A stretch of DNA of 60,641 nt from Mesotoga sp. Brook.08.105.5.1. Its GTDB lineage: Bacteria; Thermotogota; Thermotogae; Petrotogales; Kosmotogaceae. Under the pieces are notes generated by a model, which was not told where the DNA came from, did no database searches, and saw only the letters and a list, made by a program, of their open reading frames with translations. The stretch spans positions 1 to 60,641 of the forward strand of contig NZ_AYTW01000018.1 of NCBI RefSeq assembly GCF_002752635.1, in the 5' to 3' direction. Position numbers and translations under genes: made by a program. Positions 1-60,641 of this stretch are shown one piece after another (within the stretch, counting starts at the first letter, position 1; the number at the start of each line of letters is the position of its first letter).

Positions 1-982
1 TTACACAATCTTTTTTACATACTCCCCGTGCAAGTTCATCACGGGATGACTGTCTTTTCTTACTTCACGTCATCCTCATGATTCAGGCCAGGATTGCGAT
101 CTTTGGAGCGTTTTAAGACCAGATCCTGATCAGTTGCATATCGGGATGACCAGGTAACTGGATTTGGGGCAACCTCTACGGGAAACTGTCTTTTGTTACT
201 TCGCGTCATCCTGACGCGCTTCTGGCCAGGATCTCGTTTTTTGAAACAGTTGCAAGTGACAAGTTGCGAGTTGTAGAGCAAGAACCAAGAAACTCTCTAA
301 GTCTCTTGAAACGGTCTTCTCGGTGGACGGTGGACCGTTGACGGACAACGTTGTTTTGAACAGCGCTCAGCGAGTCCTTGTTCTTAAGCATACAGCGGAT
401 CTTTGAGCGAGAAGACGCCTTGAGTCTGAGATGAAGCTTCGCTTCGAGAAAAACCATTTTTCCTCTATTGCCCGCTTTCAACTATGCGGAGTCTGAGATG
501 AAGCTTCGCTTCGAGAAGAACAATATTCGAGACTACGAAGAATAAGGAGAAAAAGCAGCTCCAATAGCATCACCAGGGTGGGTATTGAGTGTAGGGTCTG
601 GGGTTTGGCGGAAAGAACCGACTGACCCATTCACAATTATCTGATGCTACTGAGAACGAGTAGCTGGCGACGCGTCTTACCGTTGAAGCATGCCCTTAAT
701 TTTACTCACTTTGTCATCCTCACTTGATCTTGGTCACAATCTGGGCGGTGGGTCTCGGTTACCGAAGAATGGTGAACCAACAACGGACAACTATTTCTTC
801 TGCTTGCAACTGACAAAATGAAACTTGGAACTGTTCTTTCCGGTGGACGGTGGACCGTTGACGGTCAACGTTGTCTTCAGCAGCGCTCAGCGTATCTTGG
901 CACACCGGAACCTTGTACCTACTACGCTACCGGCGCTTGCGTCATCAGTCTGTCTTTCATCTCGCTATTTTATGAAGAAGAA
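1..982. repeat. Repeat island 1 (mosaic of short repeated modules)
   Basis: No convincing gene. The stretch is built of modules that recur elsewhere in the window. A hairpin CCCGTG-(9 nt)-CACGGG lies at 25-45 and a related one, ATCCTGAT...ATCGGGAT, at about 123-147. A module starting CGGTGGACGGTGGACCG occurs twice, at about 321-375 and 841-893, and again in the islands near 33.2 and 49.8 kb. Two GAAGC-TTC-GCTTC mini-hairpins lie at 433-445 and 500-512. The AGCGnnCAGCG motif is also present (about 363-405). Short open frames here (for example 825-1187) follow the repeat sequence and overlap the end of the exporter gene, so I do not call them genes. Confidence 0.85.
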
Positions 983-3070
983 TCAATTCGTTGACATCTT
1001 CCATTTGGAGACAATTTTCGGTATGATTGTGAGAGTGAGTATGGCGCCGGTGACCATTCCTATGGCGAGAAGCAACCCAAGTCCTGAGAACAACTTTAAA
1101 GGCGCAAATACCAGCGATGAAAAGCCTGCAGCCAGAGCTATTGTATTGGAAAGTATCGCCGGTCTGACCTCTTGTCTTGCCCTGTAGATATCTTTGGTCT
1201 CTATGAATCTGTTGATCAGGTGAATCGCGTAGTCTATTGTCATTCCGAGAAGTACCCCGGAAACGATAGCAGTAGAGATTTCCAGCTTTATGCCCAATAT
1301 CGCCATATAAGAGAAGTTGAAGAGTACAGACAAGGCGATCGGAAGGACAGACACTAGAGCCAGTTTGAATGACCTGAAAACGACTATGAGGAGCAAGGTG
1401 ATGACTACTAGAGCCCATAAGATTGTGCTTACCTGACTGCGCAATATTTCGTTGTTCACCCCGGAGATTATCAACAGCGGCGAAGCAACGTAAGGACTAT
1501 ACTGCTGATAATCCTCTAGAATTTCCTTCAAGTCATCTTCGAGACGCTGGGAGCTTACTGCGTCGGTATTTGGAGTCTTGACGAGTAAGCGCAGCGAATT
1601 GCCGACCATATATTGCTGCACGGGCAGATCGCCGTTGCGAGCAGCTATCTGGAGTATTGGAAGGGGGATTCCGAAAGCACTGGAAACATCCATTATGGAT
1701 GAAACGCCCCTGACTTCTTCGAGCATGTTAATGTCGGAAATGAGGTTCGAAATGATTTGTGCATCTGCGCCTGTGTAGAGGCTGTTCTTGTCAAGAATGA
1801 CGTAAAAAGGCATGTTCCAGCCGAACTCATCTTTTATGGTTTCGGCTGATTTCACGATTGAGGAACTCTTCTCGAAATAGTCGAATTGGTCGAAGTTCCG
1901 CTCGATTTTGGAAATCAGAAATGGCGAAACGACTGCGAAAGCAATTATAGCTATAAGTGCAACCATTTCAATCTTCTTTGCCTTCTCTCCTGTCGGACCC
2001 TTGAACCTCAGTCTTCTATTCACCGCCGGGAGGTCGATGAAATAGAGAGCGGCAGGAAGAGCTATGAGAACGAGCGCCGAACTCATCATAATACCGATAG
2101 AGACCATAATTCCCAGTTGCCTGAAGGCCTCCAGACTGCTCACCAAGAATGTTAGAAAGCCGACTGCCGTTGTAAGCGCCGATAGGAAGACGGGGATGAG
2201 CTCCTCATGTACGGTTCGCTTCAACGCGAGATTTCTATCCAGAAACTTTCTGTTAGTGATGTATCGATCTACGAAATGGAGCCCATAAGACGAGGAGATT
2301 ATAACTATGAAAAGACCCACCGTTGAGGTGAGAATGTTGATATCCAAGCCTATCATCACGCCGAAGCCGTAGGCCCAGACAGCCGCGATGATTGATAGAA
2401 TCGAAGGGATGACTGCTGCCCGAATGCTTCCGAGCCTCAGGAAGTAGATGAAGCAGATTAGGCCGAAGAGAATTGGGGGATATACAACCAAGAGCGACAG
2501 TATTGAACCGTAGAGCTCTTCATCGATAATCGGCTCTCCGCTGGCGTAGAACTCCATGCCCTCCAGCGACTCGCCTGCAACTTTCAGGATCGTTTTGACA
2601 TCTACGCTCTCGGTTACATTTATAGGAATGAGCGCGACCTCTCCATTCTCGTCTAGAAGGTTGTCGAGATAGAGCGGGTTCTGCAGAATCTCGCGAGCGT
2701 TATCCTTGGGGATCCCTTTCTCGAAATAAGGTTGGACGTTTGTCCCACCAATCAAACTAATCTTTGCCGCATCCTGATAGGAGTTGTAACCCACCACTCC
2801 CTCGATCGTAGAGAGCTTTTGCAGGAAATCATAAATCATTAGTGAATTGTCTTCCTTGAAGAGACCGTCTGTCTTAAGTACAATGATAATCTGCTTTTCA
2901 CTTCCGAAAAGATTCTCCATCATTCTCATGTTTTCTCTCGAAGGAGATTTCTCTGGTAGAAGAAATTCGCTTGAAACGTTTATTTCAACTCTTAGAATGA
3001 AGAGCCCCATTACAATCGTGATGACGGCAAACAGAGTTATTATTAGGATAGAGTTCCTTCGGCTAATCAT
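983..3070 (-). CDS. RND superfamily (MMPL/HAE3-type) exporter
   Basis: Predicted 695-residue inner-membrane transporter of the RND superfamily, MMPL-like branch, which moves hydrophobic compounds or lipids using the proton gradient. It has one N-terminal membrane segment (residues about 7-27), a first large extracytoplasmic domain (about 28-190), a five-to-six-helix bundle (about 190-350), a second extracytoplasmic domain (about 385-545) and a second helix bundle (about 550-685). This internal duplication and length are typical of the family. The bundle segment with GLFIVIISSSYGLHFVDR and its counterpart GVLLGMTIDYAIHLINR are the repeated family signatures. It starts with ATG at 3070 and is divergent from a MarR regulator, which is its likely controller. 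The substrate cannot be told from sequence. Confidence 0.9.
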   Translation of the reverse strand: MISRRNSILIITLFAVITIVMGLFILRVEINVSSEFLLPEKSPSRENMRMMENLFGSEKQIIIVLKTDGLFKEDNSLMIYDFLQKLSTIEGVVGYNSYQDAAKISLIGGTNVQPYFEKGIPKDNAREILQNPLYLDNLLDENGEVALIPINVTESVDVKTILKVAGESLEGMEFYASGEPIIDEELYGSILSLLVVYPPILFGLICFIYFLRLGSIRAAVIPSILSIIAAVWAYGFGVMIGLDINILTSTVGLFIVIISSSYGLHFVDRYITNRKFLDRNLALKRTVHEELIPVFLSALTTAVGFLTFLVSSLEAFRQLGIMVSIGIMMSSALVLIALPAALYFIDLPAVNRRLRFKGPTGEKAKKIEMVALIAIIAFAVVSPFLISKIERNFDQFDYFEKSSSIVKSAETIKDEFGWNMPFYVILDKNSLYTGADAQIISNLISDINMLEEVRGVSSIMDVSSAFGIPLPILQIAARNGDLPVQQYMVGNSLRLLVKTPNTDAVSSQRLEDDLKEILEDYQQYSPYVASPLLIISGVNNEILRSQVSTILWALVVITLLLIVVFRSFKLALVSVLPIALSVLFNFSYMAILGIKLEISTAIVSGVLLGMTIDYAIHLINRFIETKDIYRARQEVRPAILSNTIALAAGFSSLVFAPLKLFSGLGLLLAIGMVTGAILTLTIIPKIVSKWKMSTN

Positions 3071-3164
3071 ATGGATTGCCCCCTTTAAAGAATTGTACTA
3101 TGATTTCTTTGAAAGTTATGTTTATGTATAGTAAAATATCTAAACCATTAATTACTTAGACTGT

Positions 3165-3170
3165 TATAAT
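3165..3170 (+). promoter_or_regulatory. Candidate -10 box of the MarR-epimerase operon
   Basis: TATAAT lies 20 bases upstream of the MarR start codon in the 120-base AT-rich gap between the divergent exporter and MarR genes. No good -35 box is visible. An imperfect inverted repeat TCTAA(12 nt)TTAGA at 3139-3160 just upstream could be a MarR operator controlling both directions; this is inference. Confidence 0.4.
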
Positions 3171-3190
3171 TACTTCACAGGAGGTGCACA

Positions 3191-3676
3191 ATGAATGCAG
3201 AAGGCGAGGGAATAAGTCCTGAAAAGATACTTGAGTCTGTGTTTGATCTGGTCAGGAACTTCACAAAGTTCTTTTCTTTCACCATAGAGGCCGAAGAGAT
3301 GAAGACAATCGAGCTCTATATCCTTTTGTTTGTTGCGCTCAAAGGGCCCCGGAGCATGTCCTCACTTGCGAAGGAGTACTCGATGACAAAGAGCAATATC
3401 ACCGTTCTTGTGGACGATATGGAGAACAAGGGCTATCTTGCCCGTGTCCGTTCTGAAGAAGATAGACGGGTGATAATGATTACACTAACCGAGCGTGGCA
3501 AGGCTTTCTTTGAAAGCTTTTTGGCGAACTTTTCCAAGTTGATCTCCACGTTCATAAAGAAAGTTGGTTCCGAAGACCTTGCGATAATCACCGAAGGGTT
3601 CGAAAGAATCACTCGGATCGTCATAGACGAAGAACTCGTGAATTCCGATGAAGGGAGCAGAGTTGATAAGTCATGA
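3191..3676 (+). CDS. MarR family transcriptional regulator
   Basis: Predicted 161-residue winged-helix repressor. The winged helix is visible in the middle: SMSSLAKEYSMTKSNITVLV is the recognition region, followed by the wing SEEDRRVIMITLTERG typical of MarR proteins. It starts at ATG 3191 behind a strong AGGAGG ribosome site. It overlaps the next gene by four bases (ATGA), so the two are probably cotranslated. Divergent orientation to the RND exporter suggests it senses a compound that the exporter removes and represses both operons. The effector is unknown. Confidence 0.9.
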   Translation: MNAEGEGISPEKILESVFDLVRNFTKFFSFTIEAEEMKTIELYILLFVALKGPRSMSSLAKEYSMTKSNITVLVDDMENKGYLARVRSEEDRRVIMITLTERGKAFFESFLANFSKLISTFIKKVGSEDLAIITEGFERITRIVIDEELVNSDEGSRVDKS

Positions 3677-4662
3677 TACTAGTAACCGGTTCTACGGGGC
3701 ATGTAGGCAACCTTCTCGTCAGAGAGCTTGTCAACCACGGTGAAAGTGTGAGGGCTGCTGCTCTGCCCGGTGAAGACACCTCGATGATCGAGCAGGAGGG
3801 AGTGGAGATACTCCATGGCGATATACGCGACAGGGAGTTTGTGGTCAGAGCCTGTGAAGGAATCGATACAGTCTATCATCTTGCCGCGCTCATATCCATA
3901 ATGCCCAACATGAAGAAACAGGTGAGAAGCGTCAACGTAGGCGGCACGGAAAACGTGATTCACGCGTGCAAGGTTCAGCGGGTGAGAAGGATGATCTATA
4001 CAAGCTCTATTCATGCCTTCACCGAGCTGGAGCCGGGAAGCACAATAGATGAAAACGTGCCGTTCAATCCGGCCCGCACTAGCGGGGTCTACGGGAAATC
4101 CAAGGCCGAGGCCGTGCTGAGCGTACTAACTGCAGCCAGGGAAGGTCTGGACGCAGTCGTGCTCTGCCCTACGGGAATCATAGGACCTTTCGACTACAAG
4201 CTTTCCGAAATGGGAAACATGATAAGGCTCTTCGCAAGCGGTAAGTTGAGAGTCGGGATCGATGGCTCTTTCGACTTCGTCGATGTCCGCGATGTGGTGA
4301 GTTCGGAGATCGCAGCTTCGAAAGTGGCAAAGCCTGGCGAGGTCTACATTCTCGGCGGAGAGTGCGTAACGATACAGGAGCTTACGGACATGCTGCACCA
4401 TATAACCGGTAGAAAGAAAACCTACACCTTCTTGAAAAGTACTAGCGCTTACGTCCTTTCGGCCCTGAGCACACTGTATTACATGATCTCGAAGACCAAA
4501 GCCTGTTTCACCCCTTATACAGTACACACACTCACCAGAAACTACAAATATTCTCACGAGAAAGCTACGAAAGTATTGGGCCACAATCCCAGAAAGGTCC
4601 CGGAATCGTTAAGGGACGCCGTCGAATGGCTATCCGAGTACGGCACGATAAAACTGCGGTGA
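3673..4662 (+). CDS. NAD-dependent epimerase/dehydratase (extended SDR)
   Basis: Predicted 329-residue extended short-chain dehydrogenase. The Rossmann nucleotide-binding motif TGSTGHVG is at residues 5-12, the active-site YGKSK (YxxxK) follows SGV in the middle of the protein, and LVTGSTG/VYHLAAL are family signatures. Substrates of this family are nucleotide sugars, sterols or dihydroflavonol-like ketones; which applies is not visible. It overlaps the MarR gene by four bases, so it lies in the regulator's operon and may modify the compound sensed by it or exported by the neighbouring RND pump. No membrane segment is evident. Confidence 0.88.
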   Translation: MILVTGSTGHVGNLLVRELVNHGESVRAAALPGEDTSMIEQEGVEILHGDIRDREFVVRACEGIDTVYHLAALISIMPNMKKQVRSVNVGGTENVIHACKVQRVRRMIYTSSIHAFTELEPGSTIDENVPFNPARTSGVYGKSKAEAVLSVLTAAREGLDAVVLCPTGIIGPFDYKLSEMGNMIRLFASGKLRVGIDGSFDFVDVRDVVSSEIAASKVAKPGEVYILGGECVTIQELTDMLHHITGRKKTYTFLKSTSAYVLSALSTLYYMISKTKACFTPYTVHTLTRNYKYSHEKATKVLGHNPRKVPESLRDAVEWLSEYGTIKLR

Positions 4663-5248
4663 AAGCTCAATTCGGCAGGTCAGATGTAGATCATCCCACC
4701 TGGCAAACTCCAGTCTTATCTATTATTCAATGCACGAGAACCCATTCTTGAAAAGAAGAAAAAGCTTCTGAATATCTTTCTCTGATTCCTTTTCGTCTAT
4801 CCTGTTGAGCTGAACCAAAGCACCCCTGAATGAGACGTTCATCCGACGCTGTGCGCCCAGGTTCTTGGTCTGAGGGGATGTAAGAGGCAGAGGGAAGAGG
4901 TTGGAAGAGCGGGAAGATCTTGATCTTCTTACCTCTAACCTCATTCCTGTCGCCTCTATAGGGTTTAGAGAGCGCGCGATACGGGCCAGATGAGACCCCT
5001 CAGAATCCCTGAACAGGAACCCCAAACAGAAGCATATTGGGGCAGGCTCTACTGGATGACAAGGTGAAGGGCTTCCTGAACATCCACAGTTATATTGGGA
5101 GGCTTCCTGAACATCCATTATAATGAGGTTATCAGCCGACGACCCTCATTGTCTTGTTCCAAACGCAATTGGCAAGTTCTATAGAATCTCCGTGAGGCGA
5201 TACCATTCAGGATCTGAAAATATGCAAAAATTGCGAAGAAGCCTTTAC
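4663..5248. repeat. Repeat remnants between epimerase and AbiEii-like gene
   Basis: No gene supported. From about 4830 to 5060 the sequence matches a module also found at about 12680-12915: a GACGC-TGT-GCGCC hairpin (4845-4857), a long purine-rich stretch, and a CCCCAAA...TTGGGG hairpin near 5022-5042. A 17-base direct repeat GGCTTCCTGAACATCCA occurs at 5070-5086 and 5101-5117 (period 31). The open frame on the minus strand (4723-5118) consists of this repeat sequence. Confidence 0.75.
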
Positions 5249-5893
5249 TTAATTATGATCAAGTCTAACTAAGCTCTTCGCTACATCGAATAGCTCTTTG
5301 CTTTTTACTTTCAGAGATTGCTTGACTTCTTTCCAGGTAAGGACTGCTCCTAATGGATCTGGGGAGTCCTCTACATCATTGAAAAAGGCTACAGCCCTTA
5401 CTATATGGTACAGATCGACTTCTCTACCATACTTCTTGACAAAAGCTTGAAGAACTCTTTCCGAAGACTCTCTCTTCAGGATTTCTGCGAGATCAAAGTA
5501 GTCCTTTTTCTCTGCTCTTGCGGCGATAGCGCTAAGCTTCATGGCGGCGATATCGATTACCGAAGCCACATCCAGAGACCCATACTTGTTGAAAGGTTCA
5601 ATTAGTGCATAATGGTATTCAAAAAAGCTTGCTCGAACACCGTCAATTTCAGCTTCAAGGGTCCCTGTCTGAACCCTTACTTTCTCCACCAAAACACCAA
5701 ACTGCTTCAAATACTCCAGCAATACTTCTGGCCAATAAGGCTGAGCTGTAAAGAAATCCAGATCGAAACTCACACGGTGTTCATAGTACATCGCCAGAGC
5801 CGTGCCCCCTGCAAGATAAAAATCAGTGAGTTTACTCTCAAGAATATTTAGAAGATTCAGCGTCTTTGATGAGAGTTTTCCGCTTCTAAGCAT
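5249..5893 (-). CDS. Nucleotidyltransferase, AbiEii toxin-like
   Basis: Predicted 214-residue protein of the nucleotidyltransferase AbiEii/AbiGii family. The N-terminal catalytic signature is clear: LAGGTALAMYYEHR followed by SFDLDFF, i.e. the GG[T/S] helix and the D-x-D metal-binding pair. The C-terminal half is helical (DYFDLAEILKR is typical of the family). Known AbiEii enzymes are toxins that block growth by modifying tRNA and act in phage abortive infection. The start ATG at 5893 has GGAG nine bases upstream and the gene overlaps its upstream partner by 37 bases, as in toxin-antitoxin pairs. The partner is not the usual winged-helix AbiEi, so the phage-defence role is inference. Repeat islands flank the pair. 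Confidence 0.85.
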   Translation of the reverse strand: MLRSGKLSSKTLNLLNILESKLTDFYLAGGTALAMYYEHRVSFDLDFFTAQPYWPEVLLEYLKQFGVLVEKVRVQTGTLEAEIDGVRASFFEYHYALIEPFNKYGSLDVASVIDIAAMKLSAIAARAEKKDYFDLAEILKRESSERVLQAFVKKYGREVDLYHIVRAVAFFNDVEDSPDPLGAVLTWKEVKQSLKVKSKELFDVAKSLVRLDHN

Positions 5894-6141
5894 CTAATTA
5901 TCTCCGATCTAGGAATATTCAGAATAAGGCTCCAGAAATTTGCGGTCGCCCTGCCGATTATTCTGCTTCTTCTAACTACCCCCGCGATCTCGGCTGAGTC
6001 ATATTCAGAGAGAAGATTGACAACATCCTCCATCGTTCCGTACTCCAGAACCCTGGAGATGATGAAGAACTTGTCCTTCTCCTTATCAAGTTCTCTAACA
6101 TTTACATCCCAGAAACATGTATTCCGCAAGTTTAGAGCCAT
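5857..6141 (-). CDS. Small partner of AbiEii-like protein (DUF6922-like)
   Basis: Predicted 94-residue protein. It resembles small proteins (DUF6922 type) found directly upstream of AbiEii-like nucleotidyltransferases: NTCFWDVNVREL near the N-terminus, then a helical core and the terminal segment NFWSLILNIPRSEI. I recognise it by this pattern from memory, so the family name is moderately sure. Start: ATG at 6141 has GGTGA five bases upstream; TTG 6153 and GTG 6150 in frame are alternatives without a good ribosome site. It overlaps the nucleotidyltransferase by 37 bases and may act as antitoxin or specificity partner; this is inference. Confidence 0.7.
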   Translation of the reverse strand: MALNLRNTCFWDVNVRELDKEKDKFFIISRVLEYGTMEDVVNLLSEYDSAEIAGVVRRSRIIGRATANFWSLILNIPRSEIIRCLEAENSHQRR

Positions 6142-6153
6142 ATACTTCACCAA

Positions 6154-7756
6154 ATCAATTCTATCATTTCAAGCTTCACAAACCTTCCAACTTCCCTGTA
6201 AACCTCCTGCTGTGGAGATCTCTCACAACCGCCATCTCGTAGAGCCTGCCCTGATGTATGCGCCTGTTCAGGGTACCTGCATGGGATGTCGCATGTAAGA
6301 AGCGCTATACACTAACAACAAGAACGCGCTGAGCGCTGAAAGGCCCGCTTGAAAAAACGCTGCTTGCTGCTCAAAACAACGTTGTCGGTCATCGGTCCAC
6401 CGTCCATCGAGAAGACCGATGTCTGACAATCTCTATGCCCTATTTCTGCAACATGCATCTGGAGCATGGACCCGTCCTTGGAAGAGCGGGAGAAAAGCAG
6501 TTCTTAGTTCAGACGCTGTGCGTCCAGGTTCTTCGCAAAGAGAGAAGTTCATTATTCTGGTGCTTTGCACAAAAAGTTCTTCGTTCCGACACTTCGTGTC
6601 CAAGTTCCTGGTACGAACCGGATCTCGGGTATTGGGTCTCGGGTCTCGTAAGGGCATTGAGAGACGTCCGTCGTCCAACGTCCAAGAGCATGGACCCGTC
6701 CTTGGAAAAGCGTTACGAGGCGAGGCCGACTTCGTCGGTAAGTGATGCTGCTGCACAGGAAGTGATGCGCCGAAAGATCACCGGCGAAAGTGATGCTGAC
6801 GCTTACGCGCCAGGAGGCAAAAAGCGTTAGTCTGCTTACGCAGGACGAAAGGCTGGCGAAGATCAAAGAGACGCTGAGCGCTGAACGCTGGGTAGACCAT
6901 GGACCCGCTGGGAAGATCAAAGAGACGCTGAAGGCCGTACGCTGGGTAGAGCAAAGCAGCAGGAAGAAAGGTCAACGGTCCACCGTTCTCCGAAGGGAGA
7001 GAGCAGTTGCAAGTTCCAAGGTGCAAGTTGCAAGAATTAAAAGAACGGTTATCCTCTTTCGGGGGTGCCTTATCCGAGAAGACCGGAGCCGGAGAGCGAG
7101 AAGACGCTTTGAGTTTGAGATGAAGCTCCGCTTCGAGAGAAACCATTCAAAACTATGAATAGCAAAGAGAAGGGAGATCCGCATAGGAGATCTGAATGGG
7201 TGCCTGAAACAGAATGCCTGAACAGGCAGTTTTCAGAACAGACTCTACGGGATGACTGTCTTTTCTTACTTCAAGTCATCCTCGTGGTCCAGGCCAGGAT
7301 CTCGATCTTTGAAACAGTTGCAAGTGACAAGTTGCGAGTTGAATAAGAAACGGTTATCAGTTATCGGTTCGCCGTTCTCCGATAGTATCAAAAGATCGTT
7401 CCGGCGCGTTGCGCCCAAGTTCCTCGTTCAGGAGCTAGGAGCTTTGTTCTTGTTTCATAAGAGCGGGAAGGTACGAGATAAAGAGAGAGAAAGAGACAGA
7501 GGGGAGAGTTCTCGTCTTCTCGTGAGCGAAGCGAACGGCTCGACATTGCTCTTTCTCGATTGATCTTATCGGAGGACGGGTCCTTGCTCTTGGACGGCTG
7601 ACGGAGGACTTCTCATCAAAGCGTACAGTGGCTCTTCCAGCGATCAGCGGGTTCACCGTTTTTAAGCGTGCAGCGGATCTTCAGGGCGAGATTTCGTACA
7701 CGAACACTACGGATGACAGTGTTTATAGTTCGGGAGAGCGAAACATGTCAGAGATA
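6154..7756. repeat. Repeat island 2
   Basis: About 1.6 kb with no supported gene. It contains three arm-covarying hairpins of one class: 6512-6524 (GACGC-TGT-GCGTC), 6588-6600 (GACAC-TTC-GTGTC) and 7403-7415 (GGCGC-GTT-GCGCC). A 39-base unit beginning GAAGATCAAAGAGACGCTGA occurs at 6858-6896 and 6912-6950 (period 54). A GAAGC-TCC-GCTTC mini-hairpin lies at 7122-7134. From about 7310 to 7660 it repeats modules of the other islands (the CAGTTGCAAGTGACAAG and CGGTTATC modules, the 'GGACGGGTCCTTGC' module, AGCGnnCAGCGG motifs). Overlapping open frames on both strands (6419-7158) are repeat shadows. Confidence 0.85.
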
Positions 7757-7782
7757 GAAAAAGGCGGGCTACTTCGCCCGCC
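7757..7782 (-). terminator. Rho-independent terminator of the ABC exporter operon
   Basis: On the minus strand GGCGGGC (7782-7776), loop GAAGTA, GCCCGCC (7769-7763), followed directly by TTTTT and CT. A perfect 7-base GC-rich stem with a T run, 37 bases after the stop codon of the second ABC subunit. Confidence 0.9.
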
Positions 7783-7818
7783 GGATCGGTTTAGTGTTGA
7801 GATTTATTTCTCTCTTGC

Positions 7819-9693
7819 TTATACAGCCTCTACAAAGTCGCTTTCGAACTGACTGGTGTAAAGCTCGGCGTAGAACCCACCACGTGCAAGAAGTTCTTTG
7901 TGGGTTCCCTGTTCGACGATGTCGCCTTCGTTCATGACGAGTATGAGGTCGGCATCTCTTATTGTTGATAGTCTGTGGGCAATCATGAAGCTTGTCCTGT
8001 TTTTCATAAGGTTTTTCATGGCTTGCTGTATCAGGGCTTCCGTTCTTGTGTCGACTGAACTTGTTGCTTCGTCGAGTATGAGGACCTTTGGATCTGCCAG
8101 GATTGCCCGGGCTATCGTTATCAGCTGCTTCTGGCCTTGCGAGATGTTGCTCTGCTCTTCGTTCAGCACGAGGTTGTAGCCTTCGGGGAGGGTGTGAATG
8201 AATGACTCGACATGAGCAGCCTTAGCCGCTGCCAGTACTTCTTCATCTGTTGCGTCAAGCCTTCCGTATTTTATGTTGTCCCAGATGCTGGCGTTGTAGA
8301 GCCAGGTGTCCTGGAGCACCATTCCAAAGTTTTCTCTCAGGTCGTGCCGGGTGTAGTCTTTTATGTTGTGGCCGTCCAGGAGTATTTCTCCGGAGGTGAC
8401 ATCGTAAAAGCGCATCAGGAGTTTGACGATTGTCGTTTTTCCCGCTCCCGTGGGTCCGACGATGGCTATATTGTGTCCCTTGTCTACCTCGCAGGAGAAG
8501 TTTTTTATGATTGTCTTTTCCGGGACGTATCCGAATCTGACATTTCTGAACTCAACGTGGCCGTGATGATCAACCCCTTTGACGGGGTTCGTTGTCTCTG
8601 GTATTTCCTCTTCCTCTTCCAGAAATTCAAAGACTCTCTCTGCTGCCGCAGCCGTCTGCTGGAAGACGTTCATGATATTGGCGATCTGAGCGATAGGCTG
8701 AGTGAACGACCTCACATACTGTATGAAGGCCTGGATGTCACCGACCGTGATCATATTTCTGACGGCAAACCAGCCACCCATTATGGTTATGAGGACGTAT
8801 CCGAGATTGCCCACAAAGGTCATGATAGGCATCATCATACCGGAGAGAAACTGGGATTTCCAGGCGGAGTCGTACAGTTCAGCGTTCAGTTTGTCGAAGG
8901 TTTCTATGCTTTTCTCTTCTCCGTTGAAGGCCTTTACGACGACGTGACCACCGTACATCTCCTCTACGTGGCCGTTTACCTTTCCGAGATACTCTTGCTG
9001 CTTCTTGAAGTATCTCTGAGACAGCTTAACCACAAAGGCGATGAGTCCCATCGAGACAGGCAGTATTAGCAAGGCTATCAGCGTGAGCTGCCAGCTTATC
9101 GTGAACATCATTATGGTGACCCCGACTACTGTCGTGATGGACGTTATGATCTGGCTCAAACTCTGGTTTAGCGTTCTGCTTATGGTGTCGACGTCGTTGG
9201 TTACCCTTGACAGGACATCTCCCTGGGAGCTCTTGTCGAAGTATTTGAGGGGAAGCCTGTTTATCTTATGGGAGATTTCCTCCCTGAATTTGTATGTGAC
9301 CTTCGCAGATATGCCCGACATTATCCATCCCTGGATATACATAAACAGAGCGCTAAGTGCGTACAGTCCGAGAAGAATAAACATGGTTCTAGCTATCGAG
9401 TCGAAGTTTATTCCTTCGCCAGTTCCGGTGATCTTGGCCATTATTCCTTCGAAGACTTCCGTTGTCACCGTGCCGAGTATCTTTGGCCCCATGATGGAGA
9501 AAAGAGCGCCGGCCGCTGCGAAACAGAACACTATGATTATCAGGATCTGGTACTTCTTAAGGTATTGAACGAGTTTTTTCAGCGTTCCTCTGAAGTCTTT
9601 GGCTTTCTCTCCCGCACGCATCATGCCGGGGCCCATCGGACCTCCGCCGCGACCTCGATGACCTCTACCCTTTTCTCTGTTATCACTACTCAT
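7819..9693 (-). CDS. ABC exporter subunit with catalytic Walker B (TM288-like)
   Basis: Predicted 624-residue half-transporter: a Gly/Arg-rich N-terminus (residues 1-30), six membrane helices (about 47-345) and a nucleotide-binding domain (about 375-620). Walker A GPTGAGKT is at 413-420, the Q-loop near 461, the signature at 517-521 reads ISQGQ instead of LSGGQ, Walker B LILDE ends in the catalytic Glu542, and the switch His follows in IAHRLST. A degenerate signature in one subunit paired with a degenerate Walker B in the other is the hallmark of heterodimeric exporters such as T. maritima TM287/288. It overlaps the upstream subunit gene by four bases (ATGA). Likely a drug or lipid exporter; substrate unknown. 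Confidence 0.93.
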   Translation of the reverse strand: MSSDNREKGRGHRGRGGGPMGPGMMRAGEKAKDFRGTLKKLVQYLKKYQILIIIVFCFAAAGALFSIMGPKILGTVTTEVFEGIMAKITGTGEGINFDSIARTMFILLGLYALSALFMYIQGWIMSGISAKVTYKFREEISHKINRLPLKYFDKSSQGDVLSRVTNDVDTISRTLNQSLSQIITSITTVVGVTIMMFTISWQLTLIALLILPVSMGLIAFVVKLSQRYFKKQQEYLGKVNGHVEEMYGGHVVVKAFNGEEKSIETFDKLNAELYDSAWKSQFLSGMMMPIMTFVGNLGYVLITIMGGWFAVRNMITVGDIQAFIQYVRSFTQPIAQIANIMNVFQQTAAAAERVFEFLEEEEEIPETTNPVKGVDHHGHVEFRNVRFGYVPEKTIIKNFSCEVDKGHNIAIVGPTGAGKTTIVKLLMRFYDVTSGEILLDGHNIKDYTRHDLRENFGMVLQDTWLYNASIWDNIKYGRLDATDEEVLAAAKAAHVESFIHTLPEGYNLVLNEEQSNISQGQKQLITIARAILADPKVLILDEATSSVDTRTEALIQQAMKNLMKNRTSFMIAHRLSTIRDADLILVMNEGDIVEQGTHKELLARGGFYAELYTSQFESDFVEAV

Positions 9694-11915
9694 GCTAATT
9701 CTGCCTCTGAAAGCTGTGATTGTGCGATCTCTCTGTATATCTGACAGCTTTTCATCAGTTCGCGGTGCTTGCCGATTCCAACAAGGTTGCCCTCGTCAAG
9801 AACAAGTATCTGATCGGCGTTTTTTATCGTCGCAATTCTCTGGCCGACTATTATCATCGTGCTATCTCCCGTTTCCTGCTTCAGTCTTCTTCTCAGCGCA
9901 GCGTCTGTCTTGAAGTCAAGTGCAGAGAAGCTGTCATCGAAGAGGAGTATTTTCGGTTTCTTCAGCAGCGCCCTAGCTATGGAAAGCCTCTGCTTCTGCC
10001 CTCCAGATACGTTCGCGCCACCCTGGGAAATGGCTGCGTCATATCCTTCTTCTCTCGCGGTTATGAATTCGTCGGCCTGGGCGATTTCGACAGCCCTTTC
10101 AATTTCTTCTTCAGAGGCCGTCTCATTGGCATATCTCAGGTTGGATTCTATGGTTCCGCTGAAGAGTACACCCTTCTGGGGGACGTAGCCTATCTTTTCT
10201 CTCAGTTCATGCTGGTTCACTTCCCGGATGTCTATTCCGTCAACAAGCACCTGGCCGCCGCAGACATCGTAGAACCTCGGTATCATGTTCAGCAAAGTCG
10301 ACTTTCCCGAGCCGGTCGAGCCTATAATCGCCGTCGTCTGTCCGGGAAGGGCTGTGAAGCTTATGTCGTTCAGGATATTTTTCTCGGCTCCCGGGAAACG
10401 GTAGCAGACGTTTTTGAACTCGACAGTTCCCTTGAAATCACTGCCGAATTTCTTCGGGTTCTTGGGGTCTTTTATCTGGGGATCAACCTCTAGGATTTCA
10501 GAGACTCTACCTGCCGAAACGGAGGCCCTTGGGATCATGATGAACATCATCGTCAACATGAGGAAGGCGAAGATGATCAACATGGCGTATTGTATATAGG
10601 CCATCATGTCTCCAACCTGCATCGTCGAAGCCTCTATCTGGTGCGCGCCCACCCAGACGATGAGGAGCATGGTCCCGTTCATAACAAACATCATCGCCGG
10701 CATCATCACTACCATCACCCGGTTTACGAATAGGTTGGTTCTTGTGAAGTCCTTGTTCGCGGAGTCGAATCTCTCTTCTTCAAACTTCTGGGTGTTGAAG
10801 GCTCTGACGACCATGAGGCCGGAGAGGTGTTCCCTTGTAACGAGATTCAGCCTATCGATAAGCTTCTGCATCTTCTTGAATTTTGGAAGGGCTATGACGA
10901 ACACGATTCCCACAAGGCCTAGCATTATGATGACGGCGAGCGCTATGATCCAGGACATGGAGGTGCTCTTCTCGAGAGCCCTCATGACTCCTCCGACACC
11001 AATGATTGGGGCGTAGAATGCCATTCTAATTATGAGAACAATCACGAGCTGTATCTGGGTAATATCATTTGTCGTTCTAGTTATGAGCGAAGCCGTAGAG
11101 AATCTTGCAAATTCAGAGTTCGAGAAGTTTTCGACTTTCTCGAAAACGTCTCTTCTCATCGATCTCGCCGAGGCGGCAGCTATCTTCGAGGCGATGAAGG
11201 CGACCATGATGGTACTCAGCGCGCTAAGCAAGGTCACGAGAACCATGACTAAACCGGTGCGGAGCACATAGCCGCTCTGCAACTTTTCGGTGTCCACGCC
11301 AAGCTCCTCGTAGATTTCCTTCACGGAAAGTGCACCCGACTGGTTGACGATGTTTTCACCCATGACTTCGACCATGCTGTCAACCTGACTTAGCATTTCG
11401 AGCCTCTGGGCCTCCGGCATGAGCCGCAGCAGCAGGAAGACGTTTGCACCTTCGGGGATGTTGAAGCCGTCCGGGGGCGAAAAGGTCCCAGCTGCCCCGG
11501 TCATGCCGTTCTTGATTCCAGAATACGCCATGAGGGCTTTGCCGAAGAGCAGATTGAGAGCCTGTCGGTCTTCAATCTCTTCACTTTTCAGGACGTAAAC
11601 ATCTTTGCTCTCCAGCAAAGGGTACTTCTTGAGGTTTTCTTCATAAGTCGCCGAGTCTTTGTTTATAAGATCGTAGTAGCTCAGGACTTGTTGCCTCTCT
11701 TCTCCGCTCATGAAAAGCGAGACATTATCGAAGGCCTCTTTGCTTATGGCCTCAGGAATAGCGTCTTCGATACCGCCCTGCTGAATACCGACGTTTACGA
11801 TATTCGACATGTAATCTGGAAGGGCCAATTCTGCCATTGCCTGAACAAAGAGCAGCGCCACCGCAACGATGATGAAGACAGTATAGGGTTTAAGGTATCT
11901 TATAAGTTTGAGCAT
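9690..11915 (-). CDS. ABC exporter subunit with degenerate ATPase site (TM287-like)
   Basis: Predicted 741-residue partner half-transporter. Between the first and second membrane helix it carries a large insert (residues about 43-215) that should lie outside the cell; this explains the extra length over the usual 580-600. The nucleotide-binding domain has a normal Walker A (GSTGSGKST) and signature (VSGGQKQR), but the catalytic Glu is Asp (LLFDDSFSALD) and the switch His is Gln (IVGQRIATI), so it contributes the non-hydrolysing site. It starts with ATG at 11915, sharing one base with the MarR stop codon, and overlaps the next subunit gene by four. The MarR-ABC-ABC order suggests an inducible multidrug exporter. 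Confidence 0.93.
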   Translation of the reverse strand: MLKLIRYLKPYTVFIIVAVALLFVQAMAELALPDYMSNIVNVGIQQGGIEDAIPEAISKEAFDNVSLFMSGEERQQVLSYYDLINKDSATYEENLKKYPLLESKDVYVLKSEEIEDRQALNLLFGKALMAYSGIKNGMTGAAGTFSPPDGFNIPEGANVFLLLRLMPEAQRLEMLSQVDSMVEVMGENIVNQSGALSVKEIYEELGVDTEKLQSGYVLRTGLVMVLVTLLSALSTIMVAFIASKIAAASARSMRRDVFEKVENFSNSEFARFSTASLITRTTNDITQIQLVIVLIIRMAFYAPIIGVGGVMRALEKSTSMSWIIALAVIIMLGLVGIVFVIALPKFKKMQKLIDRLNLVTREHLSGLMVVRAFNTQKFEEERFDSANKDFTRTNLFVNRVMVVMMPAMMFVMNGTMLLIVWVGAHQIEASTMQVGDMMAYIQYAMLIIFAFLMLTMMFIMIPRASVSAGRVSEILEVDPQIKDPKNPKKFGSDFKGTVEFKNVCYRFPGAEKNILNDISFTALPGQTTAIIGSTGSGKSTLLNMIPRFYDVCGGQVLVDGIDIREVNQHELREKIGYVPQKGVLFSGTIESNLRYANETASEEEIERAVEIAQADEFITAREEGYDAAISQGGANVSGGQKQRLSIARALLKKPKILLFDDSFSALDFKTDAALRRRLKQETGDSTMIIVGQRIATIKNADQILVLDEGNLVGIGKHRELMKSCQIYREIAQSQLSEAELA

Positions 11916-12376
11916 CAGCTTAGTCCTCTTTCTTCGGATTCTTGCGATTCTTCGAGTATCCTCTCCAGCTTCTCAAGCCCTTGCATGATAGAATCAAGGT
12001 CTTCTTCAGTTGCCGTAGACAATGTCCTTCTCATCTTAAGGGCAAAGGCATTGAGCTGTTTCTTCACGGGTTTGCAATACTCTTCCGCAAGACTTATCAT
12101 AACTATTCGCCTGTCCTCTTCGCTTCTCTTTCTTTTGACGATCTTCTTTTCGACGAGTCTGTCGATTATCCCCGACACCGTGCTGTTTGAGAGATCTAGC
12201 TCCCTGCTTATATCGCTCATCTTCATATCGCCGTATTGGTTGAGCACTCTCATAACAAGGATCTGGGATTGGGTTACGTGCATCTTCTTGAAATCCCTTT
12301 CGAAATTCTGCTTTATGAGAGACACGATCCGCTTGATCGCTGTCAGCATCTCTTCTATTCTTGAGCTTTCTTCCAA
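11915..12376 (-). CDS. MarR family regulator of the ABC exporter
   Basis: Predicted winged-helix repressor of about 153 residues. The recognition region MKMSDISRELDLSNSTVSGI and the wing SEEDRRIVMISL are clear MarR features. Start: the frame is open from GTG 12385, but TTG 12376 has the better-spaced ribosome site (GGTGG five bases upstream), so I use it; the difference is three residues. It is the first gene of the exporter operon and its stop overlaps the next start by one base, so it probably represses its own operon. A perfect inverted repeat at 12435-12454 is the likely operator. Confidence 0.9.
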   Translation of the reverse strand: MEESSRIEEMLTAIKRIVSLIKQNFERDFKKMHVTQSQILVMRVLNQYGDMKMSDISRELDLSNSTVSGIIDRLVEKKIVKRKRSEEDRRIVMISLAEEYCKPVKKQLNAFALKMRRTLSTATEEDLDSIMQGLEKLERILEESQESEERGLS

Positions 12377-12434
12377 CAGAACCACCTTCTTCTTACATTA
12401 TCAGAACTTTCGCGTCCGAATACTCAGAGTCCGA

Positions 12435-12454
12435 ATATTTCGTATGCGAAATAT
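12435..12454. promoter_or_regulatory. Candidate MarR operator
   Basis: Perfect inverted repeat ATATTTCG-TATG-CGAAATAT about 60-80 bases upstream of the MarR start. The half-site context GTCCGAATA occurs again just downstream of it (about 12414-12422 and 12429-12437), suggesting two adjacent binding sites. On the minus strand a TACAAT (12460-12455) abuts the palindrome and could be the -10 box. MarR proteins bind palindromes of this size; the assignment is inference. Confidence 0.55.
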
Positions 12455-12461
12455 ATTGTAC

Positions 12462-13740
12462 TGCAATAAACGGCCAGTGTCTACGAAGAAAGAAAGAAAG
12501 TTCGTAAACTTTGCGAGAACATGAGCGGTTTTTTCAGCTACGCGATCTCTCGTGCCGAGGCAAAACGGGTCTCGGGGTTGGGGTCTAGGGTCTGGCAAGA
12601 GCTGAAAGCGCGGGAAGAACCGTCCCTCGTACTTCGTCCAAGAGCATGGACCCGTCCTTGGAAAAGCGAAAAAAGAGCAGTTCTTAGTTCCGACGCTGTG
12701 CGTCCAGGTTCTTGGTCAGAGGGGATGTAAGAGGCCAGAGGAAAGAGGTTCGAAGAGCGAAGAGATCTTGATCTTCTTACCTCTAACCTCATTCCTGTCG
12801 CCTCTATAGAGCGCGCGCGATACGCGCGAGATGAGACCCCACAGAATCCCTGAACAGGAACCCCCAAAGGGGCATATTGGGGCAGGCTTTCAGGGCGGGC
12901 TCTACGGGATGACATGAGGGGGAAGAATTTCGGGCGAAACGAATTTGGTGCTTCTTTTCTTGCTCTTACAACAACCAAGAACCTCTCTTACTAGGAGCTC
13001 TACGAGCTCTACGGCGATGAAAGTTTTTTCTGACTTTCAGTCATTCTGGCGTGAACCTGGCCAGAATCTCGTTCTTTAAAACAGTTGCAAGAGACAAGTT
13101 GCGAGTTGAATAAGAAACGGTTATCCGTTATCGGTTCGCCGTTCTCCGACAAGAATGAAAAGATCGGTAAAGGCGTGACTAGGGTCTTGGCTTTTCACAG
13201 CGTACAACGAGTTTTCTGCTCTTAAGCGTTCAGCGGTTCTTTCCAGCGAACAGCGGGTCTTCGTTGTTGAGCGCGCAGCGGATCTATGACTCGAGATCCC
13301 GATCAGTTGCATATCGGGATGACAGCCGTTTTCTTATGTGATTCTGACATGATACCGGTCAGGATCTCGGTTCTCTCGTGAGCGCAGCGACCGTCTCTAA
13401 CAGCTCTTTCTCGATGCTTCTTATTGGTCTCGCAAAGCCGAAACTGGTCTGTGCGAACAGACAGGCTTAATAATCGTCTCCTGCCGAAGGCAGCATTGCG
13501 ACCTGGCGTGGTCTTTGCCAGCCTTGCGTCCGTCGATGTTCTTCGGCGCCTTGCGTCCCGCCGAATGCGGCATTGCGTCTTCTTTCACCAGTGACTGGTT
13601 CTTCTCTCTTCTCGTGAGCGCAGCGATCCTCTCGAAAGCGCTCTTTCTCGATTGACCTTTTCGGTGAACGGGTTTATGATCTGGGACGGTCAACAGAGAA
13701 GAGCATCTCACAGCGTTCAGTGACCAGAGAAGAACGTATC
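12462..13740. repeat. Repeat island 3
   Basis: No supported gene. Contents in order: GACGC-TGT-GCGTC hairpin (12692-12704); purine-rich module shared with 4870-5060; CCCCAAAggggcataTTGGGG-type hairpin near 12863-12884; a stretch at 12913-13200 that is nearly identical to 33333-33620; an AGCGnnCAGCGG array (about 13200-13290); a perfect hairpin ATCCCGAT-CAGTTGCAT-ATCGGGAT (13296-13320); and the tandem hairpin-cassette array (13447-13579). From 13580 to 13740 it repeats the module with CTTTCTCGATTGA. Open frames such as 12538-12978 are repeat shadows. Confidence 0.85.
13447..13579. repeat. Hairpin-cassette array A
   Basis: A perfect GTCTGT-GCGA-ACAGAC hairpin (13447-13462, GNRA-type loop) precedes four tandem hairpins, each followed by the linker C[CA]TTGCG[TA]C. 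They are CTGCC-GAA-GGCAG (13481-13493), CTGGC-9 nt-GCCAG (13503-13521), CGTCG-ATGTTCTT-CGGCG (13531-13548, one G-T wobble) and CCGCC-GAA-TGCGG (13558-13570, one mismatch). Arms differ from cassette to cassette but pair within each one. Unit lengths of 22-28 bases are not multiples of three, which speaks against a coding repeat. Confidence 0.85.
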
Positions 13741-14033
13741 TTTCATAGTACAGTGTGTCGCTTCGAATAAAAGAAGTAGGTAGTATTTATGTTTCGTTGG
13801 ATTCACGGCAAACGACATCTTCGCTCTCTTTTTCTCTTAAGGTCAGCTTCTCTCTGCGTATGAAACCTAGTTATGGTAACTGCGCAAGAACTTGACTCAC
13901 CTCTTGCTCACCTAACCCTGCATCGTTCTTTTGCGTCTAACTGAGCATTTTGCAGATATTCGATCTAGAGTGCCCCTCTTTGGTTTTGAGGAGAGATTTC
14001 CACGTTTTTCGAGTTGGATAACAGAATGTATAA
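13741..14033. other. Gene-free stretch upstream of LacI gene
   Basis: About 290 bases between repeat island 3 and the lacI-type operator. I see no gene and no repeat module in it apart from the LacI promoter at its right end. Confidence 0.5.
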
Positions 14034-14034
14034 T
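14029..14034 (+). promoter_or_regulatory. -10 box of the galactoside operon
   Basis: A consensus TATAAT whose last base is the first base of the double LacI palindrome, so transcription should start inside the operator. The -35 region (around 14004-14010, GTTTTTC) is poor, which fits a regulated promoter. Confidence 0.6.
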
Positions 14035-14060
14035 GTTAACGTTAACTGTTAACGTTAACA
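14034..14060. promoter_or_regulatory. Double LacI-family operator
   Basis: Two perfect 12-base palindromes GTTAACGTTAAC (14035-14046 and 14048-14059) share the central T at 14047, so that the full 27 bases are themselves one perfect palindrome. The central CG with TTAAC half-sites is typical of LacI-family operators. It lies between the -10 box and the GTG start of the LacI-type gene, so the protein probably represses itself and the downstream operon by covering the start site. Confidence 0.85.
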
Positions 14061-14079
14061 CGATCAAGGAGGGTAAGTA

Positions 14080-15030
14080 GTGAAGAGAGCCACCTTACGA
14101 GAAGTAGCACAGAAGGCGGGCACATCAATGATGACTGTATCTAGAGTGATTAACTCTAGGGATTCAGTGAGCGATGAAACAAAGTCCAAAGTACTAAGTG
14201 CAATACAGGAGCTTGGGTACGAGCCTCACAAAGATGCGCGAATTCTCAGGGGTGGAAAAACTGGGAGAATCGGGATTGTGGTCTCCGATATTAGAAACCC
14301 CTTTTATTCGCAGGTAGTTGGGGACCTCGAGGACCTTGCAGAAGAGAATAACATGGCAGTCATTGTGTCGGACACGAGCAAGAGACTTGACCAGGAGAAG
14401 AAGGCATTGAAGTCTCTTCTCGATATCAAGGTTGACGCCATTGTAGTTGCTCCTGAAGGATATGAGAGTTCTCATCTTATAGATGTAATCAGTTCGGGAA
14501 CTGATGTGGTGTCCTTTGGAGTTCATTTTGAGCATGATTTGATTTCCGAGGTCTCTATCGATGAGATCGCCGGTGCTGCAAAGGCGGGCTCCTATCTCAG
14601 GAGTGCCGGAATCAGTGATGTCGTGTTGATCATGGGGAATCCGAGAAAGTTCACTACTAGAGGCAGAATGGAGGGTTTTTTGAGGGGCTTTGGAGACGTA
14701 CGACAAGAGAGAGTGTTGTATCTTGAAGTTGATTGGAAAGCTTCTTACGGAACAGTGAAGGAACTGCCCAAGCTTCCCGAAGCCTTTTTCTGCTACAACG
14801 ACATGATGGCAATGGGTGTCATTAGGGCTATAGAGGAAAGAGGAGCTGAAGTCGGAAAAGACGTCAAAGTAATTGGATATGACGATGTGTATATGGCAGA
14901 AATAGCAGGCATAACAACTTTAAGAATTCCGATTCGCAGCATGGTGGAGGAAGCCTTCAAAACAATACTGAGTGAAGATGTTAGAAAAAGAGTTTTCACC
15001 CCGGAATTCATACTGCGCAAGAGCGCATAA
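14080..15030 (+). CDS. LacI family transcriptional regulator
   Basis: Predicted 316-residue repressor. The N-terminal helix-turn-helix (TLREVAQKAGTSMMTVSRVI, residues 3-22) and hinge (LGYEPHKDARILRGGKTG) are standard, followed by a periplasmic-binding-protein-like sensor domain (about 60-316: IGIVVSDIRNPFYSQ, VIGYDDVYMAEI). It starts at GTG 14080 behind AAGGAGGG. The gene is first in an operon with a sugar ABC importer and a GH42 beta-galactosidase, with its own double operator upstream, so it most likely responds to a galactoside or galactose. Confidence 0.93.
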   Translation: MKRATLREVAQKAGTSMMTVSRVINSRDSVSDETKSKVLSAIQELGYEPHKDARILRGGKTGRIGIVVSDIRNPFYSQVVGDLEDLAEENNMAVIVSDTSKRLDQEKKALKSLLDIKVDAIVVAPEGYESSHLIDVISSGTDVVSFGVHFEHDLISEVSIDEIAGAAKAGSYLRSAGISDVVLIMGNPRKFTTRGRMEGFLRGFGDVRQERVLYLEVDWKASYGTVKELPKLPEAFFCYNDMMAMGVIRAIEERGAEVGKDVKVIGYDDVYMAEIAGITTLRIPIRSMVEEAFKTILSEDVRKRVFTPEFILRKSA

Positions 15031-15045
15031 ATAGGAGGTGGCGAA

Positions 15046-16263
15046 ATGAAAAGAGTCTTATTGGCTGTTCTTTTTGTTTCAATTGCTTTGGTTGGTTTGG
15101 GAGTCCAGAAACTCGTTGTTAATTCCTACATGTCAGACCCGGAACCGAAGAGGGTATTTGAGGAACTGGTAGAACAGTTTGAGTCTATGTACCCAGACTA
15201 TGAAGTGACTGTCAACACATTTGCTCATGAAGACTTCAAAGTTCTCCTCAGAACGTGGCTTACTTCATCCAATCCACCAGACGTTGTAACTTGGTTTGCA
15301 GGTGAGAGAATGAGATACTTCGCCAGCAAGGATCTCCTCGAACCAATTGGTGATATCTTTGAAGATGGCTTTGAAGCAGATTTTCCAAAGGCATTTGTGA
15401 GCGCTTCCAGCTACGAAGACGAGATCTACTTTCTGCCGCAATCGTGGTACTGGTGGGGTGTGTATTATAGGAAATCTGTTTTCGAAGAACTTGGAATTAC
15501 CGTACCTGTCACTTGGAAGCAATTCCTTGACGTTTGCGAGACTCTCAAGACAAACAACATGATCCCGATAACTATAGGAACAAAGTATCTCTGGACTGCA
15601 GCAGGGGTCTTTGATTATCTAAACATGAGAGTAAACGGAATCGAATACGCACTTAAGCTCACAAATGGAGAAATCCCATATACGGATGACGGAATGAAGG
15701 CGGTTTTTGCATACTGGAAACAGCTTGTAGATAATGGGTATTTCATAAAGGATGCAACGTCCTACACATGGCAGGAAGCTGCCAACTATCTTTTCACCGG
15801 TGAAGCAGGTATGTATCTGATGGGACAGTTCATAAAGGATGTTGCTCCAGCCGGCGTGAAGGAGGATCTTGACTTCTTCAGGTTCCCTGTAATTGACGGA
15901 AATATCGGCTTGTTTGAGGATACACCAATCGATGGCTTCATGATGCCAGCCAATGCCAAGAACAAAGAAGCAGGAAAGACATTCCTCAAATTTATCGCTT
16001 CGAAGGAAGCGCAAGAATACTTTGCTACAGAACTGGGAAGACTAGCTGCAAACAAGCATGTTCCTGCGCCGGACGACCATTCCAAGAAAGGCCTGGAAAT
16101 GATACTTTCATCTGATGGAGTAATGCAGTTCTATGATCGAGATACCGATCCAGAGATGGCTAATGCCGGAATGAATGGCTTTGTTGAGTTCATGACCTTC
16201 CCTTCCAGACTCGACACAATCCTGAAGAATCTCGAAAACGAACGAAACAGAATCTACAAGTAA
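15046..16263 (+). CDS. Sugar ABC transporter substrate-binding protein
   Basis: Predicted 405-residue extracellular solute-binding protein, family 1. It has a signal peptide (residues about 1-19, MKRVLLAVLFVSIALVGLG) without a lipobox Cys. The family signature is visible in the mature protein (SNPPDVVTWFAGERMRYFASKDLLEPI) and near the C-terminus (NKEAGKTFLKFIASKEAQEYFATELG). It should capture an oligosaccharide, probably a beta-galactoside given the GH42 enzyme downstream, and pass it to the two permeases. The gap to the LacI stop is 15 bases, with AGGAGGTGGCGAA before ATG. No ATPase gene is in the operon, so a shared MsmX-type ATPase elsewhere is expected. Confidence 0.92.
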   Translation: MKRVLLAVLFVSIALVGLGVQKLVVNSYMSDPEPKRVFEELVEQFESMYPDYEVTVNTFAHEDFKVLLRTWLTSSNPPDVVTWFAGERMRYFASKDLLEPIGDIFEDGFEADFPKAFVSASSYEDEIYFLPQSWYWWGVYYRKSVFEELGITVPVTWKQFLDVCETLKTNNMIPITIGTKYLWTAAGVFDYLNMRVNGIEYALKLTNGEIPYTDDGMKAVFAYWKQLVDNGYFIKDATSYTWQEAANYLFTGEAGMYLMGQFIKDVAPAGVKEDLDFFRFPVIDGNIGLFEDTPIDGFMMPANAKNKEAGKTFLKFIASKEAQEYFATELGRLAANKHVPAPDDHSKKGLEMILSSDGVMQFYDRDTDPEMANAGMNGFVEFMTFPSRLDTILKNLENERNRIYK

Positions 16264-16270
16264 GAATTAC

Positions 16271-16303
16271 ATGAAGGGCGGTTTGTGAAGAGCCGCCCTT
16301 CAT
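16271..16303 (+). terminator. Stem-loop after binding-protein gene (attenuator/mRNA stabiliser)
   Basis: Perfect 11-base stem ATGAAGGGCGG / CCGCCCTTCAT with an 11-base loop, seven bases after the stop codon. Only a weak T-rich tail follows (TCCTTATTATTT). In ABC operons such structures typically let the binding protein be made in excess over the permeases, either by partial termination or by protecting the mRNA; which applies is not visible. Confidence 0.75.
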
Positions 16304-16686
16304 GTCCTTATTATTTACGATAAGTCAGGAAGTACGTCATCGTTCTTGAAAACTGACATGATTATTCGCATGCTGTCAGTGGCATCAGATAATGTTGTCT
16401 TGATCTGTACTTAGGGCTGGCGGACAGTGGTGCTTGTGAAAACGACTTAGCTACTGTCAAGAGATCAGAAAAGTTACTAGATCTTGACTTCAAGACATCT
16501 AGGTGTTTCTCTGAGCACTTCTCTTTGCTTAACTGCACAGTCACGCAAGCAGACAGGACTCAGTTGCGGGGGAAACATGGAAAGTAGGGTCTTGAAACAG
16601 AGAGGACACGCATTGGGAATCGTAAGTTGGATAATAGGCTTCAAGAGAAGGATATGAGCAAAGATTACCTTGGTTTGGAGGAAACA
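16304..16686 (+). other. Long spacer before permease genes
   Basis: About 380 bases without a supported gene between the stem-loop and the first permease. No second operator palindrome of the GTTAACGTTAAC type and no clear promoter were found. The permease frame is open upstream to TTG 16627, but without a ribosome site. Confidence 0.5.
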
Positions 16687-17559
16687 ATGAAAAGCAGAAG
16701 ATGGGTTCCTTGGGCTTTTTTAGCCCTTCCTCTCACAATGTATTCTATATGGGTCATTTATCCCTTGATCAGTACGCTTCTTCTCAGTTTTACCAACTGG
16801 GACGGGGTCTCAATGTCTATGGAAATAATTGGCCTGGACAACTTCAGAGAGTTGTTCAGGGACCCATATTTCATTGTTTCCCTAGTAAACAACATTAAGT
16901 GGCTGATTGGATTTGCTTTGATATGCGTACCTGCCGGGCTCGGAATTGCTATTTTGCTCGACCAAGGCTTTAGAGGAAATAAGGTGTACAAGACACTGAT
17001 CTACCTCCCTATGACACTTTCGTTCGTTGTGATTGGACAAATCTGGTCCTGGATTCTCGAACCAAGAAGCGGCGTTTTGAACAGTTTTTTGGCCTTGCTC
17101 GGATTCAAAGGTGTTTCATGGTTGAGCGATCCCTCCATAGTAACTTACTCATTGATAATGGCAGCGTCTTGGAGGCAGATTTCTTATGCTATGGTTCTCT
17201 TTCTTGCCGGGCTTAAGGGTGTTCCGAAGGAACTGGTCGAAGCTGCCACGGTCGATGGCGCTGGTCCTTGGAAGAGATTCTGGAACGTCGTGCTTCCGAT
17301 GCTTAAGCCTGCAACCATAGTGGCTGTCACAGTAAGCGTTATCGATTCGCTCAGAGCCTTCGATATCGTCTATGTTCTGACTCGCGGAGGGCCCTTCTAT
17401 TCTTCGTCTGTCATGGCAAATTACATGTATATTAAGACATTCAACAATTACAGGATGGGCTATGGATCATCTATTGCTACTGTCCAGTTCCTTATCACCC
17501 TGGTGTTCATAGTGGTTTATATGCGGAACGTGTTGAAAAGGGAGGTCGAAAACGAATGA
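16687..17559 (+). CDS. Sugar ABC transporter permease (MalF-type)
   Basis: Predicted 290-residue inner-membrane permease with six helices. The cytoplasmic EAA loop (KELVEAATVDGAGPWKRFWN) that docks the ATPase is clear. The frame is open from TTG 16627, but ATG 16687 has a strong ribosome site (GGAGG, five bases upstream) and gives the usual N-terminus, so I use it. It overlaps the second permease by four bases (ATGA). Together with the binding protein it should import the galactoside. Confidence 0.92.
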   Translation: MKSRRWVPWAFLALPLTMYSIWVIYPLISTLLLSFTNWDGVSMSMEIIGLDNFRELFRDPYFIVSLVNNIKWLIGFALICVPAGLGIAILLDQGFRGNKVYKTLIYLPMTLSFVVIGQIWSWILEPRSGVLNSFLALLGFKGVSWLSDPSIVTYSLIMAASWRQISYAMVLFLAGLKGVPKELVEAATVDGAGPWKRFWNVVLPMLKPATIVAVTVSVIDSLRAFDIVYVLTRGGPFYSSSVMANYMYIKTFNNYRMGYGSSIATVQFLITLVFIVVYMRNVLKREVENE

Positions 17560-18374
17560 AGAGGACCCTTTTCTACATATTCGCCACCCTCCTCGTTCTT
17601 GTCTGGCTAATGCCTTTTGTCATAACTGCTTTTACTTCATTGAAGAGCATGGATGAACTCATGTTAGGAAGAAGATGGTGGGAACCGCCAAAAGAAGTTC
17701 GGCTTGAGAACTATGCAACTGCCTGGAATGACGCGAATATGGGTAGGTATTTCCTGAATACATTCATAATTACCGTGCCTTCAGTTCTTGGCGCTCTATT
17801 CCTTTCTAGTCTGGGCGCATTCGCGCTGGCATGGTACGATTTCAAGCTTTCCAAAACTATCTTGATGATCTTTGTCGGCGGTATGTTGATTCCTTTTCAG
17901 ATGCTTTTGATACCCGTGTATCGTATGTCGATGTCTTTCGGAATCTACGATAGCTATATCGGTGTAATTCTCTTTCATATTGCGTTTCAGCTTGGGTTCT
18001 GCACGTTCTTCCTGAGAAACTTCATGAAGACAATACCTGAAAGCATATTCGACGCCGCGATGATTGACGGAGCGGGTCACTTCTTGATCTACAGAAGAAT
18101 TGTCTTGCCTCTCGTGGTACCTGCTATGGCAGCTCTGGGAATTCTCGAGTTTACATGGATCTGGAACGATTATCTTTGGTCTCTGATACTTATACAAAGT
18201 GATAGATTTAAGCCTGTAACCTTGGGTCTTGTCAATCTTCAAGGTCAGTGGGTTACGAGCTGGAATGTGATGGCTGCAGGGTCTATAATTGCAGCAGTTG
18301 TTCCTCTGGTAGTTTTTCTTCTTTTCCAGAGGTACTTCATAGAAGGACTTACAGTTGGGAGTGTTAAAGGATGA
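17556..18374 (+). CDS. Sugar ABC transporter permease (MalG-type)
   Basis: Predicted 272-residue permease, second half of the import channel. It has six membrane segments, the conserved N-terminal stretch TAFTSLKSMDEL and the EAA loop (PESIFDAAMIDGAGHFLIYR). The ending GLTVGSVKG is typical of MalG-type permeases (G[SA][VT]KG). It overlaps by four bases with the genes on both sides, so translation of permeases and beta-galactosidase is coupled. Confidence 0.93.
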   Translation: MKRTLFYIFATLLVLVWLMPFVITAFTSLKSMDELMLGRRWWEPPKEVRLENYATAWNDANMGRYFLNTFIITVPSVLGALFLSSLGAFALAWYDFKLSKTILMIFVGGMLIPFQMLLIPVYRMSMSFGIYDSYIGVILFHIAFQLGFCTFFLRNFMKTIPESIFDAAMIDGAGHFLIYRRIVLPLVVPAMAALGILEFTWIWNDYLWSLILIQSDRFKPVTLGLVNLQGQWVTSWNVMAAGSIIAAVVPLVVFLLFQRYFIEGLTVGSVKG

Positions 18375-20227
18375 AATGGTTTGGAGCGGCTTATTATCCA
18401 GAGCACTGGCCTCGCGAGCGCTGGAAAGAAGATGTAAAAGTGATGAGGGAAATGGGAATGAACGTGGTACGTATAGGAGAGTTCTCCTGGAGCATAATCG
18501 AAAGGGAACGAGGCAAAATAGACTTTTCTGTCCTTGACGAAGTTATTGATCTTCTCGATTCAGAAGGGATAAAAGTTATAATGGGGACTCCCACCTGCAC
18601 GCCTCCACCCTGGCTGATAAAGGAGTTTCCCGAGATACTTCAGAGGGATGTCAACGGATTGTTGATCGCAAGCGGCAGTCGCAGGCATTACTGTTTCAAC
18701 TCGACCATCTATCGCAAGGAAACGGCAAGGATTGTTGAGGCTTTTGCAGACCACTTTGGTAGAGACCCCAGGATAGTCGCATGGCAAATCGATAACGAAT
18801 ACGGATGTCATAATTCCACGGTCTGCTACTGCGAGAACTGTGCCACTTCATTCAGACATTGGCTTAAGAGAAAGTATGGTTCCATCGAGAACCTCAACAG
18901 AGCCTGGGGGACAGTCTTCTGGAGTCAGACATTCAATAAATGGGAAGAGATAGACCCGCCCAGAAGAACCCTTACATCTCCAAATCCTTCGTTGGTACTA
19001 GATTATAGGAGGTTTTCTTCTGACTCTGCGATTAATTACCATAATCTGCAGAGAGAGATCATTGAGCCAAAGAGCGAGGCTCCAATAACTCACAATCTTA
19101 TGGTCAATTTCACAGAGATCGACTATAAGAAGCTTTCAGATTCCATCGACTTCGTATCTTGGGACAATTACATAGCGGAGGATTATGATCCGGATCTCCA
19201 GGCGCTTAACCATGACCTAATGCGTTCTCTCAAGAAGAAGCCTTTTCTCGTAATGGAGCAGCAACCCGGAAGGGTAAATTGGCGTTCCGTGAACACTTGG
19301 CACAGTGCTGATCAGCTTTCTTTTTGGGTGAAGCAGTCTTTCGCCCATGGAGCATTTGGTTCACTGATTTTCAGGTTCAGGCAATTGCCGTTCGGTTCGG
19401 AGCAGTTTCACACAGGCCTAATCGACTATGACGGCGATCCAACTGAACGCGCAAAAGCCTTTTCAGAAGTAATAGCCGGACTGGCAGACTGGAGCGTGGT
19501 CGTTCCGCAGAGAGAAGCGGCTGTTTACATTGATTATGAGAATTTCTGGATAAACGAGACAGACAATCTTAACAATAGATTTGATCTCTTGCTCGATGCG
19601 ATTTTGCCAGTTTACAAGGCAATCAGGAGTCTCGGTTACAACGTTGATTTCGTTTTTCCAGGTGACTCTTTGGACGGGTATTCATTTGCTTTCGTTCCTT
19701 CGAGTTTCAAGCTTGAAAGCAGTTTTGTCGACCAGCTGAAGATATTCAAGGGGAGAGTCTTCTTCACTGCTATGAGTGACCAAAAAGATTGTCACAACTT
19801 CATAAAGAAAAGCAAAGACAGCTTTCTTAACGAACTTATTGGTATAAGGGTCATTGATGCAGGTGGTATAGAAGAGACTGTGAGCATATCTTTCGCTGGC
19901 CAGATTTTCTCCTGCTCTTATGTTGCTGAAAGAATCCTCCCTGCGGATGACTGCGAGATACTGGGAGTTTACTTGGACGGCCCATATAAGGGCAGTTCAG
20001 CCCTAATAAAGCGTGAAAACAAGTACTACTTAAGCTCTATCCCGGACACCGAGTTTCTTGAAAGACTGCTTGTCGAAGCAGGGGTAGAGAAGAGAGTGGA
20101 GCAATCGGGGAGGATCATTAAGGATGGATCGCAGACAATTCTTTTGAATCCCTTTTCGCACGTTACAATGATAAAACTAAACGGGAAGGAGCATATCCTC
20201 AGGGAACACGAGGTCAGGAAACTCTGA
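18371..20227 (+). CDS. Beta-galactosidase, glycoside hydrolase family 42
   Basis: Predicted 618-residue GH42 enzyme that splits beta-galactosides in the cytoplasm (no signal peptide). The family start FGAAYYPEHWPRERW is at residues 4-18. The acid/base Glu143 sits in QIDNEYG, the nucleophile Glu296 in VMEQQPG. The four Cys of the GH42 zinc site are present (C108, C152, C154, C157; cluster VCYCENC). Domains: TIM barrel (about 1-375), trimerisation domain (about 380-560), small C-terminal beta domain. It is the last gene of the LacI operon, overlapping the permease by four bases, so the imported sugar is probably a short galacto-oligosaccharide or lactose-like glycoside. Confidence 0.95.
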   Translation: MKWFGAAYYPEHWPRERWKEDVKVMREMGMNVVRIGEFSWSIIERERGKIDFSVLDEVIDLLDSEGIKVIMGTPTCTPPPWLIKEFPEILQRDVNGLLIASGSRRHYCFNSTIYRKETARIVEAFADHFGRDPRIVAWQIDNEYGCHNSTVCYCENCATSFRHWLKRKYGSIENLNRAWGTVFWSQTFNKWEEIDPPRRTLTSPNPSLVLDYRRFSSDSAINYHNLQREIIEPKSEAPITHNLMVNFTEIDYKKLSDSIDFVSWDNYIAEDYDPDLQALNHDLMRSLKKKPFLVMEQQPGRVNWRSVNTWHSADQLSFWVKQSFAHGAFGSLIFRFRQLPFGSEQFHTGLIDYDGDPTERAKAFSEVIAGLADWSVVVPQREAAVYIDYENFWINETDNLNNRFDLLLDAILPVYKAIRSLGYNVDFVFPGDSLDGYSFAFVPSSFKLESSFVDQLKIFKGRVFFTAMSDQKDCHNFIKKSKDSFLNELIGIRVIDAGGIEETVSISFAGQIFSCSYVAERILPADDCEILGVYLDGPYKGSSALIKRENKYYLSSIPDTEFLERLLVEAGVEKRVEQSGRIIKDGSQTILLNPFSHVTMIKLNGKEHILREHEVRKL

Positions 20228-20728
20228 TCATTATAAAACACGCTCTCAAAGATTAAGTGATAAGCAATCCTTTCAAGTGACAACTTGGGACCAGATTGTT
20301 TTCGTGCTTCTCAGGTATTATCGTTAAGAAGGAGGTAAAATCGGCGGTAGAGGACGATGGCACTCTCACCGTTCACCTGAACTTAGTCGAAGGGCTGCGA
20401 GAAAACGGTTTCGATGTAATCACCAGCGCGGGCGAGCCTGAAGAGAACAAGATCGGCAGCAACTGCGGCCTCTTTATTCGCAGACCTCTTCAGGGCTCAA
20501 AGGGTAACCCTGAGATATATTCTTCAGTTAAGTCCAACACCAATTCACAGAAATCGTGAATCCCTTAGCATTAACGGGAATACAGCACTTCTGCTAGCAA
20601 CGCTATTATGACGTTTGGCTGGTCTGAATCTCGATCTCTGATGCAAATGATTTTTGCCAGTCCTCCGATCTTTGACTGCAGCGAAGAAGCTAACGGTATG
20701 CCAGAAAAGCGCACCCCCTGAAACTCAG
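20228..20728. other. Gene-poor stretch; possible gene remnant 20296-20559
   Basis: Between GH42 and the broken McrB-like gene. A plus-strand frame of 87 codons is open from TTG 20296. Its middle part looks protein-like (TLTVHLNLVEGLRENGFDVI) and an AAGGAGGT sequence lies at about 20330-20337, but no start codon stands at a usable distance after it. I do not recognise a family. It may be the remnant of a gene that lost its start. No terminator was found after GH42. Confidence 0.3.
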
Positions 20729-21862
20729 TTACTCTTTCTTACTTCCGATGCTTTTGAAAGCTTGCTTGATATGATAGCAAAAACCCTTCTTCTCAGGTGT
20801 TGAGTGGTATCTTGCAACGTGAGAACTTAACAGCGCGGAAAGTGAGTCAATGCTTCTTGAGAGTTTTTCGATTCTCTGCTCCATCTCTTCAAGTTTCTTT
20901 GAGTCCAATTCGTCACCCTCTCTTATTGTTTCAATTGCTTCTTTAAGAGATAGTCCTTTGCTGTGAATCGCATCGAGCCTTGAGACTAACTCAGGACTTT
21001 CAAGCGGAAAGTGTTTTTCGCCCTCAATAGTCTTGGATAAGCAGATACCTGATTTCTCCAATTTATCCAGGTACTCTTCCGTTCTGTCAACAGGCAACCC
21101 GGATCTTTCGCTCACCTTCTGGAGAGTCAAGAAGTTGATGTCAGCAGGATGACCTTCATTGCCTATTCCTTCCTTGATAGACTCATCTTCACTTCTCTTC
21201 ACATCGGCCATATTGGCATCATTAGATGCTTGTGAAGCGCTCTCGTGCTCGAAGATAATCTTCTTGATCCGCTCCTCCGGGAATTCAGTGCCGATTACTC
21301 CTTTGAGTCTCTCGTAGAGAGCAATCATTCCCAGCAAGTCTGTCTTAAGTGTTTCATCTCCTGGTACCATTCCCTTCTCATACTTCTTTCCGTAAATGTG
21401 ACCCAACTCGTAAGCGACTCCCAGTTCTCAATCTGTTCCCAGGGTTATGCTATCGTAGTCGAAGCTCTCTTCCTGCCCCAGCACTTTTCTATAGGCTTCC
21501 GCCGCTATAGAAATCTTTTGCTTTGACTCTGCGCCGAACGTTTCCTTAAAGAATAACCAGCCTTGATTCAGCGAGAGATAGACGGCCGACATGTCTGCAG
21601 TAAAAATGTACATCACGAAATAACCCTCTGTAGGAGATTCTGTTATGTCTTTGTCGAAAACACCTATCCAGGGAATCTCTGCCCACTGCCCCTGTCCGGG
21701 GGACGCAGATACCTTGAACCTATCAGGATACTCCGAGTCCACCATTTCCTGAACCATGGCGCTAACATCACTTCTCAGAAAGTGTGCAAGCTTGTTCTGT
21801 GCAAACTCTTTGTGCTTTTCGATGAGATACTTATTGAGGATTCGGTTGATAGCTTCCCGCGT
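20729..21862 (-). pseudogene. Broken gene with McrB-type N-terminal (DUF3578) domain
   Basis: Two frames on the minus strand (N-terminal part ending at 21428, C-terminal part 21427-20729) are in the same reading frame and separated by a single TGA at 21430-21428. Reading through it gives one protein of about 377 residues. The N-terminal part has the MrcB-N domain found in modification-dependent restriction proteins (SASPGQGQWAEIPWIGVFDK, TADMSAVYLSLNQGW, then YELGHIYGKKY after the stop). The C-terminal part has a MerR-like winged-helix segment (LTLQKVSERSGLP) and a coiled coil. At the expected start, AAGGAGG is followed by ACG at 21862-21860 where ATG would fit (then CGG GAA GCT). So both a start-codon change and an in-frame stop disable it. 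A sequencing error in one place is possible, in both is unlikely. Confidence 0.75.
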
Positions 21863-21880
21863 AAGCCCTCCTTACGATAA

Positions 21881-22512
21881 CTGCCCACGCATGGAACAAT
21901 AACGTTTGAAGAGACTATCCGGCTAACTAGAGCCTACACCACAACTGTTCCGATTCCTAATGAAAATTGGACTCCCTAGAACAACCTCCCTATGGGAGTA
22001 AACGCTTTCCTTTGTTCCCCCCCTAATAGTGTCCTAACTACAAGGGTAGGTAATTCCGGGGGAAGTTGCAATGGCTCTTGCATTAACAGGGAATTTTCCC
22101 TGCAATTGCAGGGAATCACTCTCTGCAATTACCGGTACTTATATTCTGCAGCAAACAAATTCCAAAGAGCTTGAGAGGCGGAGCAATCATCCGAGGGCTG
22201 AAGATCAATATCCAATGGATTAAAAAGAAGTGTTCCCTCGAAAAAGAGATTCGTGAGACCTCTGGAGGAAGCTTCCTCCCAATATGAGCATAAGAACTAC
22301 TGTTCACTTCAGTGATCTCTAGTCGGTAGAAAAGCGCTTTCCTATTTAAGGATAGACTCTGCTTAACTGAGAAGGTTGATTTAGCAGGGCTGGGGTAGAT
22401 CAATTAATCCAGCGATTTGTTTTTTTTCACATTTCTTCATCTCTTTGCATAACGCTGGAAAACGAACGATGATTAATTTATTGTGTTCTACTACACATGC
22501 TAGAGGTGGTAT
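21881..22512. other. Gene-free stretch with a strong palindrome
   Basis: About 630 bases between the broken McrB-like gene and the 730-codon gene, which diverge. No gene and no island module. The notable structure is at 22088-22115 (separate entry). The right end should hold the promoter of the plus-strand gene, but I see no convincing -35/-10 pair. Confidence 0.5.
22088..22115. promoter_or_regulatory. Overlapping palindromes (operator or switchable hairpin)
   Basis: A perfect 20-base palindrome TTCCCTGCAA/TTGCAGGGAA at 22096-22115 overlaps a second palindrome AGGGAAT/TTTCCCT at 22088-22101. The two share TTCCCT, so only one can form at a time in RNA. A further partial copy, CTCTGCAATTA, follows at 22121-22131. 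Function unknown. Confidence 0.45.
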
Positions 22513-24705
22513 ATGGATAGAGAGACAGTAAAGGTGACCCTCCTGGCGGAGGCACTGGAGATGAGCAGGAATTCCTATATTGAATATCGTACTCTCGAAG
22601 GGCTTGAGTCGTTCTTTGAAAGAAGCACAGCAATCGAGCTTGCGAAGGGACTTAAGGATGGATTCTTTCTGGACATGCCCCTGGAAAAGATAATGAGCAA
22701 CGGATTCTTCAGGGGTTATCTTGCCGGTCTTATGCTTTCAGACAAGACTACTTCACATGTTGTCAAGGAGCAGATAGCCGACATCCTTCTCGAAGATCTT
22801 CTTCGCACCCTGAATGAGGCAGAGGAAACTTCACCCGGTCAAGAAGAGAATTATCAGTCAACAAGAGACTTGAAGAAGAGATTCTTTTCCCTATTCGAAG
22901 AGAAAGACCGCGAAGAATCTAGAGGACTTGTAAGAGAGAATCTCTCGCTTTTCAGACATTTCGTGAATAGTGAGCATTATATTCCTATTTACCTTTGGGG
23001 TAATGAATTGACGACTTTCATTTGCGAAAACTTAGATGCTGAGCAGTTCGAGGGCTCCTTAAAGGAAGACCTGAGAAAGATTGTTCCTTCTGTACTGGCA
23101 TCATACTCGATGCCCGATACTATGGGTTCGTCAGTAGGACTTAGATTACCGTCTGTTGAGAGTTATTTGAGCTCGCAGTTCCCGATTCTGGCTATGATAA
23201 GGAATCGAAAACTGAATCTGGATCAGGTGACTGAGTTCATCAAGAGCCTGTCTCACATTATGTTTGGGGATATCTTGTTGGCGCCGGTTAGCATGGCAGC
23301 AGGTGGAAAGACTGAAGAAAAAGCAAGGGCGAAACTGATTATCAATAAGATGTTCGCTTCGATGAGTGATTCTGAACTCGGTATTATGTTGAATTCCTCC
23401 AGCTACGAGTCGAGAGACGGTTTTCTTTACGAAGTTGTCGTGTGCAATGATTTCAGCAAACTTTTCGATAGACTGAAGAACATTTGGAAAGGGATAGAAA
23501 AGAAGGCTTCCCTGTTCTCCAATATGGCTATTGCAAGCGCTCTCCTGGACAAGGATGAGGCTACTGATTGTGTGGGAGAGTATGTCGCATATCTGAAGAC
23601 GCTGGAGCCAACAATCCCAGTTGTACGATCGGGACTCTTGTTATGCATGAAATACGACTTTGAAGACGAGGAGCTCTTCAGCAAGAAGTTTTCTGAGATA
23701 ACAGATGAGAAACCAGATCCGCCTTTGATCCTATCTCTTCTTCGGGATTCTTTCGGTGATCTTGATGTGATCTATAAACATATGGCAGACGAGTATTCTC
23801 ATAGAACGGCGATTGATGGTGTAATTTCGAACTTGAAATCGATTAAGGAACCTAATTTCATTTCGTTCGAGAAGACCGGCAGTCTTGAGTATTCAAGAGT
23901 GCCAATGTATACGCTGATAAACTCAGCGATAAGTCAGAACGATATCGATCATGCATTCGATACCATGGTAGCTTACTGCAAGAAGTACCGGTTCAACTTC
24001 GAGTTCATGAATACACTTCTCTTCCTTTCCACAAGAGAAAATGACGAACTGAAGAAGCTCCTTCACGTTGTGGGCGAGCTCGCTTTGAACGTCCTTCACG
24101 ATATCGTTGAAAAGGATAAGTGGGCATCACTTATAGAGAACGAAGAGAGTCCATCCAACACCGAACTCCTGCAAGTCATCGAACATTATGTGGATAGCTT
24201 GATCGACCGGAAGGATTACGGGGAAGCACTGAGGGTTATCGAAGAAGTCTTCCCCCTTGTCGGCCCGGATGATTACGACTACCTCTTGGCGAGCAAATTA
24301 CTTGTGTGCTGGAGAATGAAAATGTTCGATGAATTAGCCAAAACAATGGAGTTTAAGAACCACAGTGGCCATCCGAAGGCTCTTGCAGTATTGGCGCTGA
24401 AGAACTATGCCTACAGGGAGCTAGACATAGCGGAACAGATTCTTCTGAACATTCTTCGCCACTGCCCTGACTTTATCAAGTATCTTCTGGAGGAAGAAGG
24501 AAACGATAAGAAGGACTTCGAGAAAGCAGAAAGAGGCAACCTCACTAGTCAGAAAAGAGTCGATTCGCTGACTCTTGCAGAAGAGTTCAGAGGGGACTGG
24601 CTCAACCTGAGGGGAGGAAAGGAATGGCTTAAAAAAGTGCAGAAGGTTTTTGATGAAGTGAGGAGTAGTAATACGCCGAGGAACCTTGACTCTTCTAGCT
24701 GCTAA
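22513..24705 (+). CDS. Hypothetical 730-residue alpha-helical protein
   Basis: I do not recognise a family. The protein is rich in charged and Leu residues with helix-forming character throughout, has no signal peptide or membrane segment, and its C-terminal third looks like degenerate TPR/helical-repeat sequence (for example LIDRKDYGEALRVIEEVFPL and KNYAYRELDIAEQILLNIL). Such scaffolds usually bind other proteins. The start ATG 22513 has AGAGGTGG upstream. It stands alone, convergent with cysE. The codon use looks like its neighbours. Real expression is likely given the length and ribosome site. Confidence 0.8.
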   Translation: MDRETVKVTLLAEALEMSRNSYIEYRTLEGLESFFERSTAIELAKGLKDGFFLDMPLEKIMSNGFFRGYLAGLMLSDKTTSHVVKEQIADILLEDLLRTLNEAEETSPGQEENYQSTRDLKKRFFSLFEEKDREESRGLVRENLSLFRHFVNSEHYIPIYLWGNELTTFICENLDAEQFEGSLKEDLRKIVPSVLASYSMPDTMGSSVGLRLPSVESYLSSQFPILAMIRNRKLNLDQVTEFIKSLSHIMFGDILLAPVSMAAGGKTEEKARAKLIINKMFASMSDSELGIMLNSSSYESRDGFLYEVVVCNDFSKLFDRLKNIWKGIEKKASLFSNMAIASALLDKDEATDCVGEYVAYLKTLEPTIPVVRSGLLLCMKYDFEDEELFSKKFSEITDEKPDPPLILSLLRDSFGDLDVIYKHMADEYSHRTAIDGVISNLKSIKEPNFISFEKTGSLEYSRVPMYTLINSAISQNDIDHAFDTMVAYCKKYRFNFEFMNTLLFLSTRENDELKKLLHVVGELALNVLHDIVEKDKWASLIENEESPSNTELLQVIEHYVDSLIDRKDYGEALRVIEEVFPLVGPDDYDYLLASKLLVCWRMKMFDELAKTMEFKNHSGHPKALAVLALKNYAYRELDIAEQILLNILRHCPDFIKYLLEEEGNDKKDFEKAERGNLTSQKRVDSLTLAEEFRGDWLNLRGGKEWLKKVQKVFDEVRSSNTPRNLDSSSC

Positions 24706-24807
24706 TGACTTAAAACAATGGAGTTCCCGAAAGTGCCATCCAAAAAGAGGGAAGCGATGAGCAAATCTCATTGCCCGTCGCAGCTGAACCTGCCTCAGCT
24801 GAAAGCG

Positions 24808-24854
24808 AGACTGGCCTTTGCGAAGTAAAGACTGGCCACCGAAGGTGACTGGCT
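24808..24854. repeat. Short ACTGGC-linked hairpin array
   Basis: Between the convergent 730-codon gene and cysE. Linker ACTGGC, hairpin CTTTGC-GAA-GTAAAG (one G-T wobble), linker ACTGGC, hairpin CACC-GAA-GGTG, linker ACTGGC. The same hairpins and linkers occur in the larger array at 49880-49972, where the first one is fully paired. Confidence 0.75.
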
Positions 24855-24907
24855 TGTCATTATTGTCACGTTAACACAAGCGAATAATGGAGTCCTCAGA
24901 AGAGGCA

Positions 24908-25735
24908 TCATGGATTGCTGTAGATCTTTTCTCCCGGCTTCAGCGAATGAACTAGCCAGACATTTCCTCCTATCACGCAGTTGTCTCCGACTACGGTATT
25001 CCCTCCAAGGACCGTAGCTCCTGCGTATATGACGACGTGATTACCAATATCGGGATGGCGTTTTATCCCTTTGATCGGATTGCCGTTTTCGTCGAGTTCG
25101 AAGCTCTTGGCCCCAAGCGTGACTCCTTGATAAATCTTGACATGGTGTCCTATCGTGCAGGTTTCTCCTATTACAACACCGGTGCCGTGATCTATGAAGA
25201 AGTGCGTCCCTATTGTCGCACCGGGATGAATATCTATTCCAGTCTTCTGATGAGCATATTCTGTCATTATTCTGGGAATCAGCGGGACCTCAAGCTTGTA
25301 AAGAATGTGGGCAAGCCTGTACGTGCTTATCGCCTCGTAGGCCGGATAAGCAATCATGATTTCTTCAATCGACTGAGCCGCAGGATCTCCTTCGAACGCG
25401 GCTCTCACGTCTTTAACAAGAGCCACAGCAATCGATGGTAACTCAGCCAGAAATTCCTTGACAACTCTCTCTGCTCCTTTTTCTCCCAGTTCAGGCCGAA
25501 TCTCCATAATCATTTCCCCTAGAATATTCAAAGCCTCCGATAGTATCTCTTGGCCGTCAACGATTTGCGTATGTGAAAGCTGCGGACAGAAGGTTTTTCT
25601 AACAAGATGAATTAGCTCTATCGTCTTAAGCTTAATATGCCCAAGCGAGTACGACTTCGATGAGCAATGAGTCTTGGCAATTTCCTCGTATACTCCACTT
25701 ATTCTGAGTGATATCTCACTAAAATCACTATTCAC
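24908..25735 (-). CDS. cysE: Serine O-acetyltransferase
   Basis: Predicted 275-residue enzyme making O-acetylserine from serine and acetyl-CoA, the first step of cysteine synthesis. Residues about 1-150 form the helical N-terminal domain ([22 protein letters not shown] is conserved), followed by the left-handed beta-helix of hexapeptide repeats. The active-site stretch [20 protein letters not shown] contains the catalytic His (IDHG) and [15 protein letters not shown] and KRHPDIG are also standard. The start is GTG 25735 with AAGGGAG upstream. It resembles the EpsC type. It stands alone; no T-box or S-box leader was recognised upstream. Confidence 0.93.
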
Positions 25736-26456
25736 GTAGACTGTCTCCCTTCAGGTTCGGTTACTGAGTCTCTTCCGTTCAAGTATAGTCGAATCAAGCC
25801 AAGATATCATTGCCCTATTTGAAAGCGCTGTCGTCGGCTGTCTTCTCAAACTTGTCACTGGTTAACGGGAGGCTAGAGATTAGTCTGCATGTTTTTTCTT
25901 CTTTACAAGATTGTTAGAAGATGAGTTTGCATGAGCCTTTTGCTCGCGCTGTCAATTGGGTAGGATGAAAGTGGGGATGCGATGTATTTTGCCTTCTTTA
26001 GATCCTTCGACCTTCTTATCAGTCATTTCCAATCCTTCAAGGGGGTTTTTACGTGAAAAAGAATAGACGCAGAGCGGAAATACTCATGGCATTACTGAAC
26101 AGGTTCTGACTGTATCTCTCTAGTAAAAAGAGGCCGATTGTTCGAGAAAGAGTGAAGCTGCTCATCAAGCGTAGACAATTGATCATCTGAAGGACCCTTG
26201 TAGTGACTCATACTTCTATGACGAACGAAGCGTTCTTCGCATGAGAATAATTCTATAGAGACTATGAAGGAGATTTGTGGATCGTTATTCCACGAAATTC
26301 CTGCCTTCTGTGGAGTCATACTCCGCGAACTCTTAGCGCAGCGGTTGTCCTGTAAATCCTTCGCTTTTGTGTGGCGGTTGACTTATAATCTTTCATCGCA
26401 ATCATTCGGCAAACGGCGCCAGGTTGTTTGGTGAGCATGAATATCGGCTCAGGGAG
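25736..26456. other. Gene-free stretch between cysE and membrane-protein gene
   Basis: About 720 bases with no supported gene. On the minus strand a possible cysE promoter has TATACT (25787-25782) and a weak -35 ATGATA 17 bases upstream. A minus-strand open frame (26092-26319) has no ribosome site and no recognisable protein features. Confidence 0.45.
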
Positions 26457-27029
26457 ATGGAGTTCTTGAACAAAACCAGTCTAGAAAGGGTGAAAGTCGA
26501 AACAAGTGAGCTGGATAGGCGTGTGAAAAACTACTCTGAGAGAGCCGATGACGGCACCGTAAATGTCAAGGTGGAAGACAAATCATTTGGAAAGCATGAT
26601 GCTGAAAAGCTTATCGAATTACTTGAAGAGAGGACCAGGTACCTTCCATTGAGAAGAGGCTTAAGTGTTTCAATCGAAGGAACTGAATCAGAGATGAAAG
26701 AGTTTTTTCCGAGGGTCAGAGATTCTCTTGTTCCGCTAGTCTACTACATTGATCTTGATCTGAAAAGACTGGCAAGATTAAGTGTCATTCTTATTGTAGT
26801 CGGCATGCTGGCCATGGGCATTGCTTCGATTCTTACGGAATTATCATTTAACGCGTACGCTCTTCACGAAATTCTGGTCATTGCGAGTTGGGTTTTCATC
26901 TGGGCTGCCGTTGAAACCTTCTTCTTCGAAAGAAGAAAGTTGAAGAACAGAAAACACCATTTTCAACGGATCTACTCAGCAGAGTTTACAACGGCTAATC
27001 AAAGGGGAAGTACCGCAACTCTAGATTAG
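26457..27029 (+). CDS. Hypothetical membrane protein, two helices
   Basis: Predicted protein of 190 residues (ATG 26457; frame open from TTG 26424, neither has a clear ribosome site). The N-terminal 100 residues are soluble and charged. Two hydrophobic segments follow (SVILIVVGMLAMGIASIL and EILVIASWVFIWAAVETFFF), then a basic tail (ERRKLKNRKHH) that should face the cytoplasm. No family recognised. It lies 38 bases before the VOC gene and could be cotranscribed with it. Confidence 0.65.
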   Translation: MEFLNKTSLERVKVETSELDRRVKNYSERADDGTVNVKVEDKSFGKHDAEKLIELLEERTRYLPLRRGLSVSIEGTESEMKEFFPRVRDSLVPLVYYIDLDLKRLARLSVILIVVGMLAMGIASILTELSFNAYALHEILVIASWVFIWAAVETFFFERRKLKNRKHHFQRIYSAEFTTANQRGSTATLD

Positions 27030-27067
27030 CTTCAGCAGTAATACGTTATCGCTAGGAGGCGAATTCA

Positions 27068-27421
27068 GTGGCTAAGAAAATGCCAGTTGTTTACTGGGAA
27101 ATCAACGCACTAGATGGGGAGTCACTTTCGGAATTCTATGAGGAAGTTTTCGAATGGGAAACAGAAGTTAGCGATACGAAATTCCATTCATTCAAGAGCG
27201 GAGACCCTAAAGGAATAAACGGAGGCATATTCACGGGCAAAGGGACTCTTCCGACTCACAGGGCTCTATATATCGAAGTCGAGGATATGGATGAGATCAT
27301 TGAAAGAGTCAAAAATCAGGGACAGGAAATACTCCAGGGGCCGTTCGAATCTGGGAATAATATCCTTGCATTCTTTACAGATCCAGAAGGCCATATGATC
27401 GGCCTGATACAGAGGAAGTAG
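27068..27421 (+). CDS. VOC (glyoxalase/bleomycin-resistance fold) protein
   Basis: Predicted 117-residue single-domain VOC protein. It begins with MPVVYWEINALDGESLSEFY, the usual first beta-alpha-beta unit, and ends with FTDPEGHMIGLIQ, the family's C-terminal signature with the metal-ligand Glu/His region. The start is GTG 27068 after AGGAGGCGAATTCA. Members act as lyases, dioxygenases or binding proteins; the substrate is not predictable. Probably a homodimer. Confidence 0.85.
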   Translation: MAKKMPVVYWEINALDGESLSEFYEEVFEWETEVSDTKFHSFKSGDPKGINGGIFTGKGTLPTHRALYIEVEDMDEIIERVKNQGQEILQGPFESGNNILAFFTDPEGHMIGLIQRK

Positions 27422-27635
27422 GGGAAAGCACGATAGTTGCTGCGACACCGGCTTGTATAATATTTGTTTTGCTCGTTTTCTTTAAAGATTTTAGTACAAG
27501 AATTGAGCCTGTAGAGGTAGAGACAGATCACTTAAGGCCGCCGTCATTGCGAAGCCGTCGATGATAATCGAGAATAAGTATATTGAGGGGATCTGAATAA
27601 TGGAGTCTGTTGTCCCCTAAAATAGGAGGAAAGCC

Positions 27636-30600
27636 ATGAAAACGTGTCTTATCTTTCTCTTGCTGTTTTTCTTCTCTGTTCTCAGCTTTGCTAACTCAGT
27701 CTATTCTGCGGAGCTGCAAAGCAATTCTCTTGCCGAGCTAAACAAGGCGTACAACATGGCGATAGATAATCTTGCAAAAAAAGCAGGGATACTGGCATCC
27801 GGAGCAGATCACTTCGTGTCTGCTCTCTATTCAAACGACCCCCTATTGCTCCGCTTCAGGGAAGAAGTCGCAGTATCTACTACGAACATAAACGATGCAA
27901 GAAGCAAGGGTGTTTCCGATGAAGAGATGTCCAGTCTCTTACTGGCTTATCAGCAGGCGAAGCTGAGAGAGAACAAGCAGCTTATGGCTATTGCCGAGTC
28001 TTCGCTGTACAGCTCCATGGACTATGCTCTGGCAGAAGGCTTAAAGGGCTCTATTGAAACTGCTCATAAAGTGATTTCAGACTTTCTTGCCAACTGGAAG
28101 ACAATCCTAGAGCCTATATTGAAAGGCGATTTCAAGGGAGTATTCAAGAATGCAATTCTGCAGCTTATCGACTCAACATACAAGATTACTTTCATAGACT
28201 ACGTGAAAAGCAGTTGCGGCGCCACAGACAAGATCGCAACTTTCTGGTGGAAGTCTTACTTCGTCGATCCGTTTTCAATTTCCGAAGAAAAGAAGTTCAT
28301 GGATGAAATCCTGACAAGTGCTTCGGACGAGCTCAAAGAAAAGCTGAAGGAGAAGCTGACGGAAAGGGTGAAGCTTGAGATTCTTAAGAAGGGAGAGGCT
28401 TTAACCGAAGAAGCTATTGAGGGAATGGTGAAGGAGAAGGCCGAAGGTATTCTAAAGAATATTGTTGAAACGCCTTCTCTTGTTGTCGAGCTCTTCACAA
28501 AGTACTACAATGTCGTCTACTTCCAGCTGATGTTTAACAGGCTGGCAGTAAACGAGGTTGCTTTTCTAAAGGAAATCAGAAGAGTTGTCGGTAACGACAG
28601 TTCAGAGATAGATAAGTGCTACTTCGACAAAGCTTACTTCCTGGCAACACGCCGAGCAAAGAATGCAGGCAAGACAGACCCAGTTACCGAAAAAATGAAA
28701 GATTCGAAGATTGAGGAAAGCGATGGAAAAACCCTTCCGAACGAGGTTCTCAATAAGGTTCCAGAAGTTGTGGAGAAAGAGGATCCGTTCATAGAGCTGA
28801 CCGTTGTTCAAACAATCGAGGCCGAAATTATCGAGATGGCCTCTCGATTTACGGCTGATAGTATTCCCTCTCCCGATCATTCCACTGCTGTGATTGAAGA
28901 GTTGTTCTACAGATTGAATAGGGATGAAATTACTCTTTTGCTTTTCAATCAGGAGATTCACAGTGTTGCAGCTCAGTACGCAGCCGCTTCTGCGAGATCT
29001 GGTGCAAACCTGAAGGCAGAATTGGATTCGCAGAGAGAGAAAGGCCAAATAAGCGAGAGTGAATACATTGACCGAAACAAGGAAATCGAAAGAGAGGCTT
29101 CAAAGCAAAATGAGAAGTTGAGTTCGACTATTGCAGGCTTTCGTGAGGAGATCGAGAATGCAAGGTTCAAATTCAGAGAAGAGTTCTACACTCTTTTCCA
29201 CACAGTTGATTTAAAGGAAGAGATTATCAAGATAAACTCCGAGATGACCGATGAGATCAGAGGGTTTCTCCAGGTTTATTTGCAAAAGACCAGCATCCAT
29301 CTTGGAAACACATATTTCCCAAGTTTCAATGACTTGATCAAGGCTTTCAGTAATCAAGAAAATGGATTTGGGAATGATTTCTTGAAGAGACTTCGCTCCG
29401 ATTCGCCCGAGATTGTCCTTCTTGAAAGCGGTTGGATTCTTGAAGGTCTTTACGCGATTTGGACAAAAGAAAGAGAACTCACAAATGACCTTCTAGACAG
29501 AGCAATTGAAATAGACACGGAGCTTGATAATTTGTTCATCAGTGTGCCGAAGTTTCACTATTCAGACGGCTCTGGACTCCATGAGTTTTCTCGGGAAGTC
29601 AGTGCTTTCGATTCTTACAGAATCGCCCTTTTGAACAGGAATCAGTCTCTTCAAGAAAATGGCTCCTCCCTTTCTGAGTGGAGCTATCTCCTGGATGAAA
29701 AGAATAGCAAGACTTACAAATATCTTGAGGCTTATCTCGTACTTCAGCGCGAAAAGCTGGAGATTTTCAAGATTCTATCAGCTATGGTGAGAAGAGATTT
29801 CATTGAGCTTGAAGAGAACTACCTTGAAAAATGGACCGAGAGAATACAGAGCATGGTTCAGACAATTGCCGACCTGTGGTCCGAAGAGATCACGGCTGAC
29901 CTGGCTCAAAACAAACTGAGAGAAGCTGCGGCAATTACAGATTCCGTCGATGAGTTGTATGCTTACTGGGTCGAGCTTAGGGACGAGCTATTCCTCCTGA
30001 AGAGAGAGATGGAGTATATACAACGCCACGGAGTTCCTTCACTGGACATCCCTAATGAGAGCTCGGAAGGCGAACTCTTGAGAAACCTGATCTCCAGAAA
30101 TGAAGAACTCAAGCTCGTCGCGAGCCTCAGAATTTCAGATTTTGAGTCGGCCGATCTAGAAGACGCAAGATATGATCTGAAATCGAGAGTGGAAGCTTTC
30201 ACCGAGATGATTCTCGATTTTGAAGCCAATCCGAATAGTACGATTGCAGGCAGTCCAGCTTACAGCATACGTTACTCGATACAGAACGCCTCAATTCAGA
30301 AGTCAGGAATCGCCTTCCCTCTCACTCTAGATGACCCTCTTGTAATTGGCCTTGCAGCAGGGGATCTCAATAGCTCCTTGGGACTCTGCGAAGAATTCAT
30401 GGATTTCCTGGAAATGGTTGAAAAAAGAAAAGCAGCTTCTGAAGCAGCTGAGGAGTACCTCAATCAACGTTTAGATAGTATTGAAGCATCTCTGGCAAAA
30501 GTCGAAAGTGAAGGCAATTTTGTAACTGCGGAGGGAAAGAAAGAACTAATCGACTCCCTTGACAAGGCCGTCGAGGAGGCAACAGAGGTCTTCAGAAGCT

Positions 30601-31550
30601 ATGGTTTCATGTACACGAGATGGTCAAATCAAAGAGAGCTTCAGCTGAGAGACAGAGTCGATAACCTTGTTATAAAAAATCAAAGCGACTCAGCTCACCT
30701 TGGAGGACCTGCTGAGGTATTTGAAGTTGTGGAAAGACCGACTGACATGATAAGAGGAGAGTTGATCTGGCTTGATGTGACATCGAATGGCTATCCCTCT
30801 CAAAGGTTTAGACTGTCCGCCGATAGAAATAGGCTAATGATAGAGATGAGGCCGGGTAGTGATCCTTCTACGAGATTCAGGATACTCGATCTTTCGACAG
30901 GTGAATTCGAGATCTTTCCTCTTCCGGCTGAGGCATTGGAGATTGTTTCAACTGAACGGTATAGATTCGACTGGGACTCGGATGGAAGACTCTTGATTTT
31001 TTCTTATGCTGGAAATGTCATCGTCATTGGTGCTTCGGGAGACTTTGAGGAGTTTTCTTACAACGCGATCGAAGGAACGGAGTTCTTCGATCATGATTAC
31101 TCCGGAAGGTATGGACTGTTTCGCGAACCGAGAGGGCAATTGTATGTGCTCGACAACGAGGTACAATCCAGAATGCTGATCGGAATAACATACTCGACTT
31201 ATACTCTGCAATGGCTTCAAGGAGAGGGGACGGTTTTCTTTGTGGATGAGAATAATGAAATAGAATTATTCAGCACATCGAACGAAACTGCCTCTAAGCC
31301 GGGAACTGTCTTTACCGCTTCTTCTTGCGCGGTCCTCCCCGGTGGCGAATGGCTCGTTTATGGAGATGCCTTCGAATTGAAGGCAATGAGACTGGATGGA
31401 TCAGAAACAATCCGGTTGCTTGAAGTTTCTGAATCGAGTGAAATTCTTATCGCAGGGACGTTTCCTTTACGAGGAAATTCTTTCCTTCTCTTGTGGATGA
31501 AGCACGGAGAAGAATTCGACTACGCCGTTCAAGTTTGCAGCACATACTGA
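27636..31550 (+). CDS. Large secreted protein, coiled coil plus C-terminal beta-propeller-like region
   Basis: Predicted 1304-residue exported protein. The signal peptide is clear (residues 1-20, MKTCLIFLLLFFFSVLSFA). The long middle part (about 100-1030) is almost wholly helical and charged, with coiled-coil stretches (for example EKLKEKLTERVKLEILKKGE, near residue 250). From about 1040 on it changes to beta-strand repeats of the TolB/WD40-like propeller kind (STRFRILDLSTGEFEIFPLP, LLIFSYAGNVIVIG). No enzymatic motif seen. The ribosome site AGGAGG is strong. It may span or cover the envelope (Thermotogota have a loose outer sheath), but this is speculation. No family recognised. Confidence 0.8.
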   Translation: MKTCLIFLLLFFFSVLSFANSVYSAELQSNSLAELNKAYNMAIDNLAKKAGILASGADHFVSALYSNDPLLLRFREEVAVSTTNINDARSKGVSDEEMSSLLLAYQQAKLRENKQLMAIAESSLYSSMDYALAEGLKGSIETAHKVISDFLANWKTILEPILKGDFKGVFKNAILQLIDSTYKITFIDYVKSSCGATDKIATFWWKSYFVDPFSISEEKKFMDEILTSASDELKEKLKEKLTERVKLEILKKGEALTEEAIEGMVKEKAEGILKNIVETPSLVVELFTKYYNVVYFQLMFNRLAVNEVAFLKEIRRVVGNDSSEIDKCYFDKAYFLATRRAKNAGKTDPVTEKMKDSKIEESDGKTLPNEVLNKVPEVVEKEDPFIELTVVQTIEAEIIEMASRFTADSIPSPDHSTAVIEELFYRLNRDEITLLLFNQEIHSVAAQYAAASARSGANLKAELDSQREKGQISESEYIDRNKEIEREASKQNEKLSSTIAGFREEIENARFKFREEFYTLFHTVDLKEEIIKINSEMTDEIRGFLQVYLQKTSIHLGNTYFPSFNDLIKAFSNQENGFGNDFLKRLRSDSPEIVLLESGWILEGLYAIWTKERELTNDLLDRAIEIDTELDNLFISVPKFHYSDGSGLHEFSREVSAFDSYRIALLNRNQSLQENGSSLSEWSYLLDEKNSKTYKYLEAYLVLQREKLEIFKILSAMVRRDFIELEENYLEKWTERIQSMVQTIADLWSEEITADLAQNKLREAAAITDSVDELYAYWVELRDELFLLKREMEYIQRHGVPSLDIPNESSEGELLRNLISRNEELKLVASLRISDFESADLEDARYDLKSRVEAFTEMILDFEANPNSTIAGSPAYSIRYSIQNASIQKSGIAFPLTLDDPLVIGLAAGDLNSSLGLCEEFMDFLEMVEKRKAASEAAEEYLNQRLDSIEASLAKVESEGNFVTAEGKKELIDSLDKAVEEATEVFRSYGFMYTRWSNQRELQLRDRVDNLVIKNQSDSAHLGGPAEVFEVVERPTDMIRGELIWLDVTSNGYPSQRFRLSADRNRLMIEMRPGSDPSTRFRILDLSTGEFEIFPLPAEALEIVSTERYRFDWDSDGRLLIFSYAGNVIVIGASGDFEEFSYNAIEGTEFFDHDYSGRYGLFREPRGQLYVLDNEVQSRMLIGITYSTYTLQWLQGEGTVFFVDENNEIELFSTSNETASKPGTVFTASSCAVLPGGEWLVYGDAFELKAMRLDGSETIRLLEVSESSEILIAGTFPLRGNSFLLLWMKHGEEFDYAVQVCSTY

Positions 31551-31811
31551 TTGCCAAGGTTACGAGAATGCTCTTGATGCCTCAGGATTTTTCGCAATCT
31601 ATTCTTGCCAAGAGATTCATTTGCATTAGAAGGAAATGCGGACGTGGTAAATGAAATAACTCTGCCTTAGTAAAGCATGAGAGCCACGACAACTGGACTA
31701 TAGAGTGGCAGCTGCTCAAATAACCTGAAAGAAAGATATTTGTCTTATCGTCTTTTTTCTGGGGGTGTATACTGAAATTGAAACCAAATCCTTATGTGAG
31801 GGGTGACTGTA

Positions 31812-32813
31812 TTGAAAGTTACGAGGAGAGCTTCTCTGGCCGTAGTTCTGGTCTTGCTTCTTGGCACCATGCTTCTGGCGGCCGGAACCGAGTACACTGT
31901 TGTAAAGGGAGACACTCTATGGGAGATTGCAGAGGCCTATGATGTCGACTGGAAGGAAATCGCCGAGCTCAACGGAATCACTGATGAGTTTGCACTGCAG
32001 GTGGGAACGGTATTGAAGATTCCTGCGGCGTATACGGAAATATCGGTCATGATTCCCAATATCGATCATGATATTCCCGCCGTTATCTGCATCCCTGAAG
32101 GCGATGGACCATTTCCTATAGTCGTCATGCTTCATGGAACCGGCTCTGACAAGAGCGAAGCCGGCGGAGGCTACCTACTTGCAGCTCCTGCTCTGGCAGA
32201 GGCAGGTATTGCCAGTGTCCGCTTCGACTTCATTGGAAACGGCGAGAGTACCGCAGACTATATCGACTACAACTTCACATCGGCTGTGGACGATACAAAC
32301 ATCGCCTTCGCTTACGCAGCAAGTCTTCCGAGAATAGACGGCCATCGAGCAGGAATAATGGGTTGGAGCCAGGGAGGAACAATCGCTTTGCTCGCTGCAG
32401 GACAGAATCCGGCTTACAAATCGGTGCTTTGCTGGGCAGGTGCTCCGGACCTATCAGGAGTTGGAAGCTTGGAGGCATATGAGATAGCAAAGCAAAATGG
32501 TTACTATGAACTCACTTTTGAATGGAGAACTCCTCTTAAACTCGGGCTTCAGTGGTTCGATGAAGTTTATGGCACTGACGTGTTACAGGTCTTCTCTAAC
32601 TCCACAGCGCCAGTACTAGCAATCAATGGTGCTCTAGATACAGTAGTTGATCCTGTAAATGCTCAGAGAATTGTCGATGCATCAAGAAGCAATGAGTCAG
32701 AAGTTCTTCTTATAGAAGGCGCGGACCATACGTTCAACATTTTCACGGGGGACACGACAGCCTTTGATCAGTTGATCGGGGCCACCGTAGATTGGTTCGT
32801 CAAAACACTTTAG
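31812..32813 (+). CDS. Secreted LysM-alpha/beta-hydrolase fusion
   Basis: Predicted 333-residue exported enzyme. TTG 31812 with GAGGGGTGA upstream fits better than GTG 31803. Signal peptide residues about 1-24 (LVLLLGTMLLAAG), then one LysM domain (EYTVVKGDTLWEIAEAYDVD ... VLKIP, about 26-70) that binds peptidoglycan or chitin-like glycan, then an alpha/beta hydrolase (about 78-333). The nucleophile Ser is in GWSQGG, the oxyanion region is LHGTGSD, the catalytic Asp is probably in NGALDTVVDP and the His in EGADHTF. Such hydrolases are esterases or peptidases; the LysM anchor suggests action at the cell wall. Confidence 0.88.
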   Translation: MKVTRRASLAVVLVLLLGTMLLAAGTEYTVVKGDTLWEIAEAYDVDWKEIAELNGITDEFALQVGTVLKIPAAYTEISVMIPNIDHDIPAVICIPEGDGPFPIVVMLHGTGSDKSEAGGGYLLAAPALAEAGIASVRFDFIGNGESTADYIDYNFTSAVDDTNIAFAYAASLPRIDGHRAGIMGWSQGGTIALLAAGQNPAYKSVLCWAGAPDLSGVGSLEAYEIAKQNGYYELTFEWRTPLKLGLQWFDEVYGTDVLQVFSNSTAPVLAINGALDTVVDPVNAQRIVDASRSNESEVLLIEGADHTFNIFTGDTTAFDQLIGATVDWFVKTL

Positions 32814-34000
32814 AGATCGCCTGAAAAATAGAGACTCCATTTTTTGGGAACAAGAGCAGTTCCTCGTTCCGACGCCTCGCGTCCAGGTTCTTGGTCATCA
32901 GTTCCAAGTTACAAGTTGCAAGTCGCAGGAACGGTTATCCGTTATCGGTTCACCGTTCTCCGAGCAGAGCTTCAAGACCTATCAAGCTCTTTGGATGATG
33001 ATCTTAGGTCCTCCCTTGAGGGAGGAGGGCCACGAGGTGGCGGAGGGTGTCTGTTTCAAAGAAGAGCTTGGAGAGCACGAGATGAGGAGAGAGGACAAGA
33101 AATAGTCTAGAGGGTTCTCGTCTTCTTGTTGGCTCATCGAACGTCTCGACAGTGCTCTTTCTCGATTGATCTTATCGGAGGACGGCGGACCGTTGACAGA
33201 CAACGTTGTTTTGAACAGCGCTCAGCGGTTCACCGTTTTTAATCGTATAGCGGATCTTCAGGGCGAGATCCCGTGCAGGTGCATCACGGGATGATCCTAA
33301 CAAATCCATTTCAGGGTACGCTATACGGGATGACATGAGGGGGAAGAATTTCGGGCGAAACGAATTTGGTGCTTCTTTTCTTGCTCTTACAACAACCAAG
33401 AACCTCTCTTACTAGGAGCTTTACGGCGATGAAAGTTTTTTCTGACTTTCAGTCATTTTGGCGTGTACCGGCCAGAACCTCGATCTTTGAAACAATTGCA
33501 AGAGACAAGTTGCGAGTTGAATAAGAAACGGTTATCCGTTATCGGTTCGCCGTTCTCCGACAAGAATGAAAAGAGCGGTAAAGGCGTGACTAGGGTCTTG
33601 GCTTTTCACAGCGTACAAAGGGTTTTCTGCTCTTAAGCGTCCAGCGGAATTTCTGGCGCAGCGAGCGTCTCTACTGGCTCTTTCTCGATGCTTCTTATTG
33701 GTCTCGCAAAGCCGAAACTGGTCTGTGCGAACAGACAGGCTTCAAAATCGCCTCCTGCCGAAGGCAGCCTTGCGTCCGTCGATGTTCTTTCGGCGCCTTG
33801 CGTCCCGCCGAAGGCGGCATTGCGTCTAATTTCAGCAGTGACTGACTTTTCACTCGCCTTCTCCGTGAGCGTAGCGAACGTCTCGAAAGTGATCTTTCTC
33901 GATTGATCTTTTCAATGAACGGATCCATGCTCTTGGATGGCTTACGGCGGACGTTTCCTCAAAGCGTTCAGCGGCTCTTTACATCCTGTATCGAGTAAAA
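32814..34000. repeat. Repeat island 4
   Basis: No supported gene. Contents in order: GACGC-CTC-GCGTC hairpin (32871-32883); a block at about 32935-33175 also found at 49382-49605 and 60420-60621; the ggaccgttgac/AGCGnnCAGCGG modules (33178-33260); a perfect hairpin ATCCCGTG-CAGGTGCAT-CACGGGAT (33268-33292); a block at 33333-33620 nearly identical to 12913-13200; hairpin-cassette array B (33721-33826); and the final module around 33880-33980. Open frames inside (32844-33399, 33688-33928) follow repeat sequence in both strands and have no protein-family features. Confidence 0.85.
33721..33826. repeat. Hairpin-cassette array B
   Basis: Same build as array A. GTCTGT-GCGA-ACAGAC (33721-33736), then three cassettes with linkers C[CA]TTGCGTC: CTGCC-GAA-GGCAG (33755-33767), CGTCG-ATGTTCTTT-CGGCG (33777-33795) and CCGCC-GAA-GGCGG (33805-33817, fully paired). 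Compared with array A it lacks the CTGGC cassette. Confidence 0.85.
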
Positions 34001-34277
34001 CACGCGCAATTCTGTAGTAATCATGACTATTAAGTTTCAGTATGCAACAAAATATAGCTGCTACTTGATTGCACAATAATCGGTTATTCATGGATATTTG
34101 GGCTTCTAGTTTATTCTCGATGGCTGATTCCCTCACGATGGATTTGGTTTTTCTCTTCTTCTCATATAAAGTTAGTTGTGTGCTAGTCTCGCTATGAAAC
34201 AAAATACTTCTCTTTGCTTATTTGATGAAGCCTACAGTTTTCGACTGAATAGTGCGCGATTCAAGGAGGTGCTTCCA
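34001..34277. other. Leader region of the 34.3-kb propeller gene
   Basis: AT-rich 277 bases with no island modules. It should contain the promoter of the following gene, but I see no clear -35/-10 pair. The frame of the next gene is open upstream to 34176, without a ribosome site there. Confidence 0.4.
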
Positions 34278-35099
34278 ATGGCAAGAACTATGTTAGTTTT
34301 GGTGGCTGTCTTATTGGTCTTCTCGTCGGCTTTCGCTTTGATCGAAGCGGAGCTTCTATCTGTGAACACTTCTGGTGTGGACAGAATGCCGTGGGTCTTC
34401 GAAAACACGATTTATTTCGCTACCCAGGGCTACAACATCTACCAGGCAACCTGGAATGACGGAAACTGCGGTGAGCCTGAACCGGTGAAGGGAGCTATAA
34501 ACTCTTCTCAGAACGAGATCAGTCCATGCGTAATTAGAAACAACGATGGCGAACTCGTGATGTACTTCGGTCGATATACTGGTTCAGACAGGGATTACGA
34601 TTTCTTCAGGTCGGTTTTCGATAAAGAAATGGGCGAATGGGGAGAACCCGAGGTTGTCCTGGAACTGAGCACAGAGACTCAAGACTGGAAGATATGGGTA
34701 AATAGCGATGAAACAAAGGCCTACGTCACCACAAAGGGTGCCTTTGGTGGACTAGAACCAACAGGCGTGAGAGACATCTGGGTTTCCGAGAAGGAAAACG
34801 GCAAATGGTCTACCCCGACAAGAGTAAATGAAGTCAGTTCAAGTGGCAATGAATGGTCTGTATTCGTCGACCCTGAAGGAAAGATCTGGTTTGATTCATC
34901 AAGAGACGATTCCATAGGGGGCTACGACATCTATTTCTACGATCCCTCTACGGGTGAAATTGGTCATCCCGAGATGATGATCAATTCTTTCTACGATGAA
35001 AGAAGTTTGTGGACAGATGGCACAATAATAGTGTTCTCGACTGTTGACAGACCCAATGGTATGGGCAGCTACGATCTTTTCATTGCCAAACTAGAATAG
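34278..35099 (+). CDS. Secreted PD40/TolB-like beta-propeller protein
   Basis: Predicted 273-residue exported protein; ATG 34278 follows AAGGAGGTGCTTCCA. Signal peptide about 1-20 (MLVLVAVLLVFSSAFA). The mature part is a row of beta-propeller blades with repeated patterns such as WVFENTIYFAT, ISPCVIRNNDGELVMYFGRY, WKIWVNSDETKAYVT and EWSVFVDPEGKIWFDSSRDD. It is closely similar along its whole length to residues about 20-275 of the large metallophosphoesterase at 45513-48986 (shared patterns: SGVDRMPW/SGIERMPW, WVNSDET, WFDS(S/A)RDDSIGGYDIY, ERSLWTDG). It lies just before the ROK regulator and the ABC operon. Probably binds a glycan or the substrate of the locus; this is inference. Confidence 0.85.
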   Translation: MARTMLVLVAVLLVFSSAFALIEAELLSVNTSGVDRMPWVFENTIYFATQGYNIYQATWNDGNCGEPEPVKGAINSSQNEISPCVIRNNDGELVMYFGRYTGSDRDYDFFRSVFDKEMGEWGEPEVVLELSTETQDWKIWVNSDETKAYVTTKGAFGGLEPTGVRDIWVSEKENGKWSTPTRVNEVSSSGNEWSVFVDPEGKIWFDSSRDDSIGGYDIYFYDPSTGEIGHPEMMINSFYDERSLWTDGTIIVFSTVDRPNGMGSYDLFIAKLE

Positions 35100-35118
35100 A
35101 ACCTGTCTCTTTTTGCCG

Positions 35119-35151
35119 AGCCTGTTCATTGTCTTTGATGGTGAGCAGGCT
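35119..35151 (+). terminator. Stem-loop between propeller gene and ROK gene
   Basis: Ten-pair stem AGCCTGTTCA / TGAGCAGGCT with one G-T wobble and a 13-base loop, followed by TTTGATT. It lies 20 bases after the propeller stop codon and is a plausible terminator or partial attenuator. The T run is weak. Confidence 0.6.
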
Positions 35152-35179
35152 TTGATTCCGATTTCGAGAGGTGATGGCT

Positions 35180-36319
35180 TTGCATAGTTTGTCCAAGGCG
35201 GAAAAGGATGTCTTTTATGAACTCTGGAGGAATGAAGGCGGATTGTCAAGAAAATCCATAGCCAAAGCAACGAATTTGAGCAAAGCTACTATTTCGCGAC
35301 TCACTCAGCAACTCATTGAAAAGGGCTTTGTTCTGGATAGCCCTCCGGTGCCGTCCACACACAAGGGAAGACCGTATTCGGTGCTGAATGTGAATAACGG
35401 AGAGTTGCTTGTCGGCGGAGTTCACATACATTCCAAAACGATGAACATAGTCTTGGGCGATTTGTCAGGCAGAGTTAAGCACGCAAGATCTCTGGATCAT
35501 TCAAGATATGATGTTCTGGACAAACTGTACGAAATACCTAAGATTATTCGGAACAGCTTCGATGAGAGTATCTCTGCGGTTCTCGTTTTCAGCATCGTGA
35601 CTCCGGGGATCGTGGATGAATCGACAGGCAATGTCGTGAAGAGCTTCTACACGCAGAGTGAAACGGTAAATCTTAAGAAGCTAAGCGATGAGTGGAAAAC
35701 AACACTTGAGATAGAGAATGACGCTAACGCCCTGCTGGTTTCAGAAATGCTTCTGGGCTCTATTCCCTTAAGAGACGCATTATATATAGACAGGGAGTTC
35801 GGAGCTTCTCTCGTGCTTAACGGAAGGATTTTCAGAGGTCCACATGGCGGAGCAGGAGAATTCGGCCATCTTCAGGTAGACCCTTCCGGTCCCGAATGCT
35901 GGTGCGGCAAAAAGGGCTGTGTTGCTGCCTTTTTCGATCCCAAAAACCTTCACGACAGATTCTCCGGGTTGGTGCCGAACGGAAGTCTGAAAATGGACGA
36001 TCGTTCCTTCTTGCGGTTTCTCAATGAACTATATTCGGAGAACAGCAACGAAGAATACGTGAGAGCCTTTCAACAACTACTTGACAAACTTGCAGCAGCT
36101 ATCGCAAATGTTGTCGACTTGCTCGGGCTTGAAACGATAGTGCTCAACAGCCGCAATCCTTTCTTCTCCGACAAAGCGGTTGATTATCTTAGAAAGAAAG
36201 TGTTCGATATGTCGCTGGGCCACACCGAGCTCGAAATGATGATTCTTAAGGTTACAGAACAGAAGCTTTTGAGAACACCCCTCGCTGTTTCAGTAGGGAG
36301 AATACTGGGAGTCTTTTAG
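35180..36319 (+). CDS. ROK family transcriptional regulator
   Basis: Predicted 379-residue repressor of the NagC/XylR type. The N-terminal winged helix is at about residues 5-65 (SRKSIAKATNLSKATISRLT), the ROK sugar-binding domain follows. The zinc motif is present as CWCGKKGCVAAF, with Ala at the position usually held by Glu in GCLE. IENDANALLVSE corresponds to the conserved ENDANA motif. Start: TTG 35180 has GAGGTG six bases upstream; GTG 35171 and ATG 35174 are also in frame. The next gene starts 12 bases after its stop. It most likely senses a sugar or polyol (or its phosphate) and controls the importer and phosphoesterase genes downstream. Confidence 0.9.
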   Translation: MHSLSKAEKDVFYELWRNEGGLSRKSIAKATNLSKATISRLTQQLIEKGFVLDSPPVPSTHKGRPYSVLNVNNGELLVGGVHIHSKTMNIVLGDLSGRVKHARSLDHSRYDVLDKLYEIPKIIRNSFDESISAVLVFSIVTPGIVDESTGNVVKSFYTQSETVNLKKLSDEWKTTLEIENDANALLVSEMLLGSIPLRDALYIDREFGASLVLNGRIFRGPHGGAGEFGHLQVDPSGPECWCGKKGCVAAFFDPKNLHDRFSGLVPNGSLKMDDRSFLRFLNELYSENSNEEYVRAFQQLLDKLAAAIANVVDLLGLETIVLNSRNPFFSDKAVDYLRKKVFDMSLGHTELEMMILKVTEQKLLRTPLAVSVGRILGVF

Positions 36320-36331
36320 GAGGTGCGTTTT

Positions 36332-37576
36332 ATGAGAAAGAGAGTTATGATACTTTTTGTTGCCTCGTTGCTCTTGATTACTTCTGCAATGGCAAAAACA
36401 ACTATCGTCCACTGGATGCACCATTCACCGAGCAGAGCGATGATTATCATGGAAATGGCTTCAGAGTTCATGAAGGAAAACCCCGATGTAGAAATCAAGG
36501 TTCAGACAATACCATATTCAGAGTATAAGACTAAGCTACTTGCTGCTCTGGCAGCGGGAAGTGGGCCAGATGTCGCACAGATTCCAGCCACGGCGATGGA
36601 GGAGTTCTTCGGTTATGGATTGATTCAACCAATAAATGCAAGTGTCGCCACGGCGGAAGAGATGAGAGAGAAGTGCATAGAAGCGGCTATTGACAAGCTG
36701 ATTATCGATGGTCAGCTGTACGGCTTTCCGACAGATGTTCAGACAATTGTTCTCTTCTACAATCCATATCTCTTCGAACAGGCGGGTCTTGACCCCTATA
36801 GCCCTCCTCAAAACTGGACCGAACTCCTTGAGTACGCAAAACAGCTGACGATTTGGGAAGGAAACAAGATGGTTCAATCAGGGCTGGGAATTGAAGGCTA
36901 CGAACCGGTTATTGAGAGTTTCATGAGGCAGGCAGGCGCAACATTCTGGGCAAGCGATGAAGAAAAGAAAGTCGCATACGAAGATGCTCAGCTTGAAGGC
37001 CTGAAATTCTTGACTGATGCAGTGCTGAAACATGAAGTATATGTACCGGAATTTGGTTCGAGGTGGACGGGATTCAGACAGATAAAAGAAGCTATGGTGT
37101 TCGGACATGGAGCAATGGTCGGTTCTTTCCAGGTCGGCGGGCATCCCGATCTCGAATTCAGAACCGCACTCCCTCCGGCGCACCCCGAGACAGGAAGCAG
37201 AAGCTCGGTTTTGACAAGCTGGGCTCTTGTTCTCATGAGCGATTGCAGAACTCCGGAGATCGCTTCGAAGTGGCTTGCTTTTATAAGCTCGCCCGAAGCC
37301 CAGAAACTGTGGTTCAAAGATACAGGAGAACTCCCTTCTTATTATAGCGTGATCAATGATCCCGAGTTTGCAGATGATCCTTTGTTGAGCCCGATTCTGG
37401 ATTCACTGAATTATGCTGTGCCAACGTTCTCTGCCGGTTGGGGAAATCCGGCGGCTCTTCTTAGGGAAACGGCGTACAACAGCATAATCAACAAAGGGGC
37501 CGATCCTGAGGAAGCGCTCAAGAAGGCGATAAACGAAATCAACCAGTATCTCGAAGAGACCTTTGGAATATTCTGA
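36332..37576 (+). CDS. ABC transporter substrate-binding protein (UgpB/MalE-like)
   Basis: Predicted 414-residue exported binding protein, family 1. ATG 36332 has AGGAGG eight bases upstream. Signal peptide about 1-20 (MILFVASLLLITSAMA) without lipobox Cys. Family signatures: FMKENPDVEIKVQTIPYSEY near the N-terminus, AAGSGPDVAQIPA, LYGFPTDVQTIVLFYNPYLF, and MSDCRTPEIASKWLAFISSP near the C-terminus. Within this family are binding proteins for sugars and for glycerol-3-phosphate or its diesters. The neighbouring phosphoesterases suggest a polyol or sugar released from a phosphorylated compound. Confidence 0.9.
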   Translation: MRKRVMILFVASLLLITSAMAKTTIVHWMHHSPSRAMIIMEMASEFMKENPDVEIKVQTIPYSEYKTKLLAALAAGSGPDVAQIPATAMEEFFGYGLIQPINASVATAEEMREKCIEAAIDKLIIDGQLYGFPTDVQTIVLFYNPYLFEQAGLDPYSPPQNWTELLEYAKQLTIWEGNKMVQSGLGIEGYEPVIESFMRQAGATFWASDEEKKVAYEDAQLEGLKFLTDAVLKHEVYVPEFGSRWTGFRQIKEAMVFGHGAMVGSFQVGGHPDLEFRTALPPAHPETGSRSSVLTSWALVLMSDCRTPEIASKWLAFISSPEAQKLWFKDTGELPSYYSVINDPEFADDPLLSPILDSLNYAVPTFSAGWGNPAALLRETAYNSIINKGADPEEALKKAINEINQYLEETFGIF

Positions 37577-37621
37577 TCCTAAACCGGGGTCTAGCGGCAA
37601 GCCTGATTCGGAGGTCTTTCA

Positions 37622-38872
37622 ATGGTAGAGCTATCAGATAATTCACTGAGTAAAATTTTAATAGCTGCAGGGTTGTTACTAATAATTCTCTCTTTCTTCC
37701 TGCCCTACGCATCGGGAGAAGTTGTGTATAGGGTTGCTGACTTCTCTTTTTGGGGTGCGTTTAACCTCCTGCCCGTCTATATTGTCCTGGTCTGCCTTTT
37801 TGCACTGTTCCTTGCGATAGGGAAGATCTCATTTCTTCTTGGAACAGCTGTCTCTTTGCTGGTGCTGAACATCACGATCATCTTCATGAGAACTGAATGG
37901 CAGGAGGTTCTAAGATCAAAGTTCTTCCTCGATTTCCTGGGCATTGCCGGTTACGGATGGTGGATCTCTTTGATCGGCAGCGTTGTGGTTCTCGTTGCCG
38001 TCGTAAGACTGATTCCGGATAAGAAGAGGGCTCCGTATCTCTTCATTCTGCCGTCCCTGTTTGGAGTCTGCTTTCTTACTTTCTTCCCGGCAATGTTCGC
38101 TTTCTTTATCTCGTTTCACAGGTGGAATATCCTCGTGCCGAACAAACCATTCGTGGGGCTTGCGAACTTCAGGAAGGCCTTTACAGACGAGTATTTTCTG
38201 AGATCGCTCTGGATAAGCTTTAAGTATGCTCTTGGCGTTATACCCGTGAAAATCGTAATTTCCTTTTTCTTTGCTCTCCTCATATACTCTATCCCGAAGT
38301 TCAAGAGCGTATTCAGAGTGATATACTTTCTTCCGGCCGTGACATCGGTTGTTGCGATAAGCGTTATCTGGACATGGATATATCATCCGTATTACGGAGT
38401 AGCGAATTATCTCATAGGACTCTTCGGGGCGGAGCCGATAAACTGGCTGGGCAATCCCGAAATAGCCATCTGGTCAGTTGTGTTTGTTTCAGTCTGGAGG
38501 TCCGTTGGATACAGCATAATAATCTTCCTGGCCGGGCTGAACAACATACCTAGTATCATTCTGGAAGCCTCGGATATCGACGGAGCAACGCGTTGGCAGA
38601 AGGTCAAGAACATCATAATCCCGCTCATGAAGCCCTCTCTTGTTTTTGTGTTCATAACTTCGACGATCGGCGCGATTCAGGTTTTCACGGAGATATACAT
38701 GATGACGGGAGGAAATGCAGATACGAAAACGGCTGTCTTCTACATCTGGCAGACGGGATTCAATAAGCTACAGATGGGCTATGCTAGTTCAATGTCAATC
38801 GTTCTGTTTGCAATAATACTGGTGATTACTCTTGTTCAGATGAGGGTCACAAAGATTTTCAAGGAGGAGTGA
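37622..38872 (+). CDS. ABC transporter permease (MalF-type) with extra N-terminal membrane domain
   Basis: Predicted 416-residue permease. The last 290 residues are a standard six-helix MalF/UgpA permease (RAPYLFILPSLFGVCFLTFF onward) with the EAA loop in ASDIDGATRWQKVKNIIIP. The first 130 residues are additional and hold four hydrophobic segments (about 12-30, 48-66, 70-89 and 112-130). MalF proteins of some bacteria also have extra N-terminal helices, but this segment is not obviously the same. ATG 37622 has GGAGG upstream. It overlaps the next permease frame slightly. Confidence 0.9.
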   Translation: MVELSDNSLSKILIAAGLLLIILSFFLPYASGEVVYRVADFSFWGAFNLLPVYIVLVCLFALFLAIGKISFLLGTAVSLLVLNITIIFMRTEWQEVLRSKFFLDFLGIAGYGWWISLIGSVVVLVAVVRLIPDKKRAPYLFILPSLFGVCFLTFFPAMFAFFISFHRWNILVPNKPFVGLANFRKAFTDEYFLRSLWISFKYALGVIPVKIVISFFFALLIYSIPKFKSVFRVIYFLPAVTSVVAISVIWTWIYHPYYGVANYLIGLFGAEPINWLGNPEIAIWSVVFVSVWRSVGYSIIIFLAGLNNIPSIILEASDIDGATRWQKVKNIIIPLMKPSLVFVFITSTIGAIQVFTEIYMMTGGNADTKTAVFYIWQTGFNKLQMGYASSMSIVLFAIILVITLVQMRVTKIFKEE

Positions 38873-38874
38873 CC

Positions 38875-39711
38875 TTGAGATCGAAGAGGAAGAGCAACAT
38901 AATTGTATATTCTATTTCATATACTCTCTTGATAGCATTTTCAATAATAATGATTATGCCCTTTGTATGGATGATCTTGTCTACATTCAAAGATCAAAGT
39001 GAGCTTATGAGATTCCCCCCTAAGTTCCTGCCTGACAGATTCACCCTAAAGAATTACGCCGAAGTATTCAGTTCCGTTCCTTTTTTGAGGTATTACTTGA
39101 ACAGCATTCTAATAACTACCGTTGCGGTCACTCTCACATTGCTCACATCCAGCCTCGCCGGCTTTGCCTTTGCAAAATACAGGTTCAGAGGAAGAAACTC
39201 GATTTTCAAGACTCTGCTCGGCGCGATGATGATTCCTTTTCCTGTTACCATAATCCCGCTGTATATCATGATCTACAATCTGGGGCTCGTAGACACCTAC
39301 TTGGCTCTGATTATAACGGGTTCAGTAAGCATCTTCGGCGTATTTCTCATGAGGCAATTCATTGTCACTATTCCCGACGACTTGATAGATGCGGCCAGGA
39401 TAGACGGATGCTCCGAGTTTCAGATCTTTAGAATCATCGTGATTCCAAACATAAGAGCACCACTGTCTGCGCTGGCGATCTTCTCTTTTATGGCGACCTG
39501 GAACGCTTTCCTGTGGCCTCTTCTGGTTGTTAACAACGATGAACACAGGACTGTTCAACTCGGAGTACAGTATTTCACCCAGCGTTACGGGGATTTGATG
39601 CACCTTCAGATCACGGCCGCCGCAATGGCCGTTATACCGATAGTGGTGCTGTATCTCAAATTGCAGAAGCAATTCATCGAGGGTATTACGATGACCGGTT
39701 TGAAGGGCTAG
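38875..39711 (+). CDS. ABC transporter permease (MalG/UgpE-type)
   Basis: Predicted 278-residue permease; TTG 38875 follows AAGGAGGAGTGACC (GTG 38869 is also in frame). Six membrane helices, the conserved N-terminal stretch MIMPFVWMILSTFKDQSELM, the EAA loop (PDDLIDAARIDGCSEFQIFR) and the ending GITMTGLKG are typical. It completes the importer whose ATPase must be encoded elsewhere. It begins right at the stop of the preceding permease gene. Confidence 0.92.
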   Translation: MRSKRKSNIIVYSISYTLLIAFSIIMIMPFVWMILSTFKDQSELMRFPPKFLPDRFTLKNYAEVFSSVPFLRYYLNSILITTVAVTLTLLTSSLAGFAFAKYRFRGRNSIFKTLLGAMMIPFPVTIIPLYIMIYNLGLVDTYLALIITGSVSIFGVFLMRQFIVTIPDDLIDAARIDGCSEFQIFRIIVIPNIRAPLSALAIFSFMATWNAFLWPLLVVNNDEHRTVQLGVQYFTQRYGDLMHLQITAAAMAVIPIVVLYLKLQKQFIEGITMTGLKG

Positions 39712-39724
39712 TAGGGGTGGTAAT

Positions 39725-40825
39725 ATGAAAAAGCTCTCGACTCTCTTTATGCTTTTAGTATTCTTTTCTTCTGTTTTTCTCTCGCTGGAAAGCAGTAGAC
39801 CTGAGAATATCGTCATCCTGATTTGTGACGGGATGGGTTTTAACCATCTATACATATCGGAACTGGTAACTGGAGAAGTCATGGGAAGCCACAGTCCCGT
39901 AGTCGGTATCGGCAGAAATGAGGCTCTAGATAATCTTGTAACCGACTCGGCTGCCGCCGCAACCGCGTTTTTTTCCGGTGTGAAGACACTGACGGGGTAT
40001 CTTGGCATGAATGCATTAGGAGAAGAAGTGAAGACGCTGGCGGATATCCTGAAAGACAAGGGTTGGTGGCTCGGCCTGGTTACAAACACACGTTACTACG
40101 ACGCCACTCCGGCAGCCCTTTACGCTCATGCGCAAAGGAAGGAAACGGATGTAATTACAGACTTTCTAATGGAAAGTCCCCTCGATTTGTTCTTTGCCGG
40201 TGGTCTTGAAGAGCTGGGAATCAATCCCTTTACTCAGAAACCGACGCCAAGAAGCAGAATACACGAACTCATAGACAGCGGCTACAGGGTTCTTGGACTG
40301 AATTTCGAGGAGATTGGATCTCCGGATTCCGAAATGCTGAAGGGAACCGTTGCCCTTGTAACCATGGGAGACAAAAGCTTTGAGAATGAATTGATTCCCG
40401 GTGAGCCCACTCTCTTGGAAATGGTCGAAAGGGCTTTAGCTGTATTCATGCAGGAAGAGAGAAACAAGCTACTCGTCATTGAGGCCGGCAGAATTGACGA
40501 TGCTTCTCATGTCAACGATTCAGAGGCCGTGCTGGCCGAACTGGCTGCCTTCAGGGACGTACTCTCTTATTTGCTTTCACAGCTCTCTTTGGAAAGCGAT
40601 CTATTGATCGTGCTTTCAGACCACGAGACCGGAGGAGTCGCGGTGCCTTATGGCAAACCCGATGGTGACTTTTCCTTGAGCTGGTCGAGTAACGACCACA
40701 CTGCTGCCTATGTGCCTATAATTGCCTACGGCAAAGGATCGCATGTCTTCACGGGATTTTACCATTTGAAGGAGATTCCTCGAAAGATCTGCGGACTATT
40801 GGATGTGATTATATGCGCAGAATAG
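39725..40825 (+). CDS. Secreted alkaline phosphatase
   Basis: Predicted 366-residue exported phosphomonoesterase of the PhoA superfamily. Signal peptide about 1-20 (LSTLFMLLVFFSSVFLSLES). All key residues can be matched: Asp35 (ICDGMG), nucleophile Ser75 (VTDSAAAATA), Asp126/Thr128 (YYDATPA), Glu253, Asp258 and His262 (EAGRIDDASH), Asp299-His300 (LSDHETGG) and His325 (SNDHTAAY). It is shorter than E. coli PhoA (about 450), with the insertions missing. It follows the permease by 13 bases and overlaps the next gene by 13, placing it in the import operon. It probably removes phosphate from a substrate outside the membrane before uptake. Confidence 0.92.
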   Translation: MKKLSTLFMLLVFFSSVFLSLESSRPENIVILICDGMGFNHLYISELVTGEVMGSHSPVVGIGRNEALDNLVTDSAAAATAFFSGVKTLTGYLGMNALGEEVKTLADILKDKGWWLGLVTNTRYYDATPAALYAHAQRKETDVITDFLMESPLDLFFAGGLEELGINPFTQKPTPRSRIHELIDSGYRVLGLNFEEIGSPDSEMLKGTVALVTMGDKSFENELIPGEPTLLEMVERALAVFMQEERNKLLVIEAGRIDDASHVNDSEAVLAELAAFRDVLSYLLSQLSLESDLLIVLSDHETGGVAVPYGKPDGDFSLSWSSNDHTAAYVPIIAYGKGSHVFTGFYHLKEIPRKICGLLDVIICAE

Positions 40826-41580
40826 TTTTTTGCTTTATGTTTTCAATATTCCTTGGAGGGACTCTGATGGGAACATCTCTGACTGTCATGACCTACAACA
40901 TAAGGCACGGATTGGGAATAGACGGTGTCCTGGATTTTTCCAGAGTTGTCGAGACCATAAGGGAAGTAGATCCAGATATTCTTATTCTCAATGAAGTCGA
41001 TCAGGAAAATCCGAGGAGCGCAGGACTGAGACAGGCAGAGATTATTGCCAAGGAACTCAACATGAGCTACTTCTTCAGTCTGGCGGAGGGCAGGAGCAAC
41101 TACGGCAACGCTGTTCTCAGTAAATTCCCGATAACGGCCGAATTTGGTTTTGTGCTCCCGAGACCAGAATGGATGCTTGCCGTGGATAGAGGTTGTTCCG
41201 CAATCGTCACAGAGATCGAGGGCCGGGAAGTCCTGGTGATGGGCACGCATCTCGGTCTCGGCGGGATCATGGAAATCCAGACGGAACTCAGAAAGATTCT
41301 CGAGGTGTATCTTGAGCACGAAGAGATTCCGGCGATTATTGCCGGCGATCTCAACGCCGAGTGGTATGATCTGCAGTACGGTGTCCCCGAGTTTTTTAAC
41401 CACTTCAATTCGGTGAATCATGCGCTTGACAAGAGTCTTCATACGATACCGGCAGATAGACCGGGCCGGCAGATTGATTATATCTTCGTGAATCACTATT
41501 TCGAGATCGTCGATGCGTTCACTGTAGCTTCATACGCTTCGGATCATCTGCCCGTCGTTTCGAGGCTGGTCCTGAAATGA
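40813..41580 (+). CDS. Endonuclease/exonuclease/phosphatase (EEP) family enzyme, probably secreted
   Basis: Predicted 255-residue metal-dependent phosphoesterase. Catalytic positions: Asn29 (TYNIRHG), Glu61 (NEVD), His146 (GTHLG), Asp179 and Asn181 (AGDLNA), Asp222 (IDYIFV), Asp244-His245 (SDHLP). The family includes DNases, sphingomyelinases and inositol-polyphosphate phosphatases; the short form here resembles the phosphodiesterase/hydrolase members rather than nucleases. From ATG 40813 it has a hydrophobic export signal (IVFCFMFSIFLGGTLMG). A second ATG at 40867 has a stronger ribosome site (GGAGGG) and would give a cytoplasmic form, so the location is not certain. It overlaps the genes on both sides. 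Confidence 0.88.
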   Translation: MRRIVFCFMFSIFLGGTLMGTSLTVMTYNIRHGLGIDGVLDFSRVVETIREVDPDILILNEVDQENPRSAGLRQAEIIAKELNMSYFFSLAEGRSNYGNAVLSKFPITAEFGFVLPRPEWMLAVDRGCSAIVTEIEGREVLVMGTHLGLGGIMEIQTELRKILEVYLEHEEIPAIIAGDLNAEWYDLQYGVPEFFNHFNSVNHALDKSLHTIPADRPGRQIDYIFVNHYFEIVDAFTVASYASDHLPVVSRLVLK

Positions 41581-42686
41581 AGAATATCCCTCTCCTCTTC
41601 GTTACTATCGATTCGCTTGGTCCGGAGGTGTTGAAGAAGGCCAGGACTCCTTTCCTGGATAGTGTTGCCAAGACTGGTTCCGTGGTGAGGAATATGAGAT
41701 CGTGTTTTCCTACACTTACCACACCCATGATGAGCACCATATTGACGGGTGTATATCCCGAAAAACACGGCATATACTCCAACACTATCCTGAACAGAGA
41801 AGAGATGAGAGTGGAGGGTAGACTCAGAGATCTCAAAAGAGCGCCAATAACCGACTGTTTATACGAAAACAACTACACCATCCTCTCGATACAGCATTTC
41901 ATGCTTCAGGGAAGAAAGGGAGTGAAGCATGTCCAGGTTGACGGAAACAGAAGCAATGCAATACGGAAGGCGCTAACAAAGGAGAGTAAAGAAAAGAAGT
42001 ATGACGCTATCTTCTGCCTCTATCAGTCTCTGGATAGTGCGGGGCATAGATACGGACCTCTTCACCACAAGACGATAAGAGAATTGGAAGAGATAGATGG
42101 CGAGTTGAAGCTTTTAGCCGACTTTCTTGAAGAGACATTTGGAGAATTCGTTATAGTCATTAGTTCCGATCACTCCATGTCATTGGCCGAAAATCCTACG
42201 GATCTTGATCTAGGTGAAGTTATTGCCAGGATCGGTCTCGAAGCCGAACTTGGTAAGGAAGGAAAGAGGGTTTCTAAAGAGACTGACATTCTTATGCTCA
42301 AATACCCAACCGTAAACATCTACACTCTGACGGAAAAAGCAATGAATAGGACAGCTCTGCTCGTGGATGCTCTGAGGAAAATCAGCGTAACAGATAGAGT
42401 CTATACAAAAGAAGAAATGAAGAAGTTGCACAACCCCGAGTATGCTGACATCGCCTTCTGTTTGAAAAGAGGATATTCAAACTCATTGAAGTCGAGAAGG
42501 CCCGGGTCTTTTTTCGGATATCACGGAACTTTCCACGAGGAGCCCTCCGTGTTCATGTTTAGAGATATTCACAAGACAAAGAACTGTGTAGAGAGAGGTA
42601 CTCTAGTCGACATTACGCCAACAACCCTCGATTTACTTAACATAAAATCATCTGTCGATTTCGATGGAATTTCACTGAAGAAATGA
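41577..42686 (+). CDS. Type I phosphodiesterase/nucleotide pyrophosphatase family protein
   Basis: Predicted 369-residue enzyme of the alkaline-phosphatase superfamily, NPP branch, without a signal peptide. Metal and catalytic residues: Asp12 (TIDSLGP), nucleophile Thr48 in FPTLTTP, the following TGVYPEKHGI signature, Asp153/His157 (SLDSAGHRYG), Asp198-His199 (SSDHS) and His316 (GYHGTFHE). It should cleave a phosphodiester or phosphomonoester in the cytoplasm. It overlaps the EEP gene by four bases (ATGA). Confidence 0.88.
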   Translation: MKNIPLLFVTIDSLGPEVLKKARTPFLDSVAKTGSVVRNMRSCFPTLTTPMMSTILTGVYPEKHGIYSNTILNREEMRVEGRLRDLKRAPITDCLYENNYTILSIQHFMLQGRKGVKHVQVDGNRSNAIRKALTKESKEKKYDAIFCLYQSLDSAGHRYGPLHHKTIRELEEIDGELKLLADFLEETFGEFVIVISSDHSMSLAENPTDLDLGEVIARIGLEAELGKEGKRVSKETDILMLKYPTVNIYTLTEKAMNRTALLVDALRKISVTDRVYTKEEMKKLHNPEYADIAFCLKRGYSNSLKSRRPGSFFGYHGTFHEEPSVFMFRDIHKTKNCVERGTLVDITPTTLDLLNIKSSVDFDGISLKK

Positions 42687-42696
42687 GGTTTGAAAA

Positions 42697-43461
42697 TTGA
42701 ATCTGACAAAACTTGATTATCATCTGCACACAAGCTATTCAGACGGAGAGATGACTTTTTCCCGGCTTCTTGAAGCTTTGGAAGGCAATGTAAGTGTATG
42801 TGGCGTGACTGATCACTTTGAGTTAAACCATCCATCCAGCATAGAATTCACAAAAGACTATCTTGAGGCCTTCGGAGCATTCAAAGAAAGCGCCAGGAGG
42901 CTCGGCATCTCCGCTCATCTCGGCGTGGAAACCGGGCTCGGGAAGAGCGGCATACTACTCCCTTTTATGATGGGCGAAATAGAGTACATCATTGCGAGTC
43001 TTCACAGAGTTCCGCTAGAGGGAACAAACAGTGAAGATTACTGGCAAGCTTACAAAGGTATCATTGCCGAAAATGCACGAAGAGGAGGCTTTCAGATTCT
43101 TGGGCACGTCGAGGGCTATCTCCCGCTTCTACCTCTTCTTGATCACGATCCGGGATTCGACAAGAAGAGGGAGATTGAACGGCAGATCATTCACAAGTAC
43201 TTCACGTTTGACTGGTACTCGCGATTGGCAAAGGATCTCGAGGCAAACGATATTGCACTCGAAATACATGAGCCATCAAAAACGCCGCGATTAGAAGTTC
43301 TGGATATTATGAAACGATCGGGAGTTGCTTTCTCCTACGGAACAGATTCCCACATACCTGAGCAGGTTTCCAAGAGGAGCTATCTGAAAAGAGTCATCCA
43401 GGAACTCGATCTGAAGGAAAGTGATTTTCTCGATATCGAGACGATTAACTTGAAAATATAG
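42697..43461 (+). CDS. PHP-domain phosphatase (histidinol-phosphatase-like)
   Basis: Predicted 254-residue metal-dependent phosphoesterase of the PHP superfamily. Motifs in order: DYHLHTSYSDG (motif I), TDHFE (II), GVETG, SLHR and GHVE (metal ligands), and YGTDSH near the C-terminus. TTG 42697 follows GAGGTTTGAAAA. The fold is that of HisK-type histidinol-phosphatases, but no histidine genes are near, and in this locus it more likely dephosphorylates an imported sugar or polyol phosphate. It starts ten bases after the preceding stop. Confidence 0.85.
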   Translation: MNLTKLDYHLHTSYSDGEMTFSRLLEALEGNVSVCGVTDHFELNHPSSIEFTKDYLEAFGAFKESARRLGISAHLGVETGLGKSGILLPFMMGEIEYIIASLHRVPLEGTNSEDYWQAYKGIIAENARRGGFQILGHVEGYLPLLPLLDHDPGFDKKREIERQIIHKYFTFDWYSRLAKDLEANDIALEIHEPSKTPRLEVLDIMKRSGVAFSYGTDSHIPEQVSKRSYLKRVIQELDLKESDFLDIETINLKI

Positions 43462-43482
43462 AGTATTTCGGGAGGAACTTGT

Positions 43483-44493
43483 ATGACAAACGTTGGGATT
43501 ATCGGTTGTGGAATGATGGGAAAGGTTCATTCCATTGCGTACAGCAGCCTGCAAGACGTCAATGTGAAAGCAGTAGCGAGTCTCTCAAGGGAACAGACTC
43601 TGGAATGTGCAAGACTCACCTCTTCAAAAGCATCCACTGTGGAGGAGATACTCACCGATGACGAAATAGAGGTAGTCAGTATCTGTACACCTACGGATAC
43701 ACACAGGGATCTTGTGGTGGAAGCAGCAAGAAACAGGAAGCATGTTTTCTGCGAAAAACCAATAGCTCGTACTCTCAAAGACGCTCTAGAAATGGTTGAG
43801 GTTTGCAAGCAAAACAGCGTTCTGCTGGGTGTGAATCATGTAGTGAGATTCTTTGACTCTTACTCTAGGGCAAAGAGCCTTATGGAAGACGGAGCGATAG
43901 GCACGGTGGTCATGGCAAGGATGTATCGCGGTGGTGTCTTTCCAAAGCACGGCTGGAACAATTGGTTCGACGAACTCGCTAGAAGCGGCGGAGTTCTTCT
44001 TGATCTTTCCATTCACGACTTCGACTTCTTGAGAACGGTCCTGGGAAAAGTAGAGTCCATAACCGCAAGAAGCGTGAAAAACACTCCTTCTCATCCAGGC
44101 AGAAACAGAGACCATGCCATAGCTGTCGTCAAATTCGCAAACGGTTCGCTGGCACATGTCGAGGGCAGCTGGGCAGAGCCGGAAAACGCTCCTTCGAAAT
44201 TCACAACTTCTTTCGAATTCGTGGGTAGAGATGGAATGATAACCTACGACAGCGATGAGGATTTCACTATTAGGGTGCAGACTGCGTCTAAGGATCTCCC
44301 GTCTTTCTCAAAGAGCACCCCCACAGCCAATGATCCTTATGGATTACACATACAGAAGTTCATAGAAGCGGTGAAAGAAGAAAGAAAGGTTCCCGTTGAT
44401 GGTAATGAGGCTATTGAGGCGTTGAAGATCTCGCTGGCCGCCAACCGATCTGCAGAAAGCGGGAGACCTGTGAAGCTCCTGGAGGTGGTGTAG
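43483..44493 (+). CDS. Gfo/Idh/MocA family oxidoreductase 1
   Basis: Predicted 336-residue NAD(P)-dependent dehydrogenase of the family that includes myo-inositol 2-dehydrogenase and glucose-fructose oxidoreductase. Nucleotide-binding GIIGCGMMGKVH at residues 5-16, EKP with Lys92, and the catalytic Asp174/His178 pair (LLDLSIHDFD) are present. The start ATG 43483 has GGGAGG upstream. It is followed without a gap by a second family member. It most likely oxidises the imported sugar or polyol. Confidence 0.9.
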   Translation: MTNVGIIGCGMMGKVHSIAYSSLQDVNVKAVASLSREQTLECARLTSSKASTVEEILTDDEIEVVSICTPTDTHRDLVVEAARNRKHVFCEKPIARTLKDALEMVEVCKQNSVLLGVNHVVRFFDSYSRAKSLMEDGAIGTVVMARMYRGGVFPKHGWNNWFDELARSGGVLLDLSIHDFDFLRTVLGKVESITARSVKNTPSHPGRNRDHAIAVVKFANGSLAHVEGSWAEPENAPSKFTTSFEFVGRDGMITYDSDEDFTIRVQTASKDLPSFSKSTPTANDPYGLHIQKFIEAVKEERKVPVDGNEAIEALKISLAANRSAESGRPVKLLEVV

Positions 44494-45471
44494 GTGTTCA
44501 GGATTGGGGTTCTTGGAATAGCCCACACGCACGGATACAGCTATATAAGGCAGATTCAGTCTCTCTCAGAAACAAGCATTACGGGTGTATTTGATCAAGA
44601 TTCTTCTAGAAGCGCAAAGACCTCGAATCTCTTCGGCATAGAACGCTTTGACGATCCTCTGAAGCTAATTGAAAACTCGGATGGGGTCGTAGTTACTTCC
44701 GAAAACTCATTCCATAAGCAATATGCGGAGCTTGCAATGATTAATGGCAAACACGTGCTGTGTGAAAAACCCATTGCCACAACTGAAGAAGACGCGAGAT
44801 CGATGCTGCAGACGGCGAGAGAAAACAACGTCGTCCTTCAGATGGCCTTCCCCGTTAGATACGCTCCGTCGATTCAGCAGGCAAAGAAGGAAATAGAAAC
44901 CGGCAGGCTCGGCAGAATCCTCTCGGTCTCGGCTACAAATCATGGAAGAATGCCCGGAGGATGGTTCGTGGATGAGAAGCTTTCCGGCGGAGGGGCGGTT
45001 ATGGATCATACCGTTCACGTTGTGGATATTATCCGCTGGCTACTAGATGTTGAGATTGAAGAGGTATCGGCCGAATACGCCAGACTCATCTACGACATCC
45101 CAGTTGAAGACTGTGGCCTCCTCCTGCTAGGTCTTTCTAACGATTCCTTCATGAGTCTCGACTGCAGCTGGTCAAGACCTGAAGCCTATCCTTACTGGGG
45201 AGATGTCACTCTCAATCTTGTCGGTACAGACGGTTCGCTCAAGATAAGCGCCTTTGATGCGAAGCTGAGAGTCTTCTCAAACAAGAGAGGAGTCTTCTGG
45301 GAGAATTTCGGAGACAGTTTCGACAGAGCGCTGGTTAAGGAATTCGTTGATTCTGTAGTCGAGAAAAGAGAGCCTTTGACCTCAGGAGAAGATGGGCTTG
45401 AAGCTCTAAGAGTGGCTCTAGCAGCATATGAAAGCGGAAGAACACATGAACCTATTCAAGTTAATCATTAG
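44494..45471 (+). CDS. Gfo/Idh/MocA family oxidoreductase 2
   Basis: Predicted 325-residue dehydrogenase of the same family as its neighbour; GTG 44494 directly follows the preceding stop codon, with GGAGG upstream. EKP (CEKPIATT) and the catalytic region (AVMDHTVHVVDII) are present. The usual Gly-rich dinucleotide motif is changed to GVLGIAHTHGYSY, with two His and only part of the glycines, so cofactor binding may differ. The pair may carry out successive steps, for example oxidation and then epimerisation or reduction, on the same substrate. Confidence 0.88.
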   Translation: MFRIGVLGIAHTHGYSYIRQIQSLSETSITGVFDQDSSRSAKTSNLFGIERFDDPLKLIENSDGVVVTSENSFHKQYAELAMINGKHVLCEKPIATTEEDARSMLQTARENNVVLQMAFPVRYAPSIQQAKKEIETGRLGRILSVSATNHGRMPGGWFVDEKLSGGGAVMDHTVHVVDIIRWLLDVEIEEVSAEYARLIYDIPVEDCGLLLLGLSNDSFMSLDCSWSRPEAYPYWGDVTLNLVGTDGSLKISAFDAKLRVFSNKRGVFWENFGDSFDRALVKEFVDSVVEKREPLTSGEDGLEALRVALAAYESGRTHEPIQVNH

Positions 45472-45512
45472 CAGCACCCCATTATGAAAGACGACTAAAG
45501 GTGGTGAAAACT

Positions 45513-48500
45513 TTGAAAGGTAAACGAACATTGCTCGTTTTGGCAATCGCACTCATGAGCATCATGACTTTTGGTCAGATAAAAGTGCAGATGTTGCCAT
45601 TTTGCTCGAGTGGAATAGAGAGGATGCCGTGGCTTCACGACGACATTCTTTACTTCGCCGGGACAAACTACGATATCTACTACACAACGCTTGAAAACGG
45701 AGAATGGGCTGAACCACAGTGGCTTCCGGGCGATATCAATACATCGGAGTACGAGATTAACCCCTGTGTGATAGAAAATGACGGAGTGTTGGTTATGTAT
45801 TTTGGTAGATACTCGGCCGATACTGACTATGATTTCTACAGATCGGTATTTGATGAAGAAAAGGGTGGCTGGGAAGAAGGAACTCTAGTTGCTGAACTCA
45901 GCACGGATAAGAAGGAATGGGATATATGGGTGAACTCAGACGAGACTATCGCATATTTCACGTCGGGAGGCACCTTCAACGGAAAGGAGCCTATCGGAGG
46001 AAGAGATATTTGGAGATCTGAATCAATCGACGGGAAATGGTCATCGCCAGAGAATCTCAGCTTTCTTAACACCGGCGGCGATGAATGGTCGGTATTCCTT
46101 GCTCCTGACGGTTCTATATGGTTTGATTCGGCAAGGGATGACTCAATCGGAGGCTACGATATTTATCGCTGGGACCCTTACACCAGGAGTATAGAGCATC
46201 CTAGAGAGCAAATGAATACATTTCTCGACGAAAGAAGTCTGTGGACCGATGGACAGATACTGTATTTTTCGGGATTGAACAGACCTGATGGTGCGGGCAG
46301 CTACGACATCTTCACATTATTATCTCCTCAAGAAAGGCAAGTGAAAAAAGAAGCTATTGCCGAAAGCACAGACCCGATAACCGTTACTATCAATGATATT
46401 CGACAGAGATCCGAAGGTAGGTACTTGTTTCTAGACAACATCGTTGAGGTTGAAGGGATAGCAATGGTTAGTTCAGGCCTCTGGCACGACTCGGCTAATT
46501 ACTTCGCTCTGACGGACAAGAGCGCCGGTATCCTCATCTATGCTCAAGGTTTCAAGGAGCCGCTCGTAGAAAAAGGTGATCTTGTACGAGTAAAGGGAAC
46601 ACTCACCACGGTCGGCTATACAACAGATGTAAACAGCCTTGTCATAAGACCAGCCTCTCCTGATGATATTGAGATAATCAGAAAAGGAGAGACATTGCCG
46701 GATCCTGCGATCATATTTACAGATTCTGCAAAGAGCCAGCTTAGAAATCTCGAAGGTTCGTTGGTGATGATTTTCGGGAAGATAAGCGCCTACGACAATG
46801 AAACAATCACCAGGGGATTCTGGTTGACTGGACCGTCAGACCGTGATTTCGACAGCGTATCTTCTGGAATGAGAGTGAAGTTCTATGACTATGCCGGCAT
46901 AGACATATCTGCTCTTGGCGATGGAAGCTTCGTTGCAGTACAGGGAGTCCTGATCCAGGATAATGAAGGGGAGTTCTATGTCAGACCCACCATTGACGAA
47001 GATATTCGTGAACAGACAGAAAACAGGATCTTGTTCTTAACTACAATTACAAGAAAGGACCTACTCACTCCGACAGAGGAAGAACCTGAAACCACAAAGA
47101 AAGAAGAGACGAGAGATCTCGTACTTCCTGAGAACGTGGAAGCCATAACTCAGCTGTCATCGTCCGATAATGATTTCTTTTCTTCTAACATTGCTGGGGC
47201 GTCAAATGGAAAACAGGTTTTTGCTAGCCTATACAAGGAAAAGGGAACAAGAACCAAAAACTATCCGCCTGCAATCTATGAACTCGTTCAGGGAAACGTG
47301 TCAAGCAAGATACCCTTCCCGGGGGAAGCCGAATTCCCTTACCTCAAGGACAATGTGCTGCTCTTTGCAGGAAGAATCTTGCCTGATGATCAAAACGCTG
47401 ACTGGAAGATATATTCATATGACGCAGCAACCAAAGAAATCAGGACTCTGACATCGGAGTCATATGACCAGATTGAACCCGTAATCTCTCCCAAGAAGGA
47501 CTTCTTGCTTTACTCGGAAAGAAGAGATGGCAAATGGTTTGTTGTGAAACAGGATTTGTCGTCCAGTGAGAGGACGACTGTCGCTGAGAATGCGAGGTCA
47601 CCTACATTATCCCCTACAGGTAACGATCTTGCCTTCCAGCACTGGAACGGAAAAGACTGGGACATAGTGGCTTTCAATATGAGAACCGGTAAGACAACTG
47701 GAATTCTCAGCAGTTCATTCAACGAATTCTCTCCGGTATGGTCACCCCATGGTACAAAGCTTTCATTTGTTGCCGATTACAGAGGAGAAGTCGAAGTCTT
47801 CATCATGGATCTCTTCGACTATACGATTACTGCAGCAACGAAGGACATTTTCTTGACCACGAATCCATTCTGGCTCGATGAAAGTACACTGGGTTTCACA
47901 ATGAAGACAAATCTCGGATGGAATATCGTTAAGACAAGCACCTCGCTGAAGGAAAAGCCTTCATCTGAGAGCATTTCTGCTGAAGAGAAATTCATCGTTT
48001 CTCCGCGATTCGCTTTCCCATATCTCAGTGATAATCGCATTCTTGAGGTAATAACAAAGGAAGGTTATTCACAGCAAAGAGCAAGACTAATGGGCAGAAC
48101 GGGAAACGCATATGAATTATCGCAGATCGCTGAACACACGTACGTAATTCCAGATCGAATTACTGAAGGTCTTTATTCCCTCGAGGTTCTTGCAGCGAGT
48201 TCCGGGGTAGTTTACAGGCAGCTGGAAGAAAATGCTGTCAGAGTAGGGTCTCTTGATGAATCCTTTACCATCGTCCATCTTACCGATCCACATCTCGACC
48301 TGCTAAGCAAGCCGGAGAATATGCTCCTGTTCGAGAGACTGCTGAACGAGATCAGGGCAGAGAGCCCCGATCTCATGCTGATAACAGGCGATCTTTCCAG
48401 TTCCGCCCTTGCTTACACAACTGACTGGGAATTCATAAAGGAGAAGACCATTGAATATTGTGATTTTCCCGTGTTTATTGTTCCGGGTAATCACGATACA

Positions 48501-48986
48501 CAAAGATCAGGCAGGATAAATGGGATGGAATTGTGGGAAGAGTTATTTGGGCCTTGTTACTACAGCTTCGAGTGGGGTTCATGGCACTTCTTGGGCCTAA
48601 ATACGGCCGATTCAGAGTATGGATTTGTGAGCGGAGTAGTGTCTGAAGAACAAATGGAATGGATAACAGAAGAATTGAAGAGAATAGGAAGCGAGAAAAT
48701 CATACTCTTTGGCCATCACAACTTCTACGATGACAGATGGATCTTTTTTGAGGAGACTGAACAGAGACGAGAGCTGCTTGATCTCTTCACTAGGAGCAAC
48801 GTAGCATTGGCTCTTTTTGGTCATAGACATAGCGATGCGATCGATTATTCACTTAACACTCTTTCACTCACCACGAAGAGGGCAGTGGAAACTGACGGCA
48901 AACTGGCATACAGAAGAATAGTTGTAGAAGAAGGACTAATCATCGAACTTGTAGAAGTCGAGCCGAAGGGCTCGTCGATTTTCTAG
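45513..48986 (+). CDS. Secreted multidomain metallophosphoesterase
   Basis: Predicted 1157-residue exported protein (TTG 45513 behind AAAGGTGG; GTG 45501 and 45504 are also in frame). Signal peptide to about residue 21 (TLLVLAIALMSIMTFGQ). Domains: propeller of about 260 residues paralogous to the gene at 34278; two OB-fold-like domains (about 290-505; NIVEVEGIAMVSSGLWHDSA, LVRVKGTLT); TolB/PD40 propeller (about 555-800; SPTLSPTGNDLAFQHWNGKD); a linker; calcineurin-like metallophosphoesterase (about 915-1140). The last has all five motifs: TDPHLD, TGDLSS, GNHD, FGHHN and FGHRH. It probably hydrolyses a phosphate ester outside the cell while the other domains bind polymer or envelope. It begins 41 bases after the oxidoreductase gene and ends the locus. 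Confidence 0.9.
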   Translation: MKGKRTLLVLAIALMSIMTFGQIKVQMLPFCSSGIERMPWLHDDILYFAGTNYDIYYTTLENGEWAEPQWLPGDINTSEYEINPCVIENDGVLVMYFGRYSADTDYDFYRSVFDEEKGGWEEGTLVAELSTDKKEWDIWVNSDETIAYFTSGGTFNGKEPIGGRDIWRSESIDGKWSSPENLSFLNTGGDEWSVFLAPDGSIWFDSARDDSIGGYDIYRWDPYTRSIEHPREQMNTFLDERSLWTDGQILYFSGLNRPDGAGSYDIFTLLSPQERQVKKEAIAESTDPITVTINDIRQRSEGRYLFLDNIVEVEGIAMVSSGLWHDSANYFALTDKSAGILIYAQGFKEPLVEKGDLVRVKGTLTTVGYTTDVNSLVIRPASPDDIEIIRKGETLPDPAIIFTDSAKSQLRNLEGSLVMIFGKISAYDNETITRGFWLTGPSDRDFDSVSSGMRVKFYDYAGIDISALGDGSFVAVQGVLIQDNEGEFYVRPTIDEDIREQTENRILFLTTITRKDLLTPTEEEPETTKKEETRDLVLPENVEAITQLSSSDNDFFSSNIAGASNGKQVFASLYKEKGTRTKNYPPAIYELVQGNVSSKIPFPGEAEFPYLKDNVLLFAGRILPDDQNADWKIYSYDAATKEIRTLTSESYDQIEPVISPKKDFLLYSERRDGKWFVVKQDLSSSERTTVAENARSPTLSPTGNDLAFQHWNGKDWDIVAFNMRTGKTTGILSSSFNEFSPVWSPHGTKLSFVADYRGEVEVFIMDLFDYTITAATKDIFLTTNPFWLDESTLGFTMKTNLGWNIVKTSTSLKEKPSSESISAEEKFIVSPRFAFPYLSDNRILEVITKEGYSQQRARLMGRTGNAYELSQIAEHTYVIPDRITEGLYSLEVLAASSGVVYRQLEENAVRVGSLDESFTIVHLTDPHLDLLSKPENMLLFERLLNEIRAESPDLMLITGDLSSSALAYTTDWEFIKEKTIEYCDFPVFIVPGNHDTQRSGRINGMELWEELFGPCYYSFEWGSWHFLGLNTADSEYGFVSGVVSEEQMEWITEELKRIGSEKIILFGHHNFYDDRWIFFEETEQRRELLDLFTRSNVALALFGHRHSDAIDYSLNTLSLTTKRAVETDGKLAYRRIVVEEGLIIELVEVEPKGSSIF

Positions 48987-49652
48987 CAGCTGCAAGTACT
49001 ACAAGATGCAACTGAAAAGAATGAACGGTTATCCGTAATCGCTTAGCCATTCTCCAACGGAGCGAAAGCGAACCTAGAAAGCGAGAAGACGCTTTGAGTT
49101 TGAGATGAAGCTTCGCTTCGAGAAAGACCATATTCGAGACTACGAAGAACAAGGAGAGAAAGCAGATCCCTTGCAATTGCACTGAACAGGAGACCCCAAA
49201 CAGGAGTATTTTGGGGCAGGCTTTCAGGGCGGGCTCTACGGGATGACCAAAGCGAGCGGATTTAGGAGCAGCTTTACGGGGATGAAAGCCATTTCTCACT
49301 TTCAGTAGCTGGCGTGTACCTGGCCAGGATCTCGATCTTTGAAACAGTTGCAAGTGACAAGTTGCGAGTTGAATAAGAAACGGTTATCCGTTATCGGTTC
49401 ACCGTTCTCCGAGCAGAGCTTCAAGACCTATCAAGCTCTTTGGATGATGATCTTAGGTCCTCCTTGAGGGAGAAGGGCCACGAAGTGGCGGAGGTGTCTG
49501 TTTCAAAGAAGAGCATGGAGAGCACAAGAGGAGGAGAGAGTACGAGAAACAGGAGAGAGTTCTTGTCTTCTCGTGAGCGCAGTGAACGTCTCGACAGTGC
49601 TCTTTCCTTAAGAAAAAGGTTCTCGGGTTTGCTTTCAAAGTCGGCTCTAAAC

Positions 49653-49760
49653 AGCGTCCAGCGGGGCCTTGATCTTAAGCGCATAGCGGCTCTTCACAGC
49701 GTTCAGCGGGGCCTTGATCTTAAGCGCATAGCGGCTCTTCACAGCGTTCAGCGGGTTCAC
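49653..49760. repeat. 45-base tandem repeat with AGCGnnCAGCGG motifs
   Basis: Two nearly exact 45-base units (49653-49697 and 49698-49742) plus the start of a third. Each unit holds two AGCG(2 nt)(C/A)(A/T)GCGG motifs about 24 bases apart. The same motif, with spacers of about 20-25 bases, recurs in the other islands (about 363-405, 7635-7685, 13204-13285, 33220-33260). The unit is a multiple of three and stays open in one frame, but has no ribosome site. Confidence 0.8.
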
Positions 49761-49879
49761 CGCTTTTAAGCGTTCAGCGGTCTCGGTCTTCTCGGAGGAC
49801 GGCAGACCGTTGACGTACAACGTTGTCTTCGTCAGCGCTCAGCGGGTCCTCATTCTTAAGCGTCCAACGGCTATTTTGC

Positions 49880-49972
49880 CCGCGAAGCGGAACTGGCCTT
49901 TGCGAAGCAAAGACTGGCCAGGCGAAGCCTGACTGGCCACCGAAGGTGACTGGCTTGCGTAAGCAGACTGGC
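49880..49972. repeat. ACTGGC-linked mini-hairpin array
   Basis: Five tandem hairpins joined by ACTGGC (first linker AACTGGC): CCGC-GAA-GCGG (49880-49890), CTTTGC-GAA-GCAAAG (49898-49912), CAGGC-GAA-GCCTG (49919-49931), CACC-GAA-GGTG (49938-49948) and a shorter TGC-GTAA-GCA (49956-49965). The GAA loop and linker are constant, arms are 4-6 bases and different each time, yet paired. Unit lengths are 17-21 bases. Confidence 0.88.
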
Positions 49973-50290
49973 TTTTCTCTCGCTTTCTTGTGAGCGCAGC
50001 GAATGTCTCGACAATGCTCTTTCTCGATTGATCTTATCGGAGGACGGGTCCTTGCTCTTGGACGGCTGACGGAGGACTTCTCATCAAATCGTTCAGCGGA
50101 TCTATGACTCGAGATCCCAATCAGTTGCCCTGAACAGGATCACGTCAGAGCAGGCTCTACGGGATGACAGCCGTTTTTTATGTGATTCTGACATAATAAC
50201 GGTCAGGATCTCGGTTCTCTCGTGAGCGCAGCGACCGTCTCTACCAGCTCTTTCTCGATGCTTCTTATTGGTCTCGCAAAGCCGAAACTG

Positions 50291-50423
50291 GTCTGTGCGA
50301 ACAGACAGGCTTCAAAATCGCCTCCTGCCGAAGGCAGCCTTGCGTCCCCGGATGCTTCTCCGGGCATTGCGACCTGGCGAAGCCAGCCTTGCGTCCGCCG
50401 ATGTTCTTTCGGCGCCTTGCGTC
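50291..50423. repeat. Hairpin-cassette array C
   Basis: GTCTGT-GCGA-ACAGAC (50291-50306) and then four cassettes with C[CA]TTGCG[TA]C linkers: CTGCC-GAA-GGCAG (50325-50337), CCCGG-ATGCTTCT-CCGGG (50347-50364), CTGGC-GAA-GCCAG (50374-50386) and CGCCG-ATGTTCTTT-CGGCG (50396-50414). All are perfectly paired. Loops alternate between GAA and an ATG(C/T)TTCT-like 8-9-mer. The CCCGG cassette is not in arrays A and B. Confidence 0.88.
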
Positions 50424-50556
50424 TAATTCCAGCAGTGACTGACTTTTCACTCGCCTTCTCCGTGAGCGTAGCGAACGTCTCGAAAGTGTTTTTTCTCAAT
50501 TGAGTCGTCGGACGCCAGATGTTATTTCCCTTGTAAGGCTCACGAAGAACGGTTCT

Positions 50557-51684
50557 TCACAGCTTCACATTTGTGAAGAGTTCTTCTATACTTTGGCGTC
50601 TGCGGATAAGTTTGACATAATCACCATCGACGAGTACTTCTGCGGGCAGCGGCATACCATTGTAATTGTTTGCCATAGAAAAGCCGTAGGCACCGGCGTT
50701 TTCGAATACGATTGCCGTACCTGGTATAGGCACTTCGAGCTTCCGGCCTCTTGCAAGTATGTCGCCGCTTTCGCAAAGAGGACCGACAACATCGGCAGTT
50801 GCCGTCTTCTTGGTGCCGGAGAGGACTATAACGCCGTGATGAGCATCATATAAGGCAGGTCTTATCAGTGCATTCATCCCTGCATCGGTAACGATAAAGA
50901 TTTTTTCCGAGGGTTTAACACTCACTACTGAAGTCACGAGGTATCCTGCCGGACCGATGATGAATCTACCCAGCTCTGAAATCAGTTTCCCATTGAAGTC
51001 AGAGAACATTCCCGAGACGGCCGCCCGCAACTTTTCTATATCAAGCTCTTCGCCTTCATAGTTAATACCCCAGCCCCCGCCGAGATCGATGTGCTTGAAA
51101 CCGAATTGCTTAGCACATTCGAGAACTTTGGAATAGGCGTCAACAAATGGTTCTACTTCGGTGATTTGAGATCCAATGTGAAGATGTAGGCCATCGATCC
51201 TGTCGGCCACCGTCTCGACCTTTTCGATTGGAACTCCGAATTTGTGGGCTTTGAGTCCTGTCGAGATATGTGGGTGAGTGTGCGCGTCAACATCCGGATT
51301 GACTCTTAGAAGCTTCACGACATCTATCCCATCCCATAGAGGCAGTTCCTGCAGCGAGTCGACGCAGACAGTGTCAACACCCTGATTTGTGAAATGCACA
51401 ATATCTCCATGGGTCTTTCCGTTACCATTCCAGAGAATTCGCTTCATGCCGGCCATTTTCGATGCGAGGAGCTCACCTCTTGAAACAACATCCGCACCAA
51501 TGCCTTCTTCTGCCATTATCTTTAGAAGAGCGGGATTGCTGTTTGCCTTCAACGCAAAGACTATCTCTGCATCCAGCCCCTCGAAAACCCTCTTTGCTTT
51601 GTCGATTCTCTTTCTTATCTTTTCTGCATCGTATACATATAGCGGCGTACCGAATTCACCAGCAAGCTTCTGAAAATCAATCAT
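50557..51684 (-). CDS. lysA: Diaminopimelate decarboxylase
   Basis: Predicted 375-residue PLP enzyme, last step of lysine synthesis (meso-DAP to lysine). PLP Lys lies in IVFALKANSNPALLK. HLHIGSQI, DLGGGWGI and the C-terminal LCESGDILARGRKLEVP and ENAGAYGFSMANNYN are family signatures. Start ATG 51684 has GGAGGT upstream and directly follows the stop of the aminotransferase gene; the frame is open four codons further to TTG 51696. Last gene of the riboswitch-controlled lysine operon. Confidence 0.95.
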   Translation of the reverse strand: MIDFQKLAGEFGTPLYVYDAEKIRKRIDKAKRVFEGLDAEIVFALKANSNPALLKIMAEEGIGADVVSRGELLASKMAGMKRILWNGNGKTHGDIVHFTNQGVDTVCVDSLQELPLWDGIDVVKLLRVNPDVDAHTHPHISTGLKAHKFGVPIEKVETVADRIDGLHLHIGSQITEVEPFVDAYSKVLECAKQFGFKHIDLGGGWGINYEGEELDIEKLRAAVSGMFSDFNGKLISELGRFIIGPAGYLVTSVVSVKPSEKIFIVTDAGMNALIRPALYDAHHGVIVLSGTKKTATADVVGPLCESGDILARGRKLEVPIPGTAIVFENAGAYGFSMANNYNGMPLPAEVLVDGDYVKLIRRRQSIEELFTNVKL

Positions 51685-51685
51685 C

Positions 51686-52783
51686 TCAACCTCCAAAATT
51701 CAGCCTTTCCGTTATCTCATCAATCTCTTCAGACCTGATATTAAGCGCTGGCAAAAACCTTACGCTCCCTCCAGTTACATTGAGCAAGACCTTTCTTTCA
51801 AAGGCAAGGCCTTTCACCCCGTTAGGGTTTTCGGTCGTGACTCCTATCATTAGACCCTTACCTCGAACTCCCCTGGCCCAAGGAAGACTCTTGAGGTTTT
51901 GCATAAGACGCGCTCCATTTATTCTAACACTTTCGAGAAGGGCTGAATTCATTCTAGACACAACTGAGAGCCCTGCTGCAAGGCTGAGAGGGTTCGGAGC
52001 AAATGTTGAGCCGTGATCTCCGAGAGAAAACGGTGATAGCTTTCTGAAGACAGTTGCGCCAAGAGGCAGGCCGCCTCCAACGGCTTTTCCCAGTATTACA
52101 ATATCCGGTTCCAATCCGTAATTCCGATAGCCAAAGTATTCGCCTGTTCTACAAAGGCCTGACTGAATCTCATCGGCGACCACTAGAAAGCCCTTCTCCT
52201 TCCTGAGTACTTCAATCGTTTCGATCAGTTCGGAAGGATACAAGTAGACTCCGCTGTTTCCCTGTATCGATTCTACAAAGACGGCGGCGATTTCATTTTC
52301 CTTGACCGATTCAGAAAATGCCTCCGCATTCTTGGGAAGAAAGAGGACGTCGGGGAGAAGCGGTTCGAAAGGCCTTCGCAGTATTTCACTATGTGTCAAA
52401 GAGAGAGCGCCGATGGTTCGCCCATGAAAGTTACCTTCAAAGGAAATCATTTTCCCCTTTCTCAACTTCCTTACAGCTTTGATCGCAGCTTCTGTGGCCT
52501 CGGTGCCGGAGTTTGAAAAATACACCTCGCCGCTGGAGTTGACAAATTTCAGGAGACTCTCACTAAGCTTTTCGGCATCATCGTCGAGAAAGTAGTTTGA
52601 TGTGTGAGAATACCTTCCCATCTTCCTGGAGACTGCTTCAATCGTTGCTTCATCCGTATGACCGAAAGCGAGTACTCCTATTCCTGCAAATGTGTCGATG
52701 AACTCGCCCCTGTCAGTATTGATTCTTATTCCGTGTGCACTCTTTATCTCGAGAGGAAATGGTGAGTATACGTTTGAAAGCAT
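51686..52783 (-). CDS. Class III aminotransferase (ArgD-like; probable N-acetyl-DAP aminotransferase)
   Basis: Predicted 365-residue PLP-dependent aminotransferase of the ArgD/AstC family. Conserved FSNSGTEATEAAIK, GNFHGRTIGALSLT, the Asp in VVADEIQSGLCRTG and the PLP Lys in ILGKAVGGGLPLGA are present. By position between lysC and lysA it most likely transaminates N-acetyl-2-amino-6-oxopimelate in the acetylase branch of lysine synthesis, rather than acetylornithine. ATG 52783 is the best start; the frame is open to TTG 52813, inside lysC. Specificity is inferred from context only. Confidence 0.88.
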   Translation of the reverse strand: MLSNVYSPFPLEIKSAHGIRINTDRGEFIDTFAGIGVLAFGHTDEATIEAVSRKMGRYSHTSNYFLDDDAEKLSESLLKFVNSSGEVYFSNSGTEATEAAIKAVRKLRKGKMISFEGNFHGRTIGALSLTHSEILRRPFEPLLPDVLFLPKNAEAFSESVKENEIAAVFVESIQGNSGVYLYPSELIETIEVLRKEKGFLVVADEIQSGLCRTGEYFGYRNYGLEPDIVILGKAVGGGLPLGATVFRKLSPFSLGDHGSTFAPNPLSLAAGLSVVSRMNSALLESVRINGARLMQNLKSLPWARGVRGKGLMIGVTTENPNGVKGLAFERKVLLNVTGGSVRFLPALNIRSEEIDEITERLNFGG

Positions 52784-52793
52784 TGTACTCAGC

Positions 52794-53993
52794 TCACAAT
52801 TCGAACTCGTCAAGCAACGCCTTCAGGGCTGTGCTTGCCTGTAATTTCGGTACGAGAACGGAGATCTTTATTTCAGACGTAGTAGTCGCGATTATCCTGA
52901 CCCCAGCCTTCTGGAGTGCAAGGAAGAAACGGGCGGCTACCCCTGCGCTCGATTTCATGCCGACGCCAACCGTAGATATCTTCGCAACATCTTCATCTAT
53001 TGCGAGTTCCCAGTTGTCGATATCTACAAGGACGTTTTCTATAGTCCTCTTTATCGCCGCCGGACTGGCCGAGAGAACAGTAAATACAAGGTGTATATGT
53101 TCGTTGTCATTCACAATAGATATCATGTCAACGTTGAAATTCGAACCTGCAACGGCCTGAAAGATCTTGCTGACAACATCCGTATTTCCGGGCAATTTGT
53201 TTATCGTTATCTTCAGCTGGTTTGTGTCTATCGTAGCACCCGTTACGACAGGCTGTTCCAGCCATTCGGGAAGCCTGCTCACTACTCTGGTTCCTCCTTC
53301 TTCGTTGAATGACGACAGGCAAAGGATCTCAACGTTGTACTTCTTTGCTATCTCCACCGATCTCGAGTGAAGGACTCTTGCCCCTAGAGCCGCCATTTCC
53401 AGCATTTCGTCATATGTAATGAATTGGAGCTTTCTCGCATCTTTGTGAACCTTGGGATCGCAGGTATAGACTCCGGCGACATCGCTGAATATCTCACATG
53501 AGACCCCAGCCTTTGCAGCAATCGCGACAGCAGAAGTATCCGATCCTCCCCGCCCGAGGGTAGTAAGATTCCCATCGCGATCGACACCTTGAAAACCTGT
53601 AACGACTATCACATCATAGTTCTCAAGTTCTGCATACATCTTTTCGAGGTTAAGATCTGCGATTCTTGCGTTGCTGAAATCTCCAACGGTGCTTATATCA
53701 AGCTGCATTGCGTTGTGCGAGATCGAACGGACACCCATACTAAGAAGAGCTATAGAAAGAAGCGCCGCCGAAACCTGTTCTCCTGTCGCAAGAAGCATCG
53801 CAAGCTCCCTCTCATCAGGGACAGGAGTCAGGCTTTCGGCTATGGAAATCAGATCATTGGTTGTCTTTCCCATAGCCGAAACAACAACGATCATCTTTTC
53901 GCCGTCATCTACTCGTTTCTTTATTCTTGTTGCAACGTTCATTATTCTCTCTGCATTGGCGACAGAAGAGCCTCCATACTTCTGGACAATCAT
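52794..53993 (-). CDS. lysC: Aspartate kinase
   Basis: Predicted 399-residue aspartokinase, the first enzyme of the aspartate pathway. N-terminal catalytic domain with KYGGSSVAN, FQGVDRDGNLTTLGRGGSDT and VYTCDPKV; two ACT domains from about residue 265 (GNTDVVSKIFQAVAGSNFNV; STVGVGMKSSAGVAARFFLAL) for amino-acid feedback. The length matches the monofunctional alpha type (about 400). It follows dapH with no gap. Lysine or threonine inhibition is expected. Confidence 0.95.
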   Translation of the reverse strand: MIVQKYGGSSVANAERIMNVATRIKKRVDDGEKMIVVVSAMGKTTNDLISIAESLTPVPDERELAMLLATGEQVSAALLSIALLSMGVRSISHNAMQLDISTVGDFSNARIADLNLEKMYAELENYDVIVVTGFQGVDRDGNLTTLGRGGSDTSAVAIAAKAGVSCEIFSDVAGVYTCDPKVHKDARKLQFITYDEMLEMAALGARVLHSRSVEIAKKYNVEILCLSSFNEEGGTRVVSRLPEWLEQPVVTGATIDTNQLKITINKLPGNTDVVSKIFQAVAGSNFNVDMISIVNDNEHIHLVFTVLSASPAAIKRTIENVLVDIDNWELAIDEDVAKISTVGVGMKSSAGVAARFFLALQKAGVRIIATTTSEIKISVLVPKLQASTALKALLDEFEL

Positions 53994-54701
53994 CTAGCTC
54001 TCCCGAATCTCGCGCAGCTCTTTGACGAGGCTGGTTTTACTCGCAGTTTTCTCGTCGAACTGCTTTATCACCCTCGCCGGCATTCCGGCCACAACCGAAC
54101 GCGGGGGTACATCTTTAGTCACAACCGCTCCCGCTGCAATCACCGAGTGCTCTCCTATCCTTATGCCTTCTAGAACGACCGCATTTGCTCCGACCAGTAC
54201 GTTATCTTCTATGATTACAGGCGTAGCGCTTGGTGGCTCGACAATTCCGGCAATTACGGCACCGGCTCCTATATGACAGTTGGCACCGATTATCGCACGA
54301 CCTCCGACAACTACGTTCATGTCTATCATTGTTTCACGACCGATGACAGCTCCAACGTTAATTACGGCTCCCATCATTATCACTGCGTTGTCTCCGATCT
54401 CGACCGTTTCTCGGATTATTGCACCTGGTTCTATCCTTGCACGATAATTTTCGAGTTCAGCCAGTGGAAGAGCAGAGTTTCTTGCCCTCACCTCGAGATA
54501 GTGAGAGGTTATCTTTTCGGAGTTCGTTTCAAGTATTTCTCTTATCTCTTTCAGGTCACCAAAGATGATGCCGAAATGCCTTCCTCCAATGAACGTGGTG
54601 TTTCCAGATCTGAAACCTTCGAGATCACCGCAAAGGTAGCAAACAGAAGGCGTCTTCTTCTTGGAGTCTTTTATCATTTTTATTATCGTTTCTGCATCCA
54701 T
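53994..54701 (-). CDS. dapH: Tetrahydrodipicolinate N-acetyltransferase
   Basis: Predicted 235-residue hexapeptide-repeat acyltransferase, acetylating tetrahydrodipicolinate. The N-terminal domain (about 1-90) is followed by a left-handed beta-helix with repeats such as [40 protein letters not shown] and [15 protein letters not shown], then [12 protein letters not shown]. The DapH (acetyl) type is preferred over DapD (succinyl) by length and by these repeats. It overlaps dapB by 19 bases. A matching N-acetyl-DAP deacetylase gene is not in this operon. Confidence 0.92.
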
Positions 54702-55333
54702 CTGACAACCTCCTCATAGGAGTAGAAACCGTTTTCCCTCTCAGCGCAGAACATTGCAGCCTTCAGTGCACCTATAGCGAAGACTTTGCGAGAGATGACC
54801 CTGTGGCTTATCTCTATAACCTCTCCCTCGTTGGCAAAAAACACTGTGTGGTCTCCGGGGATGCCTCCCGTCCGTACAGAATGGATAGGCAGATCCCTCC
54901 CTACGGATTCCTTAAGCATGATAGCGGTACCGGAAGGAGCGTCTTTCTTCGCGCTGTGATGGACTTCAATTATCTCTGCTTCAAATTCCTCCAGCAGAGA
55001 TGAATACTCTTTCAAGATCATTCTCAGTAGGTTTATACCGGTGGAGAAATTGAAACTCTGAACTACCGGGACCTTTTCTGCGAGCCTTCTAAGATCGACA
55101 ATGTCTGACTGGTTTAGAGCAGTCGTTCCTGTAACGATTCCTGCACCGAATTGATAAGCCATCTCAATTGCGGTCTTCAAAGCTTCGCGATTCGAAAAAT
55201 CTATTATGATTTCGGGTTCCCCGTGCCTGAATATACCGGTGTCACTAACCTCAAGAGCGAGGTCATGTCCTTTGAAAGTTTCAATGATCTCCTTTCCCAT
55301 TCTTCCAGAAGAGCCGATTAGTCCATATCTCAC
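54683..55333 (-). CDS. dapB: 4-hydroxy-tetrahydrodipicolinate reductase
   Basis: Predicted 216-residue NAD(P)H-dependent reductase. Nucleotide motif [10 protein letters not shown] at the N-terminus, [17 protein letters not shown], and the active-site stretch [15 protein letters not shown] with the conserved His-His and Lys. Slightly shorter than the usual 230-270. GTG start at 55333 overlaps the dapA stop by four bases. Confidence 0.94.
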
Positions 55334-56211
55334 AGCACACCACTCTCTTTCATAGCACGTTCCACAACCTTTCGATTCGTGTCGGACAACTCATTGAGAG
55401 GAAGGCGAAGTTCGTTTGCGCAATAACCCATTAGGCTTAGCGCATATTTGACGGGTATGGGGTTCGACTCCACAAACAATGCCTTCATGATCGGAAGTAG
55501 CTCGAGATGTAAGTCTTTGGCAGTCTTTAGGTCTTCAAGTAGAATGGATCGAATCATCGTTGAAGTCTTCCAGGGTGCGATGTTGGAGATTACCGATATT
55601 ACACCGTCTCCACCGCTGCAACAGAGGTGAAAGGCCTGATCATCATTTCCCGACAAAACTTTGAACGTGGACTCCCTTTCCTTGAGACTTGAGATAAGAT
55701 AATCCACCTGATACTGATCTCCGCTTGCTTCCTTTACTCCAACTATATTAGCGAACTCGAGGCACCTCAAGATAGTATCCGGAAGCATGCTGGCTCCGGT
55801 TCTTCCGGGAACGTTGTAGATGATTATCGGCCCCTGCACGCGCGTGGCGATCTCTCCGTAATGCCTGTAAAGACCTTCCTGAGTGGGCTTGTTGTAGTAG
55901 GGAACAACAACGAGCACACCATCGGCACCATCGTCGAACGCCTTCATCGACAGTTCGATACTCTTCGTAGTCGAATTCGTTCCGGTTCCTACGATAACAG
56001 GTATAAGCCCATTCGCTTCCTGCACCGCTATCTTTATCAGCTGAGAGCGTTCGGAATCACCTATCGTCGGAGATTCACCGGTTGTGCCAAGTACTACAAG
56101 CGCATCTACCTCGTTTTCCATTTGGAATTGAAGAAATCTTCTGAAGGCCTCGTAATCTACGTTACCGTTCTTAAAGGGCGTTATAACTGCAGTTCCAGTT
56201 CCTCTGAACAT
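55330..56211 (-). CDS. dapA: 4-hydroxy-tetrahydrodipicolinate synthase
   Basis: Predicted 293-residue TIM-barrel lyase condensing pyruvate with aspartate semialdehyde. Conserved GTTGESPTI, IIYNVPGRTGASM (catalytic Tyr and Arg) and VGVKEASGD with the Schiff-base Lys are clear. ATG 56211 lies within the end of dapF (31-base overlap), showing tight coupling. Confidence 0.96.
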   Translation of the reverse strand: MFRGTGTAVITPFKNGNVDYEAFRRFLQFQMENEVDALVVLGTTGESPTIGDSERSQLIKIAVQEANGLIPVIVGTGTNSTTKSIELSMKAFDDGADGVLVVVPYYNKPTQEGLYRHYGEIATRVQGPIIIYNVPGRTGASMLPDTILRCLEFANIVGVKEASGDQYQVDYLISSLKERESTFKVLSGNDDQAFHLCCSGGDGVISVISNIAPWKTSTMIRSILLEDLKTAKDLHLELLPIMKALFVESNPIPVKYALSLMGYCANELRLPLNELSDTNRKVVERAMKESGVL

Positions 56212-56894
56212 TTCTCTACACCTCCTCCCAGATATGCGGCACCGTCTCTGAAGGTTACAGTGAGAAGTCCTCCGTTGGCCTGCAAAGCGACCTTGTTATG
56301 GCCTGTCTTTCTCGAGTATACCCACGCAACTGAAGTAGCCCCGCTTCCGCAGGCACCCGTCTCTCTTTCGACACCTCGTTCAAAAGTGCGAACTCTTAGA
56401 TTTCCGGCCTCGATAACGCTATATATGTTAACATTTGAATCATACAGATGTCTGAGTGGAAGAAGAGCACCCCAATCTATGGCTTCTGTGCTGCCTTCCA
56501 TTACGAGATGAGGAACGCCCACAACTAATATCTCCCCGCGATACTTCTCCTCTTCAAAGGAACCAAGAAAGCGGGGTGGGGGCATCTTCACTGAGACCAC
56601 GTCTTCCACCAGCCCTGAAATTACCCCTGCATGTGACGAGAATTCAACTGACCCAGAGTTTTCTTTCTCGTGAATGAAATGAACATAGGTTCTTGCTCCA
56701 TTTCCACAAAAGGCGGCTCTAAGACCGTCACGGTTGAAGTAATCCATGAAGCCGCTTTCCACGAAGATCGCACCATCGCTCTCACCAACATACTTGAGAA
56801 CGAGCAGACGCTTTTCCTCTTCACTTAAACTTATGTTTCTCGAATCGACTACGAGAAACTTGTTTCCAGTTGCCGAGTAATATGCCCCTTTCAT
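56181..56894 (-). CDS. dapF: Diaminopimelate epimerase
   Basis: Predicted 237-residue racemase converting LL-DAP to meso-DAP. Both catalytic Cys are present: AFCGNGART and TGACGSGATS. It is short for the family (about 270-280), with a compact N-terminal domain. The start ATG 56894 lies one base after the asd stop codon, and the gene overlaps dapA. Confidence 0.93.
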   Translation of the reverse strand: MKGAYYSATGNKFLVVDSRNISLSEEEKRLLVLKYVGESDGAIFVESGFMDYFNRDGLRAAFCGNGARTYVHFIHEKENSGSVEFSSHAGVISGLVEDVVSVKMPPPRFLGSFEEEKYRGEILVVGVPHLVMEGSTEAIDWGALLPLRHLYDSNVNIYSVIEAGNLRVRTFERGVERETGACGSGATSVAWVYSRKTGHNKVALQANGGLLTVTFRDGAAYLGGGVEKCSEELELQL

Positions 56895-56895
56895 G

Positions 56896-57861
56896 TCAAG
56901 CGCCTCCTATGTGGGTTTTCAGAATCCTAACGGCATTCGTAGCGGCTCCTACCCGGATGTTGTCCGCCACGTTCCAGAGTAGGAAACGATTGCTGTCGAA
57001 GCTTCTGAGTCTCGAAACATGGACGAGATCGGAGCCCGCTATTTCGAGCGGAGTGATATGCTCCTCGGAGTAAACTACATGATCAGAACGCTCGATAGTC
57101 TCGCGGAGTTCTGTAAGTGAAAATGGTCTGATAGTCTCGCAGAAAACTGATTCAGAATGGCCATGAATAACTGGTACCCTCACCGTTGTAGGCCAAACGG
57201 AAATCGAATCGTCTCCGAAGATCTTTCTCGTTTCATTAACCATCTTCACCTCTTCTGAAGAAAACCGGGAATCGAGCAGATCGCCGATCACCGGCACAAC
57301 ATTTCTGTGTATCTGTCTCACAAACACAGAAGGAGTGACTTCTCCTCGTTCCTGATCCTCCAACTCTGCGATTCCCTTGTTCCCCGCCCCCGAAACCGCC
57401 TGATATGTGGATACAACAATAGTCCTAATTCCGTAATTCTTATAAACCCCGCTTAGCGAAATAACCATCTGAATGGTTGAGCAGTTTGGATTGGCGATGA
57501 TTCCCCTGTAGCCTTCGATAAGATGCCCATTGATCTCGGGTACAACAAGCGGAATCTCTTGATTTGCCCTGAAGGCCGAAGAATTGTCTATTACGACTGT
57601 TCCCTTTCTTGAGGCAATGGGAGCGAAGCTTTTCGAAACGGATGCCCCAGCCGAAAACAGAGCGTAATCATATCCTTTGTCAAATGAATCTTCGCGAAGC
57701 TCTTTGACCTCAAGTCTCGCACCTGCAAAATCTAGATTCTTTCCGGCGCTGCGTCTGGAAGCGAAGAGGTCGATCATTGCCGAAGCCAATCCCTCCTCCT
57801 CAAGTTTCTTCAACATCATTCGGCCCACTTCCCCGGTAGCGCCTACTATAGCGAGTCGCAC
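56896..57861 (-). CDS. asd: Aspartate-semialdehyde dehydrogenase
   Basis: Predicted 321-residue NADP-dependent enzyme reducing aspartyl phosphate. N-terminal GATGEVGRMM, the active-site Cys in IIANPNCSTIQM, and VSTYQAVSGAGNKGI are standard, as is the His in VIHGHSE. GTG start at 57861 with AGGAGGTGGTTAA upstream. First gene after the lysine riboswitch and its terminator. Confidence 0.95.
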   Translation of the reverse strand: MRLAIVGATGEVGRMMLKKLEEEGLASAMIDLFASRRSAGKNLDFAGARLEVKELREDSFDKGYDYALFSAGASVSKSFAPIASRKGTVVIDNSSAFRANQEIPLVVPEINGHLIEGYRGIIANPNCSTIQMVISLSGVYKNYGIRTIVVSTYQAVSGAGNKGIAELEDQERGEVTPSVFVRQIHRNVVPVIGDLLDSRFSSEEVKMVNETRKIFGDDSISVWPTTVRVPVIHGHSESVFCETIRPFSLTELRETIERSDHVVYSEEHITPLEIAGSDLVHVSRLRSFDSNRFLLWNVADNIRVGAATNAVRILKTHIGGA

Positions 57862-57875
57862 TTAACCACCTCCTG

Positions 57876-57913
57876 AAAAAGAAAAAGTGCTCCCGAAGAA
57901 AACGGGAACACTT
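57876..57913 (-). terminator. Terminator of the lysine riboswitch
   Basis: On the minus strand AAGTGTTCCCG, loop TTTTCTT, CGGGAGCACTT, then TTTTTCTTTTT. Eleven-base stem (one G-T pair) and a T run, just before the asd ribosome site and downstream of the aptamer. It should form when lysine is bound. Confidence 0.92.
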
Positions 57914-57940
57914 CAATGGTTTGAAATAATGTCTTATTCC

Positions 57941-58107
57941 AAACCCACCGGCTCTCCACGCAATCTTCGTGACAGTCATACAGGTCTTTCCTGTATGCCC
58001 AGAAGTCGGTCGCTGGGGCTTCCGCCTTCTTCGGCACCCTCGCCTTTCGATCCGTTCCAATCCCCTGATGAACGTCTACTGATCTTGGGTGCTCCTCCGT
58101 TGGGTAA
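57941..58107 (-). promoter_or_regulatory. Lysine riboswitch (L-box) of the asd-dap-lys operon
   Basis: The minus strand carries the conserved L-box elements in order: CCCAACGGAGGAGC (P1/5' side), AAGATCAGTAGACG, ATCAGGGGAT, GAAAGGCGAGGGTGCCGAAG, and then ACTGTCACGAAGATTGC with GGAGAGCCGGTGGGTT closing P1. This matches, element by element, the crystallised T. maritima asd aptamer as I remember it. Variable hairpins such as ACAGGAAAGACCTGT (P4) are intact. Binding of lysine should end transcription of the whole operon at the terminator at 57876-57913. Confidence 0.93.
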
Positions 58108-58117
58108 CTTCCGATTG

Positions 58118-58123
58118 ATTATA
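58118..58123 (-). promoter_or_regulatory. -10 box of the lysine operon
   Basis: TATAAT on the minus strand 11 bases upstream of the riboswitch 5' end. A weak -35 (TTGGTC, 58144-58139) lies 15 bases upstream. Confidence 0.6.
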
Positions 58124-58255
58124 TCACGGTGCTCTCGAGACCAACTCGCCCTTTGAAAACATAAGGTTAATTGATCATCTCAATTGAACTTCGCTACTGA
58201 ACCTCATCTAGCACCAGCTTACTGTAGCCGAGGAGCGCTGACGATATTCGGGCTG

Positions 58256-60064
58256 CTAGAAGCCTCCGGTTCCGCCTCCACCGCCTCCACCGCCAGAGCC
58301 ACCGCCGCTGAATCCACCTCCTCCGCCGGAACCACTGCTTGAAGCAGAAGAGGCCGCCCTTGTTACTCCTGTGAAGGAGCTCACGGCATATGCTGTAACG
58401 GGATAGTACATGTATGGATGTCTGCTCTGTTCTCTCCAGACATCCTCAGGCACGATCTTGTTTAGATTCTTCCTTACGGTGTCCGCTATGCCGAGTGCGG
58501 TTGCGTACACCAGATACTCCTCCCAGAGGATTATTGACTCGGGTGGTTTCTCATTCAGGAGGGAGTAGTCTTCTAAATACTTCTTCAGACCAAGCCATCT
58601 TAGATAGAAGAGCCTTCCCTCTTTTGTCCATCTTCCGAAAACGTCTTTCGGCAGGAATATGATGACCCAGCTAACCGTCCAGATCACTCCGTAGAATGCG
58701 AGTGAAAAGAGACGCATGGGGGCAAGGTCAGGTTTTGAATAGAAAACAAGAAGGAGCACACATACAACGAGCATCAGGAATGAGTATCCGTTTACTATTG
58801 ACTTGCCCTTCAAATCTATAAGATGCATTTTACGTACCGTATCGTTGACCTTGCTCTTGTATTTCGAGAATTCGCTTGTGAAAACACGCGCCTTGGACTG
58901 CTTCTTCGTCACTTCTTTTTTAACATCGTTGAAGTTAAAAACATCATCCTTGTCGTATTTATCAATGAATTTCAGGAAGGCCGCTTCGGTCGGTCTTAGT
59001 TTTGTGTCGTCTCGATTCTTTATTACAATTCCCTCTACCTTGTCTCCCTTCCCCTTCTGAAAATCGATGTATTCCTTTCTGTACAGCTCCATAATCGTGG
59101 AGCCAATTCCGTCGTTGTCGACAAACCCGGCTAAGTTCTTGACGGCAGCGTTGATTACGTCTGGAGCATCACCCGTCGGAAGCTCTCTCTCATACTCGGC
59201 GAAGTAGCCGATATCTATTTCCTTCCCATGCTTTCTATGAGTCCTAATAAGGACGAACGGAGTGAGCAAGCCGATTACAATCGGGATTATCCACTTTCCA
59301 AAGAGGACAACTAGACTAACTTCCCTTTCTGCTTCATCGATGAATTTCCTATCAAATGCTCCACCAAGAGCTATATTCCTCATATTCATTGCATTTGCTT
59401 GTTCCTTTGGAATGACTGCCCTAAACTCAACATACGTCATCGGTGGTATATTCGTTGCTTTCAGATCGAAAGTATTTCCACTACGATTGACTTCGACAGG
59501 CGGATGCGTGAAGAAGTCAAGAATATCTAGATTCTGAGGAAACACAATCTTCGCGGTAATCTCTCCTACCCAGCTTGCTGTATCTTCACCCCATACCTTT
59601 CTGAAAATCTGGGCAATGTCAGTGCCTATCTCCACGGCTCTTCGAATACTGTATTTGTAAGTGACGCTTACTCTCTCTTCTCCCTTGACTGGGGTAACGC
59701 TCGAAGAATTGTAAGGAACGAACCATACCCTAACTGATCGTGACGACTCGCTGCCCATAGACTCAATATACTTGATCTCTTTGCCAACAGCTGTTACCTC
59801 AATTGAGCTATACAGACTTCCGGCTCTGTCTGCAGGAAGCTCTCTATACACTCCTCTATAAGCTTTGTTGAACACGTAGTCTATGGTCTCCGTTACCGTA
59901 AGCAGACCGTTCTGATCAATCTCCATCAAGACATTTACTTTTTCTACCGACGTTATTGCTGAGAAAGACTCTCCAATTCCATCGCTGAAGATGAACACTG
60001 CTACTCCCCAGCTAATCAGGCCCAGAACAATTCCAGCAATGACTCTGACGACTATCTTCTTCAC
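58256..60064 (-). CDS. DUF2207 family membrane protein with Gly-rich tail
   Basis: Predicted 602-residue protein. N-terminal signal/membrane segment (residues about 5-26), extracytoplasmic DUF2207 domain (about 40-235; ETIDYVFNKAYRGVYREL is the family signature), a membrane helix (about 252-270), a cytoplasmic part with winged-helix character (IGSTIMELYRKEYIDFQKGK), two more membrane helices (about 418-470), and a C-terminal tail of about 35 residues made almost only of Gly and Ser. This layout and the glycine-rich tail are typical of the family, whose function is not known. GTG start 60064 with GGGGGAGG upstream. Confidence 0.88.
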   Translation of the reverse strand: MKKIVVRVIAGIVLGLISWGVAVFIFSDGIGESFSAITSVEKVNVLMEIDQNGLLTVTETIDYVFNKAYRGVYRELPADRAGSLYSSIEVTAVGKEIKYIESMGSESSRSVRVWFVPYNSSSVTPVKGEERVSVTYKYSIRRAVEIGTDIAQIFRKVWGEDTASWVGEITAKIVFPQNLDILDFFTHPPVEVNRSGNTFDLKATNIPPMTYVEFRAVIPKEQANAMNMRNIALGGAFDRKFIDEAEREVSLVVLFGKWIIPIVIGLLTPFVLIRTHRKHGKEIDIGYFAEYERELPTGDAPDVINAAVKNLAGFVDNDGIGSTIMELYRKEYIDFQKGKGDKVEGIVIKNRDDTKLRPTEAAFLKFIDKYDKDDVFNFNDVKKEVTKKQSKARVFTSEFSKYKSKVNDTVRKMHLIDLKGKSIVNGYSFLMLVVCVLLLVFYSKPDLAPMRLFSLAFYGVIWTVSWVIIFLPKDVFGRWTKEGRLFYLRWLGLKKYLEDYSLLNEKPPESIILWEEYLVYATALGIADTVRKNLNKIVPEDVWREQSRHPYMYYPVTAYAVSSFTGVTRAASSASSSGSGGGGGFSGGGSGGGGGGGGTGGF

Positions 60065-60109
60065 TTACTGCCACCTCCCCCTTATTGCATTTTACACTAT
60101 CGTACCTAG

Positions 60110-60641
60110 AAAAAATGGAATGAGCCAGTCTGCTGGCGCAGGCAAAGAGCCGCTGATCGCTTAAGAACGGAGACCCGCTGTACGCTGTAAAGAGCCCAGG
60201 CCCAGAAAACCGTCTCGGGACGCAAGGCTGGGCTAAGAGCGGTTGTTGGTCGTACGTGGTTGGTGGTTGGTCAAGATCAAAGAGCTAGAACCCCTATCAC
60301 GCAAAGAATGACGAAATCCAGTTTATCAGAACCAGCTCACTTCGTCATCCTCGTGCTTCTTGGCCAGGATCTCGATCTTTGAAACAGTTGCAAGTGACAA
60401 GTGCGAGTTGAATAAGAAAGGGTTATCCGTTATCGGTTCGCCGTTCTCCGAGCAGAGCTTCAAGACTTATCAAGCTCTTTGGATGATGATCTTAGGTCCT
60501 CGCTTGAGGGAGGAGGGCCACGAAGTGGCGGAGGTGTCTGTTTCAAAGAAGAGCATGGAGAGCACAAGAGGAGGAGAGAGTACGAGAAACAGGGGAGAGG
60601 GAGTTCTCGCCTTCTCGTGAGAGTATGTAAAAAAGATTGTG
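60110..60641. repeat. Repeat island 6 (right end of window)
   Basis: Repeat modules to the end of the sequence. The part 60370-60621 matches 49340-49605 and 32935-33175 closely (CAGTTGCAAGTGACAAG, CGGTTATCCGTTATCGG, CTTTGGATGATGATC). The last 21 bases (60621-60641) are the reverse complement of positions 4-24. The module is cut off there. Confidence 0.85.

Follow-up and report, generated by a model that had tools for sequence, protein, structure and literature searches.

REPs with an unpaired CGTC tag (or TGTC/CCTC) at one end of the stem have been described, among them the CGTC-3 family of Mesotoga prima and Kosmotoga olearia, and they occur without a dedicated flanking transposase (Di Nocera et al. 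2013, PMC3733652). Their stems are 8-9 bp long with AT in the first and second position, their loops measure 4-5 nt, with other, unusual loops being noted for M. prima and K. olearia, and a 3-nt unpaired tail, mostly CCA, is present; head-to-head dimers dominate and clusters are rare (PMC3733652). RepRanger counts 1,814 putative REPs in M. prima, and the motifs of the Thermotogota are unlike those of other phyla (PMC12306157).

The window analyzed here, i.e., the whole stretch of 60,641 nucleotides from Mesotoga sp. Brook.08.105.5.1, contains three islands in which small hairpin cassettes are strung together head-to-tail. As in the CGTC REPs, the CGTC tag is located directly 5' of an intergenic hairpin (in 72% of the fully paired cassettes), the copy number is high, the genus is the same and there is no dedicated transposase; the long-loop cassettes of the arrays also share the loop RYGNTNYT with the GTC-AT REPs of the genus. 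The array stems, on the other hand, are 5-6 bp long and GC-rich, the first pair being C-G in 261 of 262 cases, whereas the REP stems are 8-9 bp long and AT-first; the array loops measure 3 or 8-9 nt, C[CA]TTG stands in place of CCA as the tail, some of the tags are CGAC, and the units run head-to-tail, whereas the REPs are single units or head-to-head dimers. The first-pass annotation had recognized no named family here. This can be maintained only in part: the long-loop cassettes are tied to the CGTC REPs by their tag and loop, but head-to-tail arrays with interchangeable 5-bp stems are absent from the published description (Di Nocera et al. 2013, PMC3733652). The arrays, the linker grammar and the cassette lexicon were not found in the part of the RepRanger text searched, and the array cassettes may be among the M. 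prima REPs counted by RepRanger (PMC12306157).

Several other modular repeats show partial similarities. The BIMEs, which are enterobacterial REP mosaics, also combine several palindrome types with recurring linkers at intergenic sites and in variable composition, but BIME units alternate, whereas those of the arrays all point in one direction, the stem lexicon of the arrays is larger, and their tag is CGTC instead of GTAG. The neisserial dRS3 forms the constant part flanking variable repeats, whereas in the arrays the constant part is the 9-base linker and it is the palindromes that vary. In both cases, palindromes of the CGTC class occur in large clusters, dRS3 repeats being counted among the CGTC-1 REPs (PMC3733652). 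The pneumococcal BOX elements, which have been judged largely parasitic, are likewise intergenic and modular, their constant end modules enclosing internal hairpin modules that vary in number (PMC3049150), but they repeat a single type of boxB module, whereas the arrays use about 14 interchangeable types.

The feature is real and sharply defined, and we take it to be a CGTC-type REP mosaic rather than a new class of RNA. We consider it probable (roughly 70%) that the islands belong with the REP/BIME type of mosaic palindromic repeat DNA, in which the cassettes are drawn from a fixed lexicon.

Layout of the islands in the window

The three islands occupy positions 13447-13579, 33721-33826, and 50291-50423 of the forward strand, exactly where the first-pass annotation had placed them. 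As it had also noted, all of them begin with the same GNRA-loop hairpin, GTCTGT-GCGA-ACAGAC (13447-13462, 33721-33736, and 50291-50306), and use the same 9-base linker, C[CA]TTGCG[TA]C, 11 copies of which were located along with 11 cassettes (linkers within 13494-13579, 33768-33826, and 50338-50423). The motif CNTTGCGNC occurs 14 times in the window, 11 of these copies being inside the islands, as compared with 5.65 +/- 2.36 expected; none of 100 shuffles reached 14. The cassette plus linker units are 22, 27, or 28 nt long, none of these lengths being a multiple of three, in line with the earlier remark on this point. Every cassette in the window islands and in the other arrays read has the same orientation.

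In island 1, the GNRA hairpin is followed by a short-loop CTGCC cassette, a long-loop CTGGC cassette, a long-loop CGTCG/CGGCG cassette with one T.G mismatch, and a short-loop CCGCC/TGCGG cassette forming four of its five pairs. Island 2 is island 1 minus the long-loop CTGGC cassette: it carries short-loop CTGCC, long-loop CGTCG with the same T.G mismatch, and short-loop CCGCC. Cassettes have thus been gained, lost and reordered between islands, as previously proposed, and simple copying of one repeat does not describe them. The series in island 3 is different. It consists of the short-loop cassette CTGCC-GAA-GGCAG (50325-50337), the linker CCTTGCGTC (50338-50346), composed of the tail C, TTG and the CGTC tag, the cassette CCCGG-ATGCTTCT-CCGGG with a long RYGNTNYT loop (50347-50364), the linker CATTGCGAC (50365-50373), the cassette CTGGC-GAA-GCCAG (50374-50386), another copy of CCTTGCGTC (50387-50395), the cassette CGCCG-ATGTTCTTT-CGGCG (50396-50414) and a terminal CCTTGCGTC (50415-50423), after which comes the right flank TAATTCCAGCAGTGACTG common to other islands. 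The islands are flanked by direct copies of GTGAGCGYAGCGA elements; around island 3 the flanking direct repeats are GTGAGCGCAGCGA on the left (50222-50234, in an element of about 46 bp) and GTGAGCGTAGCGA on the right (50462-50474), all on the forward strand.

A second hairpin dialect adjoins the islands. It consists of GAA-type hairpins connected by the linker ACTGGC and has a separate lexicon (CACCGAAGGTG, CTCGCCGAAGGCGAG, CTTTGCGAAGCAAAG and others) which includes AT-containing stems. In the intergenic region of island 3, it is represented on the forward strand by CTTTGCGAAGCAAAG, CAGGCGAAGCCTG, CACCGAAGGTG and other units at 49892-49972, and the GNRA hairpin of island 3 is probably a degenerate last unit of this neighboring dialect. 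Full pairing was observed in 117 of its 148 units (17.7 after swapping), and it is present in most of the genomes of the genus (control 0). The dialect also occurs at 24810-24853, and the same intergenic region near island 3 contains a 45-bp tandem repeat, CGGCTCTTCACAGCGTTCAGCGGGGCCTTGATCTTAAGCGCATAG, at 49642-49731, among many dispersed repeat motifs.

Between islands 2 and 3, a 15-kb gene block (34028-49058) is located elsewhere in genomes G007 and G006, and the genes bordering it (one ending at 32813 and a lysA-like gene at 50557-51696) are neighbors in G003, G007, and G008. The block at 34028-49058 has therefore been relocated, and each of its ends carries a repeat island.

Pairing of the arms and relation to single REPs

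The arms had been reported to be always paired. In the window, the stems of 8 of the 11 cassettes are complementary throughout and the other three carry one mismatch, so that "always" is too strong; the pairing itself holds well beyond the window. In about 780 kb of DNA from this genome and its relatives, units were delimited by their linkers alone, without requiring pairing, and the 3' halves were swapped between units as a control. Complete 5/5 pairing was found in 267 of the 367 units (mean 38.6, maximum 60 after swapping) and at least 4/5 pairing in 311.

The first-pass annotation suggested that the arms keep changing while remaining complementary. Instead, they are drawn from a closed repertoire, about 14 hairpin types that recur in six genomes. 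When the type was assigned from the 5' arm alone, the 3' arm sites were seldom found to change within a type, while loop positions 4, 6, and 7 were highly variable: among these paralogues, comparison with the consensus yields about 15% change at each loop site as against about 2.5% at each stem site, i.e., about sixfold less. The changes within stems amount to 73 single changes, one compensated double change and one uncompensated double change. Ongoing covariation of the arms is not borne out by these figures; the fixed set and the near absence of compensation within types indicate that the pairing is inherited together with the cassette. The lower variation of stems than of loops could also be compatible with selection on the stems.

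Paired arms with differing sequences could also be accounted for by template switching during replication, which perfects imperfect palindromes and creates new paired arms. The fact that the lexicon is fixed and common to several species speaks against this idea, as does the fact that mutated stems remain unpaired; in G003, for example, CCAGG..CCGGG is present where the sister genome has CCCGG..CCGGG. We find this explanation scarcely credible.

Tagged hairpins also occur singly in the genus. GTC-AT stems of 8-9 bp were found 211 times in the sampled DNA, and the loop RYGNTNYT is present in 72 of the 122 unconditioned 9-nt REP loops and in 187 of the 233 long loops of the arrays. When only the tag and the loop were required, 97 of 154 sequences paired at 7/8 positions or more (26.8 after swapping), with several stem sequences, while the control search with the loop written backward gave 0 of 31. 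The pattern of single tagged REPs was detected in nine of the 10 genomes of the genus, array-less ones among them (140 in G001 and 42 in G004; control 0), and elsewhere in the phylum in a single genome. The tag, the loop and the pairing are therefore held constant, and the stem sequence is free. Judging from these sequences, the arrays look like a tandem, short-stemmed, stem-shuffled derivative of the CGTC REPs occurring in part of the genus, and the single CGTC-tagged REPs of the genus are the most likely source of the long-loop cassettes. Since the array stems are 5-6 bp long and not 8-9 bp and AT-first, it is the tag and the loop that argue for this descent, which does not cover the GAA-loop cassettes, as they share the tag and not the loop. 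One genus thus uses the same tag and loop in two settings, in long-stem REPs standing singly and in tandem short-stem arrays, and with the constant parts (tag, loop, and pairing) and the joining site (TTGCG) exposed in this way, the mechanism becomes testable.

Linker joints, turnover and divergence

Fully paired cassettes are directly preceded by the tag CGTC (188 cases) or CGAC (74 cases). The first base of the linker tracks the preceding hairpin (A after CCCGG and CCGGC, C after CTGGC and CGCCG), and its last variable base tracks the following one (A before CTGGG and short CTGGC, T before CCCGG, CCGGC, and CACTG; before long CTGGC it is mostly A). The mutual information between the linker end bases and the adjacent type amounts to 0.571 and 0.544 bits, no shuffle exceeding 0.15, and the conditional values on the proper side are 0.456 and 0.447, as compared with cross-terms of 0.17. 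Since the end bases follow the adjacent hairpin types, the cassettes carry their own flanks and are joined inside TTGCG; 53 distinct adjacencies were counted among 18 cassette labels, and a third linker, ATCACTTC, is intermixed with the TTGCG arrays. In the unit so defined, a CGTC/CGAC tag precedes a hairpin with a short GC stem, its complementary arm and a RYGNTNYT or GAA loop between them, and the tail C[CA]TTG follows. With such cassettes strung head-to-tail, what was first taken to be a constant linker is the tail of one cassette plus the tag of the next. New combinations would be formed by joining cassettes within the common TTGCG core, presumably via a nuclease/ligase-type activity or short-homology recombination, and whole islands would spread or be lost as blocks bounded by the flanking direct repeats.

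Matches to the island sequence were found at about 100 sites of the genome it comes from and in eight of the 10 genomes of the genus. The existence of many arrays beyond the window, which had been anticipated, was confirmed by the two-linker pattern, which gave 116 matches in this genome (control 2) and 101, 41, 26, 18, and 16 in five relatives (control 0-2 over the six). Arrays are therefore present in six of the 10 genomes, and the counts did not rise above background in the remaining four or in 93 genomes from farther away in the phylum. They are not an assembly artefact, since they are present in G003, which is assembled into one 2.97-Mb contig and a second, small one. Two scans of the contigs of other named genomes, a set from which near relatives may be missing, yielded no arrays. 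Spread by phages or plasmids was also considered and was rejected, as searches of 50,697 phage records, 72,556 plasmid records and viral contigs gave no match.

The content of the arrays differs between genomes. Between the two species G003 and G007 (98% identity), one orthologous array has kept its cassette order; in their other arrays, cassettes have been added or removed by indels of 53-570 bp with repeats at their boundaries, and the 53-bp indel fuses the GAAGTGATGC linker to a cassette normally preceded by GACGCAAGGC. In the more distant G000, entirely different cassettes are present at the same site, in the opposite orientation. The units are intergenic in 181 cases and lie within ORFs of at least 150 aa in 29. 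No association with GC skew was detected (27 of 66 islands, p 0.18), and a replication-strand bias such as that of single-strand transposons was discarded.

Among the orthologous stems defined by their linkers, 2.4% of the sites have changed, as compared with 2.6% in other intergenic DNA. With stems defined by their structure, three comparisons, based on few substitutions, gave 2.3, 9.1, and 6.4%, as against 2.6, 10.7, and 10.2% under a neutral expectation corrected for the requirement of one perfect hairpin copy. Before this correction, stem changes between G000 and G003 or G007 were fewer than expected (p 1e-4 and 0.006); this shortfall was discounted, because hairpins were included only if perfect in one genome and the corrected expectation is close to the values observed. 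Although the numbers are small, this pattern fits elements which need pairing while they are being copied and not later. The orthologous loops of G003 and G007 show a divergence of 6.0%, about twice that of other intergenic DNA (2.9%, p 0.009); these fast-diverging loops are perhaps a mutation hot spot or undergo conversion from paralogues.

These data also bear on the proposal that the islands are transcribed and that the string of hairpins serves as a structured RNA, whether a small RNA, an mRNA stabilizer or a terminator. Apart from the low variation of the paralogous stems, it is favored by the presence of local hairpins, including C(UUCG)G on the reverse strand of some cassettes, and by the modest advantage over shuffled sequences which all three islands show when folded as DNA or RNA (z -1.1 to -1.9); since this gain is small, the signal resides in the local hairpins. 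However, no Rfam match was obtained at the islands, stem mismatches of the G.T and A.C types are about equally frequent (11 and 14), so that neither RNA strand is favored, and the orientation relative to the neighboring genes is random (15/12/12/11). With stems diverging almost neutrally and cassette content wholly replaced between species, this proposal, a structured RNA being one of the options put forward in the first-pass annotation, appears very unlikely. We read the arrays instead as mobile or duplicating mosaic DNA which drifts after insertion. The pairing would be kept because copying or mobilization requires a hairpin with the tag and the loop, or copies the cassette whole, and probably not for any use by the host. 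The only Rfam match in the window is a lysine riboswitch (RF00168, 82.5 bits, 57941-58107, minus strand). It immediately precedes a series of ORFs on the minus strand, from 57861 to 50557, with lysA-like and aspartokinase-like genes among them.

Composites in CRISPR repeats and candidate enzymes

In G000, G003, and G007, composites of about 272 bp are located inside CRISPR repeats, at one exact point. One end of the composite is a TTGCG/ATCACTTC hairpin array, and the 15-bp sequence ATACCACTATGGTTC is present on both sides. G000 carries four copies showing 97-99% identity with different spacers between them (locus L070, G000:C59:15401-16933), G003 several (L071/L072, G003:C1:1713524-1714656 and 1736754-1739724), and G007 three (L073, G007:C14:46454-48866); one composite of G003 and G007 is apparently common by descent, having the same neighboring spacers and 99% identity. 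The composites are near the end of the array where the CRISPR repeats degenerate, some of them being in tandem with one core shared. The full composite was found only in the CRISPR arrays of these three genomes, and E-core-E tandems occur in G008 and G002. Unequal crossing-over was rejected as the origin of the copies, as the duplicated spacers expected around them are absent. That composites bearing arrays have entered the CRISPR repeat several times at one and the same site is good evidence of mobility; the product observed would be obtained by integration of a circle via the 15-bp core or by transposition with a 15-bp duplication. These insertions supply precise filled sites, which are usually lacking for REPs.

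It might be argued that the arrays are a dead repeat family which homologous recombination and gene conversion have shuffled and homogenized without any dedicated mobilization. The position of the islands between direct GTGAGCGYAGCGA copies, the repeat-bounded indels, the stability of orthologous arrays at 2% divergence and the fact that no transposase tracks the arrays are all consistent with this account, which we nevertheless consider rather unlikely: the 5-bp joint is short for homologous recombination, which also does not explain near-identical copies at a single CRISPR-repeat site without spacer duplications.

If the mosaic repeats are mobilized, a single-strand enzyme might recognize the tag and hairpin (as postulated: CGTC/CGAC, any GC stem, and a RYGNTNYT or GAA loop), cut at the tag and join cassettes head-to-tail, and this enzyme or a related activity might place the CRISPR composites with their 15-bp duplication; we put this forward as a speculative and quite doubtful scheme. 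To our knowledge, CGTC REPs have no known mobilizer. No GTAG tag was found in the linkers, unlike the GTAG REPs mobilized by RAYTs. Y1 transposases are present in G000, G006, and G007, as well as in G001 and G004, which have no arrays, and no Y1/REP-type transposase occurs in G002, G003, or G008, all three of which bear arrays; the larger Y1 proteins resemble REP-associated transposases below the cut-off (NF047646), and none of the Y1 genes examined is flanked by arrays on both sides. A RAYT was therefore rejected as the present mobilizer, neither co-occurring with the arrays nor being flanked by them on two sides.

Two minor observations were made on transposases. A 1,476-bp insertion with an IS110-family transposase (Pfam Transposase_20 and DEDD_Tnp_IS110), present in G003 (L214:3824-5299; G003:C1 at about 196.8-198.3 kb) and absent in G007, is located about 110 bp from a hairpin array. 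REP-type Y1 genes at L174 (G007:C7:27801), L176 (G000:C19:12186), and L173 (G006:C5:28968) are accompanied, close to one end or to both, by GGGACAGA/GGGGACTGA-like motifs, which recall the GGGGWSAS terminal inverted repeats of TIR-associated tyrosine transposases.
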